Shown piece by piece: positions 1 through 64,000 of a stretch of 64,000 bases of DNA. The stretch lies in the NCBI RefSeq assembly GCF_029581355.1, contig NZ_CP120849.1:3380501-3444500 (forward strand), read 5' to 3'. The DNA comes from Parabacteroides chongii. GTDB taxonomy: Bacteria; Bacteroidota; Bacteroidia; Bacteroidales; Tannerellaceae. The notes under the pieces are model-generated. The model was not told where the DNA came from, searched no databases, and saw only the letters and a program-made list of their open reading frames with translations. Every line of letters starts with the position of its first letter. Position 1 is the first letter of the stretch. Both the position numbers and the translations under genes were made by a program.

Positions 1-993
1 AATGAGGCTTTGATCGTTCTTATCCAATCGATTATCTCAACACTGTTGATTCTGTTTACAGGTGAGTTTATTCCGAAAACGATATTCAAGCTGAATCCGA
101 ATTTCTCCTTGAACTTATTTTCGGTTCCGTTGCTGATCATATACATTATATTATATCCGATATCGAAGTTTTCCGCTTTGATATCCTATCTGATCCTGAA
201 ACTGGTGGGAGTGAAGAATATCACCCAGTCGAGCAGGCGTACTTTGGGAAAAGTCGATCTGGACTTTTTTATTCAGCAAAGTATTGAAGATGCACCTTTG
301 AATTCGGACATGGATACCGAAGTGAAAATATTCCAGAATGCGCTCGACTTCTCCAATGTACGTTTGCGTGACTGTATTGTTCCCCGTACGGAGATCGTTG
401 CTTGTGATACGACTGCCGGTATCGACGAACTTCGTTCTAAATTTATCGAGACCGGATTGTCAAAGATTCTGATATATAATGAGAATATCGACGATATCAT
501 AGGATATATCCATTCATCGGAGCTCTTCAAGAATCCGGAAGACTGGACACAGAATATCAAGACTGTCTCGATCGTTCCCGAAACAATGGCTGCCAATAAA
601 CTGATGAAGGTGCTGATGCAGGAGAAAAAGAGCATGGCGGTTGTAGTGGATGAATTTGGCGGTACTGCCGGGATCGTGACATTGGAAGATTTGGTGGAAG
701 AAATATTCGGAGAGATTGAGGATGAACATGATATGAAATCATATGTAGCCCGTAAGGTTTCGGAGGATGAATACCTCGTATCGGGTCGTATGGAGATCGA
801 CACCTTGAATGAGAAGTTTAATCTGGAGCTGCCGGAGTCGGACGATTATGTGACGATCGCCGGCTACATATTGCATTTCTACCAAAAATTTCCTAAATTG
901 AATGAATCAATCGTAATTGATAAATATACTTTCAAAATAATAAAAGTAACGGCAACGAAAATAGAACTTGTGCGAATGAAAGTAGGCAATTGA
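1..993 (+). CDS. CNNM/CorC family transport-associated protein, 5' truncated (GldE/hemolysin-C-like)
   Basis: The gene enters from before the window: the frame is open from base 1 (reading NEAL before the first internal TTG), so the N-terminus is missing. The visible part starts in the CNNM (DUF21) membrane region with the motif GEFIPKTIF, which is typical of that domain, and two more hydrophobic segments. Then come a CBS-domain pair (about residues 110-235, with FGGTAGIVTLEDLVEEIFGE) and a CorC_HlyC C-terminal domain ending at a TGA. Members sit in the inner membrane and are linked to divalent cation (Mg/Co) efflux. In Bacteroidetes this type is often called GldE. It precedes the PPIase gene by about 100 bp. 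The family call is firm; the transported ion is not visible. Confidence 0.9.
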   Translation, partial: NEALIVLIQSIISTLLILFTGEFIPKTIFKLNPNFSLNLFSVPLLIIYIILYPISKFSALISYLILKLVGVKNITQSSRRTLGKVDLDFFIQQSIEDAPLNSDMDTEVKIFQNALDFSNVRLRDCIVPRTEIVACDTTAGIDELRSKFIETGLSKILIYNENIDDIIGYIHSSELFKNPEDWTQNIKTVSIVPETMAANKLMKVLMQEKKSMAVVVDEFGGTAGIVTLEDLVEEIFGEIEDEHDMKSYVARKVSEDEYLVSGRMEIDTLNEKFNLELPESDDYVTIAGYILHFYQKFPKLNESIVIDKYTFKIIKVTATKIELVRMKVGN

Positions 994-1036
994 TGAAAAA
1001 AAATGGAATAAAAGATGTAACAAATCCTTTTTTTCG

Positions 1037-1044
1037 TATCTTCG
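1037..1044 (+). promoter_or_regulatory. Probable -7 box for the PPIase gene
   Basis: TATCTTCG is one base from the Bacteroidetes -7 consensus TAnnTTTG and lies 47 bases before the ATG, after the stop of the previous gene. Confidence 0.5.
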
Positions 1045-1090
1045 TGCCCTTAAACTGTAAAATATAAACTTTAAAAATAAATAACGATAA

Positions 1091-3226
1091 ATGGCTACGC
1101 TGGAAAAAATCAGAAGCAAAGCTGGACTGCTTGTACTCGTTGTGGGTTTGGCATTGTTCGCTTTTATCATTGGAGACTTTTTGAACTCCGGTTCTACTTA
1201 TTTCAGACAAACTCAGGAGAGAGTTGCTAAGGTTGACGGGGAAGTAATTAAAATTCAGGATTATCAGGGACGTATTGATGAAATGACTGAGATGTATAAA
1301 ATGCAGTCCGGTCAGAATAATCTTCCCGAGGAATACATGAATCAAATCCGTCAGTCGGTATTCGACGCTATGGTACAGGAAGTCGTACTAGACGAAGCAA
1401 CAGCTAAATTAGGTATGGGGGTAAGCCCGGAAGAATTGTTCGACATGGTTCAGGGTGAAAACATTTCACCGATGATCCAGCAGATGCAGATGTTTGTTAA
1501 TCCGCAGACAGGTGCATTCGACAAGACTGCTCTGTTGAACTTTCTTAAAACAATTGATGACGACAATATTGCCAGCTATCCGGCTGATCAGCAGGCACAA
1601 TTGATTCAGGCTCGTAATTTCTGGTTGTTCTGGGAAAAGAACATCAAACGTCAGCGTTTGGAACAGAAATATACAACCTTGCTGAGCAAAGCAGTTTCAG
1701 CTAATGTATTGGATGCGAAAGAAGCATTTGATGCTGCAGCTGAAAATTCGGATATCGTTTATGCTATGCAGTCATATGCAAGTATTCCTGATTCAACGGT
1801 TGAAGTAAGCAAGAGCGAAATCGAGAAGCTGTACAACCAGCGTAAAGAGCTTTACAAGCAAAAAGAAGGTAAGGTTATCAAATATATCGCTGTAGACATT
1901 CGCCCGAGCCAGGAAGACTATGATAAGGCTAGTGCAGACATCGAATCTTTGAAAGAAGAATTTGCAACATCAGAAAAAGTCGCTGATATTGTGAATGAAA
2001 ATTCAGAAGTACCTTATATGGATGCATTCTTTACAGAAAATGCATTCGATCCGGAAATGAAACAATTCGCAACAACATCTGAAGTGGGTGCCGTATATGG
2101 TCCGGTATTTGACAATGACAAATACAGAATGTTCAAGTTGGTAGACAAAAAGATGGCTCCAGACTCTGTGAAGGTAAGTCATATCATGTTGGCTAACGGT
2201 GACGAAGCACGTACAACAGCTTTGGCTGATAGTTTGATGAACGTTTTGAAGAATGGCGGAAACTTTGCTGAACTGGCAAAAGAATTCTCTGCTGACCAGG
2301 CTGCTGAAAATGGCGGTGAACTGGGATGGTTTACTGAAATTACAGCCCTGAGAGGTGTAAACGAAGATTTCAAGAACGCTGTATTCTCAACTCCGGTTAA
2401 TGAAGTAGTGAAAGTTAAATCTTTATATGGAACTCACCTGGTAAAGGTTACAGAAAAAACAGCCAATGTGAACAAGTATAAAGTAGCTGACATTGACATG
2501 ACTGTATCTCCCAGCTCCAAGACTTATAGCAATATTTATAACGAGTTGAATCAGTTCATTTCTAAAAATAACGATTTGGCAAAATTGGATGATGCTGCTA
2601 AAGAAGCGGGTTATAACCTGATCTCAGGCGTAACTGTTACTGCAGATAATCAGACTTTGGGAAGTATCAAGAACTCTCGTCCGGTTATCCGTTGGGCATT
2701 CCAGAATGATAAAGGCAAAATCTCTGAAATCTTCGAATGTGACGATAAATTTGTTATTGCAGGTATTGAAGGTACTTTGAAAGAAGGTTACCGTTCTCTT
2801 GCTTCTTTAACTCCTACTTTGAGAGCTGAAATTGCAGCTCAGAAGAAAGGTGAAAAGATATCTGCTGATCTGAAAGCAAAGAACCTGACATCTGTAGAGT
2901 CTTATGCTGATGCTATGGGATCAAGAGTAGATTCAGTTAAGTTTATCAACTTCGGAACTCGTCGTATCGCCGGTATCGGTGTAGAGCCTAAACTGAATGC
3001 AATGGTTTCTGTTGCTGAAGTAGGTCAGGTAAGCGAACCGGTTGTCGGAAACAATGGCGTATATGTATTCAAAGTATATGACAGAAACAAAGATGCTAAA
3101 GAATATAATGAAGCGGATGAGATCAAGACGTTAGATGCTTCAAATGCTTATCGTTTCGGATTCCAGGCTATTCAGTCATTGGTAAACAAGGCAGATGTAG
3201 AAGATAACCGTATTCGTTTCTTCTAA
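1091..3226 (+). CDS. Membrane-anchored peptidylprolyl isomerase (SurA/PpiD-like)
   Basis: This 711-residue protein has one N-terminal membrane anchor (about residues 13-31, GLLVLVVGLALFAFIIGDFL). It is followed by a SurA/PpiD-type chaperone domain and a PpiC rotamase domain at about residues 360-460, with the hallmark VSHIM, FAELAKEFSAD and NGGELGWF segments. The architecture is that of PpiD: a periplasmic folding factor tethered to the inner membrane that acts on outer-membrane protein precursors emerging from Sec. The start is supported by a -7-like box 47 bp upstream. A strong terminator follows, so it is probably monocistronic. The CNNM/CorC then PPIase order recurs in Bacteroidales as far as I recall. 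Its substrates cannot be read from sequence. Confidence 0.9.
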   Translation: MATLEKIRSKAGLLVLVVGLALFAFIIGDFLNSGSTYFRQTQERVAKVDGEVIKIQDYQGRIDEMTEMYKMQSGQNNLPEEYMNQIRQSVFDAMVQEVVLDEATAKLGMGVSPEELFDMVQGENISPMIQQMQMFVNPQTGAFDKTALLNFLKTIDDDNIASYPADQQAQLIQARNFWLFWEKNIKRQRLEQKYTTLLSKAVSANVLDAKEAFDAAAENSDIVYAMQSYASIPDSTVEVSKSEIEKLYNQRKELYKQKEGKVIKYIAVDIRPSQEDYDKASADIESLKEEFATSEKVADIVNENSEVPYMDAFFTENAFDPEMKQFATTSEVGAVYGPVFDNDKYRMFKLVDKKMAPDSVKVSHIMLANGDEARTTALADSLMNVLKNGGNFAELAKEFSADQAAENGGELGWFTEITALRGVNEDFKNAVFSTPVNEVVKVKSLYGTHLVKVTEKTANVNKYKVADIDMTVSPSSKTYSNIYNELNQFISKNNDLAKLDDAAKEAGYNLISGVTVTADNQTLGSIKNSRPVIRWAFQNDKGKISEIFECDDKFVIAGIEGTLKEGYRSLASLTPTLRAEIAAQKKGEKISADLKAKNLTSVESYADAMGSRVDSVKFINFGTRRIAGIGVEPKLNAMVSVAEVGQVSEPVVGNNGVYVFKVYDRNKDAKEYNEADEIKTLDASNAYRFGFQAIQSLVNKADVEDNRIRFF

Positions 3227-3266
3227 ACAAATAAGATATAAAGGATATACTTGATCCTTTTCAGTG

Positions 3267-3308
3267 AAAGCTGCCGGACTTATTCAAAAAAGTCCGGCAG
3301 CTTTTTTT
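3267..3308 (+). terminator. Rho-independent terminator after the PPIase gene
   Basis: A 15-bp stem (AAAGCTGCCGGACTT paired with its complement ending at 3303) is followed by a run of T. The left arm and loop closely resemble the 22-bp repeat unit at 13130-13173 (GCTGCCGGAGTTATTTCAA). Confidence 0.9.
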
Positions 3309-3315
3309 ATCTTTG
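3308..3315 (+). promoter_or_regulatory. -7 promoter box for rlmN
   Basis: TATCTTTG matches TAnnTTTG and begins inside the T-tract of the preceding terminator, so terminator and promoter are packed back to back. It rules out any rlmN start before about 3320. Confidence 0.75.
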
Positions 3316-3346
3316 TACTGAATTAATCGTTATAGAACAAAATACA

Positions 3347-4378
3347 ATGCAAGAGAAAAGACGATTGTTAGGCATGACGCTGGACGAACTGAAAGAAGTC
3401 GCTGCACAGGTCGGCTTGCCCGGTTATGCAGCGAAGCAGATGGCAGATTGGCTGTATAAGAAGAAAGTGACTGCCATTAAGGAAATGACTAATATTGCCG
3501 TAGCCAAACGTACTCTTTTGGAGGAGTCCTTTGAGATAGGCGCGGTTCCTCCGGTCGATTGTATGAAATCGGTGGATGGAACGATCAAATATTTATTTGC
3601 CGCAGGTCCCGGCAATTTTGTCGAATCGGTCTATATTCCGACTAACGACCGGGCAACATTATGTGTTTCTTCGCAGGTAGGCTGTAAGATGAATTGTCTG
3701 TTCTGTATGACAGGCAAACAAGGATTCACAACCAATCTTACCTCCAATCAGATATTGAATCAGATTCAGTCTCTTCCGGAGTCGGATTCGTTGACCAATC
3801 TGGTCTTTATGGGGATGGGAGAACCTTTGGATAACGTTGACGAACTGTTCAAAGCACTTGAAATCCTCACGTCGTCTTATGGATATGGCTGGAGTCCCAA
3901 AAGGATAACCGTCTCCACTATTGGGGTTATAAAAGGACTGAAACGTTTTCTGGAAGAGAGTGATTGCCACCTGGCAGTCAGCTTGCATTCTCCTTTCCAT
4001 GAGGAGCGTTTGTCTTTGATGCCTGTAGAAAAGGCGTATCCGGCGCAGGAAGTCATTGATCTGATTAAACAATATGACTTTTCCCATCAGCGTCGCGTTT
4101 CTTTTGAATATATAGTTTTTAAAAATTTAAATGATAGTCCGAAACATGCTAAGGCTTTGATTGGTTTATTAAAAGGAATGGAATGCCGGGTGAACCTGAT
4201 ACGTTTTCATGCTATACCCAATGTCCCGTTGGAAAGTTCGGATTTGGCGAAAATGGAAATATTCCGTGATACCCTGAATAATGCCGGGCTCGTTTGTACA
4301 ATCCGGGCTTCAAGAGGAGAAGATATATTTGCCGCTTGTGGGATGCTGTCAACGGCAAAAAAGCAACAAAATGGATAG
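3347..4378 (+). CDS. rlmN: 23S rRNA (adenine2503-C2)-methyltransferase / tRNA methyltransferase RlmN
   Basis: This is a radical SAM enzyme of 343 residues that methylates C2 of A2503 in 23S rRNA, and in known members A37 of some tRNAs. The CxxxCxxC cluster motif is seen as CKMNCLFC at about residue 110. The conserved GMGEPLDN motif follows, and the C-terminal RGEDIFAACG carries the cysteine that forms the methyl-transfer intermediate. The frame is open further upstream, but the ATG at 3347 (MQEKRRLLGMTLDELK) is chosen because the terminator and the -7 box lie between an earlier start and it. The length fits the family. The gene stands alone; the following lipoprotein has its own promoter. Confidence 0.96.
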   Translation: MQEKRRLLGMTLDELKEVAAQVGLPGYAAKQMADWLYKKKVTAIKEMTNIAVAKRTLLEESFEIGAVPPVDCMKSVDGTIKYLFAAGPGNFVESVYIPTNDRATLCVSSQVGCKMNCLFCMTGKQGFTTNLTSNQILNQIQSLPESDSLTNLVFMGMGEPLDNVDELFKALEILTSSYGYGWSPKRITVSTIGVIKGLKRFLEESDCHLAVSLHSPFHEERLSLMPVEKAYPAQEVIDLIKQYDFSHQRRVSFEYIVFKNLNDSPKHAKALIGLLKGMECRVNLIRFHAIPNVPLESSDLAKMEIFRDTLNNAGLVCTIRASRGEDIFAACGMLSTAKKQQNG

Positions 4379-4405
4379 AAGGCAGATCATTTAATGGAAA
4401 AGAAC

Positions 4406-4413
4406 TATATTTG
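4406..4413 (+). promoter_or_regulatory. -7 promoter box for the DUF4837 gene
   Basis: TATATTTG matches TAnnTTTG and lies 22 bp before the chosen ATG, just after the rlmN stop. It supports the late start of the lipoprotein gene. Confidence 0.65.
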
Positions 4414-4434
4414 TGTAATAAAAAACGAATGGGT

Positions 4435-5472
4435 ATGAAAAAGATTTCTTTACTGATTAGCTTATGTATGTTTCTGGTATTGCTGGGATCATGTAGCTCA
4501 GGTCCGGTTGGAAAACGGGCCACTGGCCTCGCTTACGAGGTTGTTGTAGTAATGAAAAAAGCAAACTGGGATGGCCCTTCGGGAAAGGCTATTAAGCAAG
4601 AACTGACATCAGATGTCCCAGGTCTTCCTCAATCTGAACCTGCATTAAAAATAACTTATGTAGATCCTTCTCAATTTGACGGGTTGTTGACTTATGTCCG
4701 CAATATCCTGATCGTAAACATAGATCCTGCCATTTATACGAAGGCTTCGCTGAGCTATGAAAATGATCGCTGGGCAAAAGGCCAGGTGGTTGTTACCTTG
4801 AATGCTCCTTCTCCGGAAGCAATCATCGAATATGCACAGGCACATCCGAGAGCGCTTGTAGACTTCTTTGTAAAAGTCGAAATGAACCGGGCTGTAGCTC
4901 AGTTGGAAAAAGATTATAGTACGGTGGTTATGGAGAACTTGAAGGATAAGTACGACCTGATGCTGAATGCTCCGGCTAACATGACTTACTATCGGGATAC
5001 GACAGACTTTTTCTGGGCATCCAATAATGCCAATACCGGACGTACGGATTTGATTGTATATACTTTCCCTTATACGGACCCGAATACGTTCACTGCCGAT
5101 TATTTGGTGGCGAAACGTGACTCGGTGCTGAAAGCGAATCTGCCGGGTGCTTTTCCCGATTCATATATGACGACAGAATCCCGGTTTGGCGTTGAGTACA
5201 CGCCGATCACGGTGAATGGAAAGTATTGCGGTGTGTTGCGTGGTTTGTGGAAGATGGTTGGCGATATGATGGGAGGACCGTTTGTCAGTCATGTCCGTCT
5301 CGATGAAAAGAACAACCGCGTAGTTGTTGCCGAAGGGTTTGTCTTTGCTCCTGAAACAGATAAACGTAACTTTATCCGCCGTGCCGAAGCTGCTTTATAT
5401 ACTCTTCGCCTGCCGGGTGAATTTGATAAATCAGTAGAAGAAAAGCTTGACATTCCGGAAAGTAAGAAATAA
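4435..5472 (+). CDS. DUF4837 family lipoprotein
   Basis: This predicted lipoprotein of 345 residues has a signal peptide MKKISLLISLCMFLVLLGSC with the lipobox Cys at about residue 20. The mature part, starting GKRATGLAYEVVVVM, matches the Bacteroidetes family DUF4837, whose function is unknown. The start at 4435 is preferred because a -7 promoter box lies at 4406-4413; an ATG two codons earlier (4429) is possible. It ends 13 bp before pdxA, so the two are probably cotranscribed. Nothing in the sequence points to an enzymatic role; it is likely attached to a periplasm-facing membrane. Confidence 0.85.
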   Translation: MKKISLLISLCMFLVLLGSCSSGPVGKRATGLAYEVVVVMKKANWDGPSGKAIKQELTSDVPGLPQSEPALKITYVDPSQFDGLLTYVRNILIVNIDPAIYTKASLSYENDRWAKGQVVVTLNAPSPEAIIEYAQAHPRALVDFFVKVEMNRAVAQLEKDYSTVVMENLKDKYDLMLNAPANMTYYRDTTDFFWASNNANTGRTDLIVYTFPYTDPNTFTADYLVAKRDSVLKANLPGAFPDSYMTTESRFGVEYTPITVNGKYCGVLRGLWKMVGDMMGGPFVSHVRLDEKNNRVVVAEGFVFAPETDKRNFIRRAEAALYTLRLPGEFDKSVEEKLDIPESKK

Positions 5473-5485
5473 ACAAACATAATAC

Positions 5486-6601
5486 ATGGAAGAACGATTG
5501 ATAAAGGTGGGCATTACCCACGGGGATATAAATGGTATCGGATATGAAGTGATACTTAAAACATTTTCAGATGCCAGGGTTGCTGAACTTTGTACTCCGG
5601 TCATATACGGATCGTCGAAGATCGCAGCTTATCACCGGAAAGCGTTGGAGTTGCCTCCTGTGAATATGAATATCATCTCTCAGGCAGAAGATGCCGGAAT
5701 TAACCGGGTGAATATCATTAACTGTGTGGATGATGAGACAAAAGTAGAATTATCGCAGTCGACATCGATAGCAGGAGAAGCTGCATTCCTGGCATTGGAA
5801 GCAGCCGTTACCGATTTGAAAAGGGGAGCGGTGGATGTTTTGCTGACAGCTCCGATCAATAAACATAATATTCAGAATGATCAGTTCCATTTTCCGGGAC
5901 ATACCGAATATCTGGAAGAACGTTTTGGCGGTGTAGGACGGAAAGCCTTGATGATCCTGATGAAAGATGGTTTGCGTGTCGCTTTGGTGACCGGGCATAT
6001 TCCACTTTCTGAGGTCCCTTCAAAAATAACCGTAGAGGATATTGTGTCGAAGCTGCGTATATTCAATCAATCGCTCAAACAGGATTTTGGGATTGTGAAA
6101 CCTCGTATTGCCGTTCTTTCCTTGAATCCGCATGCAGGCGATGACGGTTTGTTGGGAAAAGAGGAGGAAACGATCATACTGCCGGCTATGGAAGAAGCTG
6201 AAAGAAGAGGTGTGATGTCTTTCGGGCCGTATGCGGCAGACGGATTTTTCGGTTCTCAAATGTATGATAAGTTCGACGGAGTACTGGCCATGTACCATGA
6301 CCAGGGCCTGGCACCCTTCAAAACGCTGGCAATGGATGACGGTGTTAATTATACGGCCGGCCTGTCGATCGTACGAACTTCTCCGGCACATGGGACTGCC
6401 TATGACATCGCCGGACAGAATGTTGCATCTGAAGAATCGTTTCGCCAGGCTTTGTATGCCGCTCTCGATATTTACCGTAACCGGTTGATCTATCGTGAGG
6501 CGACGGCAAATCCGCTCCGAAAACAATATTTCGATAAGGGCGGCGACAATGAAAAACTGGATCTTACCAAAGATGATGATGCAGAGGTTTGTTCTCAATA
6601 A
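5486..6601 (+). CDS. pdxA: 4-hydroxythreonine-4-phosphate dehydrogenase
   Basis: PdxA oxidises 4-phosphohydroxy-L-threonine on the DXP-dependent route to pyridoxal phosphate (vitamin B6). The 371-residue protein begins with VGITHGDINGIGYEVI. It keeps the three metal-binding His motifs of the family: FPGHTEYLEERF, SLNPHAGDDG and MYHDQGLAPFK, plus RTSPAHGTAYDIAG near the C-terminus. The C-terminal tail (about 25 charged residues, KGGDNEKLDLTKDDD) goes beyond the usual core. It is cytosolic. The gene follows the DUF4837 lipoprotein gene by 13 bp, and a terminator lies just after the stop. Confidence 0.96.
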   Translation: MEERLIKVGITHGDINGIGYEVILKTFSDARVAELCTPVIYGSSKIAAYHRKALELPPVNMNIISQAEDAGINRVNIINCVDDETKVELSQSTSIAGEAAFLALEAAVTDLKRGAVDVLLTAPINKHNIQNDQFHFPGHTEYLEERFGGVGRKALMILMKDGLRVALVTGHIPLSEVPSKITVEDIVSKLRIFNQSLKQDFGIVKPRIAVLSLNPHAGDDGLLGKEEETIILPAMEEAERRGVMSFGPYAADGFFGSQMYDKFDGVLAMYHDQGLAPFKTLAMDDGVNYTAGLSIVRTSPAHGTAYDIAGQNVASEESFRQALYAALDIYRNRLIYREATANPLRKQYFDKGGDNEKLDLTKDDDAEVCSQ

Positions 6602-6610
6602 ATAATAAAG

Positions 6611-6650
6611 AAATATCCCTCGGAAAACTCTGTTTCCGGGGGATATTTGT
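6611..6650 (+). terminator. Terminator after pdxA
   Basis: A long stem (AATATCCCTCGGAAA against TTTCCGGGGGATATT, one bulge or wobble) with a 6-base loop; the T-rich tail is weak. Confidence 0.75.
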
Positions 6651-6747
6651 TATAAATAACGGTTCTTTATACCTGTTGTTTTTTATAATAAAATGGTCAA
6701 TATTGCGCTTTTTGACTTCAAACTTTTTTTGATAGGAAAAGTTTGCG

Positions 6748-6755
6748 TAAGTTTG
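6748..6755 (+). promoter_or_regulatory. -7 promoter box for the lipid-type operon
   Basis: TAAGTTTG matches TAnnTTTG, 25 bp before the ATG at 6780, and is the only good candidate between the pdxA terminator and the nucleotidyltransferase gene. A TTTG at 6728-6731 may be a -33 element, though the spacing is short. Confidence 0.6.
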
Positions 6756-6779
6756 TGGTTCAAAATTGCAACATGAATT

Positions 6780-7247
6780 ATGTTTAAAGATAAAACGATC
6801 GTATATACTTCCGGAACATTCGATATGTTTCATTATAATCATCTCCGGATGATCAATTATGCCCGTAGCCTGGCTGATATCCTGATCGTAGGAGTAAGCA
6901 CGGACGAACTGGTTTCTTCTTATAAAGCAAATCCTATTATCCCGTTCAACGAGCGTCTTCAGATCATTGAAGCGTTGAAAACTCCGGATATTGTCATACC
7001 GCAGCATACACTCGATCATACAGAGATTGTGAAGAAGCTGAATATCGATGCTTTCGTGGTTGGTGACGACTGGTACGGTAAATACGATTATCTGAAAGAT
7101 TTAGGTGTACAGGTTTTTTATTTCCCATACGGAACCGGCGTTTCTTCATCTAATTTGAAGAAGACGATTCATGATTCTTACGAAGAGAACCTGAAATATC
7201 AACGACATGCTAAACCTGCTACTGTAAAGGGGAAAGGGGAGGAATAA
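6780..7247 (+). CDS. TagD-like cytidylyltransferase (glycerol-3-phosphate cytidylyltransferase family)
   Basis: A small nucleotidyltransferase of 155 residues. It shows the family pattern TSGTFDMFHYNHLRMI (an HxxH site read as HYNH, with Asn where most members have Gly) and GVSSSNLKKTI near the end, equivalent to the RTEGIST motif. Such enzymes join CTP to an alcohol phosphate (glycerol-3-phosphate, ethanolamine phosphate and similar) to make a CDP-alcohol. Three downstream genes follow with gaps of 6-9 bp: an SDR, a CDP-alcohol phosphatidyltransferase and an acyltransferase. The simplest reading is that this enzyme makes the CDP-alcohol used by the phosphatidyltransferase. The alcohol itself is not determined; ADP transfer is a less likely alternative. 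Confidence 0.85.
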   Translation: MFKDKTIVYTSGTFDMFHYNHLRMINYARSLADILIVGVSTDELVSSYKANPIIPFNERLQIIEALKTPDIVIPQHTLDHTEIVKKLNIDAFVVGDDWYGKYDYLKDLGVQVFYFPYGTGVSSSNLKKTIHDSYEENLKYQRHAKPATVKGKGEE

Positions 7248-7256
7248 AAAGAACTC

Positions 7257-7985
7257 ATGGAAAAATGTGCTTTAATTACCGGTGGTACGAAGGGTATAGG
7301 TAAAGCGGTGGCTTTCTGTTTGGGAAAAGCCGGGTATGATCTTGTGCTTACATATGCTTCAGATTCGGAAAAGGCTGAACAGACACGTGATGGTTTGCAA
7401 CAGCAATTTGGAATCAAAGTCTCTGTACTACAGGCTGATATTACTAAAAAGGAATCCATTGATAAAATAGATGCTTATTTGCGGGAAAAGAATTTGCAGT
7501 TGGATACTGTTATCTTTAATGCGGGACTGACTTGTCGTGATTCGTTTGAGGATTTGTCACTCACGGATTGGGAACGGGTCTTTTTTGCAAATATACATTT
7601 CCCGGTATTCTTATTACAACGTGTTGTTCAATTGATCAATAAGGGGGGGAGTGTGGTCTTTACCGGCTCCTTGATGGGTATTCAGCCTCATTCGGTTTCC
7701 CTGGCTTATGGGGTGACGAAGAGTGCTGTGCATGCTCTTGTTAAGAATATGGTCAAATTCCTGACTCCTTATGAGTTGCGTGTGAACGCAGTCGCTCCCG
7801 GATTTGTCGATACCGAATGGCAGAAGACCAAACCGGCTGAGATACGAAAAAATATAGAGAACAAGGTTTCTTTAGGACGCTTTTGTGATCCGGAAGAGTT
7901 GGCCGAAGTGTATAAGATGTTAATTGAAAATAGTTATTTTAATGGCGAAGTGGTCGTTGTAGACGGCGGATATTCGTATAAATAA
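7257..7985 (+). CDS. Short-chain dehydrogenase/reductase (FabG-like)
   Basis: A classical SDR of 242 residues. The NAD(P)-binding motif TGGTKGIGKAV is at residues 8-18, NAG is at about 90, the catalytic Ser lies in FTGSLMG and the active-site YGVTK is at about 155. The C-terminal GEVVVVDGGYSYK end is normal for the family. It looks like 3-oxoacyl-ACP reductase, but its place between a cytidylyltransferase and a CDP-alcohol phosphatidyltransferase suggests it may reduce a precursor of the alcohol head group or a lipid intermediate instead. The gene is separated by 9 bp from the gene before and 6 bp from the one after, so it is cotranscribed. Confidence 0.88.
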   Translation: MEKCALITGGTKGIGKAVAFCLGKAGYDLVLTYASDSEKAEQTRDGLQQQFGIKVSVLQADITKKESIDKIDAYLREKNLQLDTVIFNAGLTCRDSFEDLSLTDWERVFFANIHFPVFLLQRVVQLINKGGSVVFTGSLMGIQPHSVSLAYGVTKSAVHALVKNMVKFLTPYELRVNAVAPGFVDTEWQKTKPAEIRKNIENKVSLGRFCDPEELAEVYKMLIENSYFNGEVVVVDGGYSYK

Positions 7986-7991
7986 TAGATC

Positions 7992-8879
7992 ATGAGTAAT
8001 TTGGATAAAGAATACGAAGCATCACTAAAATCGATAGAAACAGAAAATGTAGTGGACCGGGCGTTTTACCGTCCGATCGGTTTTCGTATCGCTCGTATGC
8101 TGCGTGGCACGGGGATTACCCCGAATATGGTGACGGTTATTTCTATCTTTGTAGGAGCAGGTGCCGGCTACATGTTTTATCATGACAATCTGGTGTATAA
8201 TATCTGTGGTATTTTATTATTGGTTTTTGCCAATATACTCGATTGTGTAGACGGCCAGCTGGCTCGTCTGACCGGTATCAAGTCGGCTATCGGACGAATA
8301 CTTGACGGATTTGCCGGTGATATCTGGTTTGCCTCCATCTATGTCGGTTTTGCTCTCCGTTTATCCCATGAATATGGCACTTACTGGTTTTTCGCTTTAG
8401 CCGTTATCTCCGGCTTGTCTCATCTGGTGCAGGCGAATATAACCGATTATTATAAAACATTGCACCTTTATTTCATCAGTAAGGATAAAGGCGCAGAATT
8501 TCAGTCTCTGGAACAGGTAATAGCCCGTCATAAAGAGATGAAGCTGGGTATCAACAAAGCATTTTATTTTCTTTACAGAGGATATACTTTACTCCAGGTA
8601 AAAGCGACTCCCTCTTTGCAGCATATGTTGCAGAGCCTTCATGCTAAATACGGGGATGATATTCCGGAGAATGTACGGGTCGCTTTTCGTAAACAAAGTC
8701 GTGACCTGATGCGTTATATAGATCTGCTGACATTTAACGGGCGTACAATTGTCATGTTCGTTGTCGTGTTGGTAGGTGAAGTGTGGGTTTATTTCCTGTA
8801 TGAAATAATCGTGTTGAATTTTGTATTGCTGATGTCGATGCGCAAGCACGAAAAAATGTGTGCATCGTTTATTGAATAA
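7992..8879 (+). CDS. CDP-alcohol phosphatidyltransferase family membrane protein
   Basis: A 295-residue integral membrane enzyme. The full signature DGxxARx8GxxxDxxxD is present as DGQLARLTGIKSAIGRILD followed by GFAGD at about residues 78-101, so the metal site is intact. Hydrophobic segments flank it and a membrane pair lies at the C-terminus (IVMFVVVLVGEVWVYFLYEI). The family transfers a phospho-alcohol from a CDP-linked donor to an acceptor alcohol, forming a phosphodiester lipid. About 80 hydrophilic residues between the membrane regions (around 165-245) are longer than in PgsA. With the cytidylyltransferase upstream and the acyltransferase downstream it probably builds a specific phospholipid, but the head group is not determined. 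Confidence 0.88.
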   Translation: MSNLDKEYEASLKSIETENVVDRAFYRPIGFRIARMLRGTGITPNMVTVISIFVGAGAGYMFYHDNLVYNICGILLLVFANILDCVDGQLARLTGIKSAIGRILDGFAGDIWFASIYVGFALRLSHEYGTYWFFALAVISGLSHLVQANITDYYKTLHLYFISKDKGAEFQSLEQVIARHKEMKLGINKAFYFLYRGYTLLQVKATPSLQHMLQSLHAKYGDDIPENVRVAFRKQSRDLMRYIDLLTFNGRTIVMFVVVLVGEVWVYFLYEIIVLNFVLLMSMRKHEKMCASFIE

Positions 8880-8886
8880 ATAAAAT

Positions 8887-9714
8887 ATGAAAAAGAGCGT
8901 AGTAGACATTAATGATTTGCAGGAAGCTGCCCCGTTCTTCAGAAGCCGTGTAGGCACCTTCCTTGGCAAATTACTGATTAAATGGCTAAGTGTTGACAAA
9001 GTAAACAAAGTGCATGCCAATAATTGCCATTTGCGTGGAGCAGCGTTTACTACTGCCTTACTGAATGATCCTTTGATCGACATCAAGTATCATCTGCATA
9101 ATGGGGAAATACTGGATCATTTGCCTGAAGGGGCATTTATAACAATATCCAATCATCCTATCGGTTCGGTCGATGGGATCATACTGATCGATATCATGGC
9201 AGCGCGCCGTCCGGACTTTAAGGTGATGGTGAACGAGATCCTGGTAAAGATCGGTGCCATGAAGGATAATTTTGTTTCAGTCTTGCCCGATTCAACCGGT
9301 AATGGTCCGAACCCGGCCAATATAAACGGTGTACGTTATTCATTGCAGCGCCTGAAAGAAGGGCATCCGATGGGCTTTTTCCCGGCAGGGGCGATTTCTT
9401 TCTACAATAAAGAAGACAAGGTGATCCGTGACCTGCCCTGGACGCACAGCGTGATCCGTCTGATCCGCAAAGCCAATGTTCCGATATATCCTGTTTATTT
9501 TGATTTTTTGAATTCCCGCTTCTTTTACTGGCTGGGTAGTATCAGTTGGAAGATACGTACTCTGCGTATTCCAGCCGAAGCTTTCAACAAACGGGGAAAG
9601 ACAGTCGATGTATATGTCGGTGAGCCCATCTCGCCTGACGAAATAAAGAATTTTACGGATGATACGGCATTGGCAGAATTTTTATTCAACCGTACTTATG
9701 GTGCTAAAAAATAA
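8887..9714 (+). CDS. Lysophospholipid acyltransferase (PlsC-like / COG3176 type)
   Basis: A 275-residue acyltransferase. It has the block ISNHPIGSVDGIILID (about residues 88-103), carrying the catalytic His and Asp, and GFFPAGAISFYNK (about 160-172), the acceptor-phosphate-binding block of the LPLAT fold. PIYPVYFDFLNSRFF is the block near residue 200. Such enzymes acylate a lysophospholipid or glycerol phosphate at the inner membrane. It is the last gene of the four-gene lipid-type operon, starting 7 bp after the phosphatidyltransferase. Similar proteins in Bacteroidetes are sometimes called putative hemolysins or linked to aminolipid synthesis; no OlsB domain was seen. Confidence 0.88.
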   Translation: MKKSVVDINDLQEAAPFFRSRVGTFLGKLLIKWLSVDKVNKVHANNCHLRGAAFTTALLNDPLIDIKYHLHNGEILDHLPEGAFITISNHPIGSVDGIILIDIMAARRPDFKVMVNEILVKIGAMKDNFVSVLPDSTGNGPNPANINGVRYSLQRLKEGHPMGFFPAGAISFYNKEDKVIRDLPWTHSVIRLIRKANVPIYPVYFDFLNSRFFYWLGSISWKIRTLRIPAEAFNKRGKTVDVYVGEPISPDEIKNFTDDTALAEFLFNRTYGAKK

Positions 9715-9766
9715 GAAACCGCTGATAGAATCTGCTCTTGATAGCTGGAATTTGAATTAAGATTTG

Positions 9767-9774
9767 TAATTTTG
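9767..9774 (+). promoter_or_regulatory. -7 promoter box before the sigma-54 activator gene
   Basis: TAATTTTG matches TAnnTTTG, 38 bp before the ATG. No TGGC/TTGC-type -24/-12 site was noticed here. Confidence 0.55.
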
Positions 9775-9811
9775 GCAGACAAACTGAAATAATTACAGAT
9801 ATTCAATAGAT

Positions 9812-10999
9812 ATGATGATTAAGGTTGACGTCCAGCAAATAAAACAGCGTTTTGGAATTATAGGAAATAGCCCTGGCCTGAACAGGGCGATCGATGTCGC
9901 TCTTCAAGTGGCACCGACTGATTTGTCTGTGCTTATTACAGGAGAAAGTGGTGTCGGTAAAGAAACTTTTCCTCAGATCATACATCAGAACAGTCCGCGT
10001 AAACATGGTCAGTATATAGCCGTGAACTGTGGTGCTATCCCGGAAGGAACCATCGACTCCGAGTTGTTCGGACATGAAAAAGGATCTTTTACAGGGGCAT
10101 TGGCAGACCGGAAAGGTTATTTTGAAGTAGCCGACGGAGGAACTATTTTTCTGGACGAAGTCGGGGAATTGCCTACTCCGACACAAGCCCGTCTGTTGCG
10201 TGTTCTTGAGACCGGTGAATTTATTAAAGTCGGTTCATCAAAAGTACTGAAGACGAATGTGAGGATTGTTGCTGCGACTAATGTGAACCTGGTGCAGGCG
10301 GTGGCAGACGGAAAATTCCGTGAAGATCTGTACTATCGTTTGAATACAGTACCTATCCAGATACCTCCTTTGCGTGAACGTCCGGATGACATTATCCTGT
10401 TGTTCCGTAAATTTGCCGGAGACTGTGCCGAGAAATATCGTATGCCGCCGATCCGCCTGGATGAAGAAGCTCGCCAGTTGCTGACTTCTTACCGCTGGCC
10501 GGGAAACGTCCGCGAATTGAAGAATATTACGGAACGGATTTCAGTGATCGAGGAAGACCGGGATATCACTGCCAGCATACTGCGTTTGTATCTTCCGGAT
10601 CTGAATGTGGAGAAATATCCGGTCCTGGTCAAACAGCAGGAAAACGACCAGAAATTTTTCAACAGTGAACGCGAAATACTTTACCAGGTCCTCTTCGATA
10701 TGAAGAAAGATGTCAATGAACTGAAAAAGCTGGTTCATGATATCATGGGAGGGAAGATGCCTATGCCGGTAACCGATGAGACTGCTTATGCACATCCGAT
10801 CCATCCGGTTCATTCGGCTCCTATCCAGGAAGCGGAAGCGGTGGAAGAAGAAGAGACACTTTCTTTGGAAGAGGTCGAAAAAGATATGATCCGTAAAGCA
10901 TTGGAGAAACATAACGGACGCAGAAAGAATGCGGCTGCTGATCTGAAAATATCGGAACGTACTCTTTACAGAAAGATTAAAGAATATAATTTGGAATAA
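9812..10999 (+). CDS. Sigma-54-dependent transcriptional activator without receiver domain
   Basis: A 395-residue bacterial enhancer-binding protein. It starts directly with the AAA+ domain: Walker A GESGVGKE at about residue 46, the sigma-54 contact loop read as GSFTGA (GAFTGA in most), Walker B GGTIFLDEVGEL, and the sensor and arginine-finger region up to about 245. A linker and a Fis-type helix-turn-helix at the C-terminus (NAAADLKISERTLYRKIKEY) follow. There is no response-regulator or GAF domain, so its control must come from partner proteins or expression level. The stop is one base before the lptE start, so it is cotranscribed with lptE and secG. Its targets are not known from this window. 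The start could also be the second Met at 9815. Confidence 0.93.
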   Translation: MMIKVDVQQIKQRFGIIGNSPGLNRAIDVALQVAPTDLSVLITGESGVGKETFPQIIHQNSPRKHGQYIAVNCGAIPEGTIDSELFGHEKGSFTGALADRKGYFEVADGGTIFLDEVGELPTPTQARLLRVLETGEFIKVGSSKVLKTNVRIVAATNVNLVQAVADGKFREDLYYRLNTVPIQIPPLRERPDDIILLFRKFAGDCAEKYRMPPIRLDEEARQLLTSYRWPGNVRELKNITERISVIEEDRDITASILRLYLPDLNVEKYPVLVKQQENDQKFFNSEREILYQVLFDMKKDVNELKKLVHDIMGGKMPMPVTDETAYAHPIHPVHSAPIQEAEAVEEEETLSLEEVEKDMIRKALEKHNGRRKNAAADLKISERTLYRKIKEYNLE

Positions 11000-11000
11000 T

Positions 11001-11513
11001 ATGTTGAGAAAGAATGTGATCTGGCTCTGTCTGCTGATAAGCGTAATAGTAACGGCTTGTTCTATTTCCTATAAGTTCAACGGAGCTTCGATTGACTATA
11101 CAAAAGTAAAAACAATTACTGTCAAGGATTTTCCGAACCAGGCTCCTTTGGTGTATCCTCCGTTATCGCAGGAGTTTACCGAAGCGTTGAAGGATATTTA
11201 TATCCGTCAGACTCGTCTCCAAATGGTCAATAACAACGGAGACCTGGAGTTGGAAGGGGAAATTACCGGTTACGAACTGACACCGATGGCAGTCAAGGAA
11301 GATGCCTGGTCGTCCCAGACGAAGCTGACGATCACCGTCCGTGTCCGTTATTCCAACCGGACGAATCCGGATGAAGATTTCGAACAGAGTTTCTCTGCTT
11401 ATCGTGAGTTCGATGCAAGCCGGATGTTGCAGGATGTGCAGGCAGAGTTGTGTACCGAGATCGTCGATGAGTTGACAGATCAGATTTATAATGCAACCGT
11501 AGCCAATTGGTAA
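11001..11513 (+). CDS. lptE: LptE-like LPS-assembly lipoprotein
   Basis: This predicted outer-membrane lipoprotein of 170 residues has a signal and lipobox ending VTACS (Cys at about 20), then the SYKFNGASIDY and PPLSQEFTEALKDIY segments typical of Bacteroidetes LptE. In LPS transport LptE plugs the LptD barrel and helps place LPS in the outer leaflet. Sequence identity to proteobacterial LptE is low, so the call rests on family pattern and on the conserved sigma-54 activator - lptE - secG order. It follows the activator by one base and precedes the next gene by 4 bp. Confidence 0.85.
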   Translation: MLRKNVIWLCLLISVIVTACSISYKFNGASIDYTKVKTITVKDFPNQAPLVYPPLSQEFTEALKDIYIRQTRLQMVNNNGDLELEGEITGYELTPMAVKEDAWSSQTKLTITVRVRYSNRTNPDEDFEQSFSAYREFDASRMLQDVQAELCTEIVDELTDQIYNATVANW

Positions 11514-11517
11514 AATT

Positions 11518-12288
11518 ATGAAAGCTGCAGACTTATATCTATTGATGGAAGATCCCTCTCTGCTGACGAAGGAAACACTTTCCCCGTTACGTCAGATAGT
11601 GGATGAATATCCTTATTTTCATATAGCCCGAATGCTTTATCTGAAGAATCTGGCTGTATTGAACGATATACGTTTTGCCGCAGAGTTGAAAAGAATGGCA
11701 GTTTATATACCGGACAGAAGAAAATTATTTGCACTGATCGAGGGAGAGCGTTACGGTATGACGTTTAAGGCAGCTACAGGTGAGGAAGGTGCATCGGCAG
11801 CAGATTCTTTCTCCTTGATCGAAGCTTTCCTGGCTGATCGTGAGGGGGAAGGGGAGCAACAGGCGACCGATGAAAGTCTATTATTTCAGCCTTCCGTATC
11901 ATCCGATTATATTTATTGGTCGTTATCCAAAGATGAGACACCGGCTGAAGAAGAACCGTCGGCCAGGCTTCAGCATCATGATCTGATCGATTCTTTCATT
12001 AAAAATGATGAACAACGTGCACCGGGTAGCGGTTTGTCGCTGACTTTGCAGCCGGATGCCGCATCTTCTCAGGCTCCGTTAAAAGAACAGGAGAGTGAGC
12101 ACCCCCGTTCGTTGGACGATGATTCTTATTTTACCGAGACATTGGCCCATATTTATGTTAAACAGAAACGGTATGAGAAGGCATTGCAAATTATTAAAAA
12201 CTTATATTTGAATTATCCAGAAAAAAATGCTTACTTTGCAGACCAAATTAGATTTTTGGAAAAATTGATTATTAACACTAAAAAATAA
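11518..12288 (+). CDS. Conserved Bacteroidales protein of unknown function (TPR-like C-terminus)
   Basis: A 256-residue protein with no signal peptide. The N-terminal about 80 residues (LLMEDPSLLTKETLSPLRQI, then YPYFHIARMLYLKN) form a helical conserved block. The middle is low-complexity and acidic. The last about 45 residues (DSYFTETLAHIYVKQKRYEK and onward) look like a single TPR-type helix pair. I do not recognise a named function. It sits between lptE and secG with 4-bp and 7-bp gaps, so it is in the same transcript; a role near envelope protein or LPS export is guilt by association only. Confidence 0.75.
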   Translation: MKAADLYLLMEDPSLLTKETLSPLRQIVDEYPYFHIARMLYLKNLAVLNDIRFAAELKRMAVYIPDRRKLFALIEGERYGMTFKAATGEEGASAADSFSLIEAFLADREGEGEQQATDESLLFQPSVSSDYIYWSLSKDETPAEEEPSARLQHHDLIDSFIKNDEQRAPGSGLSLTLQPDAASSQAPLKEQESEHPRSLDDDSYFTETLAHIYVKQKRYEKALQIIKNLYLNYPEKNAYFADQIRFLEKLIINTKK

Positions 12289-12295
12289 AACTAAA

Positions 12296-12676
12296 ATGTA
12301 CGTATTTATTTCTATTCTAATCCTGATCGCTTCAATACTTTTGATCCTGATAGTATTGATACAGAACTCAAAGGGGGGAGGTCTGGCTTCAGGATTCTCT
12401 TCATCTAACCAAATTATGGGTGTACGTAAAACCACAGACTTTTTGGAAAAAGCAACATGGGGCCTGGCTGGTTTTGTTATTGTATGTAGTATCGTTATTA
12501 CAGCATTTATCCCTAGAGCAACAACTACTACACAATCTGAAATCAAAAAACAGGTAAATGAAGCTGTTACAATCGATCCGAATACGGTAGCTCCTAACTT
12601 CGGTACGGCTCAGCCATCGGCTAATGCTCCGGTTGAAGAAGAAGCTCCGGCTGAAGAACCTGCACAAGCACAATAA
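12296..12676 (+). CDS. secG: Preprotein translocase subunit SecG
   Basis: An accessory subunit of the SecYEG channel in the inner membrane, 126 residues. Two membrane helices (about residues 2-22 and 55-75) flank the conserved loop VLIQNSKGGGLASGFSSSNQIMG, which is diagnostic. The C-terminal tail (about residues 90-126) is rich in Ala, Pro and Glu, common in Bacteroidetes SecG. It closes the operon that begins with the sigma-54 activator; a terminator begins about 33 bp after the stop. Confidence 0.95.
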   Translation: MYVFISILILIASILLILIVLIQNSKGGGLASGFSSSNQIMGVRKTTDFLEKATWGLAGFVIVCSIVITAFIPRATTTTQSEIKKQVNEAVTIDPNTVAPNFGTAQPSANAPVEEEAPAEEPAQAQ

Positions 12677-12708
12677 GTTTGATTTTATCAGATATTTAAA
12701 TGTATATA

Positions 12709-12739
12709 AAAAAGCATTCCGGAAGGGATGCTTTTTTTA
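12709..12739 (+). terminator. Terminator after secG
   Basis: AAAAGCATTCC pairs with GGGATGCTTT (one G-T pair) and is followed by a run of seven T. Confidence 0.85.
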
Positions 12740-12897
12740 TGGAAAAACACACTCTACAGCCAATATAAAGCGAGAGGCTTCACCTTTCACACTCCTGCAA
12801 CTTGCTGTCAATCTGTATATTCCTGTGACACCAGACGTTTCACAACACCAAACGCCCAAATCTTAATAAATGTAACACGCAAAGCCGTGCTTTCAAA
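12740..12897. other. Non-coding stretch after secG
   Basis: No convincing gene is seen between the secG terminator and the repeats that start near 12898. Only short frames without family resemblance occur. The base composition is ordinary. Confidence 0.5.
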
Positions 12898-12985
12898 ACA
12901 TATATCTTTTGCAATCAAAAGACCGGACTTTTGATTCTAAAACACTGGTCTTAACATTTAAAAACACCGGTCTTTTTCAACCGAT
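12898..12985. repeat. Four degenerate 22-bp tandem units (ACACYGGTCTT type)
   Basis: Units start at 12898, 12920, 12942 and 12964, each 22 bp. Units 2-4 share (A/C)GACCGGNCTT or ACACYGGTCTT starts and A-rich ends. An 8-bp perfect inverted repeat, ATCAAAAG/CTTTTGAT, lies at 12914-12935. No coding potential is evident. Confidence 0.6.
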
Positions 12986-13083
12986 CAAAAGACGTTTCAC
13001 CGTATTCTTTTGATGCATAATAAGTTGAAGGCCGTGACAGGTGAAGGGTAAAATTGTTTTTATCGTGTGCAGATGATGATCCG

Positions 13084-13210
13084 GTTGCTGCCGTACCTAT
13101 ATTAGATGGCTGCCGCACCTGTTTCAAATGGCTGCCGGAGTTATTTCAAATAGCTGCCGGAGTTATTTCAAATGGGTCGGCAGCTATTTGTGATGGGAGC
13201 CGACATAGTT
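13084..13210. repeat. 22-bp tandem array with GGCTGCCGGA core
   Basis: Units begin at 13084 (24 bp), 13108, 13130, 13152 (22 bp each) and 13174 (21 bp). The last clear unit and the start of the next carry TCGGCAGCT, which is the reverse complement of the unit core. Units 3 and 4 differ by one base. The inverted last unit can pair with unit 4 (AGCTGCCG / CGGCAGCT). Confidence 0.8.
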
Positions 13211-13215
13211 TATTC

Positions 13216-13467
13216 GATATAGAGAATAAACGACAAGTTAAGCCATTGCCTTTATTTGCCAGTTTTACTACTGAAGATATTCATAGTAACAGAAAATTGG
13301 AAGAAAAGAGATTTAAGCAATACTTCCATAAACCTTCTTTTGGTTATTATGGCAGTCAGGCTTGCGAAAAGACAATTGGAACAGTACTGATTGATGAAGT
13401 TGATTTACATTTACACCCTACATTGCAAGTATCCGTATTAAAAGGTTTCTTACCAATAGCTATATAG
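13216..13467 (+). pseudogene. Relic of a COG3950-type AAA ATPase
   Basis: The plus-strand frame reads RQVKPLPLFASFTTEDIHSN, then KFxQYFHKPSFGYY-like sequence, then directly GTVLIDEVDLHLHPTLQ, a Walker B and following segment typical of SMC/RecF-like 'predicted ATP-binding protein involved in virulence' ATPases. The Walker A region is absent, the stretch normally lying between FGYY and the Walker B is missing, and the end is cut soon after LKGFLP. So both ends and the middle are lost, leaving about 84 codons. There is no start codon that makes sense; the frame upstream is made of the 22-bp repeats. It is most likely what remains of a decayed accessory gene. Confidence 0.75.
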
Positions 13468-13500
13468 ATATATTTTATGAGGAATGACAGTTGATTTTTG

Positions 13501-13508
13501 TATCTTTG
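13501..13508 (+). promoter_or_regulatory. -7 promoter box for the DUF4491 gene
   Basis: TATCTTTG matches TAnnTTTG, 42 bp before the ATG at 13551. Confidence 0.7.
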
Positions 13509-13550
13509 TTGGGACAGATCAAACTGTTTTATATTAAATAATACAATAGT

Positions 13551-13856
13551 ATGGATATGATAAATTTCGACGGTCTATTAATCGGGATCGCTACTTTTCT
13601 GATAATCGGGTTGTTCCACCCGGTAGTTGTGAAGGCTGAATATTATTGGGGGACCAAGTGTTGGTGGATCTTCCTCGTTTTGGGGATTGTCGGAACGGTT
13701 GCTTCCTTACTGATCGAGAGTGTTTTTGTCTCTGCTATCTGTGGAGTTTTCGCTTTCTCTTCGTTTTGGACGATCAAAGAAGTATTCGAACAGGAAGAGC
13801 GTGTACTGAAAGGTTGGTTTCCGAAAAATCCGAAAAGACAATATCCGGAAAAATAA
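13551..13856 (+). CDS. DUF4491 family small membrane protein
   Basis: This 101-residue protein has three hydrophobic segments (about residues 8-28, 38-58, 60-75) and a basic C-terminal tail, GWFPKNPKRQYPEK. The pattern FHPVVVKAEYYWGTKCWW is typical of DUF4491, an inner-membrane family of unknown function found in many gut bacteria. The start at 13551 (MDMINF) or 13557 (MINF) cannot be decided. It has its own -7 box and is monocistronic; the next gene has another promoter. Confidence 0.85.
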   Translation: MDMINFDGLLIGIATFLIIGLFHPVVVKAEYYWGTKCWWIFLVLGIVGTVASLLIESVFVSAICGVFAFSSFWTIKEVFEQEERVLKGWFPKNPKRQYPEK

Positions 13857-13859
13857 TTG

Positions 13860-13867
13860 TACCTTTG
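13860..13867 (+). promoter_or_regulatory. -7 promoter box for the small basic protein gene
   Basis: TACCTTTG matches TAnnTTTG, 24 bp before the ATG at 13892, and starts 4 bp after the previous stop. Confidence 0.65.
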
Positions 13868-13891
13868 TGGCTGTAATTAAATAGTACAGCT

Positions 13892-14092
13892 ATGAAGAAG
13901 AAAAAGAAAGTCTCTCCGTTGGACGAGTACATCAAGGCGAACCGTAAAGGGAGCCGGGAAGCGGAAATAGAGAATCACGGACGTCCGGTAAGTCATAACC
14001 GGGTGCATGTATCGAAAAAGGTTTATAATCGCAAAAGAGATAAGGCAGATGCCCAGGGGCGTCTGCCTTACTTGATTAACAGGGTTGCTTGA
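13892..14092 (+). CDS. Small basic hypothetical protein
   Basis: A protein of 66 residues that begins MKKKKKVSPLDEYIKANRKG and is rich in Lys and Arg, with no signal peptide or membrane segment. I do not recognise a function. It is accepted as a gene because a well-placed -7 box lies just upstream, the start follows closely, and the length is free of stops up to a hairpin. The hairpin (14042-14069, AAGGCAGATGCCC with a near-perfect complement) lies inside the last codons and lacks a clear T-tract. The charge suggests nucleic acid binding, but that is inference. Confidence 0.6.
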   Translation: MKKKKKVSPLDEYIKANRKGSREAEIENHGRPVSHNRVHVSKKVYNRKRDKADAQGRLPYLINRVA

Positions 14093-14099
14093 TTTTCTT

Positions 14100-15653
14100 T
14101 TATTCTTCTTTTATATATAATCCTTCGCGTGACAATTGATGGTCGAGGTTAGCTACTCCCAGTCCGACGATAGCCATAACGGTCGCAGCATGTTCCTGGT
14201 ATTCAGGAATACTCTTAGTGTATAAGTCACGTTCCGTATGCCATATTTCGTCGTAACTGAAGTTGTATCCCTTGATATCCTTTTCCATAAAGCCAATGGT
14301 CGGAACACCTTCGATGGCGAAGACTGAAGCATCCGTACCACCTGGTGTTTTCGGCTGTTTGCGGGGAGCTGCTTCTTTGACTTCGAACGGATATTCCGGA
14401 TCGATCTTTTGGATCGGTTTGCATATCTTTACAAAATCATCGTACATTGCTTTAGGTACACTGATTCCAATCGGAGGAGTAGGACCGCCATCACGGTTGA
14501 AGAGGTTGGATATCTTTTCCAGTTTCTTCGGATTCCCTTTCACCCAGGCTGTAGCACCCAGCAGACCAAATTCTTCACCGGCAAAGGCACAGAATAGCAT
14601 GGTACGTTTGGGTTTGGCTCCGGATGTTGCGATCAGGCGGGCTGCTTCCATAACGGGGGTAACGCCCGAACCGTCATCCACACCACCTGTTCCTACATCG
14701 AAAGAGTCGAGATGGCCGCTTAACATGACATATTCTCCGGGATATTTGCTCCCTTTGATGGAACCTATTACATTGTAATATTTTACCGGTCCCAGACGGA
14801 AGTGGTTACGTATATCGAATTCGAGCATGAAAGAACGCCGTTCTTTCACCATCTGCTTAATGGTGGCATATTGATGTTCATCCAGCTTAATATCGGGAAC
14901 TGTCGGGAGTTTTTCTATTGTCATTTCCTGATCGAATACGACGTTCTTATCATAAAGTGCACGGAGTGGAACAGGGGCCGATTGAATAAAGCCTAAGACA
15001 CCGGCTTCGCACATCTCCTTGTAGAACAATGCCGGTACATCTTCTTTAAGAGGCAGCAACGGGGTATTCTTCTTATTTACCCAGTTGTCGGTCATTATTT
15101 CACGGTTCTTTTTGGCTATTTCATTATTCTCGGCGATAATCGCGGCGCGGCTGGAATCGGCCGAAGCAGAGTGGGCTATCGGCCATCCGACATTCGTCCC
15201 GCTGACTAATATCCACGCTCCTTTCAGTTGACCTTTCATCCGGTCGAACTCATCCTGTGTAAGCGGTTCGAGCAGCACGTGTCCCCGTTGAAGACCTTTT
15301 GTGCCGGAGGTATAAGAGGGGGTAACGAAATGGAGGTCCATACCGTTTTCACCGAGTAGTTTGCCGAACCACGGTCCTCGGTTGAATCCGACCGGTAATG
15401 TGCCAGCTTCCTGTAGTTCGACTTCCAGTCCCCATTCTTTAAATTTGGAGGCGACCCATTCGGTGGCATTATCATAGGCATCGGAACCGATCGGGCGTCC
15501 GCCGAAACGGTTGGTCAGAATATCCAGATGGCTCATGACCCGGTTGTCCGTTCGTCCGGTTTCTATGATTTTGTTTACTGCAGCCTCCTGCGCCGGGAGG
15601 AATGAAATGGTCATGCAGGCCATGGTTGCAAAGAGAAGAATAGTCCTTTTCAT
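14100..15653 (-). CDS. M28 family metallopeptidase with PA-type insert
   Basis: This 517-residue protein carries a signal peptide (MKRTILLFATMACMTISFLPAQ). A long N-terminal region contains a PA-like domain (about residues 120-260). The M28 catalytic domain has SGHLDSFDVGTGGVDDGSG (zinc His and Asp), FAGEEFGLLG (catalytic Glu and ligand Glu) and DEIWHTERD near 470 (final His). So all zinc-ligand positions that can be recognised are present. It should be a periplasmic or surface aminopeptidase or carboxypeptidase of the Zn type. It faces the EFR1 gene across 252 bp and ends close to the small basic gene, tail to tail. The exact peptide specificity cannot be read. Confidence 0.93.
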   Translation of the reverse strand: MKRTILLFATMACMTISFLPAQEAAVNKIIETGRTDNRVMSHLDILTNRFGGRPIGSDAYDNATEWVASKFKEWGLEVELQEAGTLPVGFNRGPWFGKLLGENGMDLHFVTPSYTSGTKGLQRGHVLLEPLTQDEFDRMKGQLKGAWILVSGTNVGWPIAHSASADSSRAAIIAENNEIAKKNREIMTDNWVNKKNTPLLPLKEDVPALFYKEMCEAGVLGFIQSAPVPLRALYDKNVVFDQEMTIEKLPTVPDIKLDEHQYATIKQMVKERRSFMLEFDIRNHFRLGPVKYYNVIGSIKGSKYPGEYVMLSGHLDSFDVGTGGVDDGSGVTPVMEAARLIATSGAKPKRTMLFCAFAGEEFGLLGATAWVKGNPKKLEKISNLFNRDGGPTPPIGISVPKAMYDDFVKICKPIQKIDPEYPFEVKEAAPRKQPKTPGGTDASVFAIEGVPTIGFMEKDIKGYNFSYDEIWHTERDLYTKSIPEYQEHAATVMAIVGLGVANLDHQLSREGLYIKEE

Positions 15654-15875
15654 ATCAGTGTTTGTTTAAGTATTGCAAATTAATGGATAAAATCAACGTG
15701 TACCAAATGAAATACGGGAAATAATGACAGAATAATTTAATAAAGGTGCGGTGCGTGTAGCCTGAATGAACTCGGTGAAACATTGTTTCCGTAAATTTAA
15801 TTCCATTGTAGTCATAATTGCTTGCTTTAGGTTTTCTTATCTGAAAAAGATAAGACATTAATTCTGAATTATATT

Positions 15876-15883
15876 TACATTTG
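15876..15883 (+). promoter_or_regulatory. -7 promoter box for the EFR1 gene
   Basis: TACATTTG matches TAnnTTTG, 23 bp before the ATG. A small hairpin (CTTATC/GATAAG, 15836-15854) lies upstream. Confidence 0.7.
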
Positions 15884-15905
15884 TGACCAAATAAGAAATA
15901 CACGT

Positions 15906-16682
15906 ATGATATTTTACTTTTCAGGAACCGGGAACTCCCGTTGGGTAGCGAATGCTTTGGGGATCACTTTGGGTGAACCCGTTGTCTCGATGGCGGAAGA
16001 GTTAAAAACAGGTAAAAAGGAAATTGTCTGCCCGCTCAGGGAAGATGAGAAAGTGCTGTTTGTCTATCCGGTACATTCATGGGGACCGGCTGTTCCTGTC
16101 GTTCGTTTTATCGAAAAGCTGAGGTTGACGGGATACGATAAACAACCGGTTTATTCCGTATCCACTTGCGGAGATGAATGCGGCTATACAGCAGATATGA
16201 TGCGTAAAGAATTGGATAAAAGAGGAATAAACCTGACTGAAGGCTATTCGGTCATTATGCCTAACAACTATATACTGTTGCCGGGCTTCGATGTGGACAG
16301 TAAGGAGGTGGAAGAGCAGAAACTGCAGGAAGCTCCTGCAGCAGTGGCAGCTATAGCCGATGCTATCCGGGAGAATAAAAAAGTTAATATATATAAGAAA
16401 GGAAGCCTGCCCGGATTGAAGAGCTACTGTATATATCCTCTTTTTGCTAACTTTGCCATAGGGAAAAACTCCTTCCGGGTAACAGACGGTTGCATATCAT
16501 GTGGTCTGTGTGAGCGGGTTTGTCCTACCGGGACTATCACCCTGGCAGACGGCAAACCGGTATGGTCGGACACTTGTGTACAATGTGTCGCCTGTATCCA
16601 TCGCTGTCCGGTTCGTGCCATCGAATATGGTAAGATAACCCTGAAGAAAGGAAGATATCATCATCCCGATACTAAACAATAA
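15906..16682 (+). CDS. EFR1 family flavodoxin-ferredoxin protein
   Basis: A 258-residue fusion of a flavodoxin-like domain and two 4Fe-4S motifs. The first residues, FYFSGTGNSRWVA, form the FMN phosphate-binding loop. The C-terminal part has CISCGLCERVCP and CVQCVACIHRCP, two CxxCxxCxxxCP ferredoxin sites. EFR1 proteins occur across anaerobes as cytosolic electron carriers of uncertain partners. It has its own promoter and is followed after 11 bp by the thioredoxin-like lipoprotein gene, so those may be cotranscribed. Confidence 0.92.
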   Translation: MIFYFSGTGNSRWVANALGITLGEPVVSMAEELKTGKKEIVCPLREDEKVLFVYPVHSWGPAVPVVRFIEKLRLTGYDKQPVYSVSTCGDECGYTADMMRKELDKRGINLTEGYSVIMPNNYILLPGFDVDSKEVEEQKLQEAPAAVAAIADAIRENKKVNIYKKGSLPGLKSYCIYPLFANFAIGKNSFRVTDGCISCGLCERVCPTGTITLADGKPVWSDTCVQCVACIHRCPVRAIEYGKITLKKGRYHHPDTKQ

Positions 16683-16693
16683 ACAAAGCAAAA

Positions 16694-17677
16694 ATGAAAC
16701 AATTTGTAATGATGGCTATGGCGTTGTTCCTGTTGGCAAGCTGTCAGGAAACGCCCAAAGGTTATGTAATAAACGGAGTAGTGGAGAATATGCCTGACGG
16801 CAAGATCTATCTGAAATCTTTCCGCAATAAAATGTTCTTTGACGTGGATACCGCCGAGATTAAGGATGGGAAATTTACGTTCAAAGGTGAAGTAGACCAG
16901 CCTCTGTTGTATGGTCTGGCTACCGAGGATATGAATTATCCGGTACAACTCTTTGTTGAGAACGCTACTATGGACGTAACGATCGGTAATGACGGCGAGA
17001 CAATTATCGTGCAGAATTCTCCTGTTAATGTGATTTTCCAGGAGAACCAGAGTAAGGTCTTTGAGAACGGGTTCGATATCGATAGCCTGATTAGCAAATA
17101 TCCTGACTCACCGGCTGCAGCTTTCTATCTGTACCGGTATTTTACGTATCAGCTACCGCTGGATCAGTTGAAGGCTACTCGTTCCAAAATCTCTCCGGCT
17201 TTGGCTGACTGTCCTTATGTGAAGGATCTGGATGGTATCATCGGTCAATTGGAAAACGTACAGATCGGTAAGACGGCACCTGACTTCTCTTTACCGGATA
17301 CGGCTGGAGTGGCTGTTTCCTTGTCCGACTTCCGTGGTAAATATGTTCTGTTGGATTTCTGGGCATCCTGGTGTCCTCCTTGCCGTCGCGAGAATCCGAA
17401 TGTCGTGAAAGCATTCCAGGATTACAAGGATAAGAACTTCACGATCATCGGTATTTCCCTGGATAATAATAAAGATAAATGGCTGAAGGCCATCGCTGAT
17501 GATAACCTGACCTGGACGCATGTATCCGACCTGAAATACTGGGATTCGGAAATACCGGCCTTGTATGGTGTCCGTGGCATTCCGGCTAATGTCTTGCTGG
17601 ATCCTGACGGTGTGATCATAGCCAAGAATATCACAGGTGAAGAATTGCATAATACTTTAAAAGACGTAATCAAATAA
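16694..17677 (+). CDS. Thioredoxin-like lipoprotein with DUF4369 domain
   Basis: This 327-residue protein starts with a lipoprotein signal (MKQFVMMAMALFLLASCQ; Cys at about 17). Then comes a DUF4369-type beta domain (about 20-120, GYVINGVVENMPDGKIYLKS), a helical linker, and a thioredoxin/AhpC-TSA fold from about 195 with the redox centre WASWCPPCRRENP. ResA/TlpA-like proteins of this design reduce or move disulphides in the Bacteroidetes periplasm. The last part, VRGIPANVLLDPDGVI, is the cis-Pro loop. The gene is 2 bp before the next. Confidence 0.93.
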   Translation: MKQFVMMAMALFLLASCQETPKGYVINGVVENMPDGKIYLKSFRNKMFFDVDTAEIKDGKFTFKGEVDQPLLYGLATEDMNYPVQLFVENATMDVTIGNDGETIIVQNSPVNVIFQENQSKVFENGFDIDSLISKYPDSPAAAFYLYRYFTYQLPLDQLKATRSKISPALADCPYVKDLDGIIGQLENVQIGKTAPDFSLPDTAGVAVSLSDFRGKYVLLDFWASWCPPCRRENPNVVKAFQDYKDKNFTIIGISLDNNKDKWLKAIADDNLTWTHVSDLKYWDSEIPALYGVRGIPANVLLDPDGVIIAKNITGEELHNTLKDVIK

Positions 17678-17679
17678 GC

Positions 17680-18306
17680 ATGAAACGAAATCTGCTTATA
17701 TCCTTTTTCTGCCTTCTCTGCCTGTGGGTTTCCGCTGCGGAGAAGGTTGATTTTGATAAAGCCGTCCGTACGGCTGTCGAGCGGCAGATGCAGTTTTATC
17801 CGAAATCTACCTTGAAAGACCTGTATAAGAATTTCTTTCAGGATAAGTTCGGTCCCGGACATATTATCAGCGATACGACTGCTGCCGGAAATTATTTGCG
17901 CCGTGAAATGGCTTCTTATACGGAAACAGAAGGTGAACTGGCAGAGCCGACGGGTTGGGAAGGTAACTTCTACCGGGTAAACCTGTCCGTCATAAAGAAC
18001 GGGCAAATTCCTTACCAAACCTTTTTTGATGCTTTTGTCCGTAGCGTGAACGGAATCCGTCCTGTGACCGTTGCCGAATGGCAAAAAGAATGGAACCGGA
18101 TTGAAGCAATTATCCGTTCGATGAAGCTAACTTTGCCGGACTATGAAAGTGACAGGAAAGAGATCGACGACCGTTTGAACCGGGGTGAATATGTCGGTCA
18201 TCACAGTAAAGTGTTCGAAGAGACTTACTCTCCGCATTACCGTATCATCAGTAAAGATATTTTTGAACAAGAATTACAACCTTTAATACAATTGTCATCC
18301 AGGTAG
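17680..18306 (+). CDS. Conserved exported protein of unknown function
   Basis: A 208-residue protein with a signal peptide (MKRNLLISFFCLLCLWVSAAE). The mature part is mostly helical and charged, with the segment KDLYKNFFQDKFGPGHIISD and later GEYVGHHSKVFEETYSPHYRII. I know no family name for it. It begins 2 bp after the thioredoxin-like gene, so it is in the same transcript; a shared envelope role is a guess. Two conserved-looking His-containing motifs (GPGH and SPHYRI) could suggest an enzyme. Confidence 0.7.
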   Translation: MKRNLLISFFCLLCLWVSAAEKVDFDKAVRTAVERQMQFYPKSTLKDLYKNFFQDKFGPGHIISDTTAAGNYLRREMASYTETEGELAEPTGWEGNFYRVNLSVIKNGQIPYQTFFDAFVRSVNGIRPVTVAEWQKEWNRIEAIIRSMKLTLPDYESDRKEIDDRLNRGEYVGHHSKVFEETYSPHYRIISKDIFEQELQPLIQLSSR

Positions 18307-18355
18307 TTACAACAAACAAACCTCTCTTCTTGTTTTATTATTGAATAATAAATTG

Positions 18356-19225
18356 ATGAAGAAGGAGATGAGAATTGCAATCAGCGGTAATTCAGGTTTT
18401 ATAGGACGGCATCTGACGGAGTTTTTATCTGCCGGAGGAAATGTTGTTGTCCCTTTGAAACATTCGATGTTCCGTTCGAGGTCGGATGAGAAGCTGAGGC
18501 AAGCGTTGGCAGGATGTAATGTCGTGATCAATTTGGCGGGAGCTACTATCAATCAGCGCTGGACCCGGAAAGCCAAGCGTAAAATACTGAACAGCCGTAT
18601 TCATACGACCCGGCGACTGGTCTCGATCATTAATGAGATGGAGGTGAAGCCGGAAGTATTCATCTCTGCTTCTGCCGTAGGCGTTTATCCGGATAAGGGT
18701 ATTTATTCCGAGAGCAGTACGTCGGAGGGAACAGGTTTCCTGGCTGATGTATGCGTCCGTTGGGAAGATGAGGCACAGAAGCTGTCGAGAGATATCCGGC
18801 TGGTCATTGCACGTTTCGGGGTTGTTCTGGCAAAAGACGGAGGGGCGTTGCCTAAAATGTTATTGCCGTTCCGCTTCTTTGTCGGTGGAAAGATCGCTTC
18901 CGGAAAACAGGGATTCTCCTGGATACACATAGAAGATGTATTGCATGCCATCCAGTTTATTATCGATCATAAGGATTTATCAGGAGTCGTGAATCTCGTT
19001 GCTCCCCAGCCTTTGACGAACCGGGCTTTTACAAAAGCTACCGCTGAGGTGATGCATCGGCCGGCATGGCTGACTATTCCCCGGAAAGTTTTCCAATATG
19101 TATATGGGGAAGGCGCGGAGGTGATCACCAAAGGACAACAGGCTTATCCTGCCCGGCTACTTTCTGCCGGATATATATTTCGTTATTCGGATATACGCTT
19201 GGCTTTACATAGCTTCATGATGTAA
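18356..19225 (+). CDS. TIGR01777-type NAD(P)-binding epimerase (SDR family)
   Basis: An extended SDR of 289 residues. The cofactor motif ISGNSGFIGRHL is near residues 7-18, NLAGATINQRWT at about 60 is typical of TIGR01777, and SASAVGVYPD and WEDEA follow. GFSWIHIEDVLHAI at about 190 is the domain 2 mark, and the C-terminus contains the DUF1731-type region (PRKVFQYVYGEGAEVITKGQ). Members are cytosolic proteins linked to nucleotide-sugar metabolism or cell division; the activity is not known. Several starts are possible (TTG 18341, ATG 18356, ATG 18368); 18356 is a compromise, and MRIAISGN at 18368 would give the shortest typical form. Confidence 0.88.
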   Translation: MKKEMRIAISGNSGFIGRHLTEFLSAGGNVVVPLKHSMFRSRSDEKLRQALAGCNVVINLAGATINQRWTRKAKRKILNSRIHTTRRLVSIINEMEVKPEVFISASAVGVYPDKGIYSESSTSEGTGFLADVCVRWEDEAQKLSRDIRLVIARFGVVLAKDGGALPKMLLPFRFFVGGKIASGKQGFSWIHIEDVLHAIQFIIDHKDLSGVVNLVAPQPLTNRAFTKATAEVMHRPAWLTIPRKVFQYVYGEGAEVITKGQQAYPARLLSAGYIFRYSDIRLALHSFMM

Positions 19226-19306
19226 TCTTAAACTTTTGTTGTTTGAATGTATCTTGTTTCTTCATTGACGAGGCTTTGCTTTACATTGTTGATGCGGTAA
19301 ATAAAA

Positions 19307-19345
19307 AAGCGATCCCCGTTCATTTGGAGATCGCTTTCTTTTATG
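19307..19345. terminator. Bidirectional terminator between epimerase and GH2 genes
   Basis: AAAGCGATCCCC pairs with GGAGATCGCTTT (one mismatch), flanked by A-rich and T-rich runs on the two sides, and sits between convergent genes. Confidence 0.8.
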
Positions 19346-19358
19346 TATTGGCACTTAT

Positions 19359-22745
<3,387 letters not shown>

Positions 22746-22837
22746 TTATTTAGGTTGGTAGTATCTTATTGAAAAATGGGAGGCAGGTAATTATGTGCAT
22801 ATACCAATTACCAGTCTCCCATTTTAAGTGTTGTTTT

Positions 22838-23392
22838 TTATTTAGCAGCGTAGAAAGAGTAGCCTTCAACTACCTGACGGAATGCCAGAACGCCTGCCTG
22901 ATTCAATTCAACGTTCATTTCCTTACCGTCCGGCAAATACATGACAACTTCGTCATTGTCGGTGAACTTTAACAGCTTAGTTGCTTCACCGTCAGCTTCT
23001 ACGCTCCAACTCTTGTCTGTCTCGTCGAATACAAGGTCGATTGCTTTTTCTTCACCTTCTTTTTGGATATGATATCCGTCTTTCTTGGTTTCAACAGTGT
23101 ATACACCGTCTTTTCCGTTGATTGTCTTTACGGTTCCTGCATCTGCAACAGGATTGTTTCCGCTCCAAAATTCGATAGAGTTCAGAACCAGTATATCTGC
23201 AAGAGCAGAGATTTCATAAACGGGGACAATCCAGAAAGCGACAAATACCAATTCGTTGACGAACTTACTGTCGATATTTCTGTTCCAGTCCAGGAGTTTG
23301 TTTGTCAGTCCGAATGATCCGATGCAAGATGAAAATAGAACACTGCTGGCCAAGGTTGTAGCCACTAATAATGTTAAACTTTTTTTCTTCAT
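22838..23392 (-). CDS. DUF3332 family lipoprotein
   Basis: A 184-residue protein with a lipoprotein signal (MKKKSLTLLVATTLASSVLFSSC; Cys at about 23). The first conserved part, IGSFGLTNKLLDWNRNIDSKFVNELVFVAFWIVPVYEISAL, matches DUF3332, followed by a small beta-rich C-terminal domain with repeats like DGYHIQKEGEEKAIDLVFD. The function is unknown. It sits between the heme-motif lipoprotein gene and the beta-galactosidase gene on the same strand. A protein of this family is not usual in polysaccharide loci, so it may belong to its own transcript. Confidence 0.85.
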   Translation of the reverse strand: MKKKSLTLLVATTLASSVLFSSCIGSFGLTNKLLDWNRNIDSKFVNELVFVAFWIVPVYEISALADILVLNSIEFWSGNNPVADAGTVKTINGKDGVYTVETKKDGYHIQKEGEEKAIDLVFDETDKSWSVEADGEATKLLKFTDNDEVVMYLPDGKEMNVELNQAGVLAFRQVVEGYSFYAAK

Positions 23393-23443
23393 GAGTGATA
23401 TAATGTTAATAGTTATTTGGCTACGAAGATAATAATAATTTGT

Positions 23444-24925
23444 TTATTTGCTTACTGTTCTTTTATTATTTCGGCTTGCGGTAATCAGCTCATCCCCGTT
23501 TTTTACAGGTGCGGTGAGCAGTTCGGGCAAGTTGAATGTACGGGTGAAAGTGAGGTAAAAATCCGGGTCTTGCTGAGGCAGGACGAACGGCTTGCCGGCT
23601 GTACCCGTTTGAGAGTCGAACTTCGCGATATAGGGATGTGCCCACAGACCGTCCATCCGCTTGCTGCTGAACACGAACCATTCGCCGGTAGACGACCAGG
23701 TGTGGAAGCTCTCTACATCCGCACTGTTTACCTCTTTCATATTGCGTATTTCGTTGCTTTCCAGGTTTAACAGATACAGTTCGCTTTCCGGATGCCAAAT
23801 GGAAAAATTTCCATAATTGGAACAGGTGAACATCAGATATTTGCCGTCCGGCGAAATCCGGGGGAAGGAGACGCTTTTCCCTTTTTCGGAAGCCGGATAG
23901 ATGCATTCCGGCGTGCCGAAAGTGGCTTTTTCCGGGTCAAAGGCAATGCGGTAAAGATCATATCTGATACTGTCCAGAGGCGTTTGCGGATCGACTGCCT
24001 TACTTCGGCAGAAATAGAGCATATTACCATCGGGGTTCCAGGAGGGGAATGTCTCCATCCATTCTTCTCCATAGATGGCGGGTGAGGTGAGCAACCGGTT
24101 GGTTTCCGTGTCCAGCACGATTATATCCGATTCTAGGTCGGATACTTCAACAGCTTTGGGACCGGTTGAGTGGATGAATTGTTGGATTTCGTTGACGGAG
24201 AAGGCTAGATAGCGTCCTGTCGGATGCCAGGCGGCATATGTCCCGCCGTTTTTCATGTCCGGTGTCTTGATGTCCAGTCGGCTGGTCTGTCCCTGGCGGT
24301 GTATCAGCGTGCCGCCTACTGCTCCTCGGATATGTATCATCATGGTCTCCGGATTGTTTTGGCAGAAGGTATGGCAGTTCAGGCAACCCTTTTCGACCGA
24401 CTGGTTTTCAATTAGCGGAGTTTCCTTGTAAGTGGTCAGGTCGCGCTGGTAGATACCCATTTCGTTCCAAAGCTCATAGCCCGGATAGATAAGTCGGTAC
24501 ATCAGATAAGGATCGATGGGAGAGGAGGATATAATGTTTGTAATCTCCGGAAATTGTATCCATTTTCCGTTCTGAAGGATACAAATGCGAATATAGATGC
24601 TACTGCCGGCAGCCTGTTTGAGCAGCTTTTCCCATTTGTCGGGCGGAAGGATGACGGAAGAGGCCTGGCTACGGACGGTGATGAATGTCCGGTTGCCGCT
24701 CCCGATTTCGGTGTAATAGGCTTCTCCCTCTTCCGTGATTCTGAAATTGGGCGGTGCGATGTTGCATGGGAAGGTGACTCCGGTATAGTCGGGAAATAGT
24801 GCCACCGGTTTGTTGGATTGTGCATTCGGCGTGATAGCTGAATGGCTGCAACTACACATCATACTTTGCAGCAGGATGGCAATCAGCAGATAATGTATAG
24901 ATTGTATAAGGCTCATCTTGTTCAT
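23444..24925 (-). CDS. TolB-like PD40 beta-propeller lipoprotein with a c-type heme motif
   Basis: A 493-residue predicted lipoprotein (signal ending LLQSMMCSCS). A segment with one CxxCH heme-attachment motif, VEKGCLNCHTFCQ, lies at about residues 176-188. After that are TolB/WD40-like propeller blades (GGTYAAWHPTGRYLAFSVNE, FPSWNPDGNMLYFCRSKA, SFPRISPDGKYLMFTCSNYG, FHTWSSTGEWFVFSSKR). Such proteins are often annotated as cytochrome c biosynthesis proteins in Bacteroides, but the sequence suggests a heme-bearing propeller instead. Its start overlaps the end of the DUF6057-like gene by 4 bases, so translation is coupled. The redox role is inference. Confidence 0.82.
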   Translation of the reverse strand: MNKMSLIQSIHYLLIAILLQSMMCSCSHSAITPNAQSNKPVALFPDYTGVTFPCNIAPPNFRITEEGEAYYTEIGSGNRTFITVRSQASSVILPPDKWEKLLKQAAGSSIYIRICILQNGKWIQFPEITNIISSSPIDPYLMYRLIYPGYELWNEMGIYQRDLTTYKETPLIENQSVEKGCLNCHTFCQNNPETMMIHIRGAVGGTLIHRQGQTSRLDIKTPDMKNGGTYAAWHPTGRYLAFSVNEIQQFIHSTGPKAVEVSDLESDIIVLDTETNRLLTSPAIYGEEWMETFPSWNPDGNMLYFCRSKAVDPQTPLDSIRYDLYRIAFDPEKATFGTPECIYPASEKGKSVSFPRISPDGKYLMFTCSNYGNFSIWHPESELYLLNLESNEIRNMKEVNSADVESFHTWSSTGEWFVFSSKRMDGLWAHPYIAKFDSQTGTAGKPFVLPQQDPDFYLTFTRTFNLPELLTAPVKNGDELITASRNNKRTVSK

Positions 24926-26481
24926 TTGTCTATTATTTTATTACCATGCGGGCTGATATAGTGGAGGTAATACCAATAAGTATTGCCAAACTGTCTTTTC
25001 AGTTCTTTCAGATCGTTCCGCTGGTGGAGTGAGTAATATCTTTTGAATTTTTCTTCCGTCTCCGGACGTATGGTGAATCCGCATTTTTGGAAAGTTTCTT
25101 CATCCGTTCCCAAGCGATAGATATAAAGAGCCTCTTCGTATATACGCGGTAGGTCGGGATAGTTGAAAGCGTGTATCTTGTCCAGGTTTTCTACAAAACG
25201 TATCAACCGGTTACTGAGCAGCAGGTCGCTCATCAGGTATTCGAAAGCCATCCGGTTGGTCGAATCGCGGTAGCTTAAATAATAGAGTTCAGGCAGGATA
25301 TTGAATACGTTGGAGAAGCGTACCGGCTCGTTCGTGTCATGAGGCAATGCTTTGAGTCCCGCTAGTTTGCCGGATGAAACCTGCTGTTCCAGTTCTTCTG
25401 CCTGCTTGCGGTAGAAGAGCGACTGTCGGAGTTGGCGGATAAACTTCATGGCTACTTTGGGGCGTTGGTTCACAATGTTATAGCGGGTCAGGTTGATCAG
25501 ATGAGGGGCTGTCTCACCGAATACGACCATCGCTTCAAACTCCCAGCGGTGTGCCTCGTTGATATGTCCCAGTTGCTCATACAGATAATGGCCGTATTCA
25601 CTTTGGCGGCTGTCGCTTTTCCAGGGTAGATAAAGGGATTCCGCTCCCAGGGTCTGTTGTATTTCGAACAGGTCGTATGGCATTCTGCCGGTATGATAGA
25701 GTGCCATATTATAGAAGTACAGGACGAGCTGGTTATTCCCCCGATAGCGGCGGCAGCAGTCCATCACCTTTTCCCATTCTCCGGCTTTCAGATATATTTC
25801 AGCTTCGATAATGCGTCGTTCGCGCATATTGTAAGAGGTCACGAAGAAATAAAATGTCGTGCCGGCATAGATGATCAGGCAAACGGTCATGACCGACAGT
25901 TGCATGATTTTCTTTGCTATATAACGATCGGTCAATAAGGCGAATGCCGACGAAACAGCCAGATAGCCCAATGCTACGACCGGATATTTCCATCCACAAA
26001 TGAAATACAACACGATGACGGCCATCGCCACCCATAAATATCTCCACCGCCGGTTGCGAATCAGACTGACCGGATAGAAAAGCAATAGGCAAAATACCAG
26101 ACCGACCGAATGCGTCAGTGGAAAATCAATCGACACATGCCGCACCAATAAATAAAGCGGCAACAGTAGTCCGGAGAAGAACAAATCTTGTTTTTGTATT
26201 AGATTTTTAACAGTAAGCGTATTTAACAGGAAAGGAAGGGATAATAGTAGCGCAAAGACCAGTTTGCCGATATGCGTCAGGTAAAAAAACTGAATACAGA
26301 AATCGGTCAGATAGTCCAACAGCTGACCTGGATGGGAGAGGTGTTTTTCCAGATAAGCCTGGTTAAAAAGAAATAGATGATGCTGTTCATGATAATAAGG
26401 AATATGAAACATGGGTCCTTCCAGTAAAAGGAAACAGATAAAAAGCTGCAGGCTGAAAATGATATATTGGATATACTTCAT
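24922..26481 (-). CDS. Multi-pass membrane protein with helical repeat tail (DUF6057-like)
   Basis: A 519-residue protein. The N-terminal half (about 1-215) has some seven hydrophobic segments, and the second half is a soluble helical region with TPR-like repeats (YLKAGEWEKVMDCCRRYRGN, HLINLTRYNIVNQRPKVAMK). The N-terminal layout resembles DUF6057, a Bacteroidetes family of unknown role; I am not certain of the family number. It ends overlapping the heme-motif lipoprotein start, so the two probably work together. It lies 100 bp after susD, with a hairpin between. Confidence 0.75.
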   Translation of the reverse strand: MKYIQYIIFSLQLFICFLLLEGPMFHIPYYHEQHHLFLFNQAYLEKHLSHPGQLLDYLTDFCIQFFYLTHIGKLVFALLLSLPFLLNTLTVKNLIQKQDLFFSGLLLPLYLLVRHVSIDFPLTHSVGLVFCLLLFYPVSLIRNRRWRYLWVAMAVIVLYFICGWKYPVVALGYLAVSSAFALLTDRYIAKKIMQLSVMTVCLIIYAGTTFYFFVTSYNMRERRIIEAEIYLKAGEWEKVMDCCRRYRGNNQLVLYFYNMALYHTGRMPYDLFEIQQTLGAESLYLPWKSDSRQSEYGHYLYEQLGHINEAHRWEFEAMVVFGETAPHLINLTRYNIVNQRPKVAMKFIRQLRQSLFYRKQAEELEQQVSSGKLAGLKALPHDTNEPVRFSNVFNILPELYYLSYRDSTNRMAFEYLMSDLLLSNRLIRFVENLDKIHAFNYPDLPRIYEEALYIYRLGTDEETFQKCGFTIRPETEEKFKRYYSLHQRNDLKELKRQFGNTYWYYLHYISPHGNKIIDK

Positions 26482-26510
26482 TTTGTACGAGGTTATTTAA
26501 AGGAAGGAAA

Positions 26511-26552
26511 GAGGTTGTGTCAAACCCGGGAGAGAGTTTGACACACCTCTTG
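26511..26552 (-). terminator. Hairpin after susD
   Basis: GAGGTTGTGTCAAAC and GTTTGACACACCTC pair (one mismatch) around a 10-base loop. On the minus strand it is followed by T/C-rich sequence. It may weaken readthrough from susCD into the following genes. Confidence 0.65.
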
Positions 26553-26580
26553 CAGATGTATTATAGATCTAAAATAAGGA

Positions 26581-28239
26581 TCACTTTGTCGGATAACCCG
26601 GATTCTGAATCAACGCCTTGTTCAAGTCGATTTCAGTCTGCGGTATCGGATACAGATAGTTATGCTCTTCATACTTGCTGCCGGTCAGCTTGATGTTTTC
26701 GCCTTGATATAAAATACATCTCTTACCTTCATCTTCTGCCGGAGCATTCGGATCGTCAACAATTGTGTATTTCATACCCAGGAACGGAGCGTTCAGCACT
26801 TCGTTGGCGATGCCCCAGCGGCGGATGTCCCACTGGCGTTTGCCTCCTTCCATCGCAAATTCAACACGCCATTCGTTGCGGATACGCTGACGTAGTGCAT
26901 CCTGTGTGCCGCAATAGGTCGGTTTGCTGGCATCCGTGTTTTGCAGATCCGGCATACCGACACGGCGGCGTACCTGGTTGACAGCGTCGAAGGCAGAAGC
27001 ATCCAGTCCTGTCACTTCATTTTTAGCTTCGGCGTATGTCAGCAATACTTCCGCATAGCGGATGACATGCCAGTCTTTTCCCATATCCCAACCATCAGAT
27101 GACGGGTCGATGCTCGGATCCAGATATTTCTGGTTATAATAACCGGTTGCCGTAGCGTCATTATGCTGTGCGACACCTGTATTACCGCTTGATTTCATCG
27201 GAGCAGTCTTGATGGTTACGCCATACATCTCTTCGCCGTCGTGCAATACGCAAACTTCCAGACGCGGGTCACGATTTGTAAATGGATCTGTTTCGTCATA
27301 CAAAGGAGAAGTGGTGATAGGCGCTCCGTCTGTACATTCGAAAGCATCTACCAGGCTCTGAGTCGGGTTGATACCGCCCCATCCCTTTGTCGGGAAACAT
27401 CCCCAACCAATGATGTAGTTAGTCAGCGTAGGTGCGTTGAACTGGCGAACTAAAATGGCTTCTTTGCAAGCTTCCTGTTCTTCCCAGAATAATTTGGCAT
27501 ACTGTCCGGTATTAGCCGCGTCAAACAGTTCATATTCTCCGGAATCCATTACCGCTTTAGCAGCATCGGCTGCTGTGTCATAATGTTTGAAATAAAGGGC
27601 TGCACGTGCTTTCATGGCATTGGCTGCTCCTTTAGTAGCACGTCCGTAGTCGCTGCTGCCCCATTGTGCAGGCAGATGGGCGATAGCGTAATCGAAGTCT
27701 TCCATGACTTTGTCATACACTTCTTCCACCGGTGTGCGGGTGATTTCACCCATTTCTTTCAGATCGAGCGGCTGGTCCACGTAGGGAACTCCACCGTAAC
27801 TCTGAATCAGTCCGAAGTAAAGATACCCACGCAGGAAACGGGCTTCCCCAATGGTTGCTTCTTTGTCTGCCTGGTCGTAATCGGGAATATCTTCGATTTT
27901 ATTAATCAAGACGTTGCAGGCGCGAATAGCCTTGTAGTCGCCACTCCATCCCATATCGGCCGGGTCGTAGATACCTTTGGATACGTTACCGGCTGCCCAT
28001 TTGATACCATGAACGGCGTTGTCGGAGTTGATGTCGCTATCAATATCTCCTGTATCACCTCCGGGCAATGTCTGACGATACACATCGGCGATAAACATTT
28101 TAGCATCTTCCGGTGTTTTCCAGAAGCTGCCGTCAGACAATTCGTCATCCGGAATACGATCCAGGAAGTCGCTACAAGAACTGAAACTCAAAAGTGTTGT
28201 AGCTAGAATTGCTGTTATATAGATAAATTTCTTTTTCAT
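26581..28239 (-). CDS. SusD/RagB-family nutrient-binding lipoprotein
   Basis: A 552-residue outer-membrane lipoprotein. The signal ends SFSSCSDFLDRIPDDEL (Cys at about 22, typical SusD start). The RagB/SusD fold of helical TPR units contains RFLRGYLYFGLIQSYGGVPYVD and a GRATKGAANAMKARAALYFKHYDT segment, and the conserved end has RWGIANEVLN and YLYPIPQTEIDLNKALIQNPGYP. It captures glycan at the cell surface and forms the lid on the partner SusC. It lies 23 bp downstream of susC. The sugar cannot be read. Confidence 0.96.
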   Translation of the reverse strand: MKKKFIYITAILATTLLSFSSCSDFLDRIPDDELSDGSFWKTPEDAKMFIADVYRQTLPGGDTGDIDSDINSDNAVHGIKWAAGNVSKGIYDPADMGWSGDYKAIRACNVLINKIEDIPDYDQADKEATIGEARFLRGYLYFGLIQSYGGVPYVDQPLDLKEMGEITRTPVEEVYDKVMEDFDYAIAHLPAQWGSSDYGRATKGAANAMKARAALYFKHYDTAADAAKAVMDSGEYELFDAANTGQYAKLFWEEQEACKEAILVRQFNAPTLTNYIIGWGCFPTKGWGGINPTQSLVDAFECTDGAPITTSPLYDETDPFTNRDPRLEVCVLHDGEEMYGVTIKTAPMKSSGNTGVAQHNDATATGYYNQKYLDPSIDPSSDGWDMGKDWHVIRYAEVLLTYAEAKNEVTGLDASAFDAVNQVRRRVGMPDLQNTDASKPTYCGTQDALRQRIRNEWRVEFAMEGGKRQWDIRRWGIANEVLNAPFLGMKYTIVDDPNAPAEDEGKRCILYQGENIKLTGSKYEEHNYLYPIPQTEIDLNKALIQNPGYPTK

Positions 28240-28262
28240 ATTTCTGATTTATAATCTGTTAT

Positions 28263-31200
28263 TTAAAAACCAACTTTAAGACCGATTGATATTTTGCGAA
28301 CGTTAGAGTAAAGTCCGCCGCGTGAGTTGCTTGGTGCCGATTCCGGGTCGAGTGTTGTCATACCGGTAATAGTAAATAGGTTTTCACCTGTCAGGAAGAT
28401 CTTTACACGATCCAGATTCACCTTGCTCAACAGGGCTTTCGGAACATTGTAACCAATCGTCAGGTTCTTTAGACGTACGTAAGAAGCATCTTCCAGCCAG
28501 TAGGACGAGAACTCGTAGTTTGTCTGGTCGGCAATCGTGATACGTGGATAAGAAGCATCGTGGTTAGTCGGTGTCCAACGATCCAGATGGCGTTCCAATA
28601 CTTTACCACCATTGAAGAAAGCATAAGCTGCTTCACCATTTACGTATGCATCCACATCGAATGCACCCTGGAAGAAGAAAGATAAGTCGAAATCTTTGTA
28701 ATACAGGTTCGCGCCTAAACCGGCTGTCCAGCTCGGGAACTCTTTACCGATAACGGTACGGTCGTTGGCAGCATCGATTTTGCCGTCTCCATTCAAATCC
28801 TTGTATTTGATGTCACCCAACTTTTCTGTTCCCAAACGTTTCGGACCCTTCAGGTCTTCTTCTGTATTATAGAAACCATCAGCTACATATCCGTAGTAAG
28901 AACCGATAGGATGACCTTCCAGGAACCAGAAATTGCCACGTCCGTCGCCAGGTTCTTTACCTTCCGTACCTTTCAAGTCAGTCAGCTCATTATGAACATA
29001 CGCAACGTTGAAATTGATGTCGTAACGGAAATCTTTGCTGACTGTATTGTTGTGGAAGATGTTCAAGTCAAAACCTGTGTTTTGAACTTGTCCGGCATTC
29101 TGACGCGGAGCATCCATACCTAAAACACCCTGCACCGGCAGATACAGCAACATGTCATTGGTTGTCTTTTTATAACCGGCCAGTTCGAATCCGACTTTAT
29201 TATTCAGGAAAGAGGCTTCGATAGCACCTTCAATACTGTTTACAGTCGCCCATTTCAAATCGGTGTTTGCATAACGGCTTTCGTAAGCAGTTGAATAGAG
29301 CGTATTGTTAAACATATAGCTTTCGTATGCATACGAAGGGATGTATAGGTAAGCTTCGCTTTCGCTCAACTCCTCATTACCGGTTTGTCCCCATCCGGCA
29401 CGCAGTTTCAAGTTGCTCAACCAAGTAATATCTGCATTCTTCATAAATTCTTCTTCTGTAATTCTCCAACCCACAGATACAGCCGGGAAAGCCCCCCAAC
29501 GATTGTCTGAAGAGAAGCGAGAAGAACCGTCGATACGCACATTAGCTTCAAGCAGATATTTATCGGCAAAGCCATATTGAGCGCGGGCGAAATAAGAACG
29601 GTGAGCTATTTCATATCTGGATTCTTTATTGGTTTGAGAAGAGGCATCCAATGTGCTGAGTGACTCCTGCAACTCATTATTGCCACCGCCTTTACGTTCT
29701 GCTTCCAGATGTTTGTAACGGTAATCGATCTGTTCGAAACCACCTAACAATCCTAAATCATGCTTGCCCCATGTTTCGTTGTAGTTGATCAATACCTGTG
29801 TAGTGTACCAGTTCCACCAAGTCTGTTTTTCGAATGCTTCACGCAGATTAGCACCACTATTTCCATATTCGACTTGTGCTTTGAATCCTTCTTCACTTCT
29901 TTCGTCATTACGTACGGAGAATAAGGCTTTTGCTGTCAAATTAGGCAATATATTTACCTGTCCATACAACGTTCCGTTTGCCTGTTGATCCATGGTTCTT
30001 CTGAATCCGTCGCGTCCTAACAAGGCTACGGGATTGTCTTTACCATGATACAGGAAGTCGCCGTTTTCATCGCGGACACCTTCTATTGGCGTTGCACGAT
30101 TGGTAAATTGTGTCATGCTTGCCACAGTGTTCCAACCATCCATCAGAGTTCCTCTGTAGCCAGATACGTTCAAACCGGCAGAGAACCATTTGTTGATCTG
30201 TGAATCAATGCTTGTACGGGCATTGAAACGTTTATAGTCGTTCGCATCGATCAAACCGTTCTGTTGTGTGTAACCGACAGAAGCGCTGTAACTGGTCTTT
30301 TCAGAACCACCGCTGATTGAAAGGTGATGCATGGTTTCAATCGCATTCTTATTCATAGTTTCTTCATACCAGTCGGTATTGGGATGACCGTAAGGATCGG
30401 TACCATTGCGGTACAGTTCGATATCGTTGTCTGAGAAACGAACCGGGTTATTGGGGTTATCATTCAGGGTTGCTTCATTATATAATATAGCATAATCAGC
30501 AGAGCCCAGGAATTTAGGACGCATTGTTGGAGTAGACCAACCCACACTTCCTGAATAGTTTACGCGTGTGCGGTCTCCTTTTTTACCCTTTTTAGTTGTA
30601 ATCAAGATAACACCGTTGGCAGCCTGTACACCATAGATAGCGGCTGAAGAAGCATCTTTCAATACAGAAAGCGTTTCAATATCAGACGGGTCGATTGTAT
30701 TCATACTACCCGGCACACCGTCAACGATTACCAGTGGGCTGGCTGCATTCACAGAGTTCTTACCGCGGATTGTAATCGTACCAGTCTGGCTACCCGGACG
30801 TCCGGAACTTTGAATACTGGTAACACCCGGCATCTGTCCGGCCAATGCTGCCGATACACTGGATACGGGTCTTGATTCCAATGCTTCAGCTTTAACTGTA
30901 GATACGGAACCGGTCAGGTTGACTTTCTTTTGTACACCGTAACCTACTACAACCACTTCATCGAGTGCTTGTGAATCTTCTTTCAGAACGATTTTTCCAT
31001 TTGCCGCTTCCGAGGCTTTAATTTCAAGTGTTTTGAAACCAATACTACTGATGACCAGAATGTCGTTAGGATTAGCATCTAAGGTGAATTTACCATCCAG
31101 ATCTGTAACTGTTCCGTTTGTCGTACCTTTCACGACAACGTTGGCGCCGATAAGTGGCTCATTCAAACCACCGTCAAAGACTACTCCACTTATGGCTTTT

Positions 31201-31328
31201 GTCTGTTGTGTAATAGATACTTCTGTTGCGTTGGCGTACAAGGCAGAAGTGGTTACCGAAACAGGAAAAGCAAGTGCAATTAAAAGCAAAGGGAATCTGT
31301 TTTGCTTCAAAAAAGACCTGTAATTCAT
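28263..31328 (-). CDS. SusC/RagA-family TonB-linked outer-membrane transporter
   Basis: A 1021-residue transporter. It has a signal peptide (about 1-35), a carboxypeptidase-D-like regulatory domain (about 45-118, AISGVVFDGGLNEPLIGANV), the conserved SusC start EALDEVVVVGYGVQKKVNLT at about 120, the plug (to about 235, PLVIVDGVPGSMNTIDPSDIE), and a 22-strand-type barrel ending SIGLKVGF. It imports oligosaccharides with TonB energy through a SusD lid. Immediately upstream (31375-31604) is a probable invertible promoter, read here with the promoter facing away, so expression is likely phase-variable. No HTCS or ECF sigma gene lies next to it in the window. Confidence 0.96.
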   Translation of the reverse strand: MNYRSFLKQNRFPLLLIALAFPVSVTTSALYANATEVSITQQTKAISGVVFDGGLNEPLIGANVVVKGTTNGTVTDLDGKFTLDANPNDILVISSIGFKTLEIKASEAANGKIVLKEDSQALDEVVVVGYGVQKKVNLTGSVSTVKAEALESRPVSSVSAALAGQMPGVTSIQSSGRPGSQTGTITIRGKNSVNAASPLVIVDGVPGSMNTIDPSDIETLSVLKDASSAAIYGVQAANGVILITTKKGKKGDRTRVNYSGSVGWSTPTMRPKFLGSADYAILYNEATLNDNPNNPVRFSDNDIELYRNGTDPYGHPNTDWYEETMNKNAIETMHHLSISGGSEKTSYSASVGYTQQNGLIDANDYKRFNARTSIDSQINKWFSAGLNVSGYRGTLMDGWNTVASMTQFTNRATPIEGVRDENGDFLYHGKDNPVALLGRDGFRRTMDQQANGTLYGQVNILPNLTAKALFSVRNDERSEEGFKAQVEYGNSGANLREAFEKQTWWNWYTTQVLINYNETWGKHDLGLLGGFEQIDYRYKHLEAERKGGGNNELQESLSTLDASSQTNKESRYEIAHRSYFARAQYGFADKYLLEANVRIDGSSRFSSDNRWGAFPAVSVGWRITEEEFMKNADITWLSNLKLRAGWGQTGNEELSESEAYLYIPSYAYESYMFNNTLYSTAYESRYANTDLKWATVNSIEGAIEASFLNNKVGFELAGYKKTTNDMLLYLPVQGVLGMDAPRQNAGQVQNTGFDLNIFHNNTVSKDFRYDINFNVAYVHNELTDLKGTEGKEPGDGRGNFWFLEGHPIGSYYGYVADGFYNTEEDLKGPKRLGTEKLGDIKYKDLNGDGKIDAANDRTVIGKEFPSWTAGLGANLYYKDFDLSFFFQGAFDVDAYVNGEAAYAFFNGGKVLERHLDRWTPTNHDASYPRITIADQTNYEFSSYWLEDASYVRLKNLTIGYNVPKALLSKVNLDRVKIFLTGENLFTITGMTTLDPESAPSNSRGGLYSNVRKISIGLKVGF

Positions 31329-31374
31329 GCGTTTTTTAATTATGATTAATATTAATACTGCGTAATTAGTATGG

Positions 31375-31604
31375 AGTTCCTGCAGAACTATATCCTTTAT
31401 GTATTGGTTAAATTATTGTTATTTAGTGGTTTAATGTTTTTGGTACGTTCTTTAGTTAAAGCAGGTTAAGTTAAATGATGCGTGGTTATTTAACGTTTGA
31501 ATATGTTTTTCTGAAGAAAGAATCTAAATTTTAAATATTTATAGCATATATATTAAAAAAGCGCTATATTTGCAACGTAATTATTAAATAGTTCTGCAGG
31601 AACT
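31375..31604. promoter_or_regulatory. Candidate invertible (phase-variable) promoter region of susC
   Basis: AGTTCCTGCAGAACT (31375-31389) and its exact reverse complement AGTTCTGCAGGAACT (31590-31604) flank 200 bp. Each has the form AGTTC-N5-GAACT. I recall this consensus for one class of B. fragilis invertible promoters in front of SusC/RagA genes; it is not checked here. The only TAnnTTTG box, TATATTTG at 31565-31572, points toward the right, away from susC (minus strand, start 31328). No box facing susC is seen between 31329 and 31845. Inversion would put it about 80 bp before the susC start. The repeats start 47 bp from the susC ATG. A 7-bp stem, GTTAAAT/ATTTAAC, lies inside (31470-31494). 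Confidence 0.8.
31565..31572 (+). promoter_or_regulatory. -7 promoter box inside the susC invertible segment, now facing right
   Basis: TATATTTG matches TAnnTTTG. In this orientation it directs transcription toward the ABC-F gene, 18 bp from the right inverted repeat. Confidence 0.65.
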
Positions 31605-31710
31605 AAGTCAATTACTGGACTTCCTTTTTATTTCTCGTCGATTTGAAAAAACAATAGTATTTCAAAACATCCGATTATCAAAATGTCACTAGCATGCCAT
31701 GTATTTGAGA

Positions 31711-31754
31711 TTAATATACCGAGTAATTTGAATTAGTATACCGGGTAATATATT
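31711..31754. repeat. Two 22-bp direct repeats (TTARTATACCGRGTAAT)
   Basis: TTAATATACCGAGTAAT at 31711 and TTAGTATACCGGGTAAT at 31733 begin exactly 22 bp apart, so they face the same side of the helix. They lie between the invertible segment and the ABC-F promoter, as a regulator-binding site might. Confidence 0.6.
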
Positions 31755-31816
31755 TTAACAAATCAATTTGAGGAAAAGAGCATTGATTGGTTAACATATT
31801 GTCAAAATAGAAATTG

Positions 31817-31824
31817 TATCTTTG
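31817..31824 (+). promoter_or_regulatory. -7 promoter box for the ABC-F gene
   Basis: TATCTTTG matches TAnnTTTG, 22 bp before the ATG at 31846. Confidence 0.75.
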
Positions 31825-31845
31825 TGCCCGTAATACAAAATAAAT

Positions 31846-33792
31846 ATGATTTCGGTTGAAGGACTAACAGTTGAGTTTGGCGGATTTACGCTTTTTGATG
31901 ACGTATCGTTTGTAGTAAATAAGAAAGATCGTATCGCGCTGGTCGGAAAGAACGGGGCGGGGAAATCTACGATGTTGAAGATTTTTGCAGGTTTGCAAAC
32001 TCCGACATCCGGTACGGTGAGTGTTCCTAAAGAAACAACGATCGGTTATTTGCCACAGCAGATGCAGTTGACAGATAGCCGTACGGTTCGCGAAGAAGCG
32101 GAACAGGCTTTTGGTCATATTCAGGAAATGGAAAAAGAGATCGAACGGCTGAATATGGAACTGGCTGAACGGACCGATTATGAGACTGAATCATATCAAA
32201 AACTGATAGATAAAGTAACGCATCTTTCCGAACATTTTCAGCTGATGGGAGGAAGCAACTATCATGCGGAACTGGAGCGGACATTGATCGGGTTGGGATT
32301 TAAGCGTACTGACTTCGACCGTCCGACATCCGAATTTAGCGGTGGATGGCGTATGCGTATCGAGTTGGCGAAATTATTGCTTCGTCGGCCGGATGTCTTG
32401 TTGCTCGATGAGCCGACCAACCACCTGGATATTGAATCTATCCAATGGTTGGAGAATTTTATAGCTACCCGTGCCAATGCGGTGATCCTGGTTTCACACG
32501 ACCGTGCCTTTATCGATAACACAACTTTCCGGACGATCGAGATCGAACTGGGAAGCATCTACGATTATAAAGTCAAATATTCAGAATACGTGGAGCTCCG
32601 TAAGGAACGCCGCGAACAACAGCTTCGTGCTTTTGAGAACCAGCAGAAGAAACTGGCAGATACGGAAGCCTTTATTGAACGGTTTCGCTACAAGGCTACA
32701 AAATCCGTTCAGGTACAGTCGCGTATCAAGCAGTTGGAAAAGGTAGAACGTATCGAAGTCGATGAGGTCGATACGGCGATGTTAAGCCTGAAGTTCCCGC
32801 CTGCTCCCCGGTCAGGTTCTTATCCGGTAATCATGGAGAATGTGGCAAAACGCTACGGTGATCATCTGATATTTAAAGATGTGACATTGACTATAAACAG
32901 AGGGGACAAGGTTGCTTTCGTCGGTAAGAACGGAGAAGGTAAATCTACGCTTGTGAAATGTATCATGGATCAGATCGACTATGAGGGTAAGTTGCAGTTG
33001 GGACATAATGTGAAGATCGGTTACTTTGCACAGAACCAGGCACAGTTGCTGGACGATAACCTGACGGTATTCGATACGATTGACTATGTGGCAGAAGGAG
33101 ATATACGTACGAAGATTCGCGATATACTCGGGGCTTTCATGTTCGGTGGTGAAGCATCTGATAAGAAAGTGAAGGTATTGTCCGGTGGAGAGCGGAGTCG
33201 TTTGGCTATGATCCGTCTTTTGCTGGAACCTGTCAATCTCCTGATTCTCGATGAGCCGACCAACCATTTGGATATGCGTTCGAAAGATGTGTTGAAGGAT
33301 GCACTGCGTGAGTTCGACGGGACTGTGATCGTCGTTTCCCATGACCGTGAATTTCTGGATGGCCTGGTAGATAAGGTTTATGAATTCGGAAACCAGCGTG
33401 TCGTAGAACATCTGGGCGGCATCTACGAGTTCCTGGAAAGAAAGAAGATGGATAGCTTGCGTGAACTGGAACGCACAGCACAGGTTGCTTCTTCTACAGC
33501 GGATACGGAAGCCCAGCCTACGCAGAACAAGTTATCGTATGAAGCCCGTAAGGAGCAGAGTAAAGCGATCAAGAAAGTAGAAAAGGCTGTCGCTGAAGCC
33601 GAAAATAAAATAACTGAACTGGAAAACTCCATTGCTGCTATCGAAGCCAGGCTGGCTACTCCGGAAGGTGCATCCGATAGCTCTTTATATAATGATTATT
33701 CTTCATTGAAGAAAGAGTTGTCCGACACGATGGATACATGGACAGAGTTGACCATAGAGTTGGAAGAATTGAATGAGAAAGCGTCCCGGTAA
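31846..33792 (+). CDS. ABC-F family ATPase (translation-associated, Uup/YheS-like)
   Basis: A 648-residue cytosolic protein with two ABC domains and no membrane part. Walker A motifs GKNGAGKST (about residue 36) and GKNGEGKST (about 363), signatures FSGGWRMR and LSGGERSRL, and two LLLDEPTNHLD/LILDEPTNHLD Walker B lines are all present. Between the domains lies the charged P-site tRNA interaction linker (about 240-310, RKERREQQLRAFENQQKKLADT), and a C-terminal coiled coil (about 555-648) as in Uup. ABC-F proteins act on the ribosome, resolving stalls or giving antibiotic protection. It has its own promoter and a terminator after the stop. No resistance role is implied by sequence. Confidence 0.95.
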   Translation: MISVEGLTVEFGGFTLFDDVSFVVNKKDRIALVGKNGAGKSTMLKIFAGLQTPTSGTVSVPKETTIGYLPQQMQLTDSRTVREEAEQAFGHIQEMEKEIERLNMELAERTDYETESYQKLIDKVTHLSEHFQLMGGSNYHAELERTLIGLGFKRTDFDRPTSEFSGGWRMRIELAKLLLRRPDVLLLDEPTNHLDIESIQWLENFIATRANAVILVSHDRAFIDNTTFRTIEIELGSIYDYKVKYSEYVELRKERREQQLRAFENQQKKLADTEAFIERFRYKATKSVQVQSRIKQLEKVERIEVDEVDTAMLSLKFPPAPRSGSYPVIMENVAKRYGDHLIFKDVTLTINRGDKVAFVGKNGEGKSTLVKCIMDQIDYEGKLQLGHNVKIGYFAQNQAQLLDDNLTVFDTIDYVAEGDIRTKIRDILGAFMFGGEASDKKVKVLSGGERSRLAMIRLLLEPVNLLILDEPTNHLDMRSKDVLKDALREFDGTVIVVSHDREFLDGLVDKVYEFGNQRVVEHLGGIYEFLERKKMDSLRELERTAQVASSTADTEAQPTQNKLSYEARKEQSKAIKKVEKAVAEAENKITELENSIAAIEARLATPEGASDSSLYNDYSSLKKELSDTMDTWTELTIELEELNEKASR

Positions 33793-33810
33793 TCCGGTGG
33801 CGCTTTTTTT
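33778..33810 (+). terminator. Terminator after the ABC-F gene
   Basis: AAAGCG..CCGG and CCGG..CGCTTT pair around TAAT, followed by eight T. The stem overlaps the last codons. Confidence 0.85.
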
Positions 33811-33855
33811 TGAAATATATTGATTAAAGAGGGATAGCATTAAATAAAAAGTATT

Positions 33856-33863
33856 TACTTTTG
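33856..33863 (+). promoter_or_regulatory. -7 promoter box for the nagA pair
   Basis: TACTTTTG matches TAnnTTTG, with about 85 bp of leader before the ATG at 33948. Confidence 0.65.
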
Positions 33864-33947
33864 TCAGTGGCAAACTTTGGCTTATTATACCATGAGTTAG
33901 AGCCGATCGATAAATAACAAACGCCTAATTTATATAGACAAAATATT

Positions 33948-35114
33948 ATGCTGACTCAAATTATTAACGGTCGTATCCTGACACCACAGGGCTGGATGAA
34001 AGATGGCTCTGTTCTGATTAGCGATAACAAGATTCTGGAAGTGACTAACTGTGACCTGGCCATAGTTGGTGCAAACCTGATTGACGCCAAGGGAATGTAT
34101 ATCGTTCCCGGTGGAGTGGAAATCCATGTTCACGGTGGTGGTGGACGTGACTTTATGGAAGGAACGGAAGAGGCATTCCGTGCTGCTGTAGCAACTCACA
34201 TGCAACACGGGACTACCAGTATATTCCCCACATTATCTTCTTCAACAATCCCGATGATCCGTGAAGCGGCAGCTACAACCGAAAAGCTGATGGCTGAAAA
34301 AGACAGTCCTGTTCTGGGGCTGCATCTGGAAGGGCATTACTTCAATATGAAGATGGCGGGTGGTCAGCTTCCGGAAAATATCAAGAATCCGGATCCGGAG
34401 GAATACATCCCTCTTCTGGAAGAAACGAATTGTATCAAGCGCTGGGATGCTGCACCGGAATTACCGGGAGCTATGCAGTTCGGTAAATATATCACTTCTA
34501 AAGGCGTACTGGCTGCTGTCGGTCATACACAGGCTGAGTATGAAGATATCCAAACTGCTTACGAAGCCGGCTATACGCATGCTACACATTTCTATAACGC
34601 AATGCCCGGTTTTCATAAACGTCGGGAGTATAAATATGAAGGTACAGTAGAAAGTATCTATCTGATCGACGATATGACAGTGGAAGTGGTGGCTGACGGT
34701 ATTCATGTTCCTCCGACGATCCTCCGCCTGGTATATAAAGTGAAAGGTGTGGAACGTACTTGTTTGATCACGGATGCACTGGCTTGTGCGGCAAGTGACA
34801 GCCAGGTGGCTTTCGATCCGCGTGTAATTATTGAAGACGGAGTTTGTAAACTGGCTGACCGTTCGGCGCTGGCCGGTAGTGTAGCTACTATGGACCGTTT
34901 GATCCGTACTGTAGTGCAGAAAGCTGAAATTCCTTTGGAGGATGCTGTTCGTATGGCTTCTGAAACGCCTGCCCGTATCATGGGGGTTTACGATCGGAAA
35001 GGTTCTTTGCAACGTGGTAAGGATGCCGACCTGATGGTATTGGACAAAGACTTGAATGTACGTGCCGTTTGGGCAATGGGTAAATTGGTTGAAGGAACGA
35101 ATAAACTGTTTTGA
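33948..35114 (+). CDS. nagA: N-acetylglucosamine-6-phosphate deacetylase, copy 1
   Basis: A 388-residue amidohydrolase-family enzyme that should convert GlcNAc-6-phosphate to glucosamine-6-phosphate. It has the amidohydrolase HVH motif in GVEIHVHGGGG, a Glu ligand in GLHLEGHYFNMKMAG, His in VGHTQAEYED and THATHFYNAMPGFHKR, and the catalytic Asp in LITDALAC. The block LEGHYF differs from the usual LEGPY/W by Pro to His. The metal ligands seem intact. It overlaps or abuts copy 2 (2-bp gap between stop and the next ATG), so the two are cotranscribed. The pair sits just upstream of a NagB-like gene. Confidence 0.92.
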   Translation: MLTQIINGRILTPQGWMKDGSVLISDNKILEVTNCDLAIVGANLIDAKGMYIVPGGVEIHVHGGGGRDFMEGTEEAFRAAVATHMQHGTTSIFPTLSSSTIPMIREAAATTEKLMAEKDSPVLGLHLEGHYFNMKMAGGQLPENIKNPDPEEYIPLLEETNCIKRWDAAPELPGAMQFGKYITSKGVLAAVGHTQAEYEDIQTAYEAGYTHATHFYNAMPGFHKRREYKYEGTVESIYLIDDMTVEVVADGIHVPPTILRLVYKVKGVERTCLITDALACAASDSQVAFDPRVIIEDGVCKLADRSALAGSVATMDRLIRTVVQKAEIPLEDAVRMASETPARIMGVYDRKGSLQRGKDADLMVLDKDLNVRAVWAMGKLVEGTNKLF

Positions 35115-35116
35115 TT

Positions 35117-36283
35117 ATGCTGACACAAATAATAAACGGACAGATACTGACACCGCAAGGCTGGTTAAAAGACGGTTCAGTCCTGATCAGTGATGGTAAA
35201 ATACTGGAAGTAACAAATAGCGACCTGGCTGTGATAGGGGCTACTGTGGTGGATGCTAAAGGTATGTATATTATTCCGGGTTTCGTTGCTATGAATATAC
35301 ATGGTGGCGGTGGATATGATTTTAAAGAATGTACGGAAGAAGCTTTCAACGGGGCAGTGAACGCCCACATGAAATATGGTGCAACTTCTATTTTTCCGAC
35401 GTTGTCTCCGCTCCCAATGACAGAAATTCAGAAAGCTGTAGCCTTATGTGAAAGCGTAATGGCTAAAAAAAACAGTCCTGTTATGGGATTGCAACTGGAA
35501 GGACCGTACCTGAATCCGAAGATGGCGGGTAGCTTATTGACGGATGCGTTGAAAAATCCGGATCCGGATGAATATAAATCATTACTGGAAAGTACGACTT
35601 GCATTAAACGTTGGGATGCGAGTCCTGAATTGCCGGGGGCATTGGATTTTGCCCGTTATGTCCGTTCAAAAGGTCTTTTGGCAGCCGTATCTCATACGGA
35701 AGCTGAATTTGACGATATTAAAGCGGCTTATGAAGCAGGTTTCACTCATGCGGCCCATTTCTATAATGCGATGCCCGGTTTCCACAAGCGTCGTGAATAT
35801 AAATATGAAGGAACGGTAGAAAGTGTATTCCTGGAAGATGACATGACGGTAGAAGTGATAGCCGATGGTCGCCACTTGCCTTCAACGATCTTGCGTCTGG
35901 TTTATAAGTTGAAAGGTGTGGAACGTACTTGTTTGTCTACCGATGCATTGGCTTATGCTGCTAACGAAGGAAAGCCGGTAGATGATCCCCGTATCATCAT
36001 AGAAGACGGCGTTTGTAAGTTGGCCGACCATTCTTCATTGGTAGGAAGTATTGCCACGATGGATGTTCTGGTTCGTACGATGGCGCAAAAAGCCGGAGTA
36101 CCTTTGGCTGACGCAGTCCGTATGGCTTCCGAAACCCCTGCCCGCCTGATGGGTGTAGACGATCGTAAGGGTTCTTTGCAGCGTGGTAAAGATGCCGATA
36201 TTGTTATTCTGGACCGTAAGTTGAATGTCCGCTCTGTTTGGTCGATGGGAGATTTGGTGGAAGGAACGAATACGCTGGCATAA
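35117..36283 (+). CDS. nagA: N-acetylglucosamine-6-phosphate deacetylase paralogue, copy 2
   Basis: A 388-residue paralogue clearly similar to copy 1 throughout (LTQIINGxILTPQGWxKDGSVLIS at both N-termini), so the pair arose by tandem duplication. It keeps LEGPYLNPKMAG, VSHTEAEFDD, THAAHFYNAMPGFHKR and LSTDALAY. But where copy 1 has GVEIHVHGGGG, this copy reads FVAMNIHGGGG, losing the first His of the HxH pair. E. coli NagA also lacks HxH and binds one metal, so activity may persist. The start at 35117 (MLTQ) fits; a TTG 6 bp earlier is less likely. A terminator follows. Confidence 0.9.
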   Translation: MLTQIINGQILTPQGWLKDGSVLISDGKILEVTNSDLAVIGATVVDAKGMYIIPGFVAMNIHGGGGYDFKECTEEAFNGAVNAHMKYGATSIFPTLSPLPMTEIQKAVALCESVMAKKNSPVMGLQLEGPYLNPKMAGSLLTDALKNPDPDEYKSLLESTTCIKRWDASPELPGALDFARYVRSKGLLAAVSHTEAEFDDIKAAYEAGFTHAAHFYNAMPGFHKRREYKYEGTVESVFLEDDMTVEVIADGRHLPSTILRLVYKLKGVERTCLSTDALAYAANEGKPVDDPRIIIEDGVCKLADHSSLVGSIATMDVLVRTMAQKAGVPLADAVRMASETPARLMGVDDRKGSLQRGKDADIVILDRKLNVRSVWSMGDLVEGTNTLA

Positions 36284-36295
36284 TAGGAGTTTTTT

Positions 36296-36361
36296 TTCTT
36301 CCGAATGAAACTTTAGTTTCTTCCGAATGAAATGGAAATTTCTCTCGGAAGGAACTAAAGT
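36296..36361. repeat. Three 22-bp tandem units after nagA copy 2
   Basis: Units begin at 36296, 36318 and 36340. The first two start TTCTTCCGAATGAAA and the third is TTCTCTCGGAAGGAACTAAA. The third pairs with the first to make the terminator stem. Confidence 0.65.
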
Positions 36362-36373
36362 TTTTCTTTTTTT
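36308..36373 (+). terminator. Terminator after nagA copy 2
   Basis: AAACTTTAGTTTCTTCCGA pairs with its near-complement ending at 36363 (one mismatch), followed by a T-rich run. Confidence 0.85.
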
Positions 36374-36440
36374 ATACCAACCTATAGGTAAATAGATATT
36401 TTTGATAGGGTTCTTTAATCTTTATTTGACGAAGAATTGT

Positions 36441-36448
36441 TATATTTG
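36441..36448 (+). promoter_or_regulatory. -7 promoter box for the NagB-LmbE gene
   Basis: TATATTTG matches TAnnTTTG, 40 bp before the ATG at 36488. Confidence 0.7.
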
Positions 36449-36487
36449 TAATTCAAGTAAAAAAGTTGTACTAAATCGTAATTAAAC

Positions 36488-38482
36488 ATGAAGACGAACC
36501 TTAGTTCTCAAATTACCCTGACGCGCATACCGACCCGGTATTATCGTCCGGAAAACGCTTATGAGCAATCTGTTTTAACCCGTTTGGAAAAGATTCCGAC
36601 AAACATCTACGAATCGGCAAATGAAGGCTCCTTCGCGATAGCAAAGGAACTGGCATCACAAATACGTAAGAAACAGGAAGCCGGAGAGCCTTTTGTTCTT
36701 GCTTTGTCCGGAGGCCGTTCTCCTCAGAGTGTTTTTAAAGAATTGATCCGTATGCACAAGGAAGAGCAACTGAGCTTCCGTAATGTGATTGTATTTAATG
36801 TATATGAATTTTATCCGCTAAGTGCTTCAACAAACAGCAATCTCGCTTATTTGAAAGAGTCGTTGTTGAATCATGTGGATATCGATCCGAAGAATATCTA
36901 TTCTCCTGACGGCTCTATGCCGAAGGATAATATATTCGAATTCTGCAGACAATATGAACAACATATCCAGAGTTTTGGTGGTATCGATTATATACTGCTG
37001 GGTGTAGGTCATGCAAGTAATATCGGCTTTAACGGTCCGGGTTCTTCTGTAAATGTAGGTACCCGTCTTGTATTACTGGATAACGATGCTCGTAAAGAAG
37101 CTGCCCGTACATTCAAATCAATTGAAAATGTTCCGGCAAGTGTGATCACGATGGGTATATCAACCATCATGAAAGCCAAGAATGTAATTCTGATGGCTTG
37201 GGGTGAGGATAAATCACATATCGTAGCTAATACGGTTGAAGGCAAAGTGAGCGAAACAGTTCCTTCTACTTACCTTCAGAATCATATGAATGCAAAAGTG
37301 GTTATCGACTTGTCTGCTGCTTATGAACTGACAAGAATCAGTCATCCTTGGTTGGTTACCAACTGCGATTGGGATAACAAACTGATCCGCCGTGCTATCG
37401 TATGGTTGTGCCAGTTGACGGGTAAACCGATCCTGAAATTGACAAACAAGGATTATAGCGAACATGGCCTGGGCGAACTCTTGGCTCTGTACGGTTCTGC
37501 TTATAATGTAAATATCAAGATTTTCAACGATATTCAGCACACCATTACCGGCTGGCCGGGTGGTAAACCGAATGCCGATGATTCCAACCGTCCGGAACGT
37601 GCTACTCCGTATCCAAAGAAAGTGATTGTTTTCAGCCCGCATCCGGATGATGACGTGATCTCTATGGGTGGAACATTGCGTCGTTTGTGCGACCAGCATC
37701 ATGACGTGCATGTGGCTTATGAAACTTCCGGTAACATCGCTGTTGGTGATGACGAAGTAATCCGTTACTGCGAATACCTGCGTGATGTTTGTGACAAATA
37801 TTCTCCGAATGATACAGCCGTTAAGGATAAGGCGGAAGAGATCATCAAATACCTGCGCTTCGAGAAAGTGGAAAACGGGGAGCCGGAAAAGAGAGACGTT
37901 CTGTTTATGAAGGGTACTATTCGTCGTGAAGAAGCTCGTCATGGTTGCCGTTATTCGGGTGTGAAAGATGAAAATGTTCACTTCCTGGATCTGCCGTTCT
38001 ACGAAACAGGTCTTGTGAAGAAGAACGACCTGGGAGATGCCGATGTAGCTATCGTTAAGAAATTGCTGCAGGATATCCAACCGGATCAGATGTTTGTTGC
38101 CGGTGACCTGGCTGACCCGCACGGGACACATAAGGTTTGTCTGGATGCTGTATTGGCTGCTATCGACGAATTGAAAGACGAAGAATGGCTGAAACATTGC
38201 CGCGTTTGGATGTATCGCGGAGCATGGGCAGAATGGGAAATGGACCACATCGAAATGGCAGTTCCTATCAGTCCGGAAGAATTACGCTTCAAACGTAATG
38301 CGATCTTGAAACACCAGTCACAGGCAGAAAGCGCACCGTTCCTGGGTGACGACGAACGTTTGTTCTGGCAACGTGCCGAAGACCGTAACCGTGCTACAGC
38401 CGAGTTGTACAAGGAACTTGGTTTGGCTTCTTATGAAGCGATCGAAGCATTCGTTCAGTATATGATCCCATTTGATAAATAA
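36488..38482 (+). CDS. NagB-like / LmbE (PIG-L) fusion protein, deaminase site degenerate
   Basis: A 664-residue protein of two parts. Residues about 20-290 match glucosamine-6-phosphate deaminase; residues about 375-655 match PIG-L/LmbE deacetylases (VFSPHPDDDVISMGG, RREEARHG, DLADPHGTHKVC all intact). Compared with E. coli NagB, the catalytic positions are changed: FNMDEY reads FNVYEF (Asp72 to Tyr) and GNDGHIAFNEP reads GHASNIGFNGP (Asp141 to Ala, His143 to Asn, Glu148 to Gly). The phosphate loop region reads SGGRSP. Thus the NagB half is probably not a standard deaminase, while the LmbE half looks active. It has its own promoter and follows the nagA pair. Whether this degeneration is common in fused homologues is not checked. 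Confidence 0.88.
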   Translation: MKTNLSSQITLTRIPTRYYRPENAYEQSVLTRLEKIPTNIYESANEGSFAIAKELASQIRKKQEAGEPFVLALSGGRSPQSVFKELIRMHKEEQLSFRNVIVFNVYEFYPLSASTNSNLAYLKESLLNHVDIDPKNIYSPDGSMPKDNIFEFCRQYEQHIQSFGGIDYILLGVGHASNIGFNGPGSSVNVGTRLVLLDNDARKEAARTFKSIENVPASVITMGISTIMKAKNVILMAWGEDKSHIVANTVEGKVSETVPSTYLQNHMNAKVVIDLSAAYELTRISHPWLVTNCDWDNKLIRRAIVWLCQLTGKPILKLTNKDYSEHGLGELLALYGSAYNVNIKIFNDIQHTITGWPGGKPNADDSNRPERATPYPKKVIVFSPHPDDDVISMGGTLRRLCDQHHDVHVAYETSGNIAVGDDEVIRYCEYLRDVCDKYSPNDTAVKDKAEEIIKYLRFEKVENGEPEKRDVLFMKGTIRREEARHGCRYSGVKDENVHFLDLPFYETGLVKKNDLGDADVAIVKKLLQDIQPDQMFVAGDLADPHGTHKVCLDAVLAAIDELKDEEWLKHCRVWMYRGAWAEWEMDHIEMAVPISPEELRFKRNAILKHQSQAESAPFLGDDERLFWQRAEDRNRATAELYKELGLASYEAIEAFVQYMIPFDK

Positions 38483-38502
38483 GAATAGTATTCTAAAAAT
38501 AG

Positions 38503-38535
38503 AGAAGGTATCCTGAAAAGGATACCTTCTTTTTC
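38503..38535. terminator. Bidirectional terminator
   Basis: AGAAGGTATCC and GGATACCTTCT form a perfect 11-bp stem with TGAAAA loop and a T-run, between convergent genes. Confidence 0.9.
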
Positions 38536-38537
38536 AA

Positions 38538-39128
38538 TTAATAGGTTGTTCCCTGGAAAATGTTTGATTGAGAATATGGGAGCAATGTGCCTGTCATTGT
38601 CAAGTCTCTTCCTGAGAAGTTCGGGTCTACCGTTACGGTTGCTCTGTTGCTGCCGTTCATCAGTGTCAGATTTACTGTGGCAGAGATGAAGATACCCTGA
38701 ACACTCATAGACAGATAGACATTCCCGTCTTTATCCTGCTTGGTCTGAATGTTTGATGCGCTACCTTGAACTGTTACGCCACCTAAGCCGTTAGGACCTG
38801 GGTACGGAGAGTTGGATGCGATCTGTACCATTGCCTGGCCATTGTTTAAAGAGACGAAGTTGGTGTTTGAGTTCACATAGTAAACCATTCCGTTCATAGG
38901 TTGTACGGAGTTGGCTTCCAAAACGAAAGACTGGTCGCTGATAGCTTGCATGGCTGTGTTGAACTCCTGCTCATCCATGATAGCATCCTTAGCTTCTCTG
39001 GCTTCTCTTTTAGCTTCTCTTTCTAACTTTTTCTCTGCTTTTTCTGCGGCTTTACTCTGAGCCTGTACATGTGTCATTCCCCCTATAACAAGAGTGAAAA
39101 CGACGATAAAAGATACAATTCTTTTCAT
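38538..39128 (-). CDS. DUF4251 domain-containing exported protein
   Basis: This 196-residue protein has a signal peptide (about 1-23, ending QAQSKAAEK). A highly charged helix (AEKAEKKLEREAKREAREA, about 25-45) follows, then a compact beta-rich DUF4251 domain (about 60-196) with NTNFVSLNNGQAMVQIAS and NRATVTVDPNFSGRDLTMTG. The function is unknown; it should be periplasmic. A near-consensus -7 box (TACATTTT on the minus strand, around 39150) precedes it. It is convergent with the NagB-LmbE gene. Confidence 0.85.
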   Translation of the reverse strand: MKRIVSFIVVFTLVIGGMTHVQAQSKAAEKAEKKLEREAKREAREAKDAIMDEQEFNTAMQAISDQSFVLEANSVQPMNGMVYYVNSNTNFVSLNNGQAMVQIASNSPYPGPNGLGGVTVQGSASNIQTKQDKDGNVYLSMSVQGIFISATVNLTLMNGSNRATVTVDPNFSGRDLTMTGTLLPYSQSNIFQGTTY

Positions 39129-39324
39129 ACGATTTAGTTTAAAACGTTTTCAAAATGTAGTAAAAAAACAAGCGGATGATGAAAAGGTTTCTAATAAATA
39201 GACGATTGTAGATACTATAACATTTTATCAGGGTAATTTGGTTAATCCTCATTTTTATTATAGAATCTTTTATATTATAGGTAGTTGCAGAGTATTCGAA
39301 TTAGGTATTCAGCGAATTATCCAG

Positions 39325-39332
39325 TACTTTTG
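39325..39332 (+). promoter_or_regulatory. -7 promoter box for comB
   Basis: TACTTTTG matches TAnnTTTG, 28 bp before the ATG at 39360. Confidence 0.7.
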
Positions 39333-39359
39333 TGAATGATATAGGATGATAAAAACGAA

Positions 39360-40091
39360 ATGATTATGAATATTGATGTTTGTTTTTCGCCGGTGCTGTA
39401 TCCGGTATATCATAACCCGGAGGCGATCGTTGTCGTGGTGGATGTATTCCGTGCGACGACGACGATGGCAGCGGCTTTTCAGAATGGAATAAGTAGTATC
39501 CGCCCGGTTGCCTCCGTGGAGGAAGCGATGGAATATAAGAGAAAAGGCTGGTTGGTCGGAGCCGAACGCAATGTGAAACGATGTGATTTTGCCGACTTCG
39601 GAAATTCACCGTTCGACTATACGCCGGAGAAAGTGGTCGGAAAGGATGTAATCTTTACGACGACCAACGGAACCAAAGCGATAACGATCGCTAAATCGGC
39701 TTATCGTGTTATCACCGGAGCATTTATCAATTTGCAGGCAGTGGCGGACTTTTGCCGGAAGCATGGACGAGATGTTGTCGTATTGTGTTCCGGCTGGCAG
39801 GATAAGGTGAATATAGAAGATACTTTGTTCGGAGGTGCTTTGGTCGATGCCCTTGTTGCTACCGGTGAATATGAACCGGCTACCGATGCGGCGATCATTG
39901 CCCTCGATATGTGGACGAATAACCGGGATAACTTATTGGCTTATATCGATCCGACGGATCATATGGCTCGTTTGAAAGCAAATCATTTGGCAGATTCGGT
40001 TCCTTATTGCCTGACTTTGAACAGTGCGGCGGTAGTGCCGGAGTTGACGATAGAAGGAGGAGTTTTAGTTTTGAGAACCAGAGAATACTGA
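39360..40091 (+). CDS. comB: 2-phosphosulfolactate phosphatase family protein
   Basis: A 243-residue protein of the ComB family. Signature segments are VVVVDVFRATTTMAAAFQNG (about 22-41), LVGAERNVKRCDFADFGNSP and VIFTTTNGTKAI. In methanogens ComB makes sulfolactate for coenzyme M. Bacteroidetes do not make coenzyme M, so the physiological substrate here is probably another phosphate ester. The start may be 39360 (MIMNID) or 39366 (MNID, closer to the family's usual start). It is followed after 29 bp by an oxidoreductase gene. Confidence 0.9.
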   Translation: MIMNIDVCFSPVLYPVYHNPEAIVVVVDVFRATTTMAAAFQNGISSIRPVASVEEAMEYKRKGWLVGAERNVKRCDFADFGNSPFDYTPEKVVGKDVIFTTTNGTKAITIAKSAYRVITGAFINLQAVADFCRKHGRDVVVLCSGWQDKVNIEDTLFGGALVDALVATGEYEPATDAAIIALDMWTNNRDNLLAYIDPTDHMARLKANHLADSVPYCLTLNSAAVVPELTIEGGVLVLRTREY

Positions 40092-40120
40092 TATTGATAA
40101 ACGATTGAAAGATAAGAACA

Positions 40121-41146
40121 ATGACAACGAATAACAAGATACGTTTCGGTGTAGTCGGAACGAATTTTATAACAGACTGGGTGATTGCCGGGGCACGGCA
40201 GGATGAACGTTTTGAGTTGGCGGCCGTTTATTCACGAACACAGGAGCGGGCGGATGAATTTGCTGCCAAACATCAGATTCCTTATACTTTTACCTCTTTG
40301 GAGGAAATGGCACAAAGTCCGCTGATCGATGCTGTTTATATTGCATCTCCTAATTTTTTGCATGCGGCACAGAGTATCCTTTGCATGAAATACGGCAAGC
40401 ATGTCTTGTGTGAAAAACCTTTTGCCTCGAATGCGCTGGAAGCGAAAAAGATGATTGAGGCTTCCCATACATATAACGTAACGTTGATGGAGGCGATGAA
40501 GCCGACATTGACCCCGAACTTCCGTGCCGTCCGTGATAATCTGAGCCGTTTGGGAACGATACGCCGTTATTTCTCTTGCTATTGCCAGTATTCCTCACGT
40601 TATGATAAGTATAAGGAAGGGATCGTATTGAATGCCTTTAAGCCGGAATTGTCGAACGGGGCGATGATGGATATAGGTATCTATACGCTTTATCCGATGG
40701 TGGTCCTGTTCGGACGACCGAAGAAAGTGGAAGCAACGGGTATTGTACTTTCCTCCGGAGCAGACGGACAAGGGGCGGTGAATTTCCTGTATGATGAGAT
40801 GAATGCGACTATCCTTTATTCAAAGATTGCTAATTCCTATCTGCCTACGGAGATACAGGGTGAGGAGGGAAATATCAATCTGGATCGTATAAATATAATA
40901 GGAAAGGTTACTTATACCCCCCGCATCCCGGCGGGTGCAGGAAAGACAGCTATTTCTGAACCGATAGATATAAGTGCGGTGACAGATAAAAATGAATATT
41001 ATTATGAAGTGGCAGAGTTTTTGAATCTTATACAGGCCGGAGAACGCGAGTCGTCTATTAATAGCCATGACAATTCATTGATTACCCTGGAGATTATCGA
41101 CGAGATACGGAGGCAGTTGGGGATTGTTTATCCGGCTGACAAGTAG
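40121..41146 (+). CDS. Gfo/Idh/MocA family oxidoreductase
   Basis: A 341-residue NAD(P)-dependent dehydrogenase. The Rossmann motif is FGVVGTNFITDWVIAG at about 8-23, the nucleotide-binding CEKPFASN at about 95 contains the conserved EKP, and the C-terminal alpha/beta domain has LSNGAMMDIGIYTLYPMVVLFG. This family oxidises or epimerises sugars and polyols, or reduces imines and biliverdin. The substrate is unclear. It lies 29 bp after comB on the same strand, so the two may be a transcript. It ends next to an inverted repeat element (41191-41299). Confidence 0.92.
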   Translation: MTTNNKIRFGVVGTNFITDWVIAGARQDERFELAAVYSRTQERADEFAAKHQIPYTFTSLEEMAQSPLIDAVYIASPNFLHAAQSILCMKYGKHVLCEKPFASNALEAKKMIEASHTYNVTLMEAMKPTLTPNFRAVRDNLSRLGTIRRYFSCYCQYSSRYDKYKEGIVLNAFKPELSNGAMMDIGIYTLYPMVVLFGRPKKVEATGIVLSSGADGQGAVNFLYDEMNATILYSKIANSYLPTEIQGEEGNINLDRINIIGKVTYTPRIPAGAGKTAISEPIDISAVTDKNEYYYEVAEFLNLIQAGERESSINSHDNSLITLEIIDEIRRQLGIVYPADK

Positions 41147-41190
41147 TGGAGGGGGATTCACTATTTGTCAATTTTGAACCTATTCAGATC

Positions 41191-41299
41191 GTATTAGGGG
41201 ACGCAGATGACACAGAATACGCAGATGCTCGCAGACTTTTTATTTTCTTTAAAACAATATATTATCTGCGCTCGTCTGCGTCATCTGCGTTCCTTAATA
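41191..41299. repeat. Imperfect long inverted repeat with CGCAGATG motifs
   Basis: The arms GTATTAGGGGACGCAGATGA (41191) and its near reverse complement ending at 41299 (TCATCTGCGTTCCTTAATAC) pair over about 25 bp. Inside are more CGCAGA copies in inverted order. It lies between two convergent genes and may act as a two-way terminator. I recall similar CGCAGATGACGCAGA palindromes being scattered in many unrelated genomes. Confidence 0.75.
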
Positions 41300-41339
41300 C
41301 AAACTGGATAGATAGCTCATATCTTGCTAATAATTATTC

Positions 41340-42605
41340 TTACACCTCTCTTATAAAATACTTCGCCAGGAACTCCCAGTTCCCATGAATAATCTCTTTT
41401 CCGCGTTCCGGGCTGTACAGGCTCTTCGTCTGTGCATCTGCCAGCATACCACGTTCTTCTAGGGCTTTCAGCAAGTCCATGCTACAATGTTTAACGATGA
41501 AGAAAGCAAGTGCCTGTTCGGATGCCTTTTTCTCATTGTAGAAAGGATTCTGTTCGTCTTTGATGTATTCGATACCGTCCACAATTAATTGCAGGCCCTC
41601 TTTGGGAGACGCATATACGGCAAACTTGTCGAATTCGATGCAGTTTGCCAACGGAGTATATTCGCTTTCTTCCAGTTTCAACTGCTGAGAGGCGAAATCG
41701 ATGAACTCCTGCTTGCTCTTCATATAGAATAACAACTTACCGTCGGCAACTGCGGTGAATTTGTCGTAGGCAGCCTTGTTGCTTTCTTCCCTTTCCTTGA
41801 TGGCCGGGTCGATGAAGTTTTCTGCTTGCTCTGCCTGTTCAGCGAAGAAAGCGTGAGCAGTATGCGTTTCCGGCAGGATGAGTGACAGCCATTTGGGTGA
41901 AGTATAAGCCAGGAATGCCGTACGATCAATATGGGCCAGAGAATTATGGATCGTCATGATTGCCTCCGTATTCTCCTTATTGCCCGGGTTCTGACGCCAA
42001 AACTCCTTGATCGTTTCGCTCAGGTTATATTTCGTGTCCGTGAATAAATACGAATCGTAATGGAACCAGTGCAATAATATTTCATATTCTTCCGCTGTCT
42101 CATAGGACGTTTCCGAGGCGAATAAAGCCTGCATCTTACTGTTTTCCGGGGCGGTAGTCCACTCCTGGCAGAATAGCTGGTAGATCAGGCGGCCTGTCTC
42201 TTCGTTCGCCGGGTTATCCGGATTGACGAAAGTTCCTTTCTTGGCTCCGTGATACTGCTGGGTGTAGTGCCAGAGTAGGAAACGGACATCTTCGAGGTTA
42301 GCTTCGTCATCGTAATAATGGTCACTGACGGTATAGAAAGGGAGATAGTTGCCTGTCTGTTTCTTATATTCCGTGATGAAAGAATGCCATATGTTGAGGC
42401 CGGAGATTACATCCTCGAAATAAGCCGCCATACGCATACTGATCTGGATAACATCTTCTTTGTCGAACGAGTTTGCCAGATCGGTATGTAACATTATATC
42501 GTGTATCTGATTGGCGATACGGGTATAATAAAGGTCGGTTGGTCCGGATTGTTTATATGGATGCAGTTGCAGCCAGTCTTTTGGGAAAATCTTTGTGTTC
42601 TTCAT
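41340..42605 (-). CDS. DUF3843-like conserved protein
   Basis: A 421-residue soluble, mostly helical protein with no signal peptide. It contains IFPKDWLQLHPYKQSGPTDLYYTRIANQIHDIML at the N-terminus, which is typical of the Bacteroidetes family I recall as DUF3843. No catalytic motif is seen. The open frame extends to 42671, but the start at 42605 (MKNTKIFPKDW) is chosen because a -7 box lies at 42644-42651 on this strand and would be inside a longer gene. It is divergent from the TonB receptor gene. Confidence 0.78.
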   Translation of the reverse strand: MKNTKIFPKDWLQLHPYKQSGPTDLYYTRIANQIHDIMLHTDLANSFDKEDVIQISMRMAAYFEDVISGLNIWHSFITEYKKQTGNYLPFYTVSDHYYDDEANLEDVRFLLWHYTQQYHGAKKGTFVNPDNPANEETGRLIYQLFCQEWTTAPENSKMQALFASETSYETAEEYEILLHWFHYDSYLFTDTKYNLSETIKEFWRQNPGNKENTEAIMTIHNSLAHIDRTAFLAYTSPKWLSLILPETHTAHAFFAEQAEQAENFIDPAIKEREESNKAAYDKFTAVADGKLLFYMKSKQEFIDFASQQLKLEESEYTPLANCIEFDKFAVYASPKEGLQLIVDGIEYIKDEQNPFYNEKKASEQALAFFIVKHCSMDLLKALEERGMLADAQTKSLYSPERGKEIIHGNWEFLAKYFIREV

Positions 42606-42643
42606 CTTATAATCGTCATTTACGCTTTTGATTAATAAAGATG

Positions 42644-42651
42644 CAAATGTA
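42644..42651 (-). promoter_or_regulatory. -7 promoter box for the DUF3843-like gene
   Basis: On the minus strand it reads TACATTTG, matching TAnnTTTG, 38 bp before the ATG. Confidence 0.65.
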
Positions 42652-42731
42652 GTAAATTTATTTGTCAACAAATCGTAACACTCGTTACCGTATTGTCATC
42701 CCTTCTAAATTTAACTGAAATATTCCACCTC

Positions 42732-42739
42732 TACTTTTG
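42732..42739 (+). promoter_or_regulatory. -7 promoter box for the TonB receptor gene
   Basis: TACTTTTG matches TAnnTTTG, 30 bp before the ATG at 42770. A GTAAC-ACTC-GTTAC dyad lies upstream at 42675-42688 and could be an operator. Confidence 0.7.
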
Positions 42740-42769
42740 CGGCAAATAAATGTAACAACAAGTAAAAGA

Positions 42770-45565
42770 ATGAGAAATAAGCGTGAAAAGAGAGGGCTGT
42801 TGATGCTGGTCCTCCTGCTGTTCGGAAGTTTTCTTGCGCTGACGGCCCAGGCACAGACAGGCGTTATCTGCGGGACTGTAACGGATGCTAAATTTAAAGA
42901 ACCATTGATCGGGGCAACCGTATCCATTGAAGGAACGACAATCGGAGCCATAACGGATATAGACGGAAATTTCCGTATTGAAAAAGTACAGCCGGATAAG
43001 TATACGCTGGTTGCATCTTACGTATCTTATAAAACGCAAAATATAAAAGATGTGGCGGTAGTAGCCCATCAGGAAGCAGTCGTACGCATCGAACTGTCGG
43101 ATGCCGATCTCCAACTGCAAAACGTGGTGGTAGTCGCCCAGCGGAAACTGGGGACGGAGACTGCCGTATTGAACACAGTCCGCAAAAGTCTTCCCGTCGT
43201 AAGCGGAATATCCGCCCAGCAGATCAGCAAGACGCAGGACAGCGATGCTGCCGAGGTACTTCGTCGTATTCCCGGTATCACGATCGTGGATGACCGTTTC
43301 ATTGTGGTTCGCGGCTTGGCGCAGCGTTATAATAATGTCTGGCTGAACAATGCCACCACCCCGTCGAGTGAGACGGATAGCCGTGCCTTTTCCTTCGATG
43401 TATTGCCTTCGTCGCTGATCGATAATATGATGGTCTATAAAAGTCCGTCGGCTGAACTGCCTGCCGATTTCTCAGGTGGTTTCGTACGATTGATGACGAA
43501 GAATGTCCCAGAGGGAAATACTTTCAATATCTCTTACCAACTGGGCTTTAATACGAATGCTACTTTCCGTGATTTCCAGTTGACGAAAGGACATGCGATC
43601 GACTATCTGGGTTTCGGTGCCGGTAAACGTGCGCTGCCTTCCGGTACGCCTGCCCACCTGAACGATGTAAGCACTTCGGATGCCGCCGCCTTTACCCGCC
43701 GGGTGAATACGGGCTGGGACATCAGCCATTTCACCGCACTGCCGGAACAGAAGCTGACCTTTACCATGAACCGCCTGTTCAATATCGGCGATTGGAAGAT
43801 CGGAAATATCACTAACGTGAATTATAGTACGGGATACGATTATTACGAACTGAAGAACAACAACTACCTCTCGTATGATATGACGAACGACCAGTCGTCT
43901 TACCGTTATAAATACGACGATGTGCAATATAAGAATACGACTAAGCTGGGCGCTTTGTTCAATTGGTCTTTCCTGAAAGGGAACACGAAATATGAGTTCC
44001 GTAACTTCTTTAATCAGCGCGGTTCGTCTTCCCTGACGCAACGCCAGGGTACGGACTATTATTCGGAAGAAAATATCCGCAAATGGGAATCGCTCTACAC
44101 CGGACGTACTACCTATGCCGGTCAGCTGGCCGGTGAGCACCGTTGGAACGACGACGTCGACAAGGTAGACTGGACGGTCGGTTATGCCTATGCCGCCTAC
44201 AATGAACCCGACCGCAAAGTGGTGAAGTCGATGGAACGCAAACAGGACGGCGAACTGATGTATTACGTATCCGACCCCACCCGTTACTATCAGGATCTGA
44301 AGGATAACAGCTTTTCCCTGGCAACCAACTACGAGTATATCTTTACCGTGTCCGATCTGTTCAAACCGACCTTGAATGCCGGTGTATACGGTGAATATAA
44401 GAAACGTAATTTCGATGCCCGTCGTTTTGTCTACAACCTGCTGGGTAACGGTTACAACCGCTTTGCCGAATGGGATTACAGTTCGATCTTCTCGGACGAG
44501 AATATCTCTGCCGACCGTATTTATATGAAAGAGAGTACAAACAAAAGCGACTCTTATACCTCCGATAATCTGTTGGGAGCGGGGTATGTGTCTGCGAAGC
44601 TGAATTACGGGGAGAAATTGAATGCAAATGTCGGTGTCCGTATGGAGTACTACCAGTTGAAGCTGGACGGTTACGAGTCGGATGGCATTAAACCGGTGCA
44701 CCTCGACCAGAATTCGACCGAGTTCTTCCCTTCCCTGAATGTGGCTTACAGCCTGACGGACAAGCAGCAGGTGAGGGTGGCGTATGGTCGCTCGGTGAAC
44801 CGTCCCGAGTTTCGCGAGGTAGTCCCCTATGTGTATTACGACTTTGCTCTCGATGCCAATATCACCGGAAATGTAGATTTGAAGAATGCGTATACCAATA
44901 GTGTGGATCTGCGTTACGAGCTGTATCCTTCCCCGGGCGAGACGGTGACGATAGGCGGTTTCTATAAATACTTTGCCGATCCGATCGAGCAGACCTACCG
45001 TGAGGCGGGTTCGGGTTTGCAGTATACCTATCACAATGCCGATCATGCCAAAGCGTTCGGAGTGGAAGTGGATATTAAGAAGCACCTGGACTTTATCGGG
45101 CTGAAAGACCTGAGCTTCGTGTTCAACGGTGCTTATATCCATAGTAAGGTCTATTTCCCTGAAGGTTCTTTCGAACGCGACCGGGCTATGCAGGGACAGT
45201 CGCCTTACCTGATCAACACAGGGCTTTTCTATCAGAATGACACGAAAGGGTTGTCGGCCTCGGTTCTCTACAACCGGATCGGCAAGCGTATCGAAACGGT
45301 GGGTGTACCGGCGCAGAACCCGAACGACGATATCCCCGATATCTATGAGATGCCTCGCAACTCGCTGGACCTGAGTTTCTCGAAGAAGCTGGGTAACTAT
45401 GTGGAACTGAAAGCCGGTGTCAAAGACCTGTTGAACTCGAAGATCGAGTATAAACAATTCCTGGAGCTGACAGATGCAGCCGGAGCGAAACGCGAAGTGG
45501 AACAGTTGGTCCGCAGCTACCGCCCGGGAGTGACGGTCAACGTGGGAGTATCCGTTAAGTTTTAA
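42770..45565 (+). CDS. TonB-dependent receptor with carboxypeptidase-D-like domain
   Basis: A 931-residue outer-membrane receptor. The signal peptide is about 1-38 (basic MRNKREKRGLLMLVLLLFG start), followed by a carboxypeptidase-D-like domain (40-120, GVICGTVTDAKFKEPLIGATV), the plug (130-250, with IPGITIVDDRFIVVRGLAQRYN), and a barrel ending VNVGVSVKF. It is not SusC-like: the SusC-type start motif and a SusD partner are missing. The following genes are a beta-helix lipoprotein and a MORN protein. Its ligand is unknown. The ATG at 42770 is chosen since a promoter box lies at 42732 and the earlier TTG is within it. Confidence 0.93.
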   Translation: MRNKREKRGLLMLVLLLFGSFLALTAQAQTGVICGTVTDAKFKEPLIGATVSIEGTTIGAITDIDGNFRIEKVQPDKYTLVASYVSYKTQNIKDVAVVAHQEAVVRIELSDADLQLQNVVVVAQRKLGTETAVLNTVRKSLPVVSGISAQQISKTQDSDAAEVLRRIPGITIVDDRFIVVRGLAQRYNNVWLNNATTPSSETDSRAFSFDVLPSSLIDNMMVYKSPSAELPADFSGGFVRLMTKNVPEGNTFNISYQLGFNTNATFRDFQLTKGHAIDYLGFGAGKRALPSGTPAHLNDVSTSDAAAFTRRVNTGWDISHFTALPEQKLTFTMNRLFNIGDWKIGNITNVNYSTGYDYYELKNNNYLSYDMTNDQSSYRYKYDDVQYKNTTKLGALFNWSFLKGNTKYEFRNFFNQRGSSSLTQRQGTDYYSEENIRKWESLYTGRTTYAGQLAGEHRWNDDVDKVDWTVGYAYAAYNEPDRKVVKSMERKQDGELMYYVSDPTRYYQDLKDNSFSLATNYEYIFTVSDLFKPTLNAGVYGEYKKRNFDARRFVYNLLGNGYNRFAEWDYSSIFSDENISADRIYMKESTNKSDSYTSDNLLGAGYVSAKLNYGEKLNANVGVRMEYYQLKLDGYESDGIKPVHLDQNSTEFFPSLNVAYSLTDKQQVRVAYGRSVNRPEFREVVPYVYYDFALDANITGNVDLKNAYTNSVDLRYELYPSPGETVTIGGFYKYFADPIEQTYREAGSGLQYTYHNADHAKAFGVEVDIKKHLDFIGLKDLSFVFNGAYIHSKVYFPEGSFERDRAMQGQSPYLINTGLFYQNDTKGLSASVLYNRIGKRIETVGVPAQNPNDDIPDIYEMPRNSLDLSFSKKLGNYVELKAGVKDLLNSKIEYKQFLELTDAAGAKREVEQLVRSYRPGVTVNVGVSVKF

Positions 45566-45600
45566 TTGAAATCACTTATACAAACTAAATTAGTTTTATT

Positions 45601-46953
45601 ATGAACAAGTTTTTATTGAAAGGTGTGGCTGCCATGTTGTGTATGGCCACGATGTTTGGAAACGTAGCTTGTAGCGACGATGATCCTGTACAAGGAGGTG
45701 AAACTCCGGAAGAAAGCAAGGACGTTGTACTGGAAAACGAAATTACTTCGGATATGACTTTGAAAGCAACAGATAACAATCTGTTGAGAGGCTTTGTTTA
45801 TGTAACGAAAGGAGTAACCCTGACTATCGAACCGGGTACGGTGATCAAAGGGGAGAAAGCAACGAAGGGTTCATTGATCGTTGAACCGGGTGGTAAGATC
45901 ATTGCCGAAGGTACGGCAGAAAAGCCTATCGTCTTTACTTCCGACCAGGCAGCCGGTTCGCGTGATTATGGCGATTGGGGTGGTTTGATCCTCTGTGGTA
46001 ACGCTCCTGTGAATGCCAACGAGCCGCAGATTGAAGGTGGCCCACGTACAGTCTATGGTGGTGACAATCCCGAAGATAATTCTGGTGTTGTGAAGTATGT
46101 ACGTATCGAGTTTGCCGGCTATCCGCTGGAACCGAACAAGGAAATCAACGGTCTGACTTGTGGCGGTGTGGGTCGTGGTACGACACTTGAATATATCCAG
46201 GTAGCTTTCTGTGGTGACGACTCTTTCGAATGGTTCGGTGGTACGGTGAATGCAAAGCACCTGATTGCTTACAAAGGTTGGGATGATGAGTTCGATACGG
46301 ATTATGGTTTCCAGGGTAAACTGCAGTATCTGTTGGGTGTTCGTGATCCGAAACATGCCGATACATCTAAATCAAACGGTTTCGAGTCTGATAACGATGC
46401 GAACGGTTCGGGTAATGAGCCGCTGACCAACCCGATATTTTCCAACGTCACTCTGATCGGCCCGCTCTATGGCGAGTCTGCAGGTAAAGCTGAAAGCGAT
46501 ATTCTCTACACTACAGACGATGCGGCCAACGGCGCTAAAGGCGGCCAGTTCCAGGCTGCCATGCATATCCGTCGTAACTCGGCTTTGAATGTGTATAACT
46601 CTGTTTTCACCGGCTGGCCGTATGGTCTGTACTTACAGAATGCCAACTCGGCTGCTACGGTTAAGAACGTCATCTTCGCCGGTATGTGGGAAAATTTCAA
46701 AGACGATGCAAGCAAGAGCTATTTCGAAACAGAGGGGCTGAACAACCTGGTGTATGCTTCCAGCAACGACTTGATTGCTACGAATGCAGACTACACTTCG
46801 GTAGTGACTGCCAACATCACCGGTGCCGACTTCTCCGACGTTGTCCTGTCTGACGGCTTCTTCGAAAAGGTTTCCTACAAAGGTGCCTTCGACGGAACAA
46901 ACGACTGGACAAAAGGCTGGGTAAACTGGGACCCGCAAAACACAGCTTATTAA
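45601..46953 (+). CDS. Surface lipoprotein, predicted right-handed beta-helix
   Basis: A 450-residue lipoprotein (signal ending FGNVACSDDDPVQ, with the acidic SDDD after the Cys that is a surface-export signal for Bacteroidetes lipoproteins). The body starts with VTKGVTLTIEPGTVIKGEKATKGSLIVEPGGKIIAEGTAEKPIVFTS, a parallel beta-helix-like repeat, followed by GDWGGLILCGNAPVN and CGDDSFEWFGGTVNAKHLIAY. It follows the TonB receptor by 35 bp. This receptor plus beta-helix lipoprotein pair is probably a capture and uptake system analogous to SusCD, but the ligand is not visible. Confidence 0.82.
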   Translation: MNKFLLKGVAAMLCMATMFGNVACSDDDPVQGGETPEESKDVVLENEITSDMTLKATDNNLLRGFVYVTKGVTLTIEPGTVIKGEKATKGSLIVEPGGKIIAEGTAEKPIVFTSDQAAGSRDYGDWGGLILCGNAPVNANEPQIEGGPRTVYGGDNPEDNSGVVKYVRIEFAGYPLEPNKEINGLTCGGVGRGTTLEYIQVAFCGDDSFEWFGGTVNAKHLIAYKGWDDEFDTDYGFQGKLQYLLGVRDPKHADTSKSNGFESDNDANGSGNEPLTNPIFSNVTLIGPLYGESAGKAESDILYTTDDAANGAKGGQFQAAMHIRRNSALNVYNSVFTGWPYGLYLQNANSAATVKNVIFAGMWENFKDDASKSYFETEGLNNLVYASSNDLIATNADYTSVVTANITGADFSDVVLSDGFFEKVSYKGAFDGTNDWTKGWVNWDPQNTAY

Positions 46954-46954
46954 T

Positions 46955-47425
46955 ATGATCAAAAGATTGTTATTAACATCCACATTGCTTGCCGGAAGCG
47001 CCTTAGCCATTCAGGCGCAGGACCTGGTGCTTAGCGAAGGACAATATTATACAGACGAAACGCAGACGACACCTTACACCGGCCGCTATACGGAGTTTTA
47101 CGACGACGGTATGCTGAAAATGGAGTTGTATCTGAAGGACGGCCGCCCGGAAGGCACCTATGTTATCTATTATCCGTCCGGAAAGATTGCCGAGGTCCGC
47201 TCATACTATCATGGTATCTTCCACGGGGAATGGCGAACATACAATGAGACCGGTCAGCTAATCGGCTTGGCCTCTTACAAAGAGGGCGAGAAGGATGGCC
47301 CTTGGCGCATCTGGAACGACAAAGGCATCATGCGTTTCGAAATGTTCTATACGCGCGGCAAGAAAAGCGGCGTTTGGCGAACCTGGGATGAAGAGGGGAA
47401 GTTGCTGACGGAAGAGAAGCAATAA
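46955..47425 (+). CDS. MORN-repeat protein (YwqK-like)
   Basis: A 156-residue protein with a signal peptide (about 1-21, ending AIQAQD). It is made of five or so MORN-like units of about 20-23 residues (YTGRYTEFYDDGMLKMELYL, GTYVIYYPSGKIAEVRSYYH, GEWRTYNETGQLIGLASYKE, GPWRIWNDKGIMRFEMFYTR, GVWRTWDEEGKLLTEE). Such exported proteins are sometimes listed as toxin-antitoxin YwqK antitoxins, but that label is not supported here. It begins one base after the beta-helix gene stop, so it belongs to that transcript. Confidence 0.85.
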   Translation: MIKRLLLTSTLLAGSALAIQAQDLVLSEGQYYTDETQTTPYTGRYTEFYDDGMLKMELYLKDGRPEGTYVIYYPSGKIAEVRSYYHGIFHGEWRTYNETGQLIGLASYKEGEKDGPWRIWNDKGIMRFEMFYTRGKKSGVWRTWDEEGKLLTEEKQ

Positions 47426-47439
47426 TTTATATATCAATC

Positions 47440-47512
47440 ACGGCGTCACCTTTCAAAATACAGAATGTATGCATTGATTTTCTTGCTATGGAAGGGTGAC
47501 GCCGTTTTTATA
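47440..47512 (+). terminator. Terminator after the MORN gene
   Basis: ACGGCGTCACC and GGTGACGCCGT make an 11-bp perfect stem with a 44-base loop and a run of T. A third copy of GGCGTCACC lies just after, near 47516. Confidence 0.75.
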
Positions 47513-47620
47513 GCTGGCGTCACCAGTTTATGGTTTGAATATCAGTGTTTAGATGTGAAAAAGACAGGTGGTGATTCCGATAAAACAAAACATTTATCAG
47601 TGAGCGGATAATAGGTGAGT

Positions 47621-47794
47621 GGCTTGCCTTTGTTAAAGCGATGTCTTGCCTTTCTCAGGTTGCTGTCTTGCCTTACCCAAATGGCTGCCTACTCATTCTC
47701 AAATGGCTGCTTACCCATTGTCAGACTACTGCCTACCTTTTTCTAAAAAGCTGCCTACCTTTTTTGCAAAGGCTGCCGGACAATTATTTAAAAT
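47621..47794. repeat. 22-bp tandem array with GGCTGCC core, eight units
   Basis: Units start at 47621, 47643, 47665 (18 bp), 47683, 47705, 47727, 47749 and 47771; most are 22 bp. The shared core is GGCTGCCTAC or GCTTGCCTT, with T- or A-rich ends (TTTCTAAAA). The last unit, GGCTGCCGGACAATTATTTA, is close to the array at 13084-13194. Confidence 0.8.
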
Positions 47795-47815
47795 ACCTAT
47801 GTTTTGAATAAGAGA

Positions 47816-47860
47816 AGGGGCATGTTATAGTCCCAAATGGGAAAACTATAACATGCCCCT
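47816..47860 (-). terminator. Perfect 15-bp hairpin after the giant surface protein gene
   Basis: AGGGGCATGTTATAG pairs with CTATAACATGCCCCT without mismatch, and the loop holds a further TCCC/GGGA pair. It lies 23 bp after the stop of the minus-strand gene. Confidence 0.8.
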
Positions 47861-47882
47861 CGATTATGGAGCGAGCAATCGC

Positions 47883-50800
47883 TTAGCGCACCATCACCTT
47901 TTCGGTCTTGACTGCATCGGCATTGCCTTTGGCGCGGACGATGTAGATACCTTTCGGCAGGTTGAAAGTATGTTGTGTTGTATTGACCTTCATCTCTTTG
48001 ACCAGCGAGCCATTCAGAGAGTAGACCTTGATGTTGCGTACTTCCTCGGTTGAGGAGACAATCACTTTACCGTTTTTGACGGAGTAGATGGCGATTGCGT
48101 TCGTGTCGATGCTTCCGGTGGCAGAGCTGCGTAGATAGTAGCGTCCGTGGCTTTCGCCGGAGAGGTCTAGCGTATAGCTGTCGCCTTCCAGCAGGGTGCT
48201 GCTGCGGGTGTAGCTATCGTAGAGGTAGAGCGGTTCGGCCAGTTGGGAGATACCTTCGATGGTGAGGCTTACGTCTCCCTTGCGGCTGTTGTAGACACCT
48301 ACCGGGATGTTGTCGATGCTGCGCAGGGCATTCACCTGTGCGGTGCGGTTACCGGCAACGGAGTAGGCTACCGGTGCATCCAGTTCGGAGTCGAGCAATA
48401 CCACGGCATCCTCCTGCGGCTGATAGGCGTTGTCGGCATTGTCACGCAGGGTGATTACCGAGCGACCTTTCTGTCCGTCACGTTCGGCAGTCAGCGTGAG
48501 CACGGGGGCGGTGGCTGCGTGGGAGCGGGTAGAGGGAGTTGCTTTGGCTGACGGTTTGGCTGCCATCATGTCGGTTGTGAATGTAATCTTTACTTCCTCT
48601 TTGTTTGTTTCTTCTTCTTCCGCTTGTGTTTCTTCCGGCTTTTCCTCTCCTTCATTATAACCAGCGCGTTCAACAAAGAAAGCAGTCATAGGTAGAATCA
48701 AGCCGGTCATATTGTTGCCATTTTCCGTTGCGCCAGTCCAAGGTATATCCGGAGTGCCAACAATCGCTTGTGTAGTGTTTGATTCTGTATCTATAATCCA
48801 GTATTTCCTATTTAAAGAACTGTTTTGCTTGAAGAATTCTTCCATATTCAAATAAGTCATATACGGATTACCGACCAAGAAGTGGTTGCCGTCGCTATCT
48901 TTTTCAGGAGTGAAGGTAACTTCCACTGCTGCTTTGTCTGCCATTTTACCATACTTTTCTCGGCTTGTTGGAGCAGGAGAAAGTCCGGCACGAGTCTGTG
49001 GTTCCGCTTCTTCGTAGTTGTAGGTCTTATCTGCTTTTGGCAGACGCACCAAAACATTCTGTTCTTCTACGCGGGCATAGAAACCTGTACCCAACGCGTA
49101 AGGAACCCAAACATCGTTATATTCGATGCTCCAGTTAGATTTGACGGCGTTTGCACTACCGGTTTTGTTTTCATGATCTTGATAAGCTACCGACTTATCC
49201 CAAGCCTTTTGATAGAAAGCTGGATTCCAACGGCTGTTGGTGACTCCTGTTTGATTATATGTGATATCTTCAAAAGCAGGAGTAACTTGTTTTCCTGCTG
49301 TACTAAGATCATTACCAACTTGTTTCGGAGCATACATATCTCCCGCATACACATCATATAATGGAGACGACTGCCAGTAAGGCTGGCTTTCTTTCATTTC
49401 AAACTCTACGCGTGCTGTTTGATAATCCAAGAAATGCTGGTTCATCAACGTTGCTTTGGGCTTGAAGTAGATTTGGTCTACCCTATTAATGTAGTAAGGC
49501 TTTACTACTATTGCACCATTTTCTCCCGTGTTGTTGACAGCCATGTCGTATTGAATTGTGCTATTTGAATCTGTAATTTTCAATACACCATTGTCTTTTT
49601 CTGTCAATTCTTCATCATCCTCAAGAGCCAACTCTTCATCTTCCAACACGGTTACTTTGGTGAAGTATAGGGGGGAGAGTTGGTTGGTTTTCGTTTCGCC
49701 AACTCCAATCTGATCGCTATACAACTCGTCTTTGGTGGATGCATACCAGTTCTTATCGTTATACCAAACAGGGTTGTCTTTGCTAGGAGACCATGTGAGG
49801 TATTCGGGAACGATCTTGATTCGGAGGTAAGCGTAGCCCTCGCAGGAATTAGGTATCAATTCTGCGTCTTCAATATCTTCTGTGGAAGCATATTGATATT
49901 CCCCGAAAGGAAAATAAAGATCATAAATTCCCCCTTCTTTGAAGTAGGTTGGTATATCCTTCTCCTCCAAAGTAAAAGTTAATGACAAAGAATTGTTTTT
50001 GTTATCCTGTTGCGCTATCAAAGAGTTTAATGTTCCAATTACCTGATACGTGTTATAATCTCTTAAGTAAACATTTTTGTTATTTTCTAGTGCTTTTAGT
50101 ACATATTTCATTGAAGCATCTTCTTCGTTATCAGATTGCTCAGGCATTCCGAACGTAATCTCTTTTTGAATCGGAACAGTCAATGTCGTTTTGTTTTCTA
50201 TGTGTGCAAGTCCTAAACGTAGCGGTACGGTATTTAATGGTATATCCTTCGGATAGTCTATATTTCCGAAACCAACATTTAGTGTAGGCACATTCGATTC
50301 CGCAGCCAATTCAAGTTCCTGAGGTTCTGTACAGAACAACTTCTTGGTTTCTCCTTCCGCTGGTAGATCTAGGTCATTACCATCACTACCCACGTAAGGC
50401 ATAGCCGTTACTTTGGCTACCCAACGGAAAGAGGGAGATTTACCAAATACGAGTTTCGGTTCTTCCGTACTGCTGCCTATCAGATCTTTTAAGATTGCTT
50501 TTGCATCATCATCAATAGCTTTAGATTTTTCCACATCTTCGACTGTAAAGTTTGCAACTTTCTCTTCAGCTGTGTTGCCTAGTCCATCACGGAATGCTTT
50601 CAAAAGTGCTTGTAATGTATTATGCCCAGTGTTCTCTACTCGCTCGTTAGCCTCTTTCTCTGAGCCTAAATACCAATCAAAGGTGTATTTATATTCCTCT
50701 TTTTCATACCATGTATCAAAGTCAACCATCTCTTCACCCGTCACATTTCCAACTTTGTCTACCGGAGTGACCATCAGATTTGCATTTAAGGTATGGATAG

Positions 50801-53756
50801 AACCTTCACAAGTAACGCCGGTTGCCGATGTTTCTGTATCGACTTTGATTGTGATGGAGGGACTTACATAGATGACCTTCTTTAAGGCACATGGGGTATT
50901 TAAGCCGAGTACATCTTCTACAGCTGGGGCATCAGGATCGGTAGGCTCGCTCGGTTTGTTAGGATCTTCTGACTCTGCGATCTGTTTTGCGCTGAATAAT
51001 ACCACATAATATCTTCCTGACGCAGACGGTTCCACCGTATTGCCATCTTCATCCTTATAGATTTCGCCAGCGAAACGCAAGTCGGTATTATGCACGTCTA
51101 TTTCGCTTAAGTATAACATTGCATTGTCCCCACTTCGCCAAGGGCAACGGATACGGGGGATGCCTAAACAGATGAAGAGGTCGCGGGCTGCTTTTTCATA
51201 TGTTGCATATTCTGTGCTAGTAGGATTCATGATCTTATCCACATACACTTCTGTTACCAACAGAGGATTACCAATAGTTGCCGCATCTGTGGAGGTACTC
51301 CCGTCTCGCTTGCATAAGTTACTTATGATATTTTCCAAGTCTTCCACATGTGGATCATTTTTAAACCTCTCGTTCAGATCTGAGTTTCGCTTCAAATCCT
51401 CCAAGAAGTCATTCATGGCATGTACATTCATTGTGATTTCAAGTTTCTTGGCTTCTTCCTGAGTTTTAGGAACCCATAATCTTCCATCTCCATCGGTATA
51501 CTTTTTCATATCCGTTTGAGCAGCTACACGCATGACATATTGTAGTCTGTTCAGTACTTCTGTATCTTCTTCTGGCTTGACTAACTCATCGTCATGTGTA
51601 TGATCAACCAAGTCTTTATTGACTGAAATCCAGTTTCCTACATCTCCGTTTTCTTGTATCTCGGTAAATGCGAAGTACACATTACCAATGTTCGGGTGCA
51701 TAATATCATCTACGGCTGCGTAGGGGTCGTTACCCATCAAGCCATAGCGGTATTTTCTGTAGTTGAAGTCTTGTAGCTGATCTTTATCAATCACATCCGA
51801 AGAAATATCCCACGTCATATTGCTCTGTAGTGTTTGATAGTCGGTGCTGACCATCAATACGGAGGCATCGCAAGCGTCTTCTCGCTGGGCGGTGATGGCA
51901 GGAAGTGTGCTATAGACGGAGATATCATCGATACCGAAGTCGGCACCGTTGGAACTTTCGCAATTGCTGGATATCTCCAGGATAAAATTATCCGTATCCT
52001 TGATGTCTGTCTTCGAGAAGGAAAATTTGAAAGAGACTCGTTGCCAAGCGGCAAAATCACCATTATCCTTTGTCCCTATAGCCCCACTATAATATTTAGC
52101 AAGGATGGTTTCTGTGTTATTCTCTCCTTTTCCTTTCAGGGTAAATCCTATATTGGCAGGGGTTCTGCCGGTGCCAGATGTTACATCACAAACCCATGCA
52201 TTTACAATCAAGCTTGTATTCGGGCAAAGTCCGCTAATTGGTATTTTTGTAATGACACCAGGGGTTTCAGAGGCATCAACGTACATGAAATATCCGGATT
52301 GCTGACCGTTTTCCTTTTCCCATAGGCGGTCGGTGACCCATTGGTCGTATTGTGCTGGAAAATAATCGGAATATTCACCATCTTCGCGATTATATCGGAT
52401 AGTAGGTAAGTTTGGATCATTACGTCCATGTCCTTCTGTAGAATATGAAATATTCGGATAGTTCAACGTTCGATATAAAGCATATTCGCCTTTCATAACT
52501 TTTAAGTCATTACCATATCTATATTGATACATCTCCGGATGGGCAAAGGCGTAATAAGACTCTACCTCTCTTTCTTCTCCTTCTATCTCTGTAGTGAAGA
52601 CTTCTGTTTTGACATTTTTTAGTGGGTCATTTGTTAATAGATTCACTATATTTTGCTCATTGTTGTATAAAATCTCGTCTTCTGTCTCAAAAGAGATACG
52701 TGCCAATCTTTTATATAAGGTTGTATTTGCTTCTAAGTCATCTTCAGTAATTCCGGAATCATCAACCATGGTGACGTTCAGGAAGGATACTGGATACCAA
52801 TCTGTATATGTTTGGGTGCTATTTCCCCCACGAACCTCTGCTAAAATACATGCTTTCTTGACATTTGTTGTAAATTCGTAGTTAATAATATTATTCGTTT
52901 TAGTAGAATATTTGACATCTGGATTGTTCTGATTAGGCTGGTTGCCCGTATAAGGAGACCTTGTATCCCAGTTAATGCCATCATTACTCGTATTTATCTT
53001 CCAACGTATCTCTGTCGCTTTTACCGTATTTTCATTATCATCTTGAATATAATAATTGTCTAAATCTTCCGGTAATCTGAAATTAGATGCTTTACCTTTT
53101 GGCATATATATGTCATAGGCATTTAATACATAGTTTGATTCTTTTCCTTGCTCTTTCCTTAATGGTGTAAGATCATTACTATTCTCTTTAATGCCTAATG
53201 ACTCGAATTCTGTTAGCTTTGTTTTTAATAACGTTGCCCTTTCATTTGCATTCCTTAATTCATACACATGGCGGACACCGATAACTAGAGGAACAAGCGT
53301 GCCATTGCCTGATTGTGTTCTATCTGCCGCTACCGAACTGACCTCGTAAACAAGTTTCATTCCATTGCGTATATCTTCTGCACTGAATGTACAGCTTATA
53401 CTTGCTGCGTTTCCGAGCTTTTGATTATTATTCGTGGCATACCATCCATAACTATTACCATATTGGGTTAATTTAGAATTATAGTTTACTGTTGGTTCTA
53501 AACGGTCGTCTATCTCCACTGTATTATTATCTTTATCTATGACATACCATCTGACATAACCATCCATTCCTGTACTTTCACCGGTCTCCTGAAAACTTAC
53601 TGTCTTTGGCTCACCCGGATCTACATACAGCACATCCATAATCGTATGATCCGCTTTCACCGAATAGAAATCATTTTGCCCCCAAGCGTCCCCCGCACCT
53701 GCCATCAACATCAGGCAAGTGAGGATTAGTATATTATATAATGTATAGTGTTTCAT
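47883..53756 (-). CDS. Giant surface adhesin-like protein with type IX-like C-terminal domain
   Basis: A 1957-residue protein with a signal peptide (about 1-27, ending DAWGQ) and long beta-rich repeats; a galactose-binding-like region may lie near 550-680 (NAWVCDVTSGTGRTPANIGF). The last about 75 residues (NAIAIYSVKNGKVIVSSTEE to GIYIVRAKGNADAVKTEKVM) look like a type A sorting domain of the type IX secretion system. The start at 53756 is decided by a strong AGGAGG site 8 bp before it (unusual here) and is one base after the stop of the gene above; a GTG at 53765 is less likely. As last gene of the fimbrial operon it may be a tip or adhesin. Confidence 0.82.
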   Translation of the reverse strand: MKHYTLYNILILTCLMLMAGAGDAWGQNDFYSVKADHTIMDVLYVDPGEPKTVSFQETGESTGMDGYVRWYVIDKDNNTVEIDDRLEPTVNYNSKLTQYGNSYGWYATNNNQKLGNAASISCTFSAEDIRNGMKLVYEVSSVAADRTQSGNGTLVPLVIGVRHVYELRNANERATLLKTKLTEFESLGIKENSNDLTPLRKEQGKESNYVLNAYDIYMPKGKASNFRLPEDLDNYYIQDDNENTVKATEIRWKINTSNDGINWDTRSPYTGNQPNQNNPDVKYSTKTNNIINYEFTTNVKKACILAEVRGGNSTQTYTDWYPVSFLNVTMVDDSGITEDDLEANTTLYKRLARISFETEDEILYNNEQNIVNLLTNDPLKNVKTEVFTTEIEGEEREVESYYAFAHPEMYQYRYGNDLKVMKGEYALYRTLNYPNISYSTEGHGRNDPNLPTIRYNREDGEYSDYFPAQYDQWVTDRLWEKENGQQSGYFMYVDASETPGVITKIPISGLCPNTSLIVNAWVCDVTSGTGRTPANIGFTLKGKGENNTETILAKYYSGAIGTKDNGDFAAWQRVSFKFSFSKTDIKDTDNFILEISSNCESSNGADFGIDDISVYSTLPAITAQREDACDASVLMVSTDYQTLQSNMTWDISSDVIDKDQLQDFNYRKYRYGLMGNDPYAAVDDIMHPNIGNVYFAFTEIQENGDVGNWISVNKDLVDHTHDDELVKPEEDTEVLNRLQYVMRVAAQTDMKKYTDGDGRLWVPKTQEEAKKLEITMNVHAMNDFLEDLKRNSDLNERFKNDPHVEDLENIISNLCKRDGSTSTDAATIGNPLLVTEVYVDKIMNPTSTEYATYEKAARDLFICLGIPRIRCPWRSGDNAMLYLSEIDVHNTDLRFAGEIYKDEDGNTVEPSASGRYYVVLFSAKQIAESEDPNKPSEPTDPDAPAVEDVLGLNTPCALKKVIYVSPSITIKVDTETSATGVTCEGSIHTLNANLMVTPVDKVGNVTGEEMVDFDTWYEKEEYKYTFDWYLGSEKEANERVENTGHNTLQALLKAFRDGLGNTAEEKVANFTVEDVEKSKAIDDDAKAILKDLIGSSTEEPKLVFGKSPSFRWVAKVTAMPYVGSDGNDLDLPAEGETKKLFCTEPQELELAAESNVPTLNVGFGNIDYPKDIPLNTVPLRLGLAHIENKTTLTVPIQKEITFGMPEQSDNEEDASMKYVLKALENNKNVYLRDYNTYQVIGTLNSLIAQQDNKNNSLSLTFTLEEKDIPTYFKEGGIYDLYFPFGEYQYASTEDIEDAELIPNSCEGYAYLRIKIVPEYLTWSPSKDNPVWYNDKNWYASTKDELYSDQIGVGETKTNQLSPLYFTKVTVLEDEELALEDDEELTEKDNGVLKITDSNSTIQYDMAVNNTGENGAIVVKPYYINRVDQIYFKPKATLMNQHFLDYQTARVEFEMKESQPYWQSSPLYDVYAGDMYAPKQVGNDLSTAGKQVTPAFEDITYNQTGVTNSRWNPAFYQKAWDKSVAYQDHENKTGSANAVKSNWSIEYNDVWVPYALGTGFYARVEEQNVLVRLPKADKTYNYEEAEPQTRAGLSPAPTSREKYGKMADKAAVEVTFTPEKDSDGNHFLVGNPYMTYLNMEEFFKQNSSLNRKYWIIDTESNTTQAIVGTPDIPWTGATENGNNMTGLILPMTAFFVERAGYNEGEEKPEETQAEEEETNKEEVKITFTTDMMAAKPSAKATPSTRSHAATAPVLTLTAERDGQKGRSVITLRDNADNAYQPQEDAVVLLDSELDAPVAYSVAGNRTAQVNALRSIDNIPVGVYNSRKGDVSLTIEGISQLAEPLYLYDSYTRSSTLLEGDSYTLDLSGESHGRYYLRSSATGSIDTNAIAIYSVKNGKVIVSSTEEVRNIKVYSLNGSLVKEMKVNTTQHTFNLPKGIYIVRAKGNADAVKTEKVMVR

Positions 53757-53757
53757 A

Positions 53758-55440
53758 TTATTCACCTCCTTCTATCTTTACTTCTTTATTCGTCACAACC
53801 AATGTATAAGGCAACACCACTTCGGCCCCGTCCTTCTCTGCCACTAGCACCAGCTTGATTGTTGCGCTGGCCGTGTTGCTTAGCTCTTGCAGGTTGATGG
53901 TGAAAGAGCCTTTGGTAGTGGACTCTGCACCGCTTGCTGGGTGTAAGGGAAATGCACAATCCGGTTGTTGTTGGTGTCCATTCGCACTTTTTTCCCACCA
54001 CGATAAAGGGTCCTGATCTTTCGTTTCCGGTTCTATCAAATAGCCGTTGCCATTCAGATCCTTTGTGTTTTCTTCCAGTGAGGCATAACAGAAATGGTCT
54101 GTTCCTTCGACTTCGCCATCTCCACCTTCGTCTTGTGTTTTGTAATATTTCAAAGACCAGTCGTTTGTGTTATTATTCAACTTCTCCAAGCTATACGTAA
54201 TCGTTACCTCTCCTGCATGGTTGGTGACGAAAGTGCGTGAAGCGATCTCTATACCTTCTAAAAATGTATATCGCTTCGGCACTCCCCCAATCGGCATATG
54301 CTTCTGCTCGAACCCAATCTTTACTTCAGCATCGGAGATGAGGATAGGTATATTCAACAGGTCGTTGCGGCGGATGAAGGAGAAATCCGTTATTTTAGGC
54401 TCTTTCTTCTCTGTCTCAAATTCCAGCACGTCGAGAGCAATTGTCATATAAGCTCCGTTGTCACCTACGCTTGCCTGATCGGTTTCGTTGATGTAGAAGG
54501 TGTAGGGGGTAGGGATGGCAGTGGATGCTATTGTTTTTTCCTGCTCGGTTGGAGTATATACATAATCACTTCCGGATACTGGAGGTGTCTGAGGCGGGAA
54601 TTTAGGATTCATCAACATTTGGTCGCTCTCTCCCTGTTGTATCAATAGGTTTTCCTTCTCCGGATCGTCCTCTGCCGCATCATAAGGCAACAGCCAAATG
54701 CTTCCTGATTGGCGGAACTTGCCCATTGTTATGTTATTTATTGTAACATTGTTGCCCGTGGCATTCGTTACCTCCACCTTCACTTTGCCCAACAGACGGA
54801 TTAGTGAGAGGGAAACATTGTTATCGGTTTCCTTGTCGGAGACGATTTTAGACTTCATGTAGCTGCTCATGGGGATGTACTGTTGCTTGTTATTGGTATA
54901 TTCGGTGAGTGCTAGCAGTGTTGCTTCCGTATCTCTGAAGTCGGAGAATGTCTTGCTTGCTGTAACTAAACTTTCCAGTTCCTCGATAACTGTCTCCCCA
55001 TTCTGCAAATGCTTCAAATTAGCAAACGCATAAAACCGGTATGTTTCGCCAATCAATAGCTCTACGCCTACTTCATGCGTATTGTTGTTGTCATCTAATT
55101 GTTTACCAACATCTCCTAAGGTATTCGACAATACTTGTTCGACCTTATCCTTGTTCTTATTGCCATCATTCACGACAACAATCCACCAGTCATCGATATG
55201 GCGTTCATATTCCTCATCGTCTTCTTCGCCGGAAATGTCATTGTCGGCATCGCCGTCGGCTCGCGTATAGCTGGGGGTGGAGTTGTCTAATCCGCCCAGC
55301 GTAATCGTCAGCTTCGCGTACTTTGTTTCGGGTATTTCCGGCTCGCCGCCATTCTCCTTCGAGCAGGAGGGGAGCAGAAATAGCAAGAGCAGTAGCGTGG
55401 GGGCTACTGCTTTTACGGTTTTATATATGTTATGTTTCAT
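53758..55440 (-). CDS. Fimbrillin-like lipoprotein, third fimbrial component
   Basis: A 560-residue predicted lipoprotein (start MKHNIYKTVKAVAPTLLLLLFLLPSCSKEN, Cys at about 26). The first part resembles the fimbrillin fold (ETKYAKLTITLGGLDNSTPS and DDWWIVVVNDG). Charged linkers (GEEDDEEYERHIDD) follow, then beta-rich domains to about 540. It lies between the Mfa2/FimB-like gene and the giant adhesin gene, where Mfa3/FimC-E-type accessory subunits occur. I cannot assign which. The frame allows a GTG start at 55464 overlapping the gene above, but the ATG at 55440 gives a clean signal peptide. Confidence 0.75.
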   Translation of the reverse strand: MKHNIYKTVKAVAPTLLLLLFLLPSCSKENGGEPEIPETKYAKLTITLGGLDNSTPSYTRADGDADNDISGEEDDEEYERHIDDWWIVVVNDGNKNKDKVEQVLSNTLGDVGKQLDDNNNTHEVGVELLIGETYRFYAFANLKHLQNGETVIEELESLVTASKTFSDFRDTEATLLALTEYTNNKQQYIPMSSYMKSKIVSDKETDNNVSLSLIRLLGKVKVEVTNATGNNVTINNITMGKFRQSGSIWLLPYDAAEDDPEKENLLIQQGESDQMLMNPKFPPQTPPVSGSDYVYTPTEQEKTIASTAIPTPYTFYINETDQASVGDNGAYMTIALDVLEFETEKKEPKITDFSFIRRNDLLNIPILISDAEVKIGFEQKHMPIGGVPKRYTFLEGIEIASRTFVTNHAGEVTITYSLEKLNNNTNDWSLKYYKTQDEGGDGEVEGTDHFCYASLEENTKDLNGNGYLIEPETKDQDPLSWWEKSANGHQQQPDCAFPLHPASGAESTTKGSFTINLQELSNTASATIKLVLVAEKDGAEVVLPYTLVVTNKEVKIEGGE

Positions 55441-55453
55441 GATGATAATGTTT

Positions 55454-56617
55454 TTATAGTTCACCTTGGTTGATTCGGATGACCCAGTCTTTCACCTGGA
55501 CTTTCAGGCAGGTGTAGCGTACGATGGGGACGTCGGGATCCGGTACAGGGTCCGGATCAGGGTCCGGATCAGGTTCGGGATCCGGTTTGTCCGGATTTTC
55601 GGGGTCCGGGTCTTCCGGGTCGGGATCTTCGGGACCAGGATCAGGCTCCTCAGGATCGGGATCCGGTTTGGGGTCGGGGCAATCCGGGCAGTAGGTCGGG
55701 GTCAGGAAGAAGACGATGGAGTATTCGTCCTGGCGGTCGAGGTATTCCTGTGCGCTGATGGCGTGGCCCTCCATCTGGGTAAGGAGCAGGTAATTGTTGA
55801 GGTTGATGTTGAGCACGTCCTTTTCCCAGTCTTTGTGGCGCACGATGAGGCGGTAGTTTTCGCCTGCCATCAGACGCATGGTGTTCATTTCTGCTACGGC
55901 GACGGTCTGCATGGCGGGCTTGCCCATGATGCTGTCGCCCTCGGCGATGTTGACGTTTTTAGTCATGTAAGGGAGGTAGGTGATTACAGGGTCTTCGAGC
56001 AGGCTGTTGTCGTAGTCCATATATCCGTTGTCTGCCTTGATCTCGAAAGTGAAATCGCGTACGTCCATGCAGTTGCCGTCGGTGTCCTGCAAGACGAAGC
56101 GCAGTTTGTTTGTGTTTTTTGCGAGGCTGATGGTTTTGTCTTCGTGTTTGTCGCGCGTGATGACCAGTGTGTCGAGGCTGTGCCACAGGGGTGAGAGTTC
56201 GTCCCGTTGCGTAGCATCGGCTTCACGTAGGGTGCGCAGGCGCAGATCCTGTAGCGTGGTCGTGCCGGGGGTGAGTTCCGGCATGGAGTAGGACTGTTCG
56301 CTCAGGCCTGCCCAGGTGACGGTGTAGTAGGTACCCGGTTCGAGGTCGAGCTTGATATTGTTTGCTTTCAGGGCGTTGCCGTTGAAGTCTTGCTGCATGA
56401 TGTAATTACCTTTGTTGTCGCAGATAAACAATGTGGCCCGTTCGACCTCATGCTGGAAAGCGTCGGCAAATTTCATGTTGTAATCGTAGACGAAGTGCAG
56501 CCGGTATTCGCAAGGTTTGAGCGAATCGTCGGAGAAGTAATCGCAGGCTGTCAACCCCATGCCTGCTATCATCATCGTTCCGATTGTTTTTGTAAATCTT
56601 GTTGCTATATTTCTCAT
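55454..56617 (-). CDS. FimB/Mfa2-family fimbrial anchor lipoprotein with Pro-Asp linker
   Basis: A 387-residue lipoprotein (signal ending GMGLTACDYFSDD). The Mfa2/FimB pattern appears in CEYRLHFVYDYNMKFADAF, then LEPGTYYTVTWAGL and the two-domain beta body. Family members stay in the outer membrane and fix the fimbrial base, controlling length. Near residues 310-365 is an insert with many PDP/DPD/DPE repeats. After it comes only a last strand, VRYTCLKVQVKDWVIRINQG. The insert lengthens the path to the final strand, which may donate to the fimbrial polymer. It is cotranscribed with its neighbours. Confidence 0.85.
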   Translation of the reverse strand: MRNIATRFTKTIGTMMIAGMGLTACDYFSDDSLKPCEYRLHFVYDYNMKFADAFQHEVERATLFICDNKGNYIMQQDFNGNALKANNIKLDLEPGTYYTVTWAGLSEQSYSMPELTPGTTTLQDLRLRTLREADATQRDELSPLWHSLDTLVITRDKHEDKTISLAKNTNKLRFVLQDTDGNCMDVRDFTFEIKADNGYMDYDNSLLEDPVITYLPYMTKNVNIAEGDSIMGKPAMQTVAVAEMNTMRLMAGENYRLIVRHKDWEKDVLNINLNNYLLLTQMEGHAISAQEYLDRQDEYSIVFFLTPTYCPDCPDPKPDPDPEEPDPGPEDPDPEDPDPENPDKPDPEPDPDPDPDPVPDPDVPIVRYTCLKVQVKDWVIRINQGEL

Positions 56618-56748
56618 GTTTCGTTAAACTTATTTTGTTTTCTGCCAAAGATAATTTGGTAAAGAAGTCAGGTATCAGATACCCGGAGGCCTCTGTCGGG
56701 GCACGGGTATCTGATGAGGTATATGAAATGTTTAAATTGGAGCGGTCG

Positions 56749-58782
56749 TTAGAGAACGATGTTGTCGTTCTTACGCTCTTTCCAGTTCAATACGTTAACA
56801 TTTACGTTGAAGTAGAATGTCGGGCTTTCCGGATCTACTGGCGGGTCTGTCACTTCTGAACCCGGTAGTCCCCATCTGCCAACCTTAGTTACTGTCAAGT
56901 CGTAGATGTTGTTACGAACGATTGCAAACTCCATAATACCTACGCTACTAACATCATTGTTATTAGCATGCTTAATCCAGTAAGGATAGTAGCAAACGCC
57001 ATCTTCGAATACGCTTACTAATTTGTTGAATATGGCTGCTCCTTCAGCTGATTTCAAGTAATCAGGAAGATTTGAGGCTCCTAAAGTCTCAAGTGTTGTA
57101 TTCTCTTCCACTTGCTGACCGTCTACAGCGTTGTATTCGTCTATCTTTTTATTTAGATATGCGATATACCCGAACGGGTCAGCAACATTTAAAGCGCCTT
57201 TTATATTGGAGTACAGGATGGTCTTAGCTTCCGCTTTGAATGTTTCATATGTAATATTATTTACCTGTTCAGTTGTCATAACTTGATTAAAGATAGCTTG
57301 TTCGCTTTCGTAGACATTGCCTTGGTAGACGCAGAAAGTTGTACCATCGCTGTCTTTATCCAAATCTGCATAACCGTTACCACTATCTCCACCAGCGTCA
57401 TACACCACCGTCTGACCAACCGTGCCAGCATTATTCACCCACACTTTCGGGAAATAAACAGCTTTAAACAAAGCACCGGTAACATATCCTTTTTTAGAAA
57501 GGGTTTGATCAGCAATGTTTTCCATCGGGTAGCCGAGGGTTATTTGACTAGGTATTGTAGTTTCTGATGATTGGGCAAGAGCTATTGTATTCTGTAATGC
57601 GGTTACCGCGCCTGTACTTGTTGCTTGATCTGCTGCTCTTCCTCCCCACAAAATATCATAAGTAATTCCACCTTGGAAGTAGTTGGTATATGTTAACGTC
57701 TTAGTTGCACTCCCAATCGGCTGAGTAACGCCTGCTGCCTGGATCTGATCCAACTCTAGTAAAGCTATTGCATCGCCTGCCCCAGTAGTTTTTTTCCCTC
57801 TTGTCCAAGGATCAACTACATAATTCTCTGCTGCATTGGCTGAACCTTCTTCGTCTCCCAAATAAATATCATTGGTGTCATCATCTCCTAATTCATCATC
57901 CTGATCACCACCTGTTACTCGTTTCAGCAAATAAGAGCCACTGCTCAGATTGTTTATGAGAGCTACGTGGTCCAGGCGGGCTTTACCGAGTTCAGTGTTG
58001 CCATCTGTACCTACTTTATGTGTATAAAAGAAATCATAACCATCCTGCGTAGGAGTAGTAATCGGATTCAATCTCACCTTTGCAGCCAAGCGTTCTACAT
58101 GGAGAGCGGTAGTTCTTTCTTCTGCAGCACTCTCGTTTGCGTGTAAAGTGACTTTTTCTCCTTCTTCCTTATGGGAAGACATGATAAAGTTTTCATTACT
58201 AGTGTGTGCTTTATCCACTAAATAGTTGGCAAGGACCTCACCGGTTGTTATTTGGGGATTTGTTGTTCCTTGTTTAGTCACCAAGTTATATAAAGTCTCA
58301 CCCATATTAGCCACAGTAATTACTCCGTAGGTATTGCCGTCGAAAGATTCTCCCTGCTGGGTAACACTCACTTCAACCATCACTCCGTGTTTATGCCAAT
58401 CATCATCTCCATTTGTCTCTGCGCCGGCAGTTGCATAACCGGCTCCTACAATAGTAGAGGTTTTCACCAGTTTATATTCATTTCCAGTGGTGGCACTTGT
58501 ATTCTTAAAAAGAATCAAGGTTACATTATTTATTTTGTATTCATTTGCAGTACCTTCTTCTCCATTCGGGGTATCACCATCTTCTCCGGCAGTGGGAGGG
58601 ACAGCAGGATCACTATCGGCCTTTGTCTCCACTCCGTTATTGATGGCAATTTTCACGTAGCCTTTTTCTCCACTACCTTCAGTTCCATTTCCTTTGCCCG
58701 ACTCATCCAAATCATCCGAGCAAGACACCGCTGCGCAAGCGAAAGCGAGTGCCCATAATGTACTTTTAAGTTTCATATTCAT
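56749..58782 (-). CDS. Mfa1-family major fimbrial subunit
   Basis: A 677-residue lipoprotein precursor (MNMKLKSTLWALAFACAAVSCS; Cys at about 21). After a low-complexity Glu/Gly/Pro region (ESGKGNGTEGSGEKGYVK, about 26-95), it has the Mfa1-type fold (NEYKINNVTLILFKN, TALHVERLAAKVRLNPI) and a C-terminal strand FYFNVNVNVLNWKERKNDN. Major subunits of this family are exported as lipoproteins, cleaved after an Arg/Lys by a gingipain-like protease, and polymerise by donor strand. It is 131 bp from the anchor gene and shares its strand with HU-HIG, OmpA-like and DUF3575 genes. Confidence 0.88.
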   Translation of the reverse strand: MNMKLKSTLWALAFACAAVSCSDDLDESGKGNGTEGSGEKGYVKIAINNGVETKADSDPAVPPTAGEDGDTPNGEEGTANEYKINNVTLILFKNTSATTGNEYKLVKTSTIVGAGYATAGAETNGDDDWHKHGVMVEVSVTQQGESFDGNTYGVITVANMGETLYNLVTKQGTTNPQITTGEVLANYLVDKAHTSNENFIMSSHKEEGEKVTLHANESAAEERTTALHVERLAAKVRLNPITTPTQDGYDFFYTHKVGTDGNTELGKARLDHVALINNLSSGSYLLKRVTGGDQDDELGDDDTNDIYLGDEEGSANAAENYVVDPWTRGKKTTGAGDAIALLELDQIQAAGVTQPIGSATKTLTYTNYFQGGITYDILWGGRAADQATSTGAVTALQNTIALAQSSETTIPSQITLGYPMENIADQTLSKKGYVTGALFKAVYFPKVWVNNAGTVGQTVVYDAGGDSGNGYADLDKDSDGTTFCVYQGNVYESEQAIFNQVMTTEQVNNITYETFKAEAKTILYSNIKGALNVADPFGYIAYLNKKIDEYNAVDGQQVEENTTLETLGASNLPDYLKSAEGAAIFNKLVSVFEDGVCYYPYWIKHANNNDVSSVGIMEFAIVRNNIYDLTVTKVGRWGLPGSEVTDPPVDPESPTFYFNVNVNVLNWKERKNDNIVL

Positions 58783-58837
58783 GTTGTTTAAAGTTTATTT
58801 ATGTATTGATAATTAAGTTGTTAATAGTGTACTCCGA

Positions 58838-58975
58838 TATGTGCGGCAGCAGTGCGCCGAGACCTGCCGGAGTAGTGTTCTGACATCTGCCGCAGATGTG
58901 CCCGGAGATCTGCGGCAGATGTCAGAACAGATCTGCTGCAGATGTCGGAGCATCGCTGCGGCAGGCCTCGGAAGG
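58838..58975. repeat. Six 23-bp tandem units with CTGCxGCAG core
   Basis: Units begin at 58838, 58861, 58884, 58907, 58930 and 58953, all 23 bp. Most contain CTGCCGCAG, CTGCGGCAG or CTGCTGCAG near the start. The consensus is GATCTGCSGCAGATGTC followed by a variable GA-rich end. They lie between the HU-HIG gene and the Mfa1-like gene and are more GC-rich than the flanks. Confidence 0.85.
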
Positions 58976-58993
58976 GCCATTCGAGGGATTCGC

Positions 58994-59434
58994 CTATTCG
59001 ATTACGGGGCGGTCGTCCTCTTCTTCTTTTGTCGTGTTGTCTTTCTTTACGCGGGTGAAGGTCATCGCGCTGCGGACAGCTTGTATCACCTTGCCGGGAA
59101 GGAATGAGACGGACGGCTTCTTCATCATCGTGGCGGCGTCGAACTCGTCTTCGGTGGCGGCTCCCTTGCTGCCCACGGTGGGGCGGAAGGTGCCCAGCTC
59201 GCCGACTTGCACCGTACGGCCCTCCTTCACGTGGCGGGCTATATGCCTGGGCAAGCGGTCGAGACAGGATTTGACATCGGCACTTGTCAGCGCCGTTTCT
59301 TCGGCAATGCCTTCACAGAGTTCTTCGAAACCGACAGTTCCGTTGTTCACCAGTTGGGCAAAATACTTGACCGCATCTTCCGGTGCGTCTTTGGAGAAGT
59401 CTTTGCGCTTCACCAGTTTGTACTTGGCACTCAT
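58994..59434 (-). CDS. HU-HIG-type DNA-binding protein
   Basis: A 146-residue protein of the Bacteroidetes HU-HIG type. The HU-like core (KYKLVKRKDFSKD, about residues 4-16, and CLDRLPRHIARHVKEGRTVQVGELGTFRPTVGSKG, about 58-92) is longer than E. coli HU and has an acidic tail (KEEEDDRPVIE). Such proteins bind or bend DNA and may silence or compact it. It is the fourth gene of the fimbrial transcript, between the OmpA-like and Mfa1-like genes. The six 23-bp repeats lie just after it. Confidence 0.86.
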   Translation of the reverse strand: MSAKYKLVKRKDFSKDAPEDAVKYFAQLVNNGTVGFEELCEGIAEETALTSADVKSCLDRLPRHIARHVKEGRTVQVGELGTFRPTVGSKGAATEDEFDAATMMKKPSVSFLPGKVIQAVRSAMTFTRVKKDNTTKEEEDDRPVIE

Positions 59435-59474
59435 GATTCAGGTTGTTTTCGTTGTTTAATTAAAAAGTTGATTG

Positions 59475-60902
59475 TTATCGCATCAGCTTCACGAGTTCCA
59501 GGTTGGCAGTTGCGGCTTCGGACACTTCCGGTTGGGAGGTGAGGCGACTGAGTGCCGTTTCGGCATCGGCCCATCGTTCGTCGAGCATTAAGAGGATCGC
59601 TTCGGCCAGCTCCTTCTGGGCGGAAGGGGCGGCTTTGGCGAGGTAGCGTCGCGCCTTGTCGGCCTGGCGGTTTTGCAGGGCGATGTTGGCGGCATTGAGG
59701 TTCGAAACGGGGTCGTCGGGATACATGCGGACGGCTATTTCGAACACTTCCTTAAATTCGTCGCTTCCCGCCGGATAGGTCAGCGCCACACGGTGCATCT
59801 CTTCGAGGCTGAGCTGCGAAGGGTCGCGGTAGATGATGTCGCGGGCTTCGTCGACGGTGAAGTTGCGTATGTTGTATTCCACCACATAGTCGGAATGACG
59901 CAGGGCGGGGTAGATGTCTGCCAGGATTTGCTTGTAGGCTGGGAGTTGCTTCAGCTTCCATTCGCGGGCGTCCGGGTCGGCGGGTTGGTCGGCACGGATG
60001 ATGGCGAGGGCTTCGTCGCGGCCTTCGTTCGTGGAGGCGGCGAGGCGGGTCGCCAATCCTTCCCAGTCTTCGGGCACGGAGGTTACGTCGCAGGGCACGT
60101 TGCTGAAGTCGTACAGCTCTTTCACGTAGGCAAGCAGGGCCTGGGCGCGTCCTTCCGCCAGGCGCCGGTTGTTGGCGTAGGCGCCTTCGGGTGAGGCGAA
60201 GCCTTTGATTGCCACGTGTGTGATGGTGGCGTTGCTATTGCTTTTGACTGTCTCGATGGTGTTACGTATGGCAGCGAGTTCGCCGGGATTCTTGCGGTAT
60301 TCGGGGCGGATCGCGGTGCTGCCGACGGGGAAGTCCAAATAGGCTTGCCCGTTGAGGGCGCGGCGTTTCACGGCTTCGGCTGCCGGGGCGATGAAGGCGG
60401 GGACAGGCTTGACCTCGGGCATCGACAGGTTGACGACGAAGAGGTGTGCCTTTTCGTTCTGAAGGTTCTTCCAGCCACAGCCGCAGAGGTCGGTCACCAT
60501 CGACACGTCGGCGCGGTTCATCCATGGGCGGTAGGGCACTTTCACGAGGTAGTCTACCTGTTGCTCGGCGTTGTTTTTGCGGCGTACTACCACTTCGCCG
60601 GGCTGCACGAGGGCTTTACCGTCGCGGCGTTCGTAGGCTATTTGGCGGGTGCGACCGTTGACTACCAGTGGGGGCAGTGCGAGCAGGCTGTCGCCTTTTT
60701 GTAGGAGAGGGGTGCAGACCACGGTGCGGTTGCTGCCCAGCTGCATCTGGCTGATGTCGATATGCATGTTCACCACCAGGTCGTTGCCGGAGCGTTGCAC
60801 GGACTGGCGTTCGACGGTGACGGGCGACTGCGCTTGCAGGGCTGAGGCTGCGCACAATCCCATCAATAGAGTGCTTATAGTCTTTTTCATCATACGGTTC
60901 AT
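59475..60902 (-). CDS. DUF3868 domain protein with OmpA-like C-terminal domain
   Basis: A 475-residue exported protein (signal MMKKTISTLLMGLCAASALQAQ). The DUF3868 domain (about 28-155: SPVTVERQSVQRSGNDLVVNM, PWMNRADVSMVTDLCGC) is followed by an OmpA/MotB-like peptidoglycan-associated part (about 200-280, NATITHVAIKGFASPEGAYANNRRLAEGRAQALLAYV), then a TPR-like C-terminus (VSNLNAANIALQNRQADKARRYL). Proteins of this kind accompany fimbriae in Bacteroides and presumably link the outer membrane to the cell wall. It is 9 bp after the DUF3575 gene, so in the same operon. Confidence 0.9.
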   Translation of the reverse strand: MNRMMKKTISTLLMGLCAASALQAQSPVTVERQSVQRSGNDLVVNMHIDISQMQLGSNRTVVCTPLLQKGDSLLALPPLVVNGRTRQIAYERRDGKALVQPGEVVVRRKNNAEQQVDYLVKVPYRPWMNRADVSMVTDLCGCGWKNLQNEKAHLFVVNLSMPEVKPVPAFIAPAAEAVKRRALNGQAYLDFPVGSTAIRPEYRKNPGELAAIRNTIETVKSNSNATITHVAIKGFASPEGAYANNRRLAEGRAQALLAYVKELYDFSNVPCDVTSVPEDWEGLATRLAASTNEGRDEALAIIRADQPADPDAREWKLKQLPAYKQILADIYPALRHSDYVVEYNIRNFTVDEARDIIYRDPSQLSLEEMHRVALTYPAGSDEFKEVFEIAVRMYPDDPVSNLNAANIALQNRQADKARRYLAKAAPSAQKELAEAILLMLDERWADAETALSRLTSQPEVSEAATANLELVKLMR

Positions 60903-60911
60903 TGTTTGTTG

Positions 60912-61502
60912 TTAGAATAGATAAATGAAGTTGAGTGCTGCCTGCGTGGGTCCGAAGTAGTTTTTGTGTCGGTTCGTCTCGCGGTTGCCGCATTCGGCAC
61001 AGGGGTAGCGGTCGTATTCGAAGTAGATGTAGCCTACGCCCACGGTAGCCTCCAGGCTCCAGTGTTTGGAGAGCATCCACTGGTAGCCGTAGCTCAGGCC
61101 TACGCCTGCTCCCCAACCTTCGCGACGTTCGCCTTCGAGGTCGAGCAGTTTCACGTCGGCTACATTATATAAATAGTAGGGGACGTGCAGACCGAGGAAA
61201 TGTCCGTTGTTTGCTTCGCAGAACCAGTAGCGCAGTTCGGGCTGAATGCGCAGGTGCTTGAGCGAGCGGTCGTAAGTGCCGTCGTCGTTTTTGCCGTCGA
61301 AGGGGTTGAAGCCGGCTTCGATGTCGAGGCTCCATTTCTTGGCCAGGCGAAATTCCAGTCCGGCGTTGAAGGTGGCTGTTCCCCAATAAGGGAGGTTTGT
61401 TTTGATGCCAACTACCGGCGCCTTGCTTTCGGGTACTAGTGTCTGAGCTGAAAGAGTAGAGACCAGGAAGCTGAAAATCAGTAAGAGGAAGTTCTTCATC
61501 AT
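60912..61502 (-). CDS. DUF3575 family outer-membrane beta-barrel protein
   Basis: A 196-residue protein with a signal peptide (MMKNFLLLIFSFLVSTLSAQ). It shows VVGIKTNLPYWGTATFNAGLEFRLAKKWSLDIEAGFNP, typical of DUF3575, and ends with an aromatic residue (NFIYLF) as outer-membrane beta-barrel proteins do. WGAGVGLSYGYQWMLSKHWSLEATVGVGYIYFEYDRY gives further strands. It is a small eight-stranded barrel by appearance. It follows the HU gene by 21 bp at the head of the fimbrial operon. Confidence 0.88.
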   Translation of the reverse strand: MMKNFLLLIFSFLVSTLSAQTLVPESKAPVVGIKTNLPYWGTATFNAGLEFRLAKKWSLDIEAGFNPFDGKNDDGTYDRSLKHLRIQPELRYWFCEANNGHFLGLHVPYYLYNVADVKLLDLEGERREGWGAGVGLSYGYQWMLSKHWSLEATVGVGYIYFEYDRYPCAECGNRETNRHKNYFGPTQAALNFIYLF

Positions 61503-61523
61503 ATAGCTGTTATTTATGGGTTT

Positions 61524-61829
61524 TTATATTTGTTGATATTCCGGAGTCCGGTCGTTTTCGTTCAGCCGTTTCTTCAGGTCGCTGCCGACGGTGAATTTGA
61601 CAGTGAGAGAGGGATCGAGTATACAGGGATCTCCGTTCTGAGGGTTGCGTACAGGGCGGGGCTTTTGTCTCTTGGGTAAAAATGTACCGAAACCACGGAT
61701 GGATACTTCTTCATTCTGTTCCAGTACCTCCGTGATGGATTCAAGCAAGGTGTTGACGAATAGGTTGACCTTGTATTGGGGAATCCCTAACTTTTCAGAC
61801 ACTTTGGATTCAAGGGTTCTTTTATTCAT
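61524..61829 (-). CDS. HU family DNA-binding protein
   Basis: A 101-residue HU homologue with the conserved fold: NKRTLESKVSEKLGIPQYKVNLFVNTLLESITEVLEQNEEVSIRGFGTFLPKRQKPRPVRNPQNG and the basic arm, then a C-terminal DLKKRLNE. The DNA-binding arm (about residues 47-80) is intact. It is the first gene of the fimbrial transcript and its start is only 21 bp from the left inverted repeat of the invertible segment. HU/IHF-type proteins assist tyrosine recombinases, so this one might help the inversion next to it; that is inference. Confidence 0.92.
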   Translation of the reverse strand: MNKRTLESKVSEKLGIPQYKVNLFVNTLLESITEVLEQNEEVSIRGFGTFLPKRQKPRPVRNPQNGDPCILDPSLTVKFTVGSDLKKRLNENDRTPEYQQI

Positions 61830-61850
61830 ACTAGTGTGTTGTTTTATTAA

Positions 61851-62256
61851 AACTTATTTATGAAATAAGTTTTTCTACTACGAGAAAAACCACACTGAAG
61901 GGGAAAAACAGGAGACGATGAGACGGTTTTTTCTTTTATTTTATCTTTCGATTGTGTTTAAAAGAGTATAAATCTACTGTTATATTCATATAACAGCTGT
62001 TAAAACACAAGAAAGACTGACCGGTCATATTCTTATTGAAGCAAATACGATTATTACCGGCTAAAAATTGTAAATCATAAGTCAAAAACTAATACCCTAT
62101 TCTATTTATTCCCGATACACACAAAAAAAGTATCGATTTTTTCTTTCTTTATTCTTTTCTTTTTACCTTTGTGAGTGCCTAACTATTAGATGATTAGGCA
62201 AAATACAATAAGAATCAACGTTTATTACGCAATTATTCTTATTTCATAAATAAGTT
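61851..62256. promoter_or_regulatory. Candidate invertible promoter segment of the fimbrial operon
   Basis: AACTTATTTATGAAATAAG (61851-61869) is repeated exactly inverted at 62238-62256. The right copy overlaps the last four codons and stop of the recombinase gene. Each copy is also a palindrome. The 368 bp between hold one TAnnTTTG box, TACCTTTG at 62164-62171, pointing right (away from the operon on the minus strand), an upstream stem with T-run (CGATAC/GTATCG, 62113-62141) that could insulate the promoter, a 9-bp dyad (CTGTTATAT/ATATAACAG, 61977-61996), and a TGCCTAA/TTAGGCA stem at 62176-62200 just after the box. No minus-strand TAnnTTTG is seen here. Inversion would put the box about 107 bp before the HU start. 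Confidence 0.83.
62164..62171 (+). promoter_or_regulatory. -7 promoter box inside the fimbrial invertible segment, now facing right
   Basis: TACCTTTG matches TAnnTTTG. In this orientation it would transcribe into the recombinase gene from its 3' end, as antisense. Confidence 0.65.
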
Positions 62257-63227
62257 CCTTCAATCCCTCTCCAATCTATGTTTTTCGGTTTATTCCTCAG
62301 TATCTCACAAATCGGATCCGTGATCTTTCGATTGGCCAGGTCGAGTTCCGGCTGGTCAAGTCGGTTGAAGTAACCCCGGGTCGTTTTTTCGTTCGTATGT
62401 CCCAGTGCCTGACTGATCACGGCTATATCCACGTGCTGACGACGAGCTTCGGAGGCCCAGGTATAGCGCATTACGTAGGATGTCAGGTTTGTATGAATAT
62501 CCAACAACCGGCCCACCTGTTTCAAGGTTTCGTTATGGGCAGACAGCATAGACTTATACTGGTGGTGAGTGGCAGAAGGAAACATTATCGGGAAAAGGTA
62601 GTCCCTGTCGGATGATTCGTATTTACGGAGGATCTGCCACATGCCGGAGGTGATTTCGATGCGTATCCCGATACCGGTCTTATGGCGGTTATACACGATG
62701 GCTTGTCCATGTATATTCTTTCGGGTCAGATGCACTATGTCCACAAAAGGCATGCCGTATGCCATAAAGCTGAAAAGAGCCAAATCTGTTGCCAAAGCCA
62801 ATTCGGGGCGGTCACGAAAATCGACTGTCGCCATTTTTTTCACTTGTTGATCTGACAGAGGCTTTTTGACTGTTATGTCCCTCTTTAGTTTCAATTTCTG
62901 AAACGGCTGGGTCTTATTTTTGAAGAGTTGTTCGCCGACGGCTGCATTGTATACGGCTCGGAGACTGCTCAGATAGCTGTTGACAGAGTTGATTTTTAAT
63001 TGTTTGGCCTGTAGATAGGTTTGGAAATCGTTCACCATGGTAGGGGTGATGTCGCAGATTGGGATATCCTTGTTCCCCTGGAATGTGACGAAATGCCGGG
63101 CTACTGCCAGATAGAGATCAGCAGTGCTGTCTTTGCCTATCAACCGCTTGCTTTCTGCTCGCTGTTTGATATACTCATGTAGTAAAATACTTTTTTTCTT
63201 AGGGTTGCTTTCTTTTGTTGTTTCCAT
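62244..63227 (-). CDS. Tyrosine site-specific recombinase (candidate invertase)
   Basis: A 327-residue tyrosine recombinase. It has an N-terminal SAM-like DNA-binding domain (about 15-120, KSKLIGKDSTADLYLAVARHF-like) and the catalytic domain (about 140-315). The conserved Lys is in VYNRHKTG, box II has SYVMRYTWAS (Arg), the second His in LGHTNEKTT, and Tyr in RGYFNRLD. The box I region reads AYGMPFVDIVHL, where many Bacteroidetes relatives have ARGMxFVD, so the expected Arg is a Tyr. IntDOT-type enzymes also have a nonstandard Arg I. The stop lies inside the right inverted repeat of the segment, the usual layout of an invertase and its site. Confidence 0.85.
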   Translation of the reverse strand: METTKESNPKKKSILLHEYIKQRAESKRLIGKDSTADLYLAVARHFVTFQGNKDIPICDITPTMVNDFQTYLQAKQLKINSVNSYLSSLRAVYNAAVGEQLFKNKTQPFQKLKLKRDITVKKPLSDQQVKKMATVDFRDRPELALATDLALFSFMAYGMPFVDIVHLTRKNIHGQAIVYNRHKTGIGIRIEITSGMWQILRKYESSDRDYLFPIMFPSATHHQYKSMLSAHNETLKQVGRLLDIHTNLTSYVMRYTWASEARRQHVDIAVISQALGHTNEKTTRGYFNRLDQPELDLANRKITDPICEILRNKPKNIDWRGIEGTYL

Positions 63228-63334
63228 ACGCAGTTGTTTATATCAGAAATTACTAAGATATAAACCTTTTTGGGATGGGGATTGTTTGGGAGGGAAAAAA
63301 GAGTAGGTGTGTTCTGTTTTGCAAAACATTTATA

Positions 63335-63384
63335 ATATGGCACACAGGAATGCATATAACTTAAAAGCATCTGTGTGCCGTATT
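63335..63384 (-). terminator. Terminator after hslR
   Basis: ATATGGCACACAG and CTGTGTGCCGTATT pair (one mismatch) around a 23-base loop, downstream of the minus-strand stop at 63389. Confidence 0.7.
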
Positions 63385-63388
63385 CTTT

Positions 63389-63817
63389 CTATTCCTCTTC
63401 CGAATCAAAATCGAAATCAAAGTCGAAGCCGTCGTCCATTACTCCCGGATCAGTGAACTGTTCCAGTTCGCGACGGTCTTTCTTTGTCGGGCGGCCCAAG
63501 CCGCGGGCACGGTCTACGAAGCCGGAGATTTTGTTCATTTCCAGTATTTCGTATTGGTCTGGTGTCGTGACATTTTCCAGGTAGTCCGGAACCAGTTTGG
63601 CTCCCATCCGGCGTTCCGTCAGTGCCAGTACTTTGAAAGAGAAAGTTACAGGCGGCTTGCGCACCTGAATCACTTCGCCGACTTTGATCATGCGGGACGG
63701 TTTTACGGTGACATTGTTTATCATGACCCGGCTTTTTTTGCAGGCTTCCGCTGCGATTGTCCGAGTTTTAAAGATGCGGGTTGCCCACATCCATTTGTCT
63801 ATTCTTACTTCGTTCAT
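63389..63817 (-). CDS. hslR: S4-domain RNA-binding protein (Hsp15 family)
   Basis: A 142-residue RNA-binding protein. The S4 domain is at residues 3-65 (VRIDKWMWATRIFKTRTIAAEACKKSRVMINNVTVKPSRMI), as in Hsp15, which binds 50S subunits with a stalled nascent chain. The C-terminal tail is acidic (DDGFDFDFDFDSEEE) after a basic stretch GLGRPTKKDRREL. It begins 6 bp after the pth gene stop, so the two are cotranscribed, both serving translation quality control. A terminator follows. Confidence 0.92.
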   Translation of the reverse strand: MNEVRIDKWMWATRIFKTRTIAAEACKKSRVMINNVTVKPSRMIKVGEVIQVRKPPVTFSFKVLALTERRMGAKLVPDYLENVTTPDQYEILEMNKISGFVDRARGLGRPTKKDRRELEQFTDPGVMDDGFDFDFDFDSEEE

Positions 63818-63823
63818 AACTTT

Positions 63824-64000
63824 TTACTTGTTATTAAACTGGTTCATCGTGATCTGTACTCCCGCCAGGCAGAAGCTCTTGACGATCTCGATGGCCCGTT
63901 TCAATTTTTCCGGCATCAGTTCCAGTTCTTCAGGCGGAAACTTGCCTAAAACGTAATCTATTTGTCCGCCGCGGGGAAAGTCGCTGCCTATACCGAACCG
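63824..64000 (-). CDS. pth: Peptidyl-tRNA hydrolase, 3' end only
   Basis: The window ends inside this gene; its last 58 codons are seen on the minus strand. They read [20 protein letters not shown] and end with [10 protein letters not shown]. This matches the C-terminus of bacterial Pth (RxGxG near FxxGxxxDYVLxxF). Pth recycles peptidyl-tRNA in the cytosol. The stop is 6 bp from the hslR start. The start and catalytic His lie beyond the window. Confidence 0.88.

Follow-up and report, generated by a model that had tools for sequence, protein, structure and literature searches.

A fimbrial operon next to a tyrosine recombinase gene

Positions are those of the window, the whole 64,000-nt stretch of Parabacteroides chongii DNA that was analyzed. 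A tyrosine recombinase gene lies there beside a run of genes on the same strand (Table 1) with the composition of a Mfa-type (type V) fimbrial operon: a Mfa1-type major subunit, a Mfa2 anchor, and DUF3575 and DUF3868 genes. The first of these genes encodes a small HU/IHF-type protein. HU was considered as a marker specific to switches of this kind and was rejected because its matches were generic (1598 records).

Table 1. Features of the recombinase and fimbrial locus, listed from the recombinase to the last gene considered.
Feature	Position	Strand	Remarks
Tyrosine recombinase, 327 aa	62244..63227	-	Phage_int_SAM_5 and Phage_integrase, Pfam above cut-off
Right inverted repeat (putative crossover site, recombinase side)	62238..62256	-	encodes recombinase T-Y-L and stop
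Candidate Bacteroidales-type -7 box TACCTTTG	62164..62171	+	points away from operon as found
Candidate terminator: 6-bp stem, 11-nt loop, then T6	62113..62142	+	weak
Most conserved cassette block, CTGTTA/TAACAG dyads	61930..62037	.	90.7% to P. faecis over 108 nt
Left inverted repeat (putative crossover site, operon side)	61851..61869	+	near-palindrome
HU/IHF-type DNA-binding protein, 101 aa, first operon gene	61524..61829	-	
DUF3575 outer-membrane protein	60912..61502	-	
DUF3868 protein	59475..60902	-	weak OmpA match
HU-HIG DNA-binding protein	58994..59434	-	
Mfa1-family fimbria major subunit	56749..58782	-	NF038041, 141.6 bits vs cut-off 130
Mfa2-family anchor subunit	55454..56617	-	
568-aa protein, possibly fimbrial accessory or tip by position	53758..55464	-	no Pfam/NCBIfam match at E 0.001
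1960-aa protein, last gene considered	47883..53765	-	C-terminal T9SS sorting domain

The region between recombinase and operon is bounded by inverted repeats that are exact over 19/19 bp, with 368 nt between them, and that delimit a segment of 406 bp. The left copy stands 21 nt before the ATG of the HU gene (61829), and the recombinase stop codon (TGA, complement of 62244-62246) falls inside the right copy. When 61500-63000 was shuffled 1000 times with dinucleotides preserved, no exact inverted repeat separated by 100 nt or more exceeded 15 bp, and that length arose once, which rejects chance as the origin of the pair. The whole window held only two exact inverted repeats of at least 14 bp at a spacing of 100-3000 nt, this pair being the longer, and the 19-bp site occurred in the window at up to two mismatches as just this one pair. 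Each copy is itself near-palindromic (CTTATTT-ATG-AAATAAG).

The preliminary description of this DNA had missed the palindromes and, inside the cassette, the conserved block at 61930-62037; its placement of the repeats, over the recombinase stop and just before the first operon gene, was borne out in the sequence. It had also claimed that inversion would leave the recombinase reading frame unchanged. When the 406-bp segment was inverted in silico, the 327-aa protein came out letter-identical; with two identical sites, of which the right one holds the end of the gene, the same recombinase protein would be encoded in both states.

The repeats persist in P. faecis and, more loosely, in P. distasonis

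The repeats had been expected to be kept in relatives that retain the recombinase, and this held when it was checked in P. faecis (L001). Its recombinase is 80% identical, making it the nearest named DNA relative (the best protein match listed was 99% identical), and its repeats (8973-8990 and 9368-9385, exact over 18 bp) lie in the same places. Along 418 nt, the P. faecis cassette is 77% identical to that of the window, and the two are oriented alike. The gene order there is recombinase, repeats, an HTH-repeat gene, DUF3575, DUF3868, fimbrillin and Mfa2, the last four assigned by eye from the similarity of their translations to the window genes. The first gene encodes an HTH-repeat protein unrelated to the HU protein of the window; because it occupies the HU place, the switch appears to have been conserved while the gene behind it was exchanged.

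Two loci of P. distasonis were more distant. At L013 (recombinase 45% identical), a site pair lies at the recombinase stop, ahead of DUF3575-DUF3868-Mfa1-Mfa2, and at L014 (40%), a repeat pair at the recombinase stop precedes a gene for an HU-domain protein and other genes. Across the eight sites of the four loci, the arms CTTATT/AATAAG were invariant and the 5-nt centre was identical within each pair, with three different centres among the loci: TATGA in the window and P. faecis, TATGG in L013 and CGCGA in L014. The L013 repeats thus kept the arms, in a looser form with a centre of their own. A near-palindrome with an asymmetric centre is the anatomy of a tyrosine-recombinase core site, and pair-specific centres within invariant arms are the behavior expected of strand-exchange sites.

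The first gene behind three of these switches encodes a DNA-binding protein, each of a different kind: HU in the window, HTH-repeat in P. faecis (L001:9408-10508), and HU-DNA_bdg with DUF4469 in L014 (8308-9072). In L013, unlike these three, the first annotated gene behind the switch is DUF3575. The L013 switch also contains a palindrome-rich element of 57-65 nt with ACATGT half-sites (8300-8364). Similar copies (81-91%) occur in a further seven of the P. distasonis records listed, and in six of these the matched stretch carries no annotated gene; the element is a dispersed repeat. The comparison loci with NZ_OY7257xx accessions are labeled as plasmids, but their gene content suggests that they are chromosomal contigs of P. 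distasonis TSDC17.2.

The repeat search was then applied more widely. Recombinase matches fell in 84 records, of which 40 were listed, and 13 loci were taken (L013-L018, L022, L026-L031). The repeat test covered 14 loci, namely the window, L001 and 12 of the 13 (L018 was left out), each over a region that began 60 nt ahead of the recombinase stop and ran 1500 nt past it, and against 100 shuffles. Twelve of the 14 had an inverted repeat that was reached by 0/100 shuffles; in the remaining two, no repeat was found in L027, and the L030 repeat was equaled by 43/100 shuffles. Two of the loci, both with DUF3575 and a recombinase 34-35% identical, have repeats that enclose a whole gene for an AraC-type regulator (L015:6064-7319, an AraC-type HTH gene; L016:7971-9232, an AraC gene). 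With the regulator inside the repeats these represent a different layout, in which inversion would turn the regulator around and not only a promoter. For L013, L015, L016 and L017, a single record, their own, covered each locus. DUF3575 operons need not carry such a switch, since those of L023-L025 have no annotated recombinase within about 5 kb on each side.

One of the repeat pairs lies in a distant capsule locus with a 33%-identical recombinase. The segment beside that gene matched 20 plasmid records, 18 of which covered at least 80% of the query. We checked one record that matched in two pieces, B. uniformis pMMCAT (L032): 963/1101 positions were identical as is, and 1101/1101 once the segment bounded by the repeats had been turned around. 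At least one real inverton is thus among those that the repeat detector picks up, a result that concerns the capsule locus and neither the enzyme responsible nor the window cassette.

Searches for further relatives returned little. A single scan of genome contigs gave only P. faecis and a partial, 31%-identical Oscillospiraceae match; viral contigs held no relative of the recombinase and phage records no match, and a DNA search of plasmid records gave one partial match only. The 17-mer core of the site was present in ten viral contigs, once in each, which we take as chance matches of an AT-rich word.

A promoter-like box faces away from the operon

As had been described, a promoter-like box lies between the repeats and faces away from the operon. 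It was called as a match of TACCTTTG to TAnnTTTG, which we take to be the Bacteroidales -7 consensus, and it is the sole such match on either strand of 61821-62260; within this interval none faces the operon. No TTTG/TTG at -33 was seen ahead of the box. The interior of the cassette is AT-rich and at least one TAnnTTTG arose in 420/1000 shuffles of it, so the box alone lacks significance. It is conserved in place in P. faecis, where its operon-strand form CAAAGGTA falls within an 11-column identical run. In silico inversion moves the box to 61936-61943 on the minus strand, 107 nt ahead of the HU-gene start.

Together, the layout and its conservation suggest that the locus is very probably a local phase-variation switch for the Mfa-type fimbrial operon, operated by a tyrosine recombinase. 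The recombinase would exchange strands between the two 19-bp sites and thereby invert the 406-bp segment. As found, the cassette has a single recognizable promoter, which would read away from the operon and antisense to the recombinase gene, the presumed OFF state. Once inverted, the relocated box would drive HU-DUF3575-DUF3868-HU/HIG-Mfa1-Mfa2 and the genes that follow (ON). The earlier claim of a local ON/OFF switch for Mfa-type fimbriae gains from the cassette, repeats and orientation kept in P. faecis and from the arms kept in P. distasonis; the flipping itself we infer.

The cassette was probably captured OFF, the better reading given the single TAnnTTTG box and its conservation in place, although this is one short motif. 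In the 12 loci that passed the repeat test, the boxes between the repeats faced only the recombinase in eight (window, L001, L013, L014, L022, L026, L028 and L029) and only downstream in L017 and L016; L015 was mixed and L031 had none. If the box is taken as the guide, all four of the window, P. faecis, L013 and L014 would be in one and the same state, OFF, and the opposite orientation was not seen at this locus or in a close relative.

That shared orientation would also fit a segment that flips and was captured ON, with an operon-facing promoter of unrecognized type in 61930-62037 and TACCTTTG either a chance occurrence or an antisense element. The block in question is the best-conserved part of the cassette, and a TAnnTTTG by itself is expected in 42% of shuffled interiors. 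We nevertheless consider an ON capture unlikely, given that no TAnnTTTG points towards the operon, that the box is kept in place in P. faecis, and that the boxes of L013 and L014 face the recombinase 41 and 53 nt, respectively, inside the recombinase-side repeat. The single box of Alistipes L017, placed in mirror fashion 13 nt from the far repeat and facing the downstream genes, also speaks against it.

A hairpin and a conserved block within the cassette

A hairpin just upstream of the box had been proposed to stop readthrough from the recombinase when the cassette is ON. The hairpin (62113-62135, -5.8 kcal/mol) was equaled by 0/200 shuffles and is followed by T6 at 62137-62142; a simple terminator scan did not list it because the scan permits loops of 3-8 nt and this loop has 11. 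In the inverted isomer it would lie between the recombinase and the promoter box. The hairpin at the same place in P. faecis has a different stem, and its -4.1 kcal/mol was equaled by 22/200 shuffles. Due to this counterpart, which is not clearly above chance, the hairpin and T-run stand as observed while their role as an insulator in the ON orientation is graded as only possible, plausible but weak.

Conservation to P. faecis does not peak at the promoter box: it reaches 90.7% in 61930-62037 compared to 77.3% for the entire cassette. The block could serve as an operator or as an accessory site for recombination, or it could encode a small RNA. The region 61950-62145 folded somewhat better than shuffles (z -2.6, 5/200 as good), and a Rfam search of 61500-63500 returned nothing, leaving an RNA element in the block without family support. 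Among the loci compared, there was no second copy of the block beyond matches of up to 20 nt, and an exact 22-base word from it was absent from viral contigs.

The recombinase lacks the usual first catalytic arginine

The recombinase has the features of its family, with core-binding and catalytic domains, K183, R254, H277 and the nucleophilic tyrosine Y286. In an alignment of 23 homologues, R181, K183, Y251, R254, H277 and Y286 were invariant. Its profile match to XerA structures was weak. A local serine invertase of the Mpi type was rejected, the adjoining gene being a tyrosine recombinase; this verdict applies to the adjoining gene and does not extend to a distant-acting enzyme of the Mpi type.

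The first catalytic arginine is absent from box I, which reads YGMPFVD, and in an alignment to the XerC-like structure 4a8e a proline lies opposite the XerA arginine. Among 120 listed homologues, the residue before the box I glycine was C in 66, Y in 29, F in 15, Q in 1 and W in 1, with the motif lacking in 8; arginine was found in 0/112 of those with the motif. The enzyme resembles IntDOT in missing this arginine and in having the invariant R181 two residues ahead of K183, a spacing to which R285/K287 of IntDOT presumably correspond. It differs from IntDOT in that Pfam shows core-binding and catalytic domains only, and in that its surroundings suggest that it serves an inverton and not the integration of an element. 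According to the accessible part of one source, IntDOT-group enzymes can do without the first catalytic arginine and use another one downstream (PMC8138268), and R181 would be the obvious candidate for such a substitute.

An AlphaFold model (23 sequences; 326 residues, without Met1) had a mean pLDDT of 84.5 and a pTM of 0.68. The pLDDT fell below 50 at model residues 279-287, around the nucleophilic tyrosine, and at 315-326, which include the last three residues encoded by the site.

The putative crossover site encodes the end of the recombinase

The site sequence ACTTATTTATGAAATAAG reads T-Y-L-stop in one frame and L-F-M-K-stop in another, and with its stop changed to CGA it reads T-Y-L-R-N-K. 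We looked for these tails in 154 distinct proteins, obtained from the best 120 of 163 and the best 120 of 418 matches. Among these listed homologues, 39 ended in YL and 14 in L[LF]x[KEQ], and 8 had YLRN[KRE] within their C-terminal 60 residues. Clustering at 75% identity left 69 representatives, among which the counts were 19, 9 and 4, respectively, with 37 having none, so a tail resembling a site translation was present in 32/69 representatives, which share ancestry and are not independent. At internal positions used as a control, YL occurred in 66/3588, a figure that we read as inflated by the conserved catalytic-tyrosine motif, and L[LF]x[KEQ] in 6/3588. A crossover site may not be the origin of every L[LF]x[KEQ] end.

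Because the residues just ahead of it vary, the tail looks dictated by the DNA and not by protein function. This protein-level evidence suggests that gene end and crossover site frequently overlap in this recombinase clade. A crossover site that writes the C-terminus of its recombinase is a small architectural novelty, and possibly a new one: a literature search, with most subscription papers outside its reach, returned no description of it. The signature may allow the target site of a recombinase to be predicted from protein sequence alone, which would be useful since invertases have so far been matched to invertons by proximity statistics, as far as the accessible text of the hCom2 survey goes (PMC11892184). 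In one homologue, P0042, two successive TYLRNK stretches occupy the C-terminal 25 residues, as if two copies of the site stood in frame.

A larger claim can be built on this overlap, although we regard it as speculative and unlikely: that recombinase and site form a fused unit, with a stop in two frames (-TYL-stop/-LFMK-stop), across much of a Parabacteroides-centred clade; that the antisense promoter of the OFF state feeds back on how much recombinase is made, skewing the ON/OFF ratio; and that the HU-type first gene would provide further feedback in the ON state.

The overlap bears on which enzyme would flip the segment. In Bacteroides fragilis a distant-acting master invertase, Mpi, is known (PMC5903667), and the consulted portions of the hCom2 survey include some large Bacteroides-dominated inverton groups without a significantly linked invertase group (PMC11892184). 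On this view the switch would be real, but most of the flipping would fall to a different recombinase of the cell, and the adjoining gene would act elsewhere or be a relic. We find this improbable: the gene is open and its motifs are invariant, site and gene overlap and occur together in P. faecis and, by the C-terminal signature, in many homologues, and the window holds only one pair of sites at up to two mismatches.

There is very little to be said for the repeats being two hairpin or terminator palindromes around the intergenic region instead of recombination sites: each copy is near-palindromic and the left one folds into an 11-bp stem with a U run on the plus strand (-6.2 kcal/mol), but the stem of the 19-mer itself is A/T-rich, the right copy folds weakly (-2.4 kcal/mol) and lacks a T-run, and terminators need neither identical 19-mers in exact inverted orientation nor a locus-specific asymmetric centre, nor would they have to persist at both ends in P. 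faecis.

Relation to known fimbrial switches

The E. coli fim switch has two tyrosine recombinases nearby, compared to one here; its site does not overlap a gene end, and it controls chaperone-usher fimbriae, which are unrelated to those of the Mfa or type V kind. A tyrosine recombinase at a B. fragilis phase-variable locus was reportedly the subject of a 2004 paper by Weinacht et al. The fim switch is outlined, in the text available to us, as a 314 bp invertible promoter segment for a fimbrial operon (PMC5903667), and the P. chongii locus resembles it in having a short, putatively invertible promoter segment ahead of such an operon. The same source names P. distasonis among the genomes with inversion signatures.

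Further parallels come from Bacteroidales. The B. fragilis locus is presented, in the accessible text, as phase-variable, with an adherent and aggregative phenotype and an ORF that matches a fimbrial protein (PMC12632263); the window locus, as a candidate phase-variable fimbrial locus, is like it in description. The hCom2 survey, in the parts accessible, reports an enrichment of fimbrillin genes in the vicinity of some inverton groups, nearby invertases that as a rule sit where the inverton promoter cannot drive them, and FimB/Mfa2 genes whose expression rose consistently in carrier-attached cultures through inverton orientation (PMC11892184). The window locus is like those invertons in its short inverted repeats, the candidate Bacteroides promoter motif inside, and the adjoining tyrosine-type invertase and fimbrial genes. 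The main text of the survey does not contain the word Parabacteroides and does not name this locus, and the main text of an in silico study of P. distasonis surface structures contains neither "phase variation" nor "recombinase" (PMC9409006). Invertons near fimbrial genes and invertases are already published, as far as these texts go (PMC11892184, PMC12632263), and the window locus is a further case. It offers a well-delimited, self-contained candidate fimbrial switch in a gut genus; since its recombinase, its sites and the candidate promoter have been located to single-base precision, its orientation can be read directly from metagenomes.

A second inverted repeat in the window

The shorter of the two repeat pairs in the window, AGTTCCTGCAGAACTAT, is exact over 17 bp (31375-31391 and 31588-31604, with 196 nt inside) and at up to two mismatches has just these two occurrences in the window. 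Near its right copy, a box read by eye, TATATTTG, lies on the plus strand at 31565-31572 and faces away from a gene pair for a TonB receptor (28263-31328, minus strand) and SusD (26581-28239, minus strand). This layout would fit a SusC/SusD promoter inverton that was captured in its OFF state.
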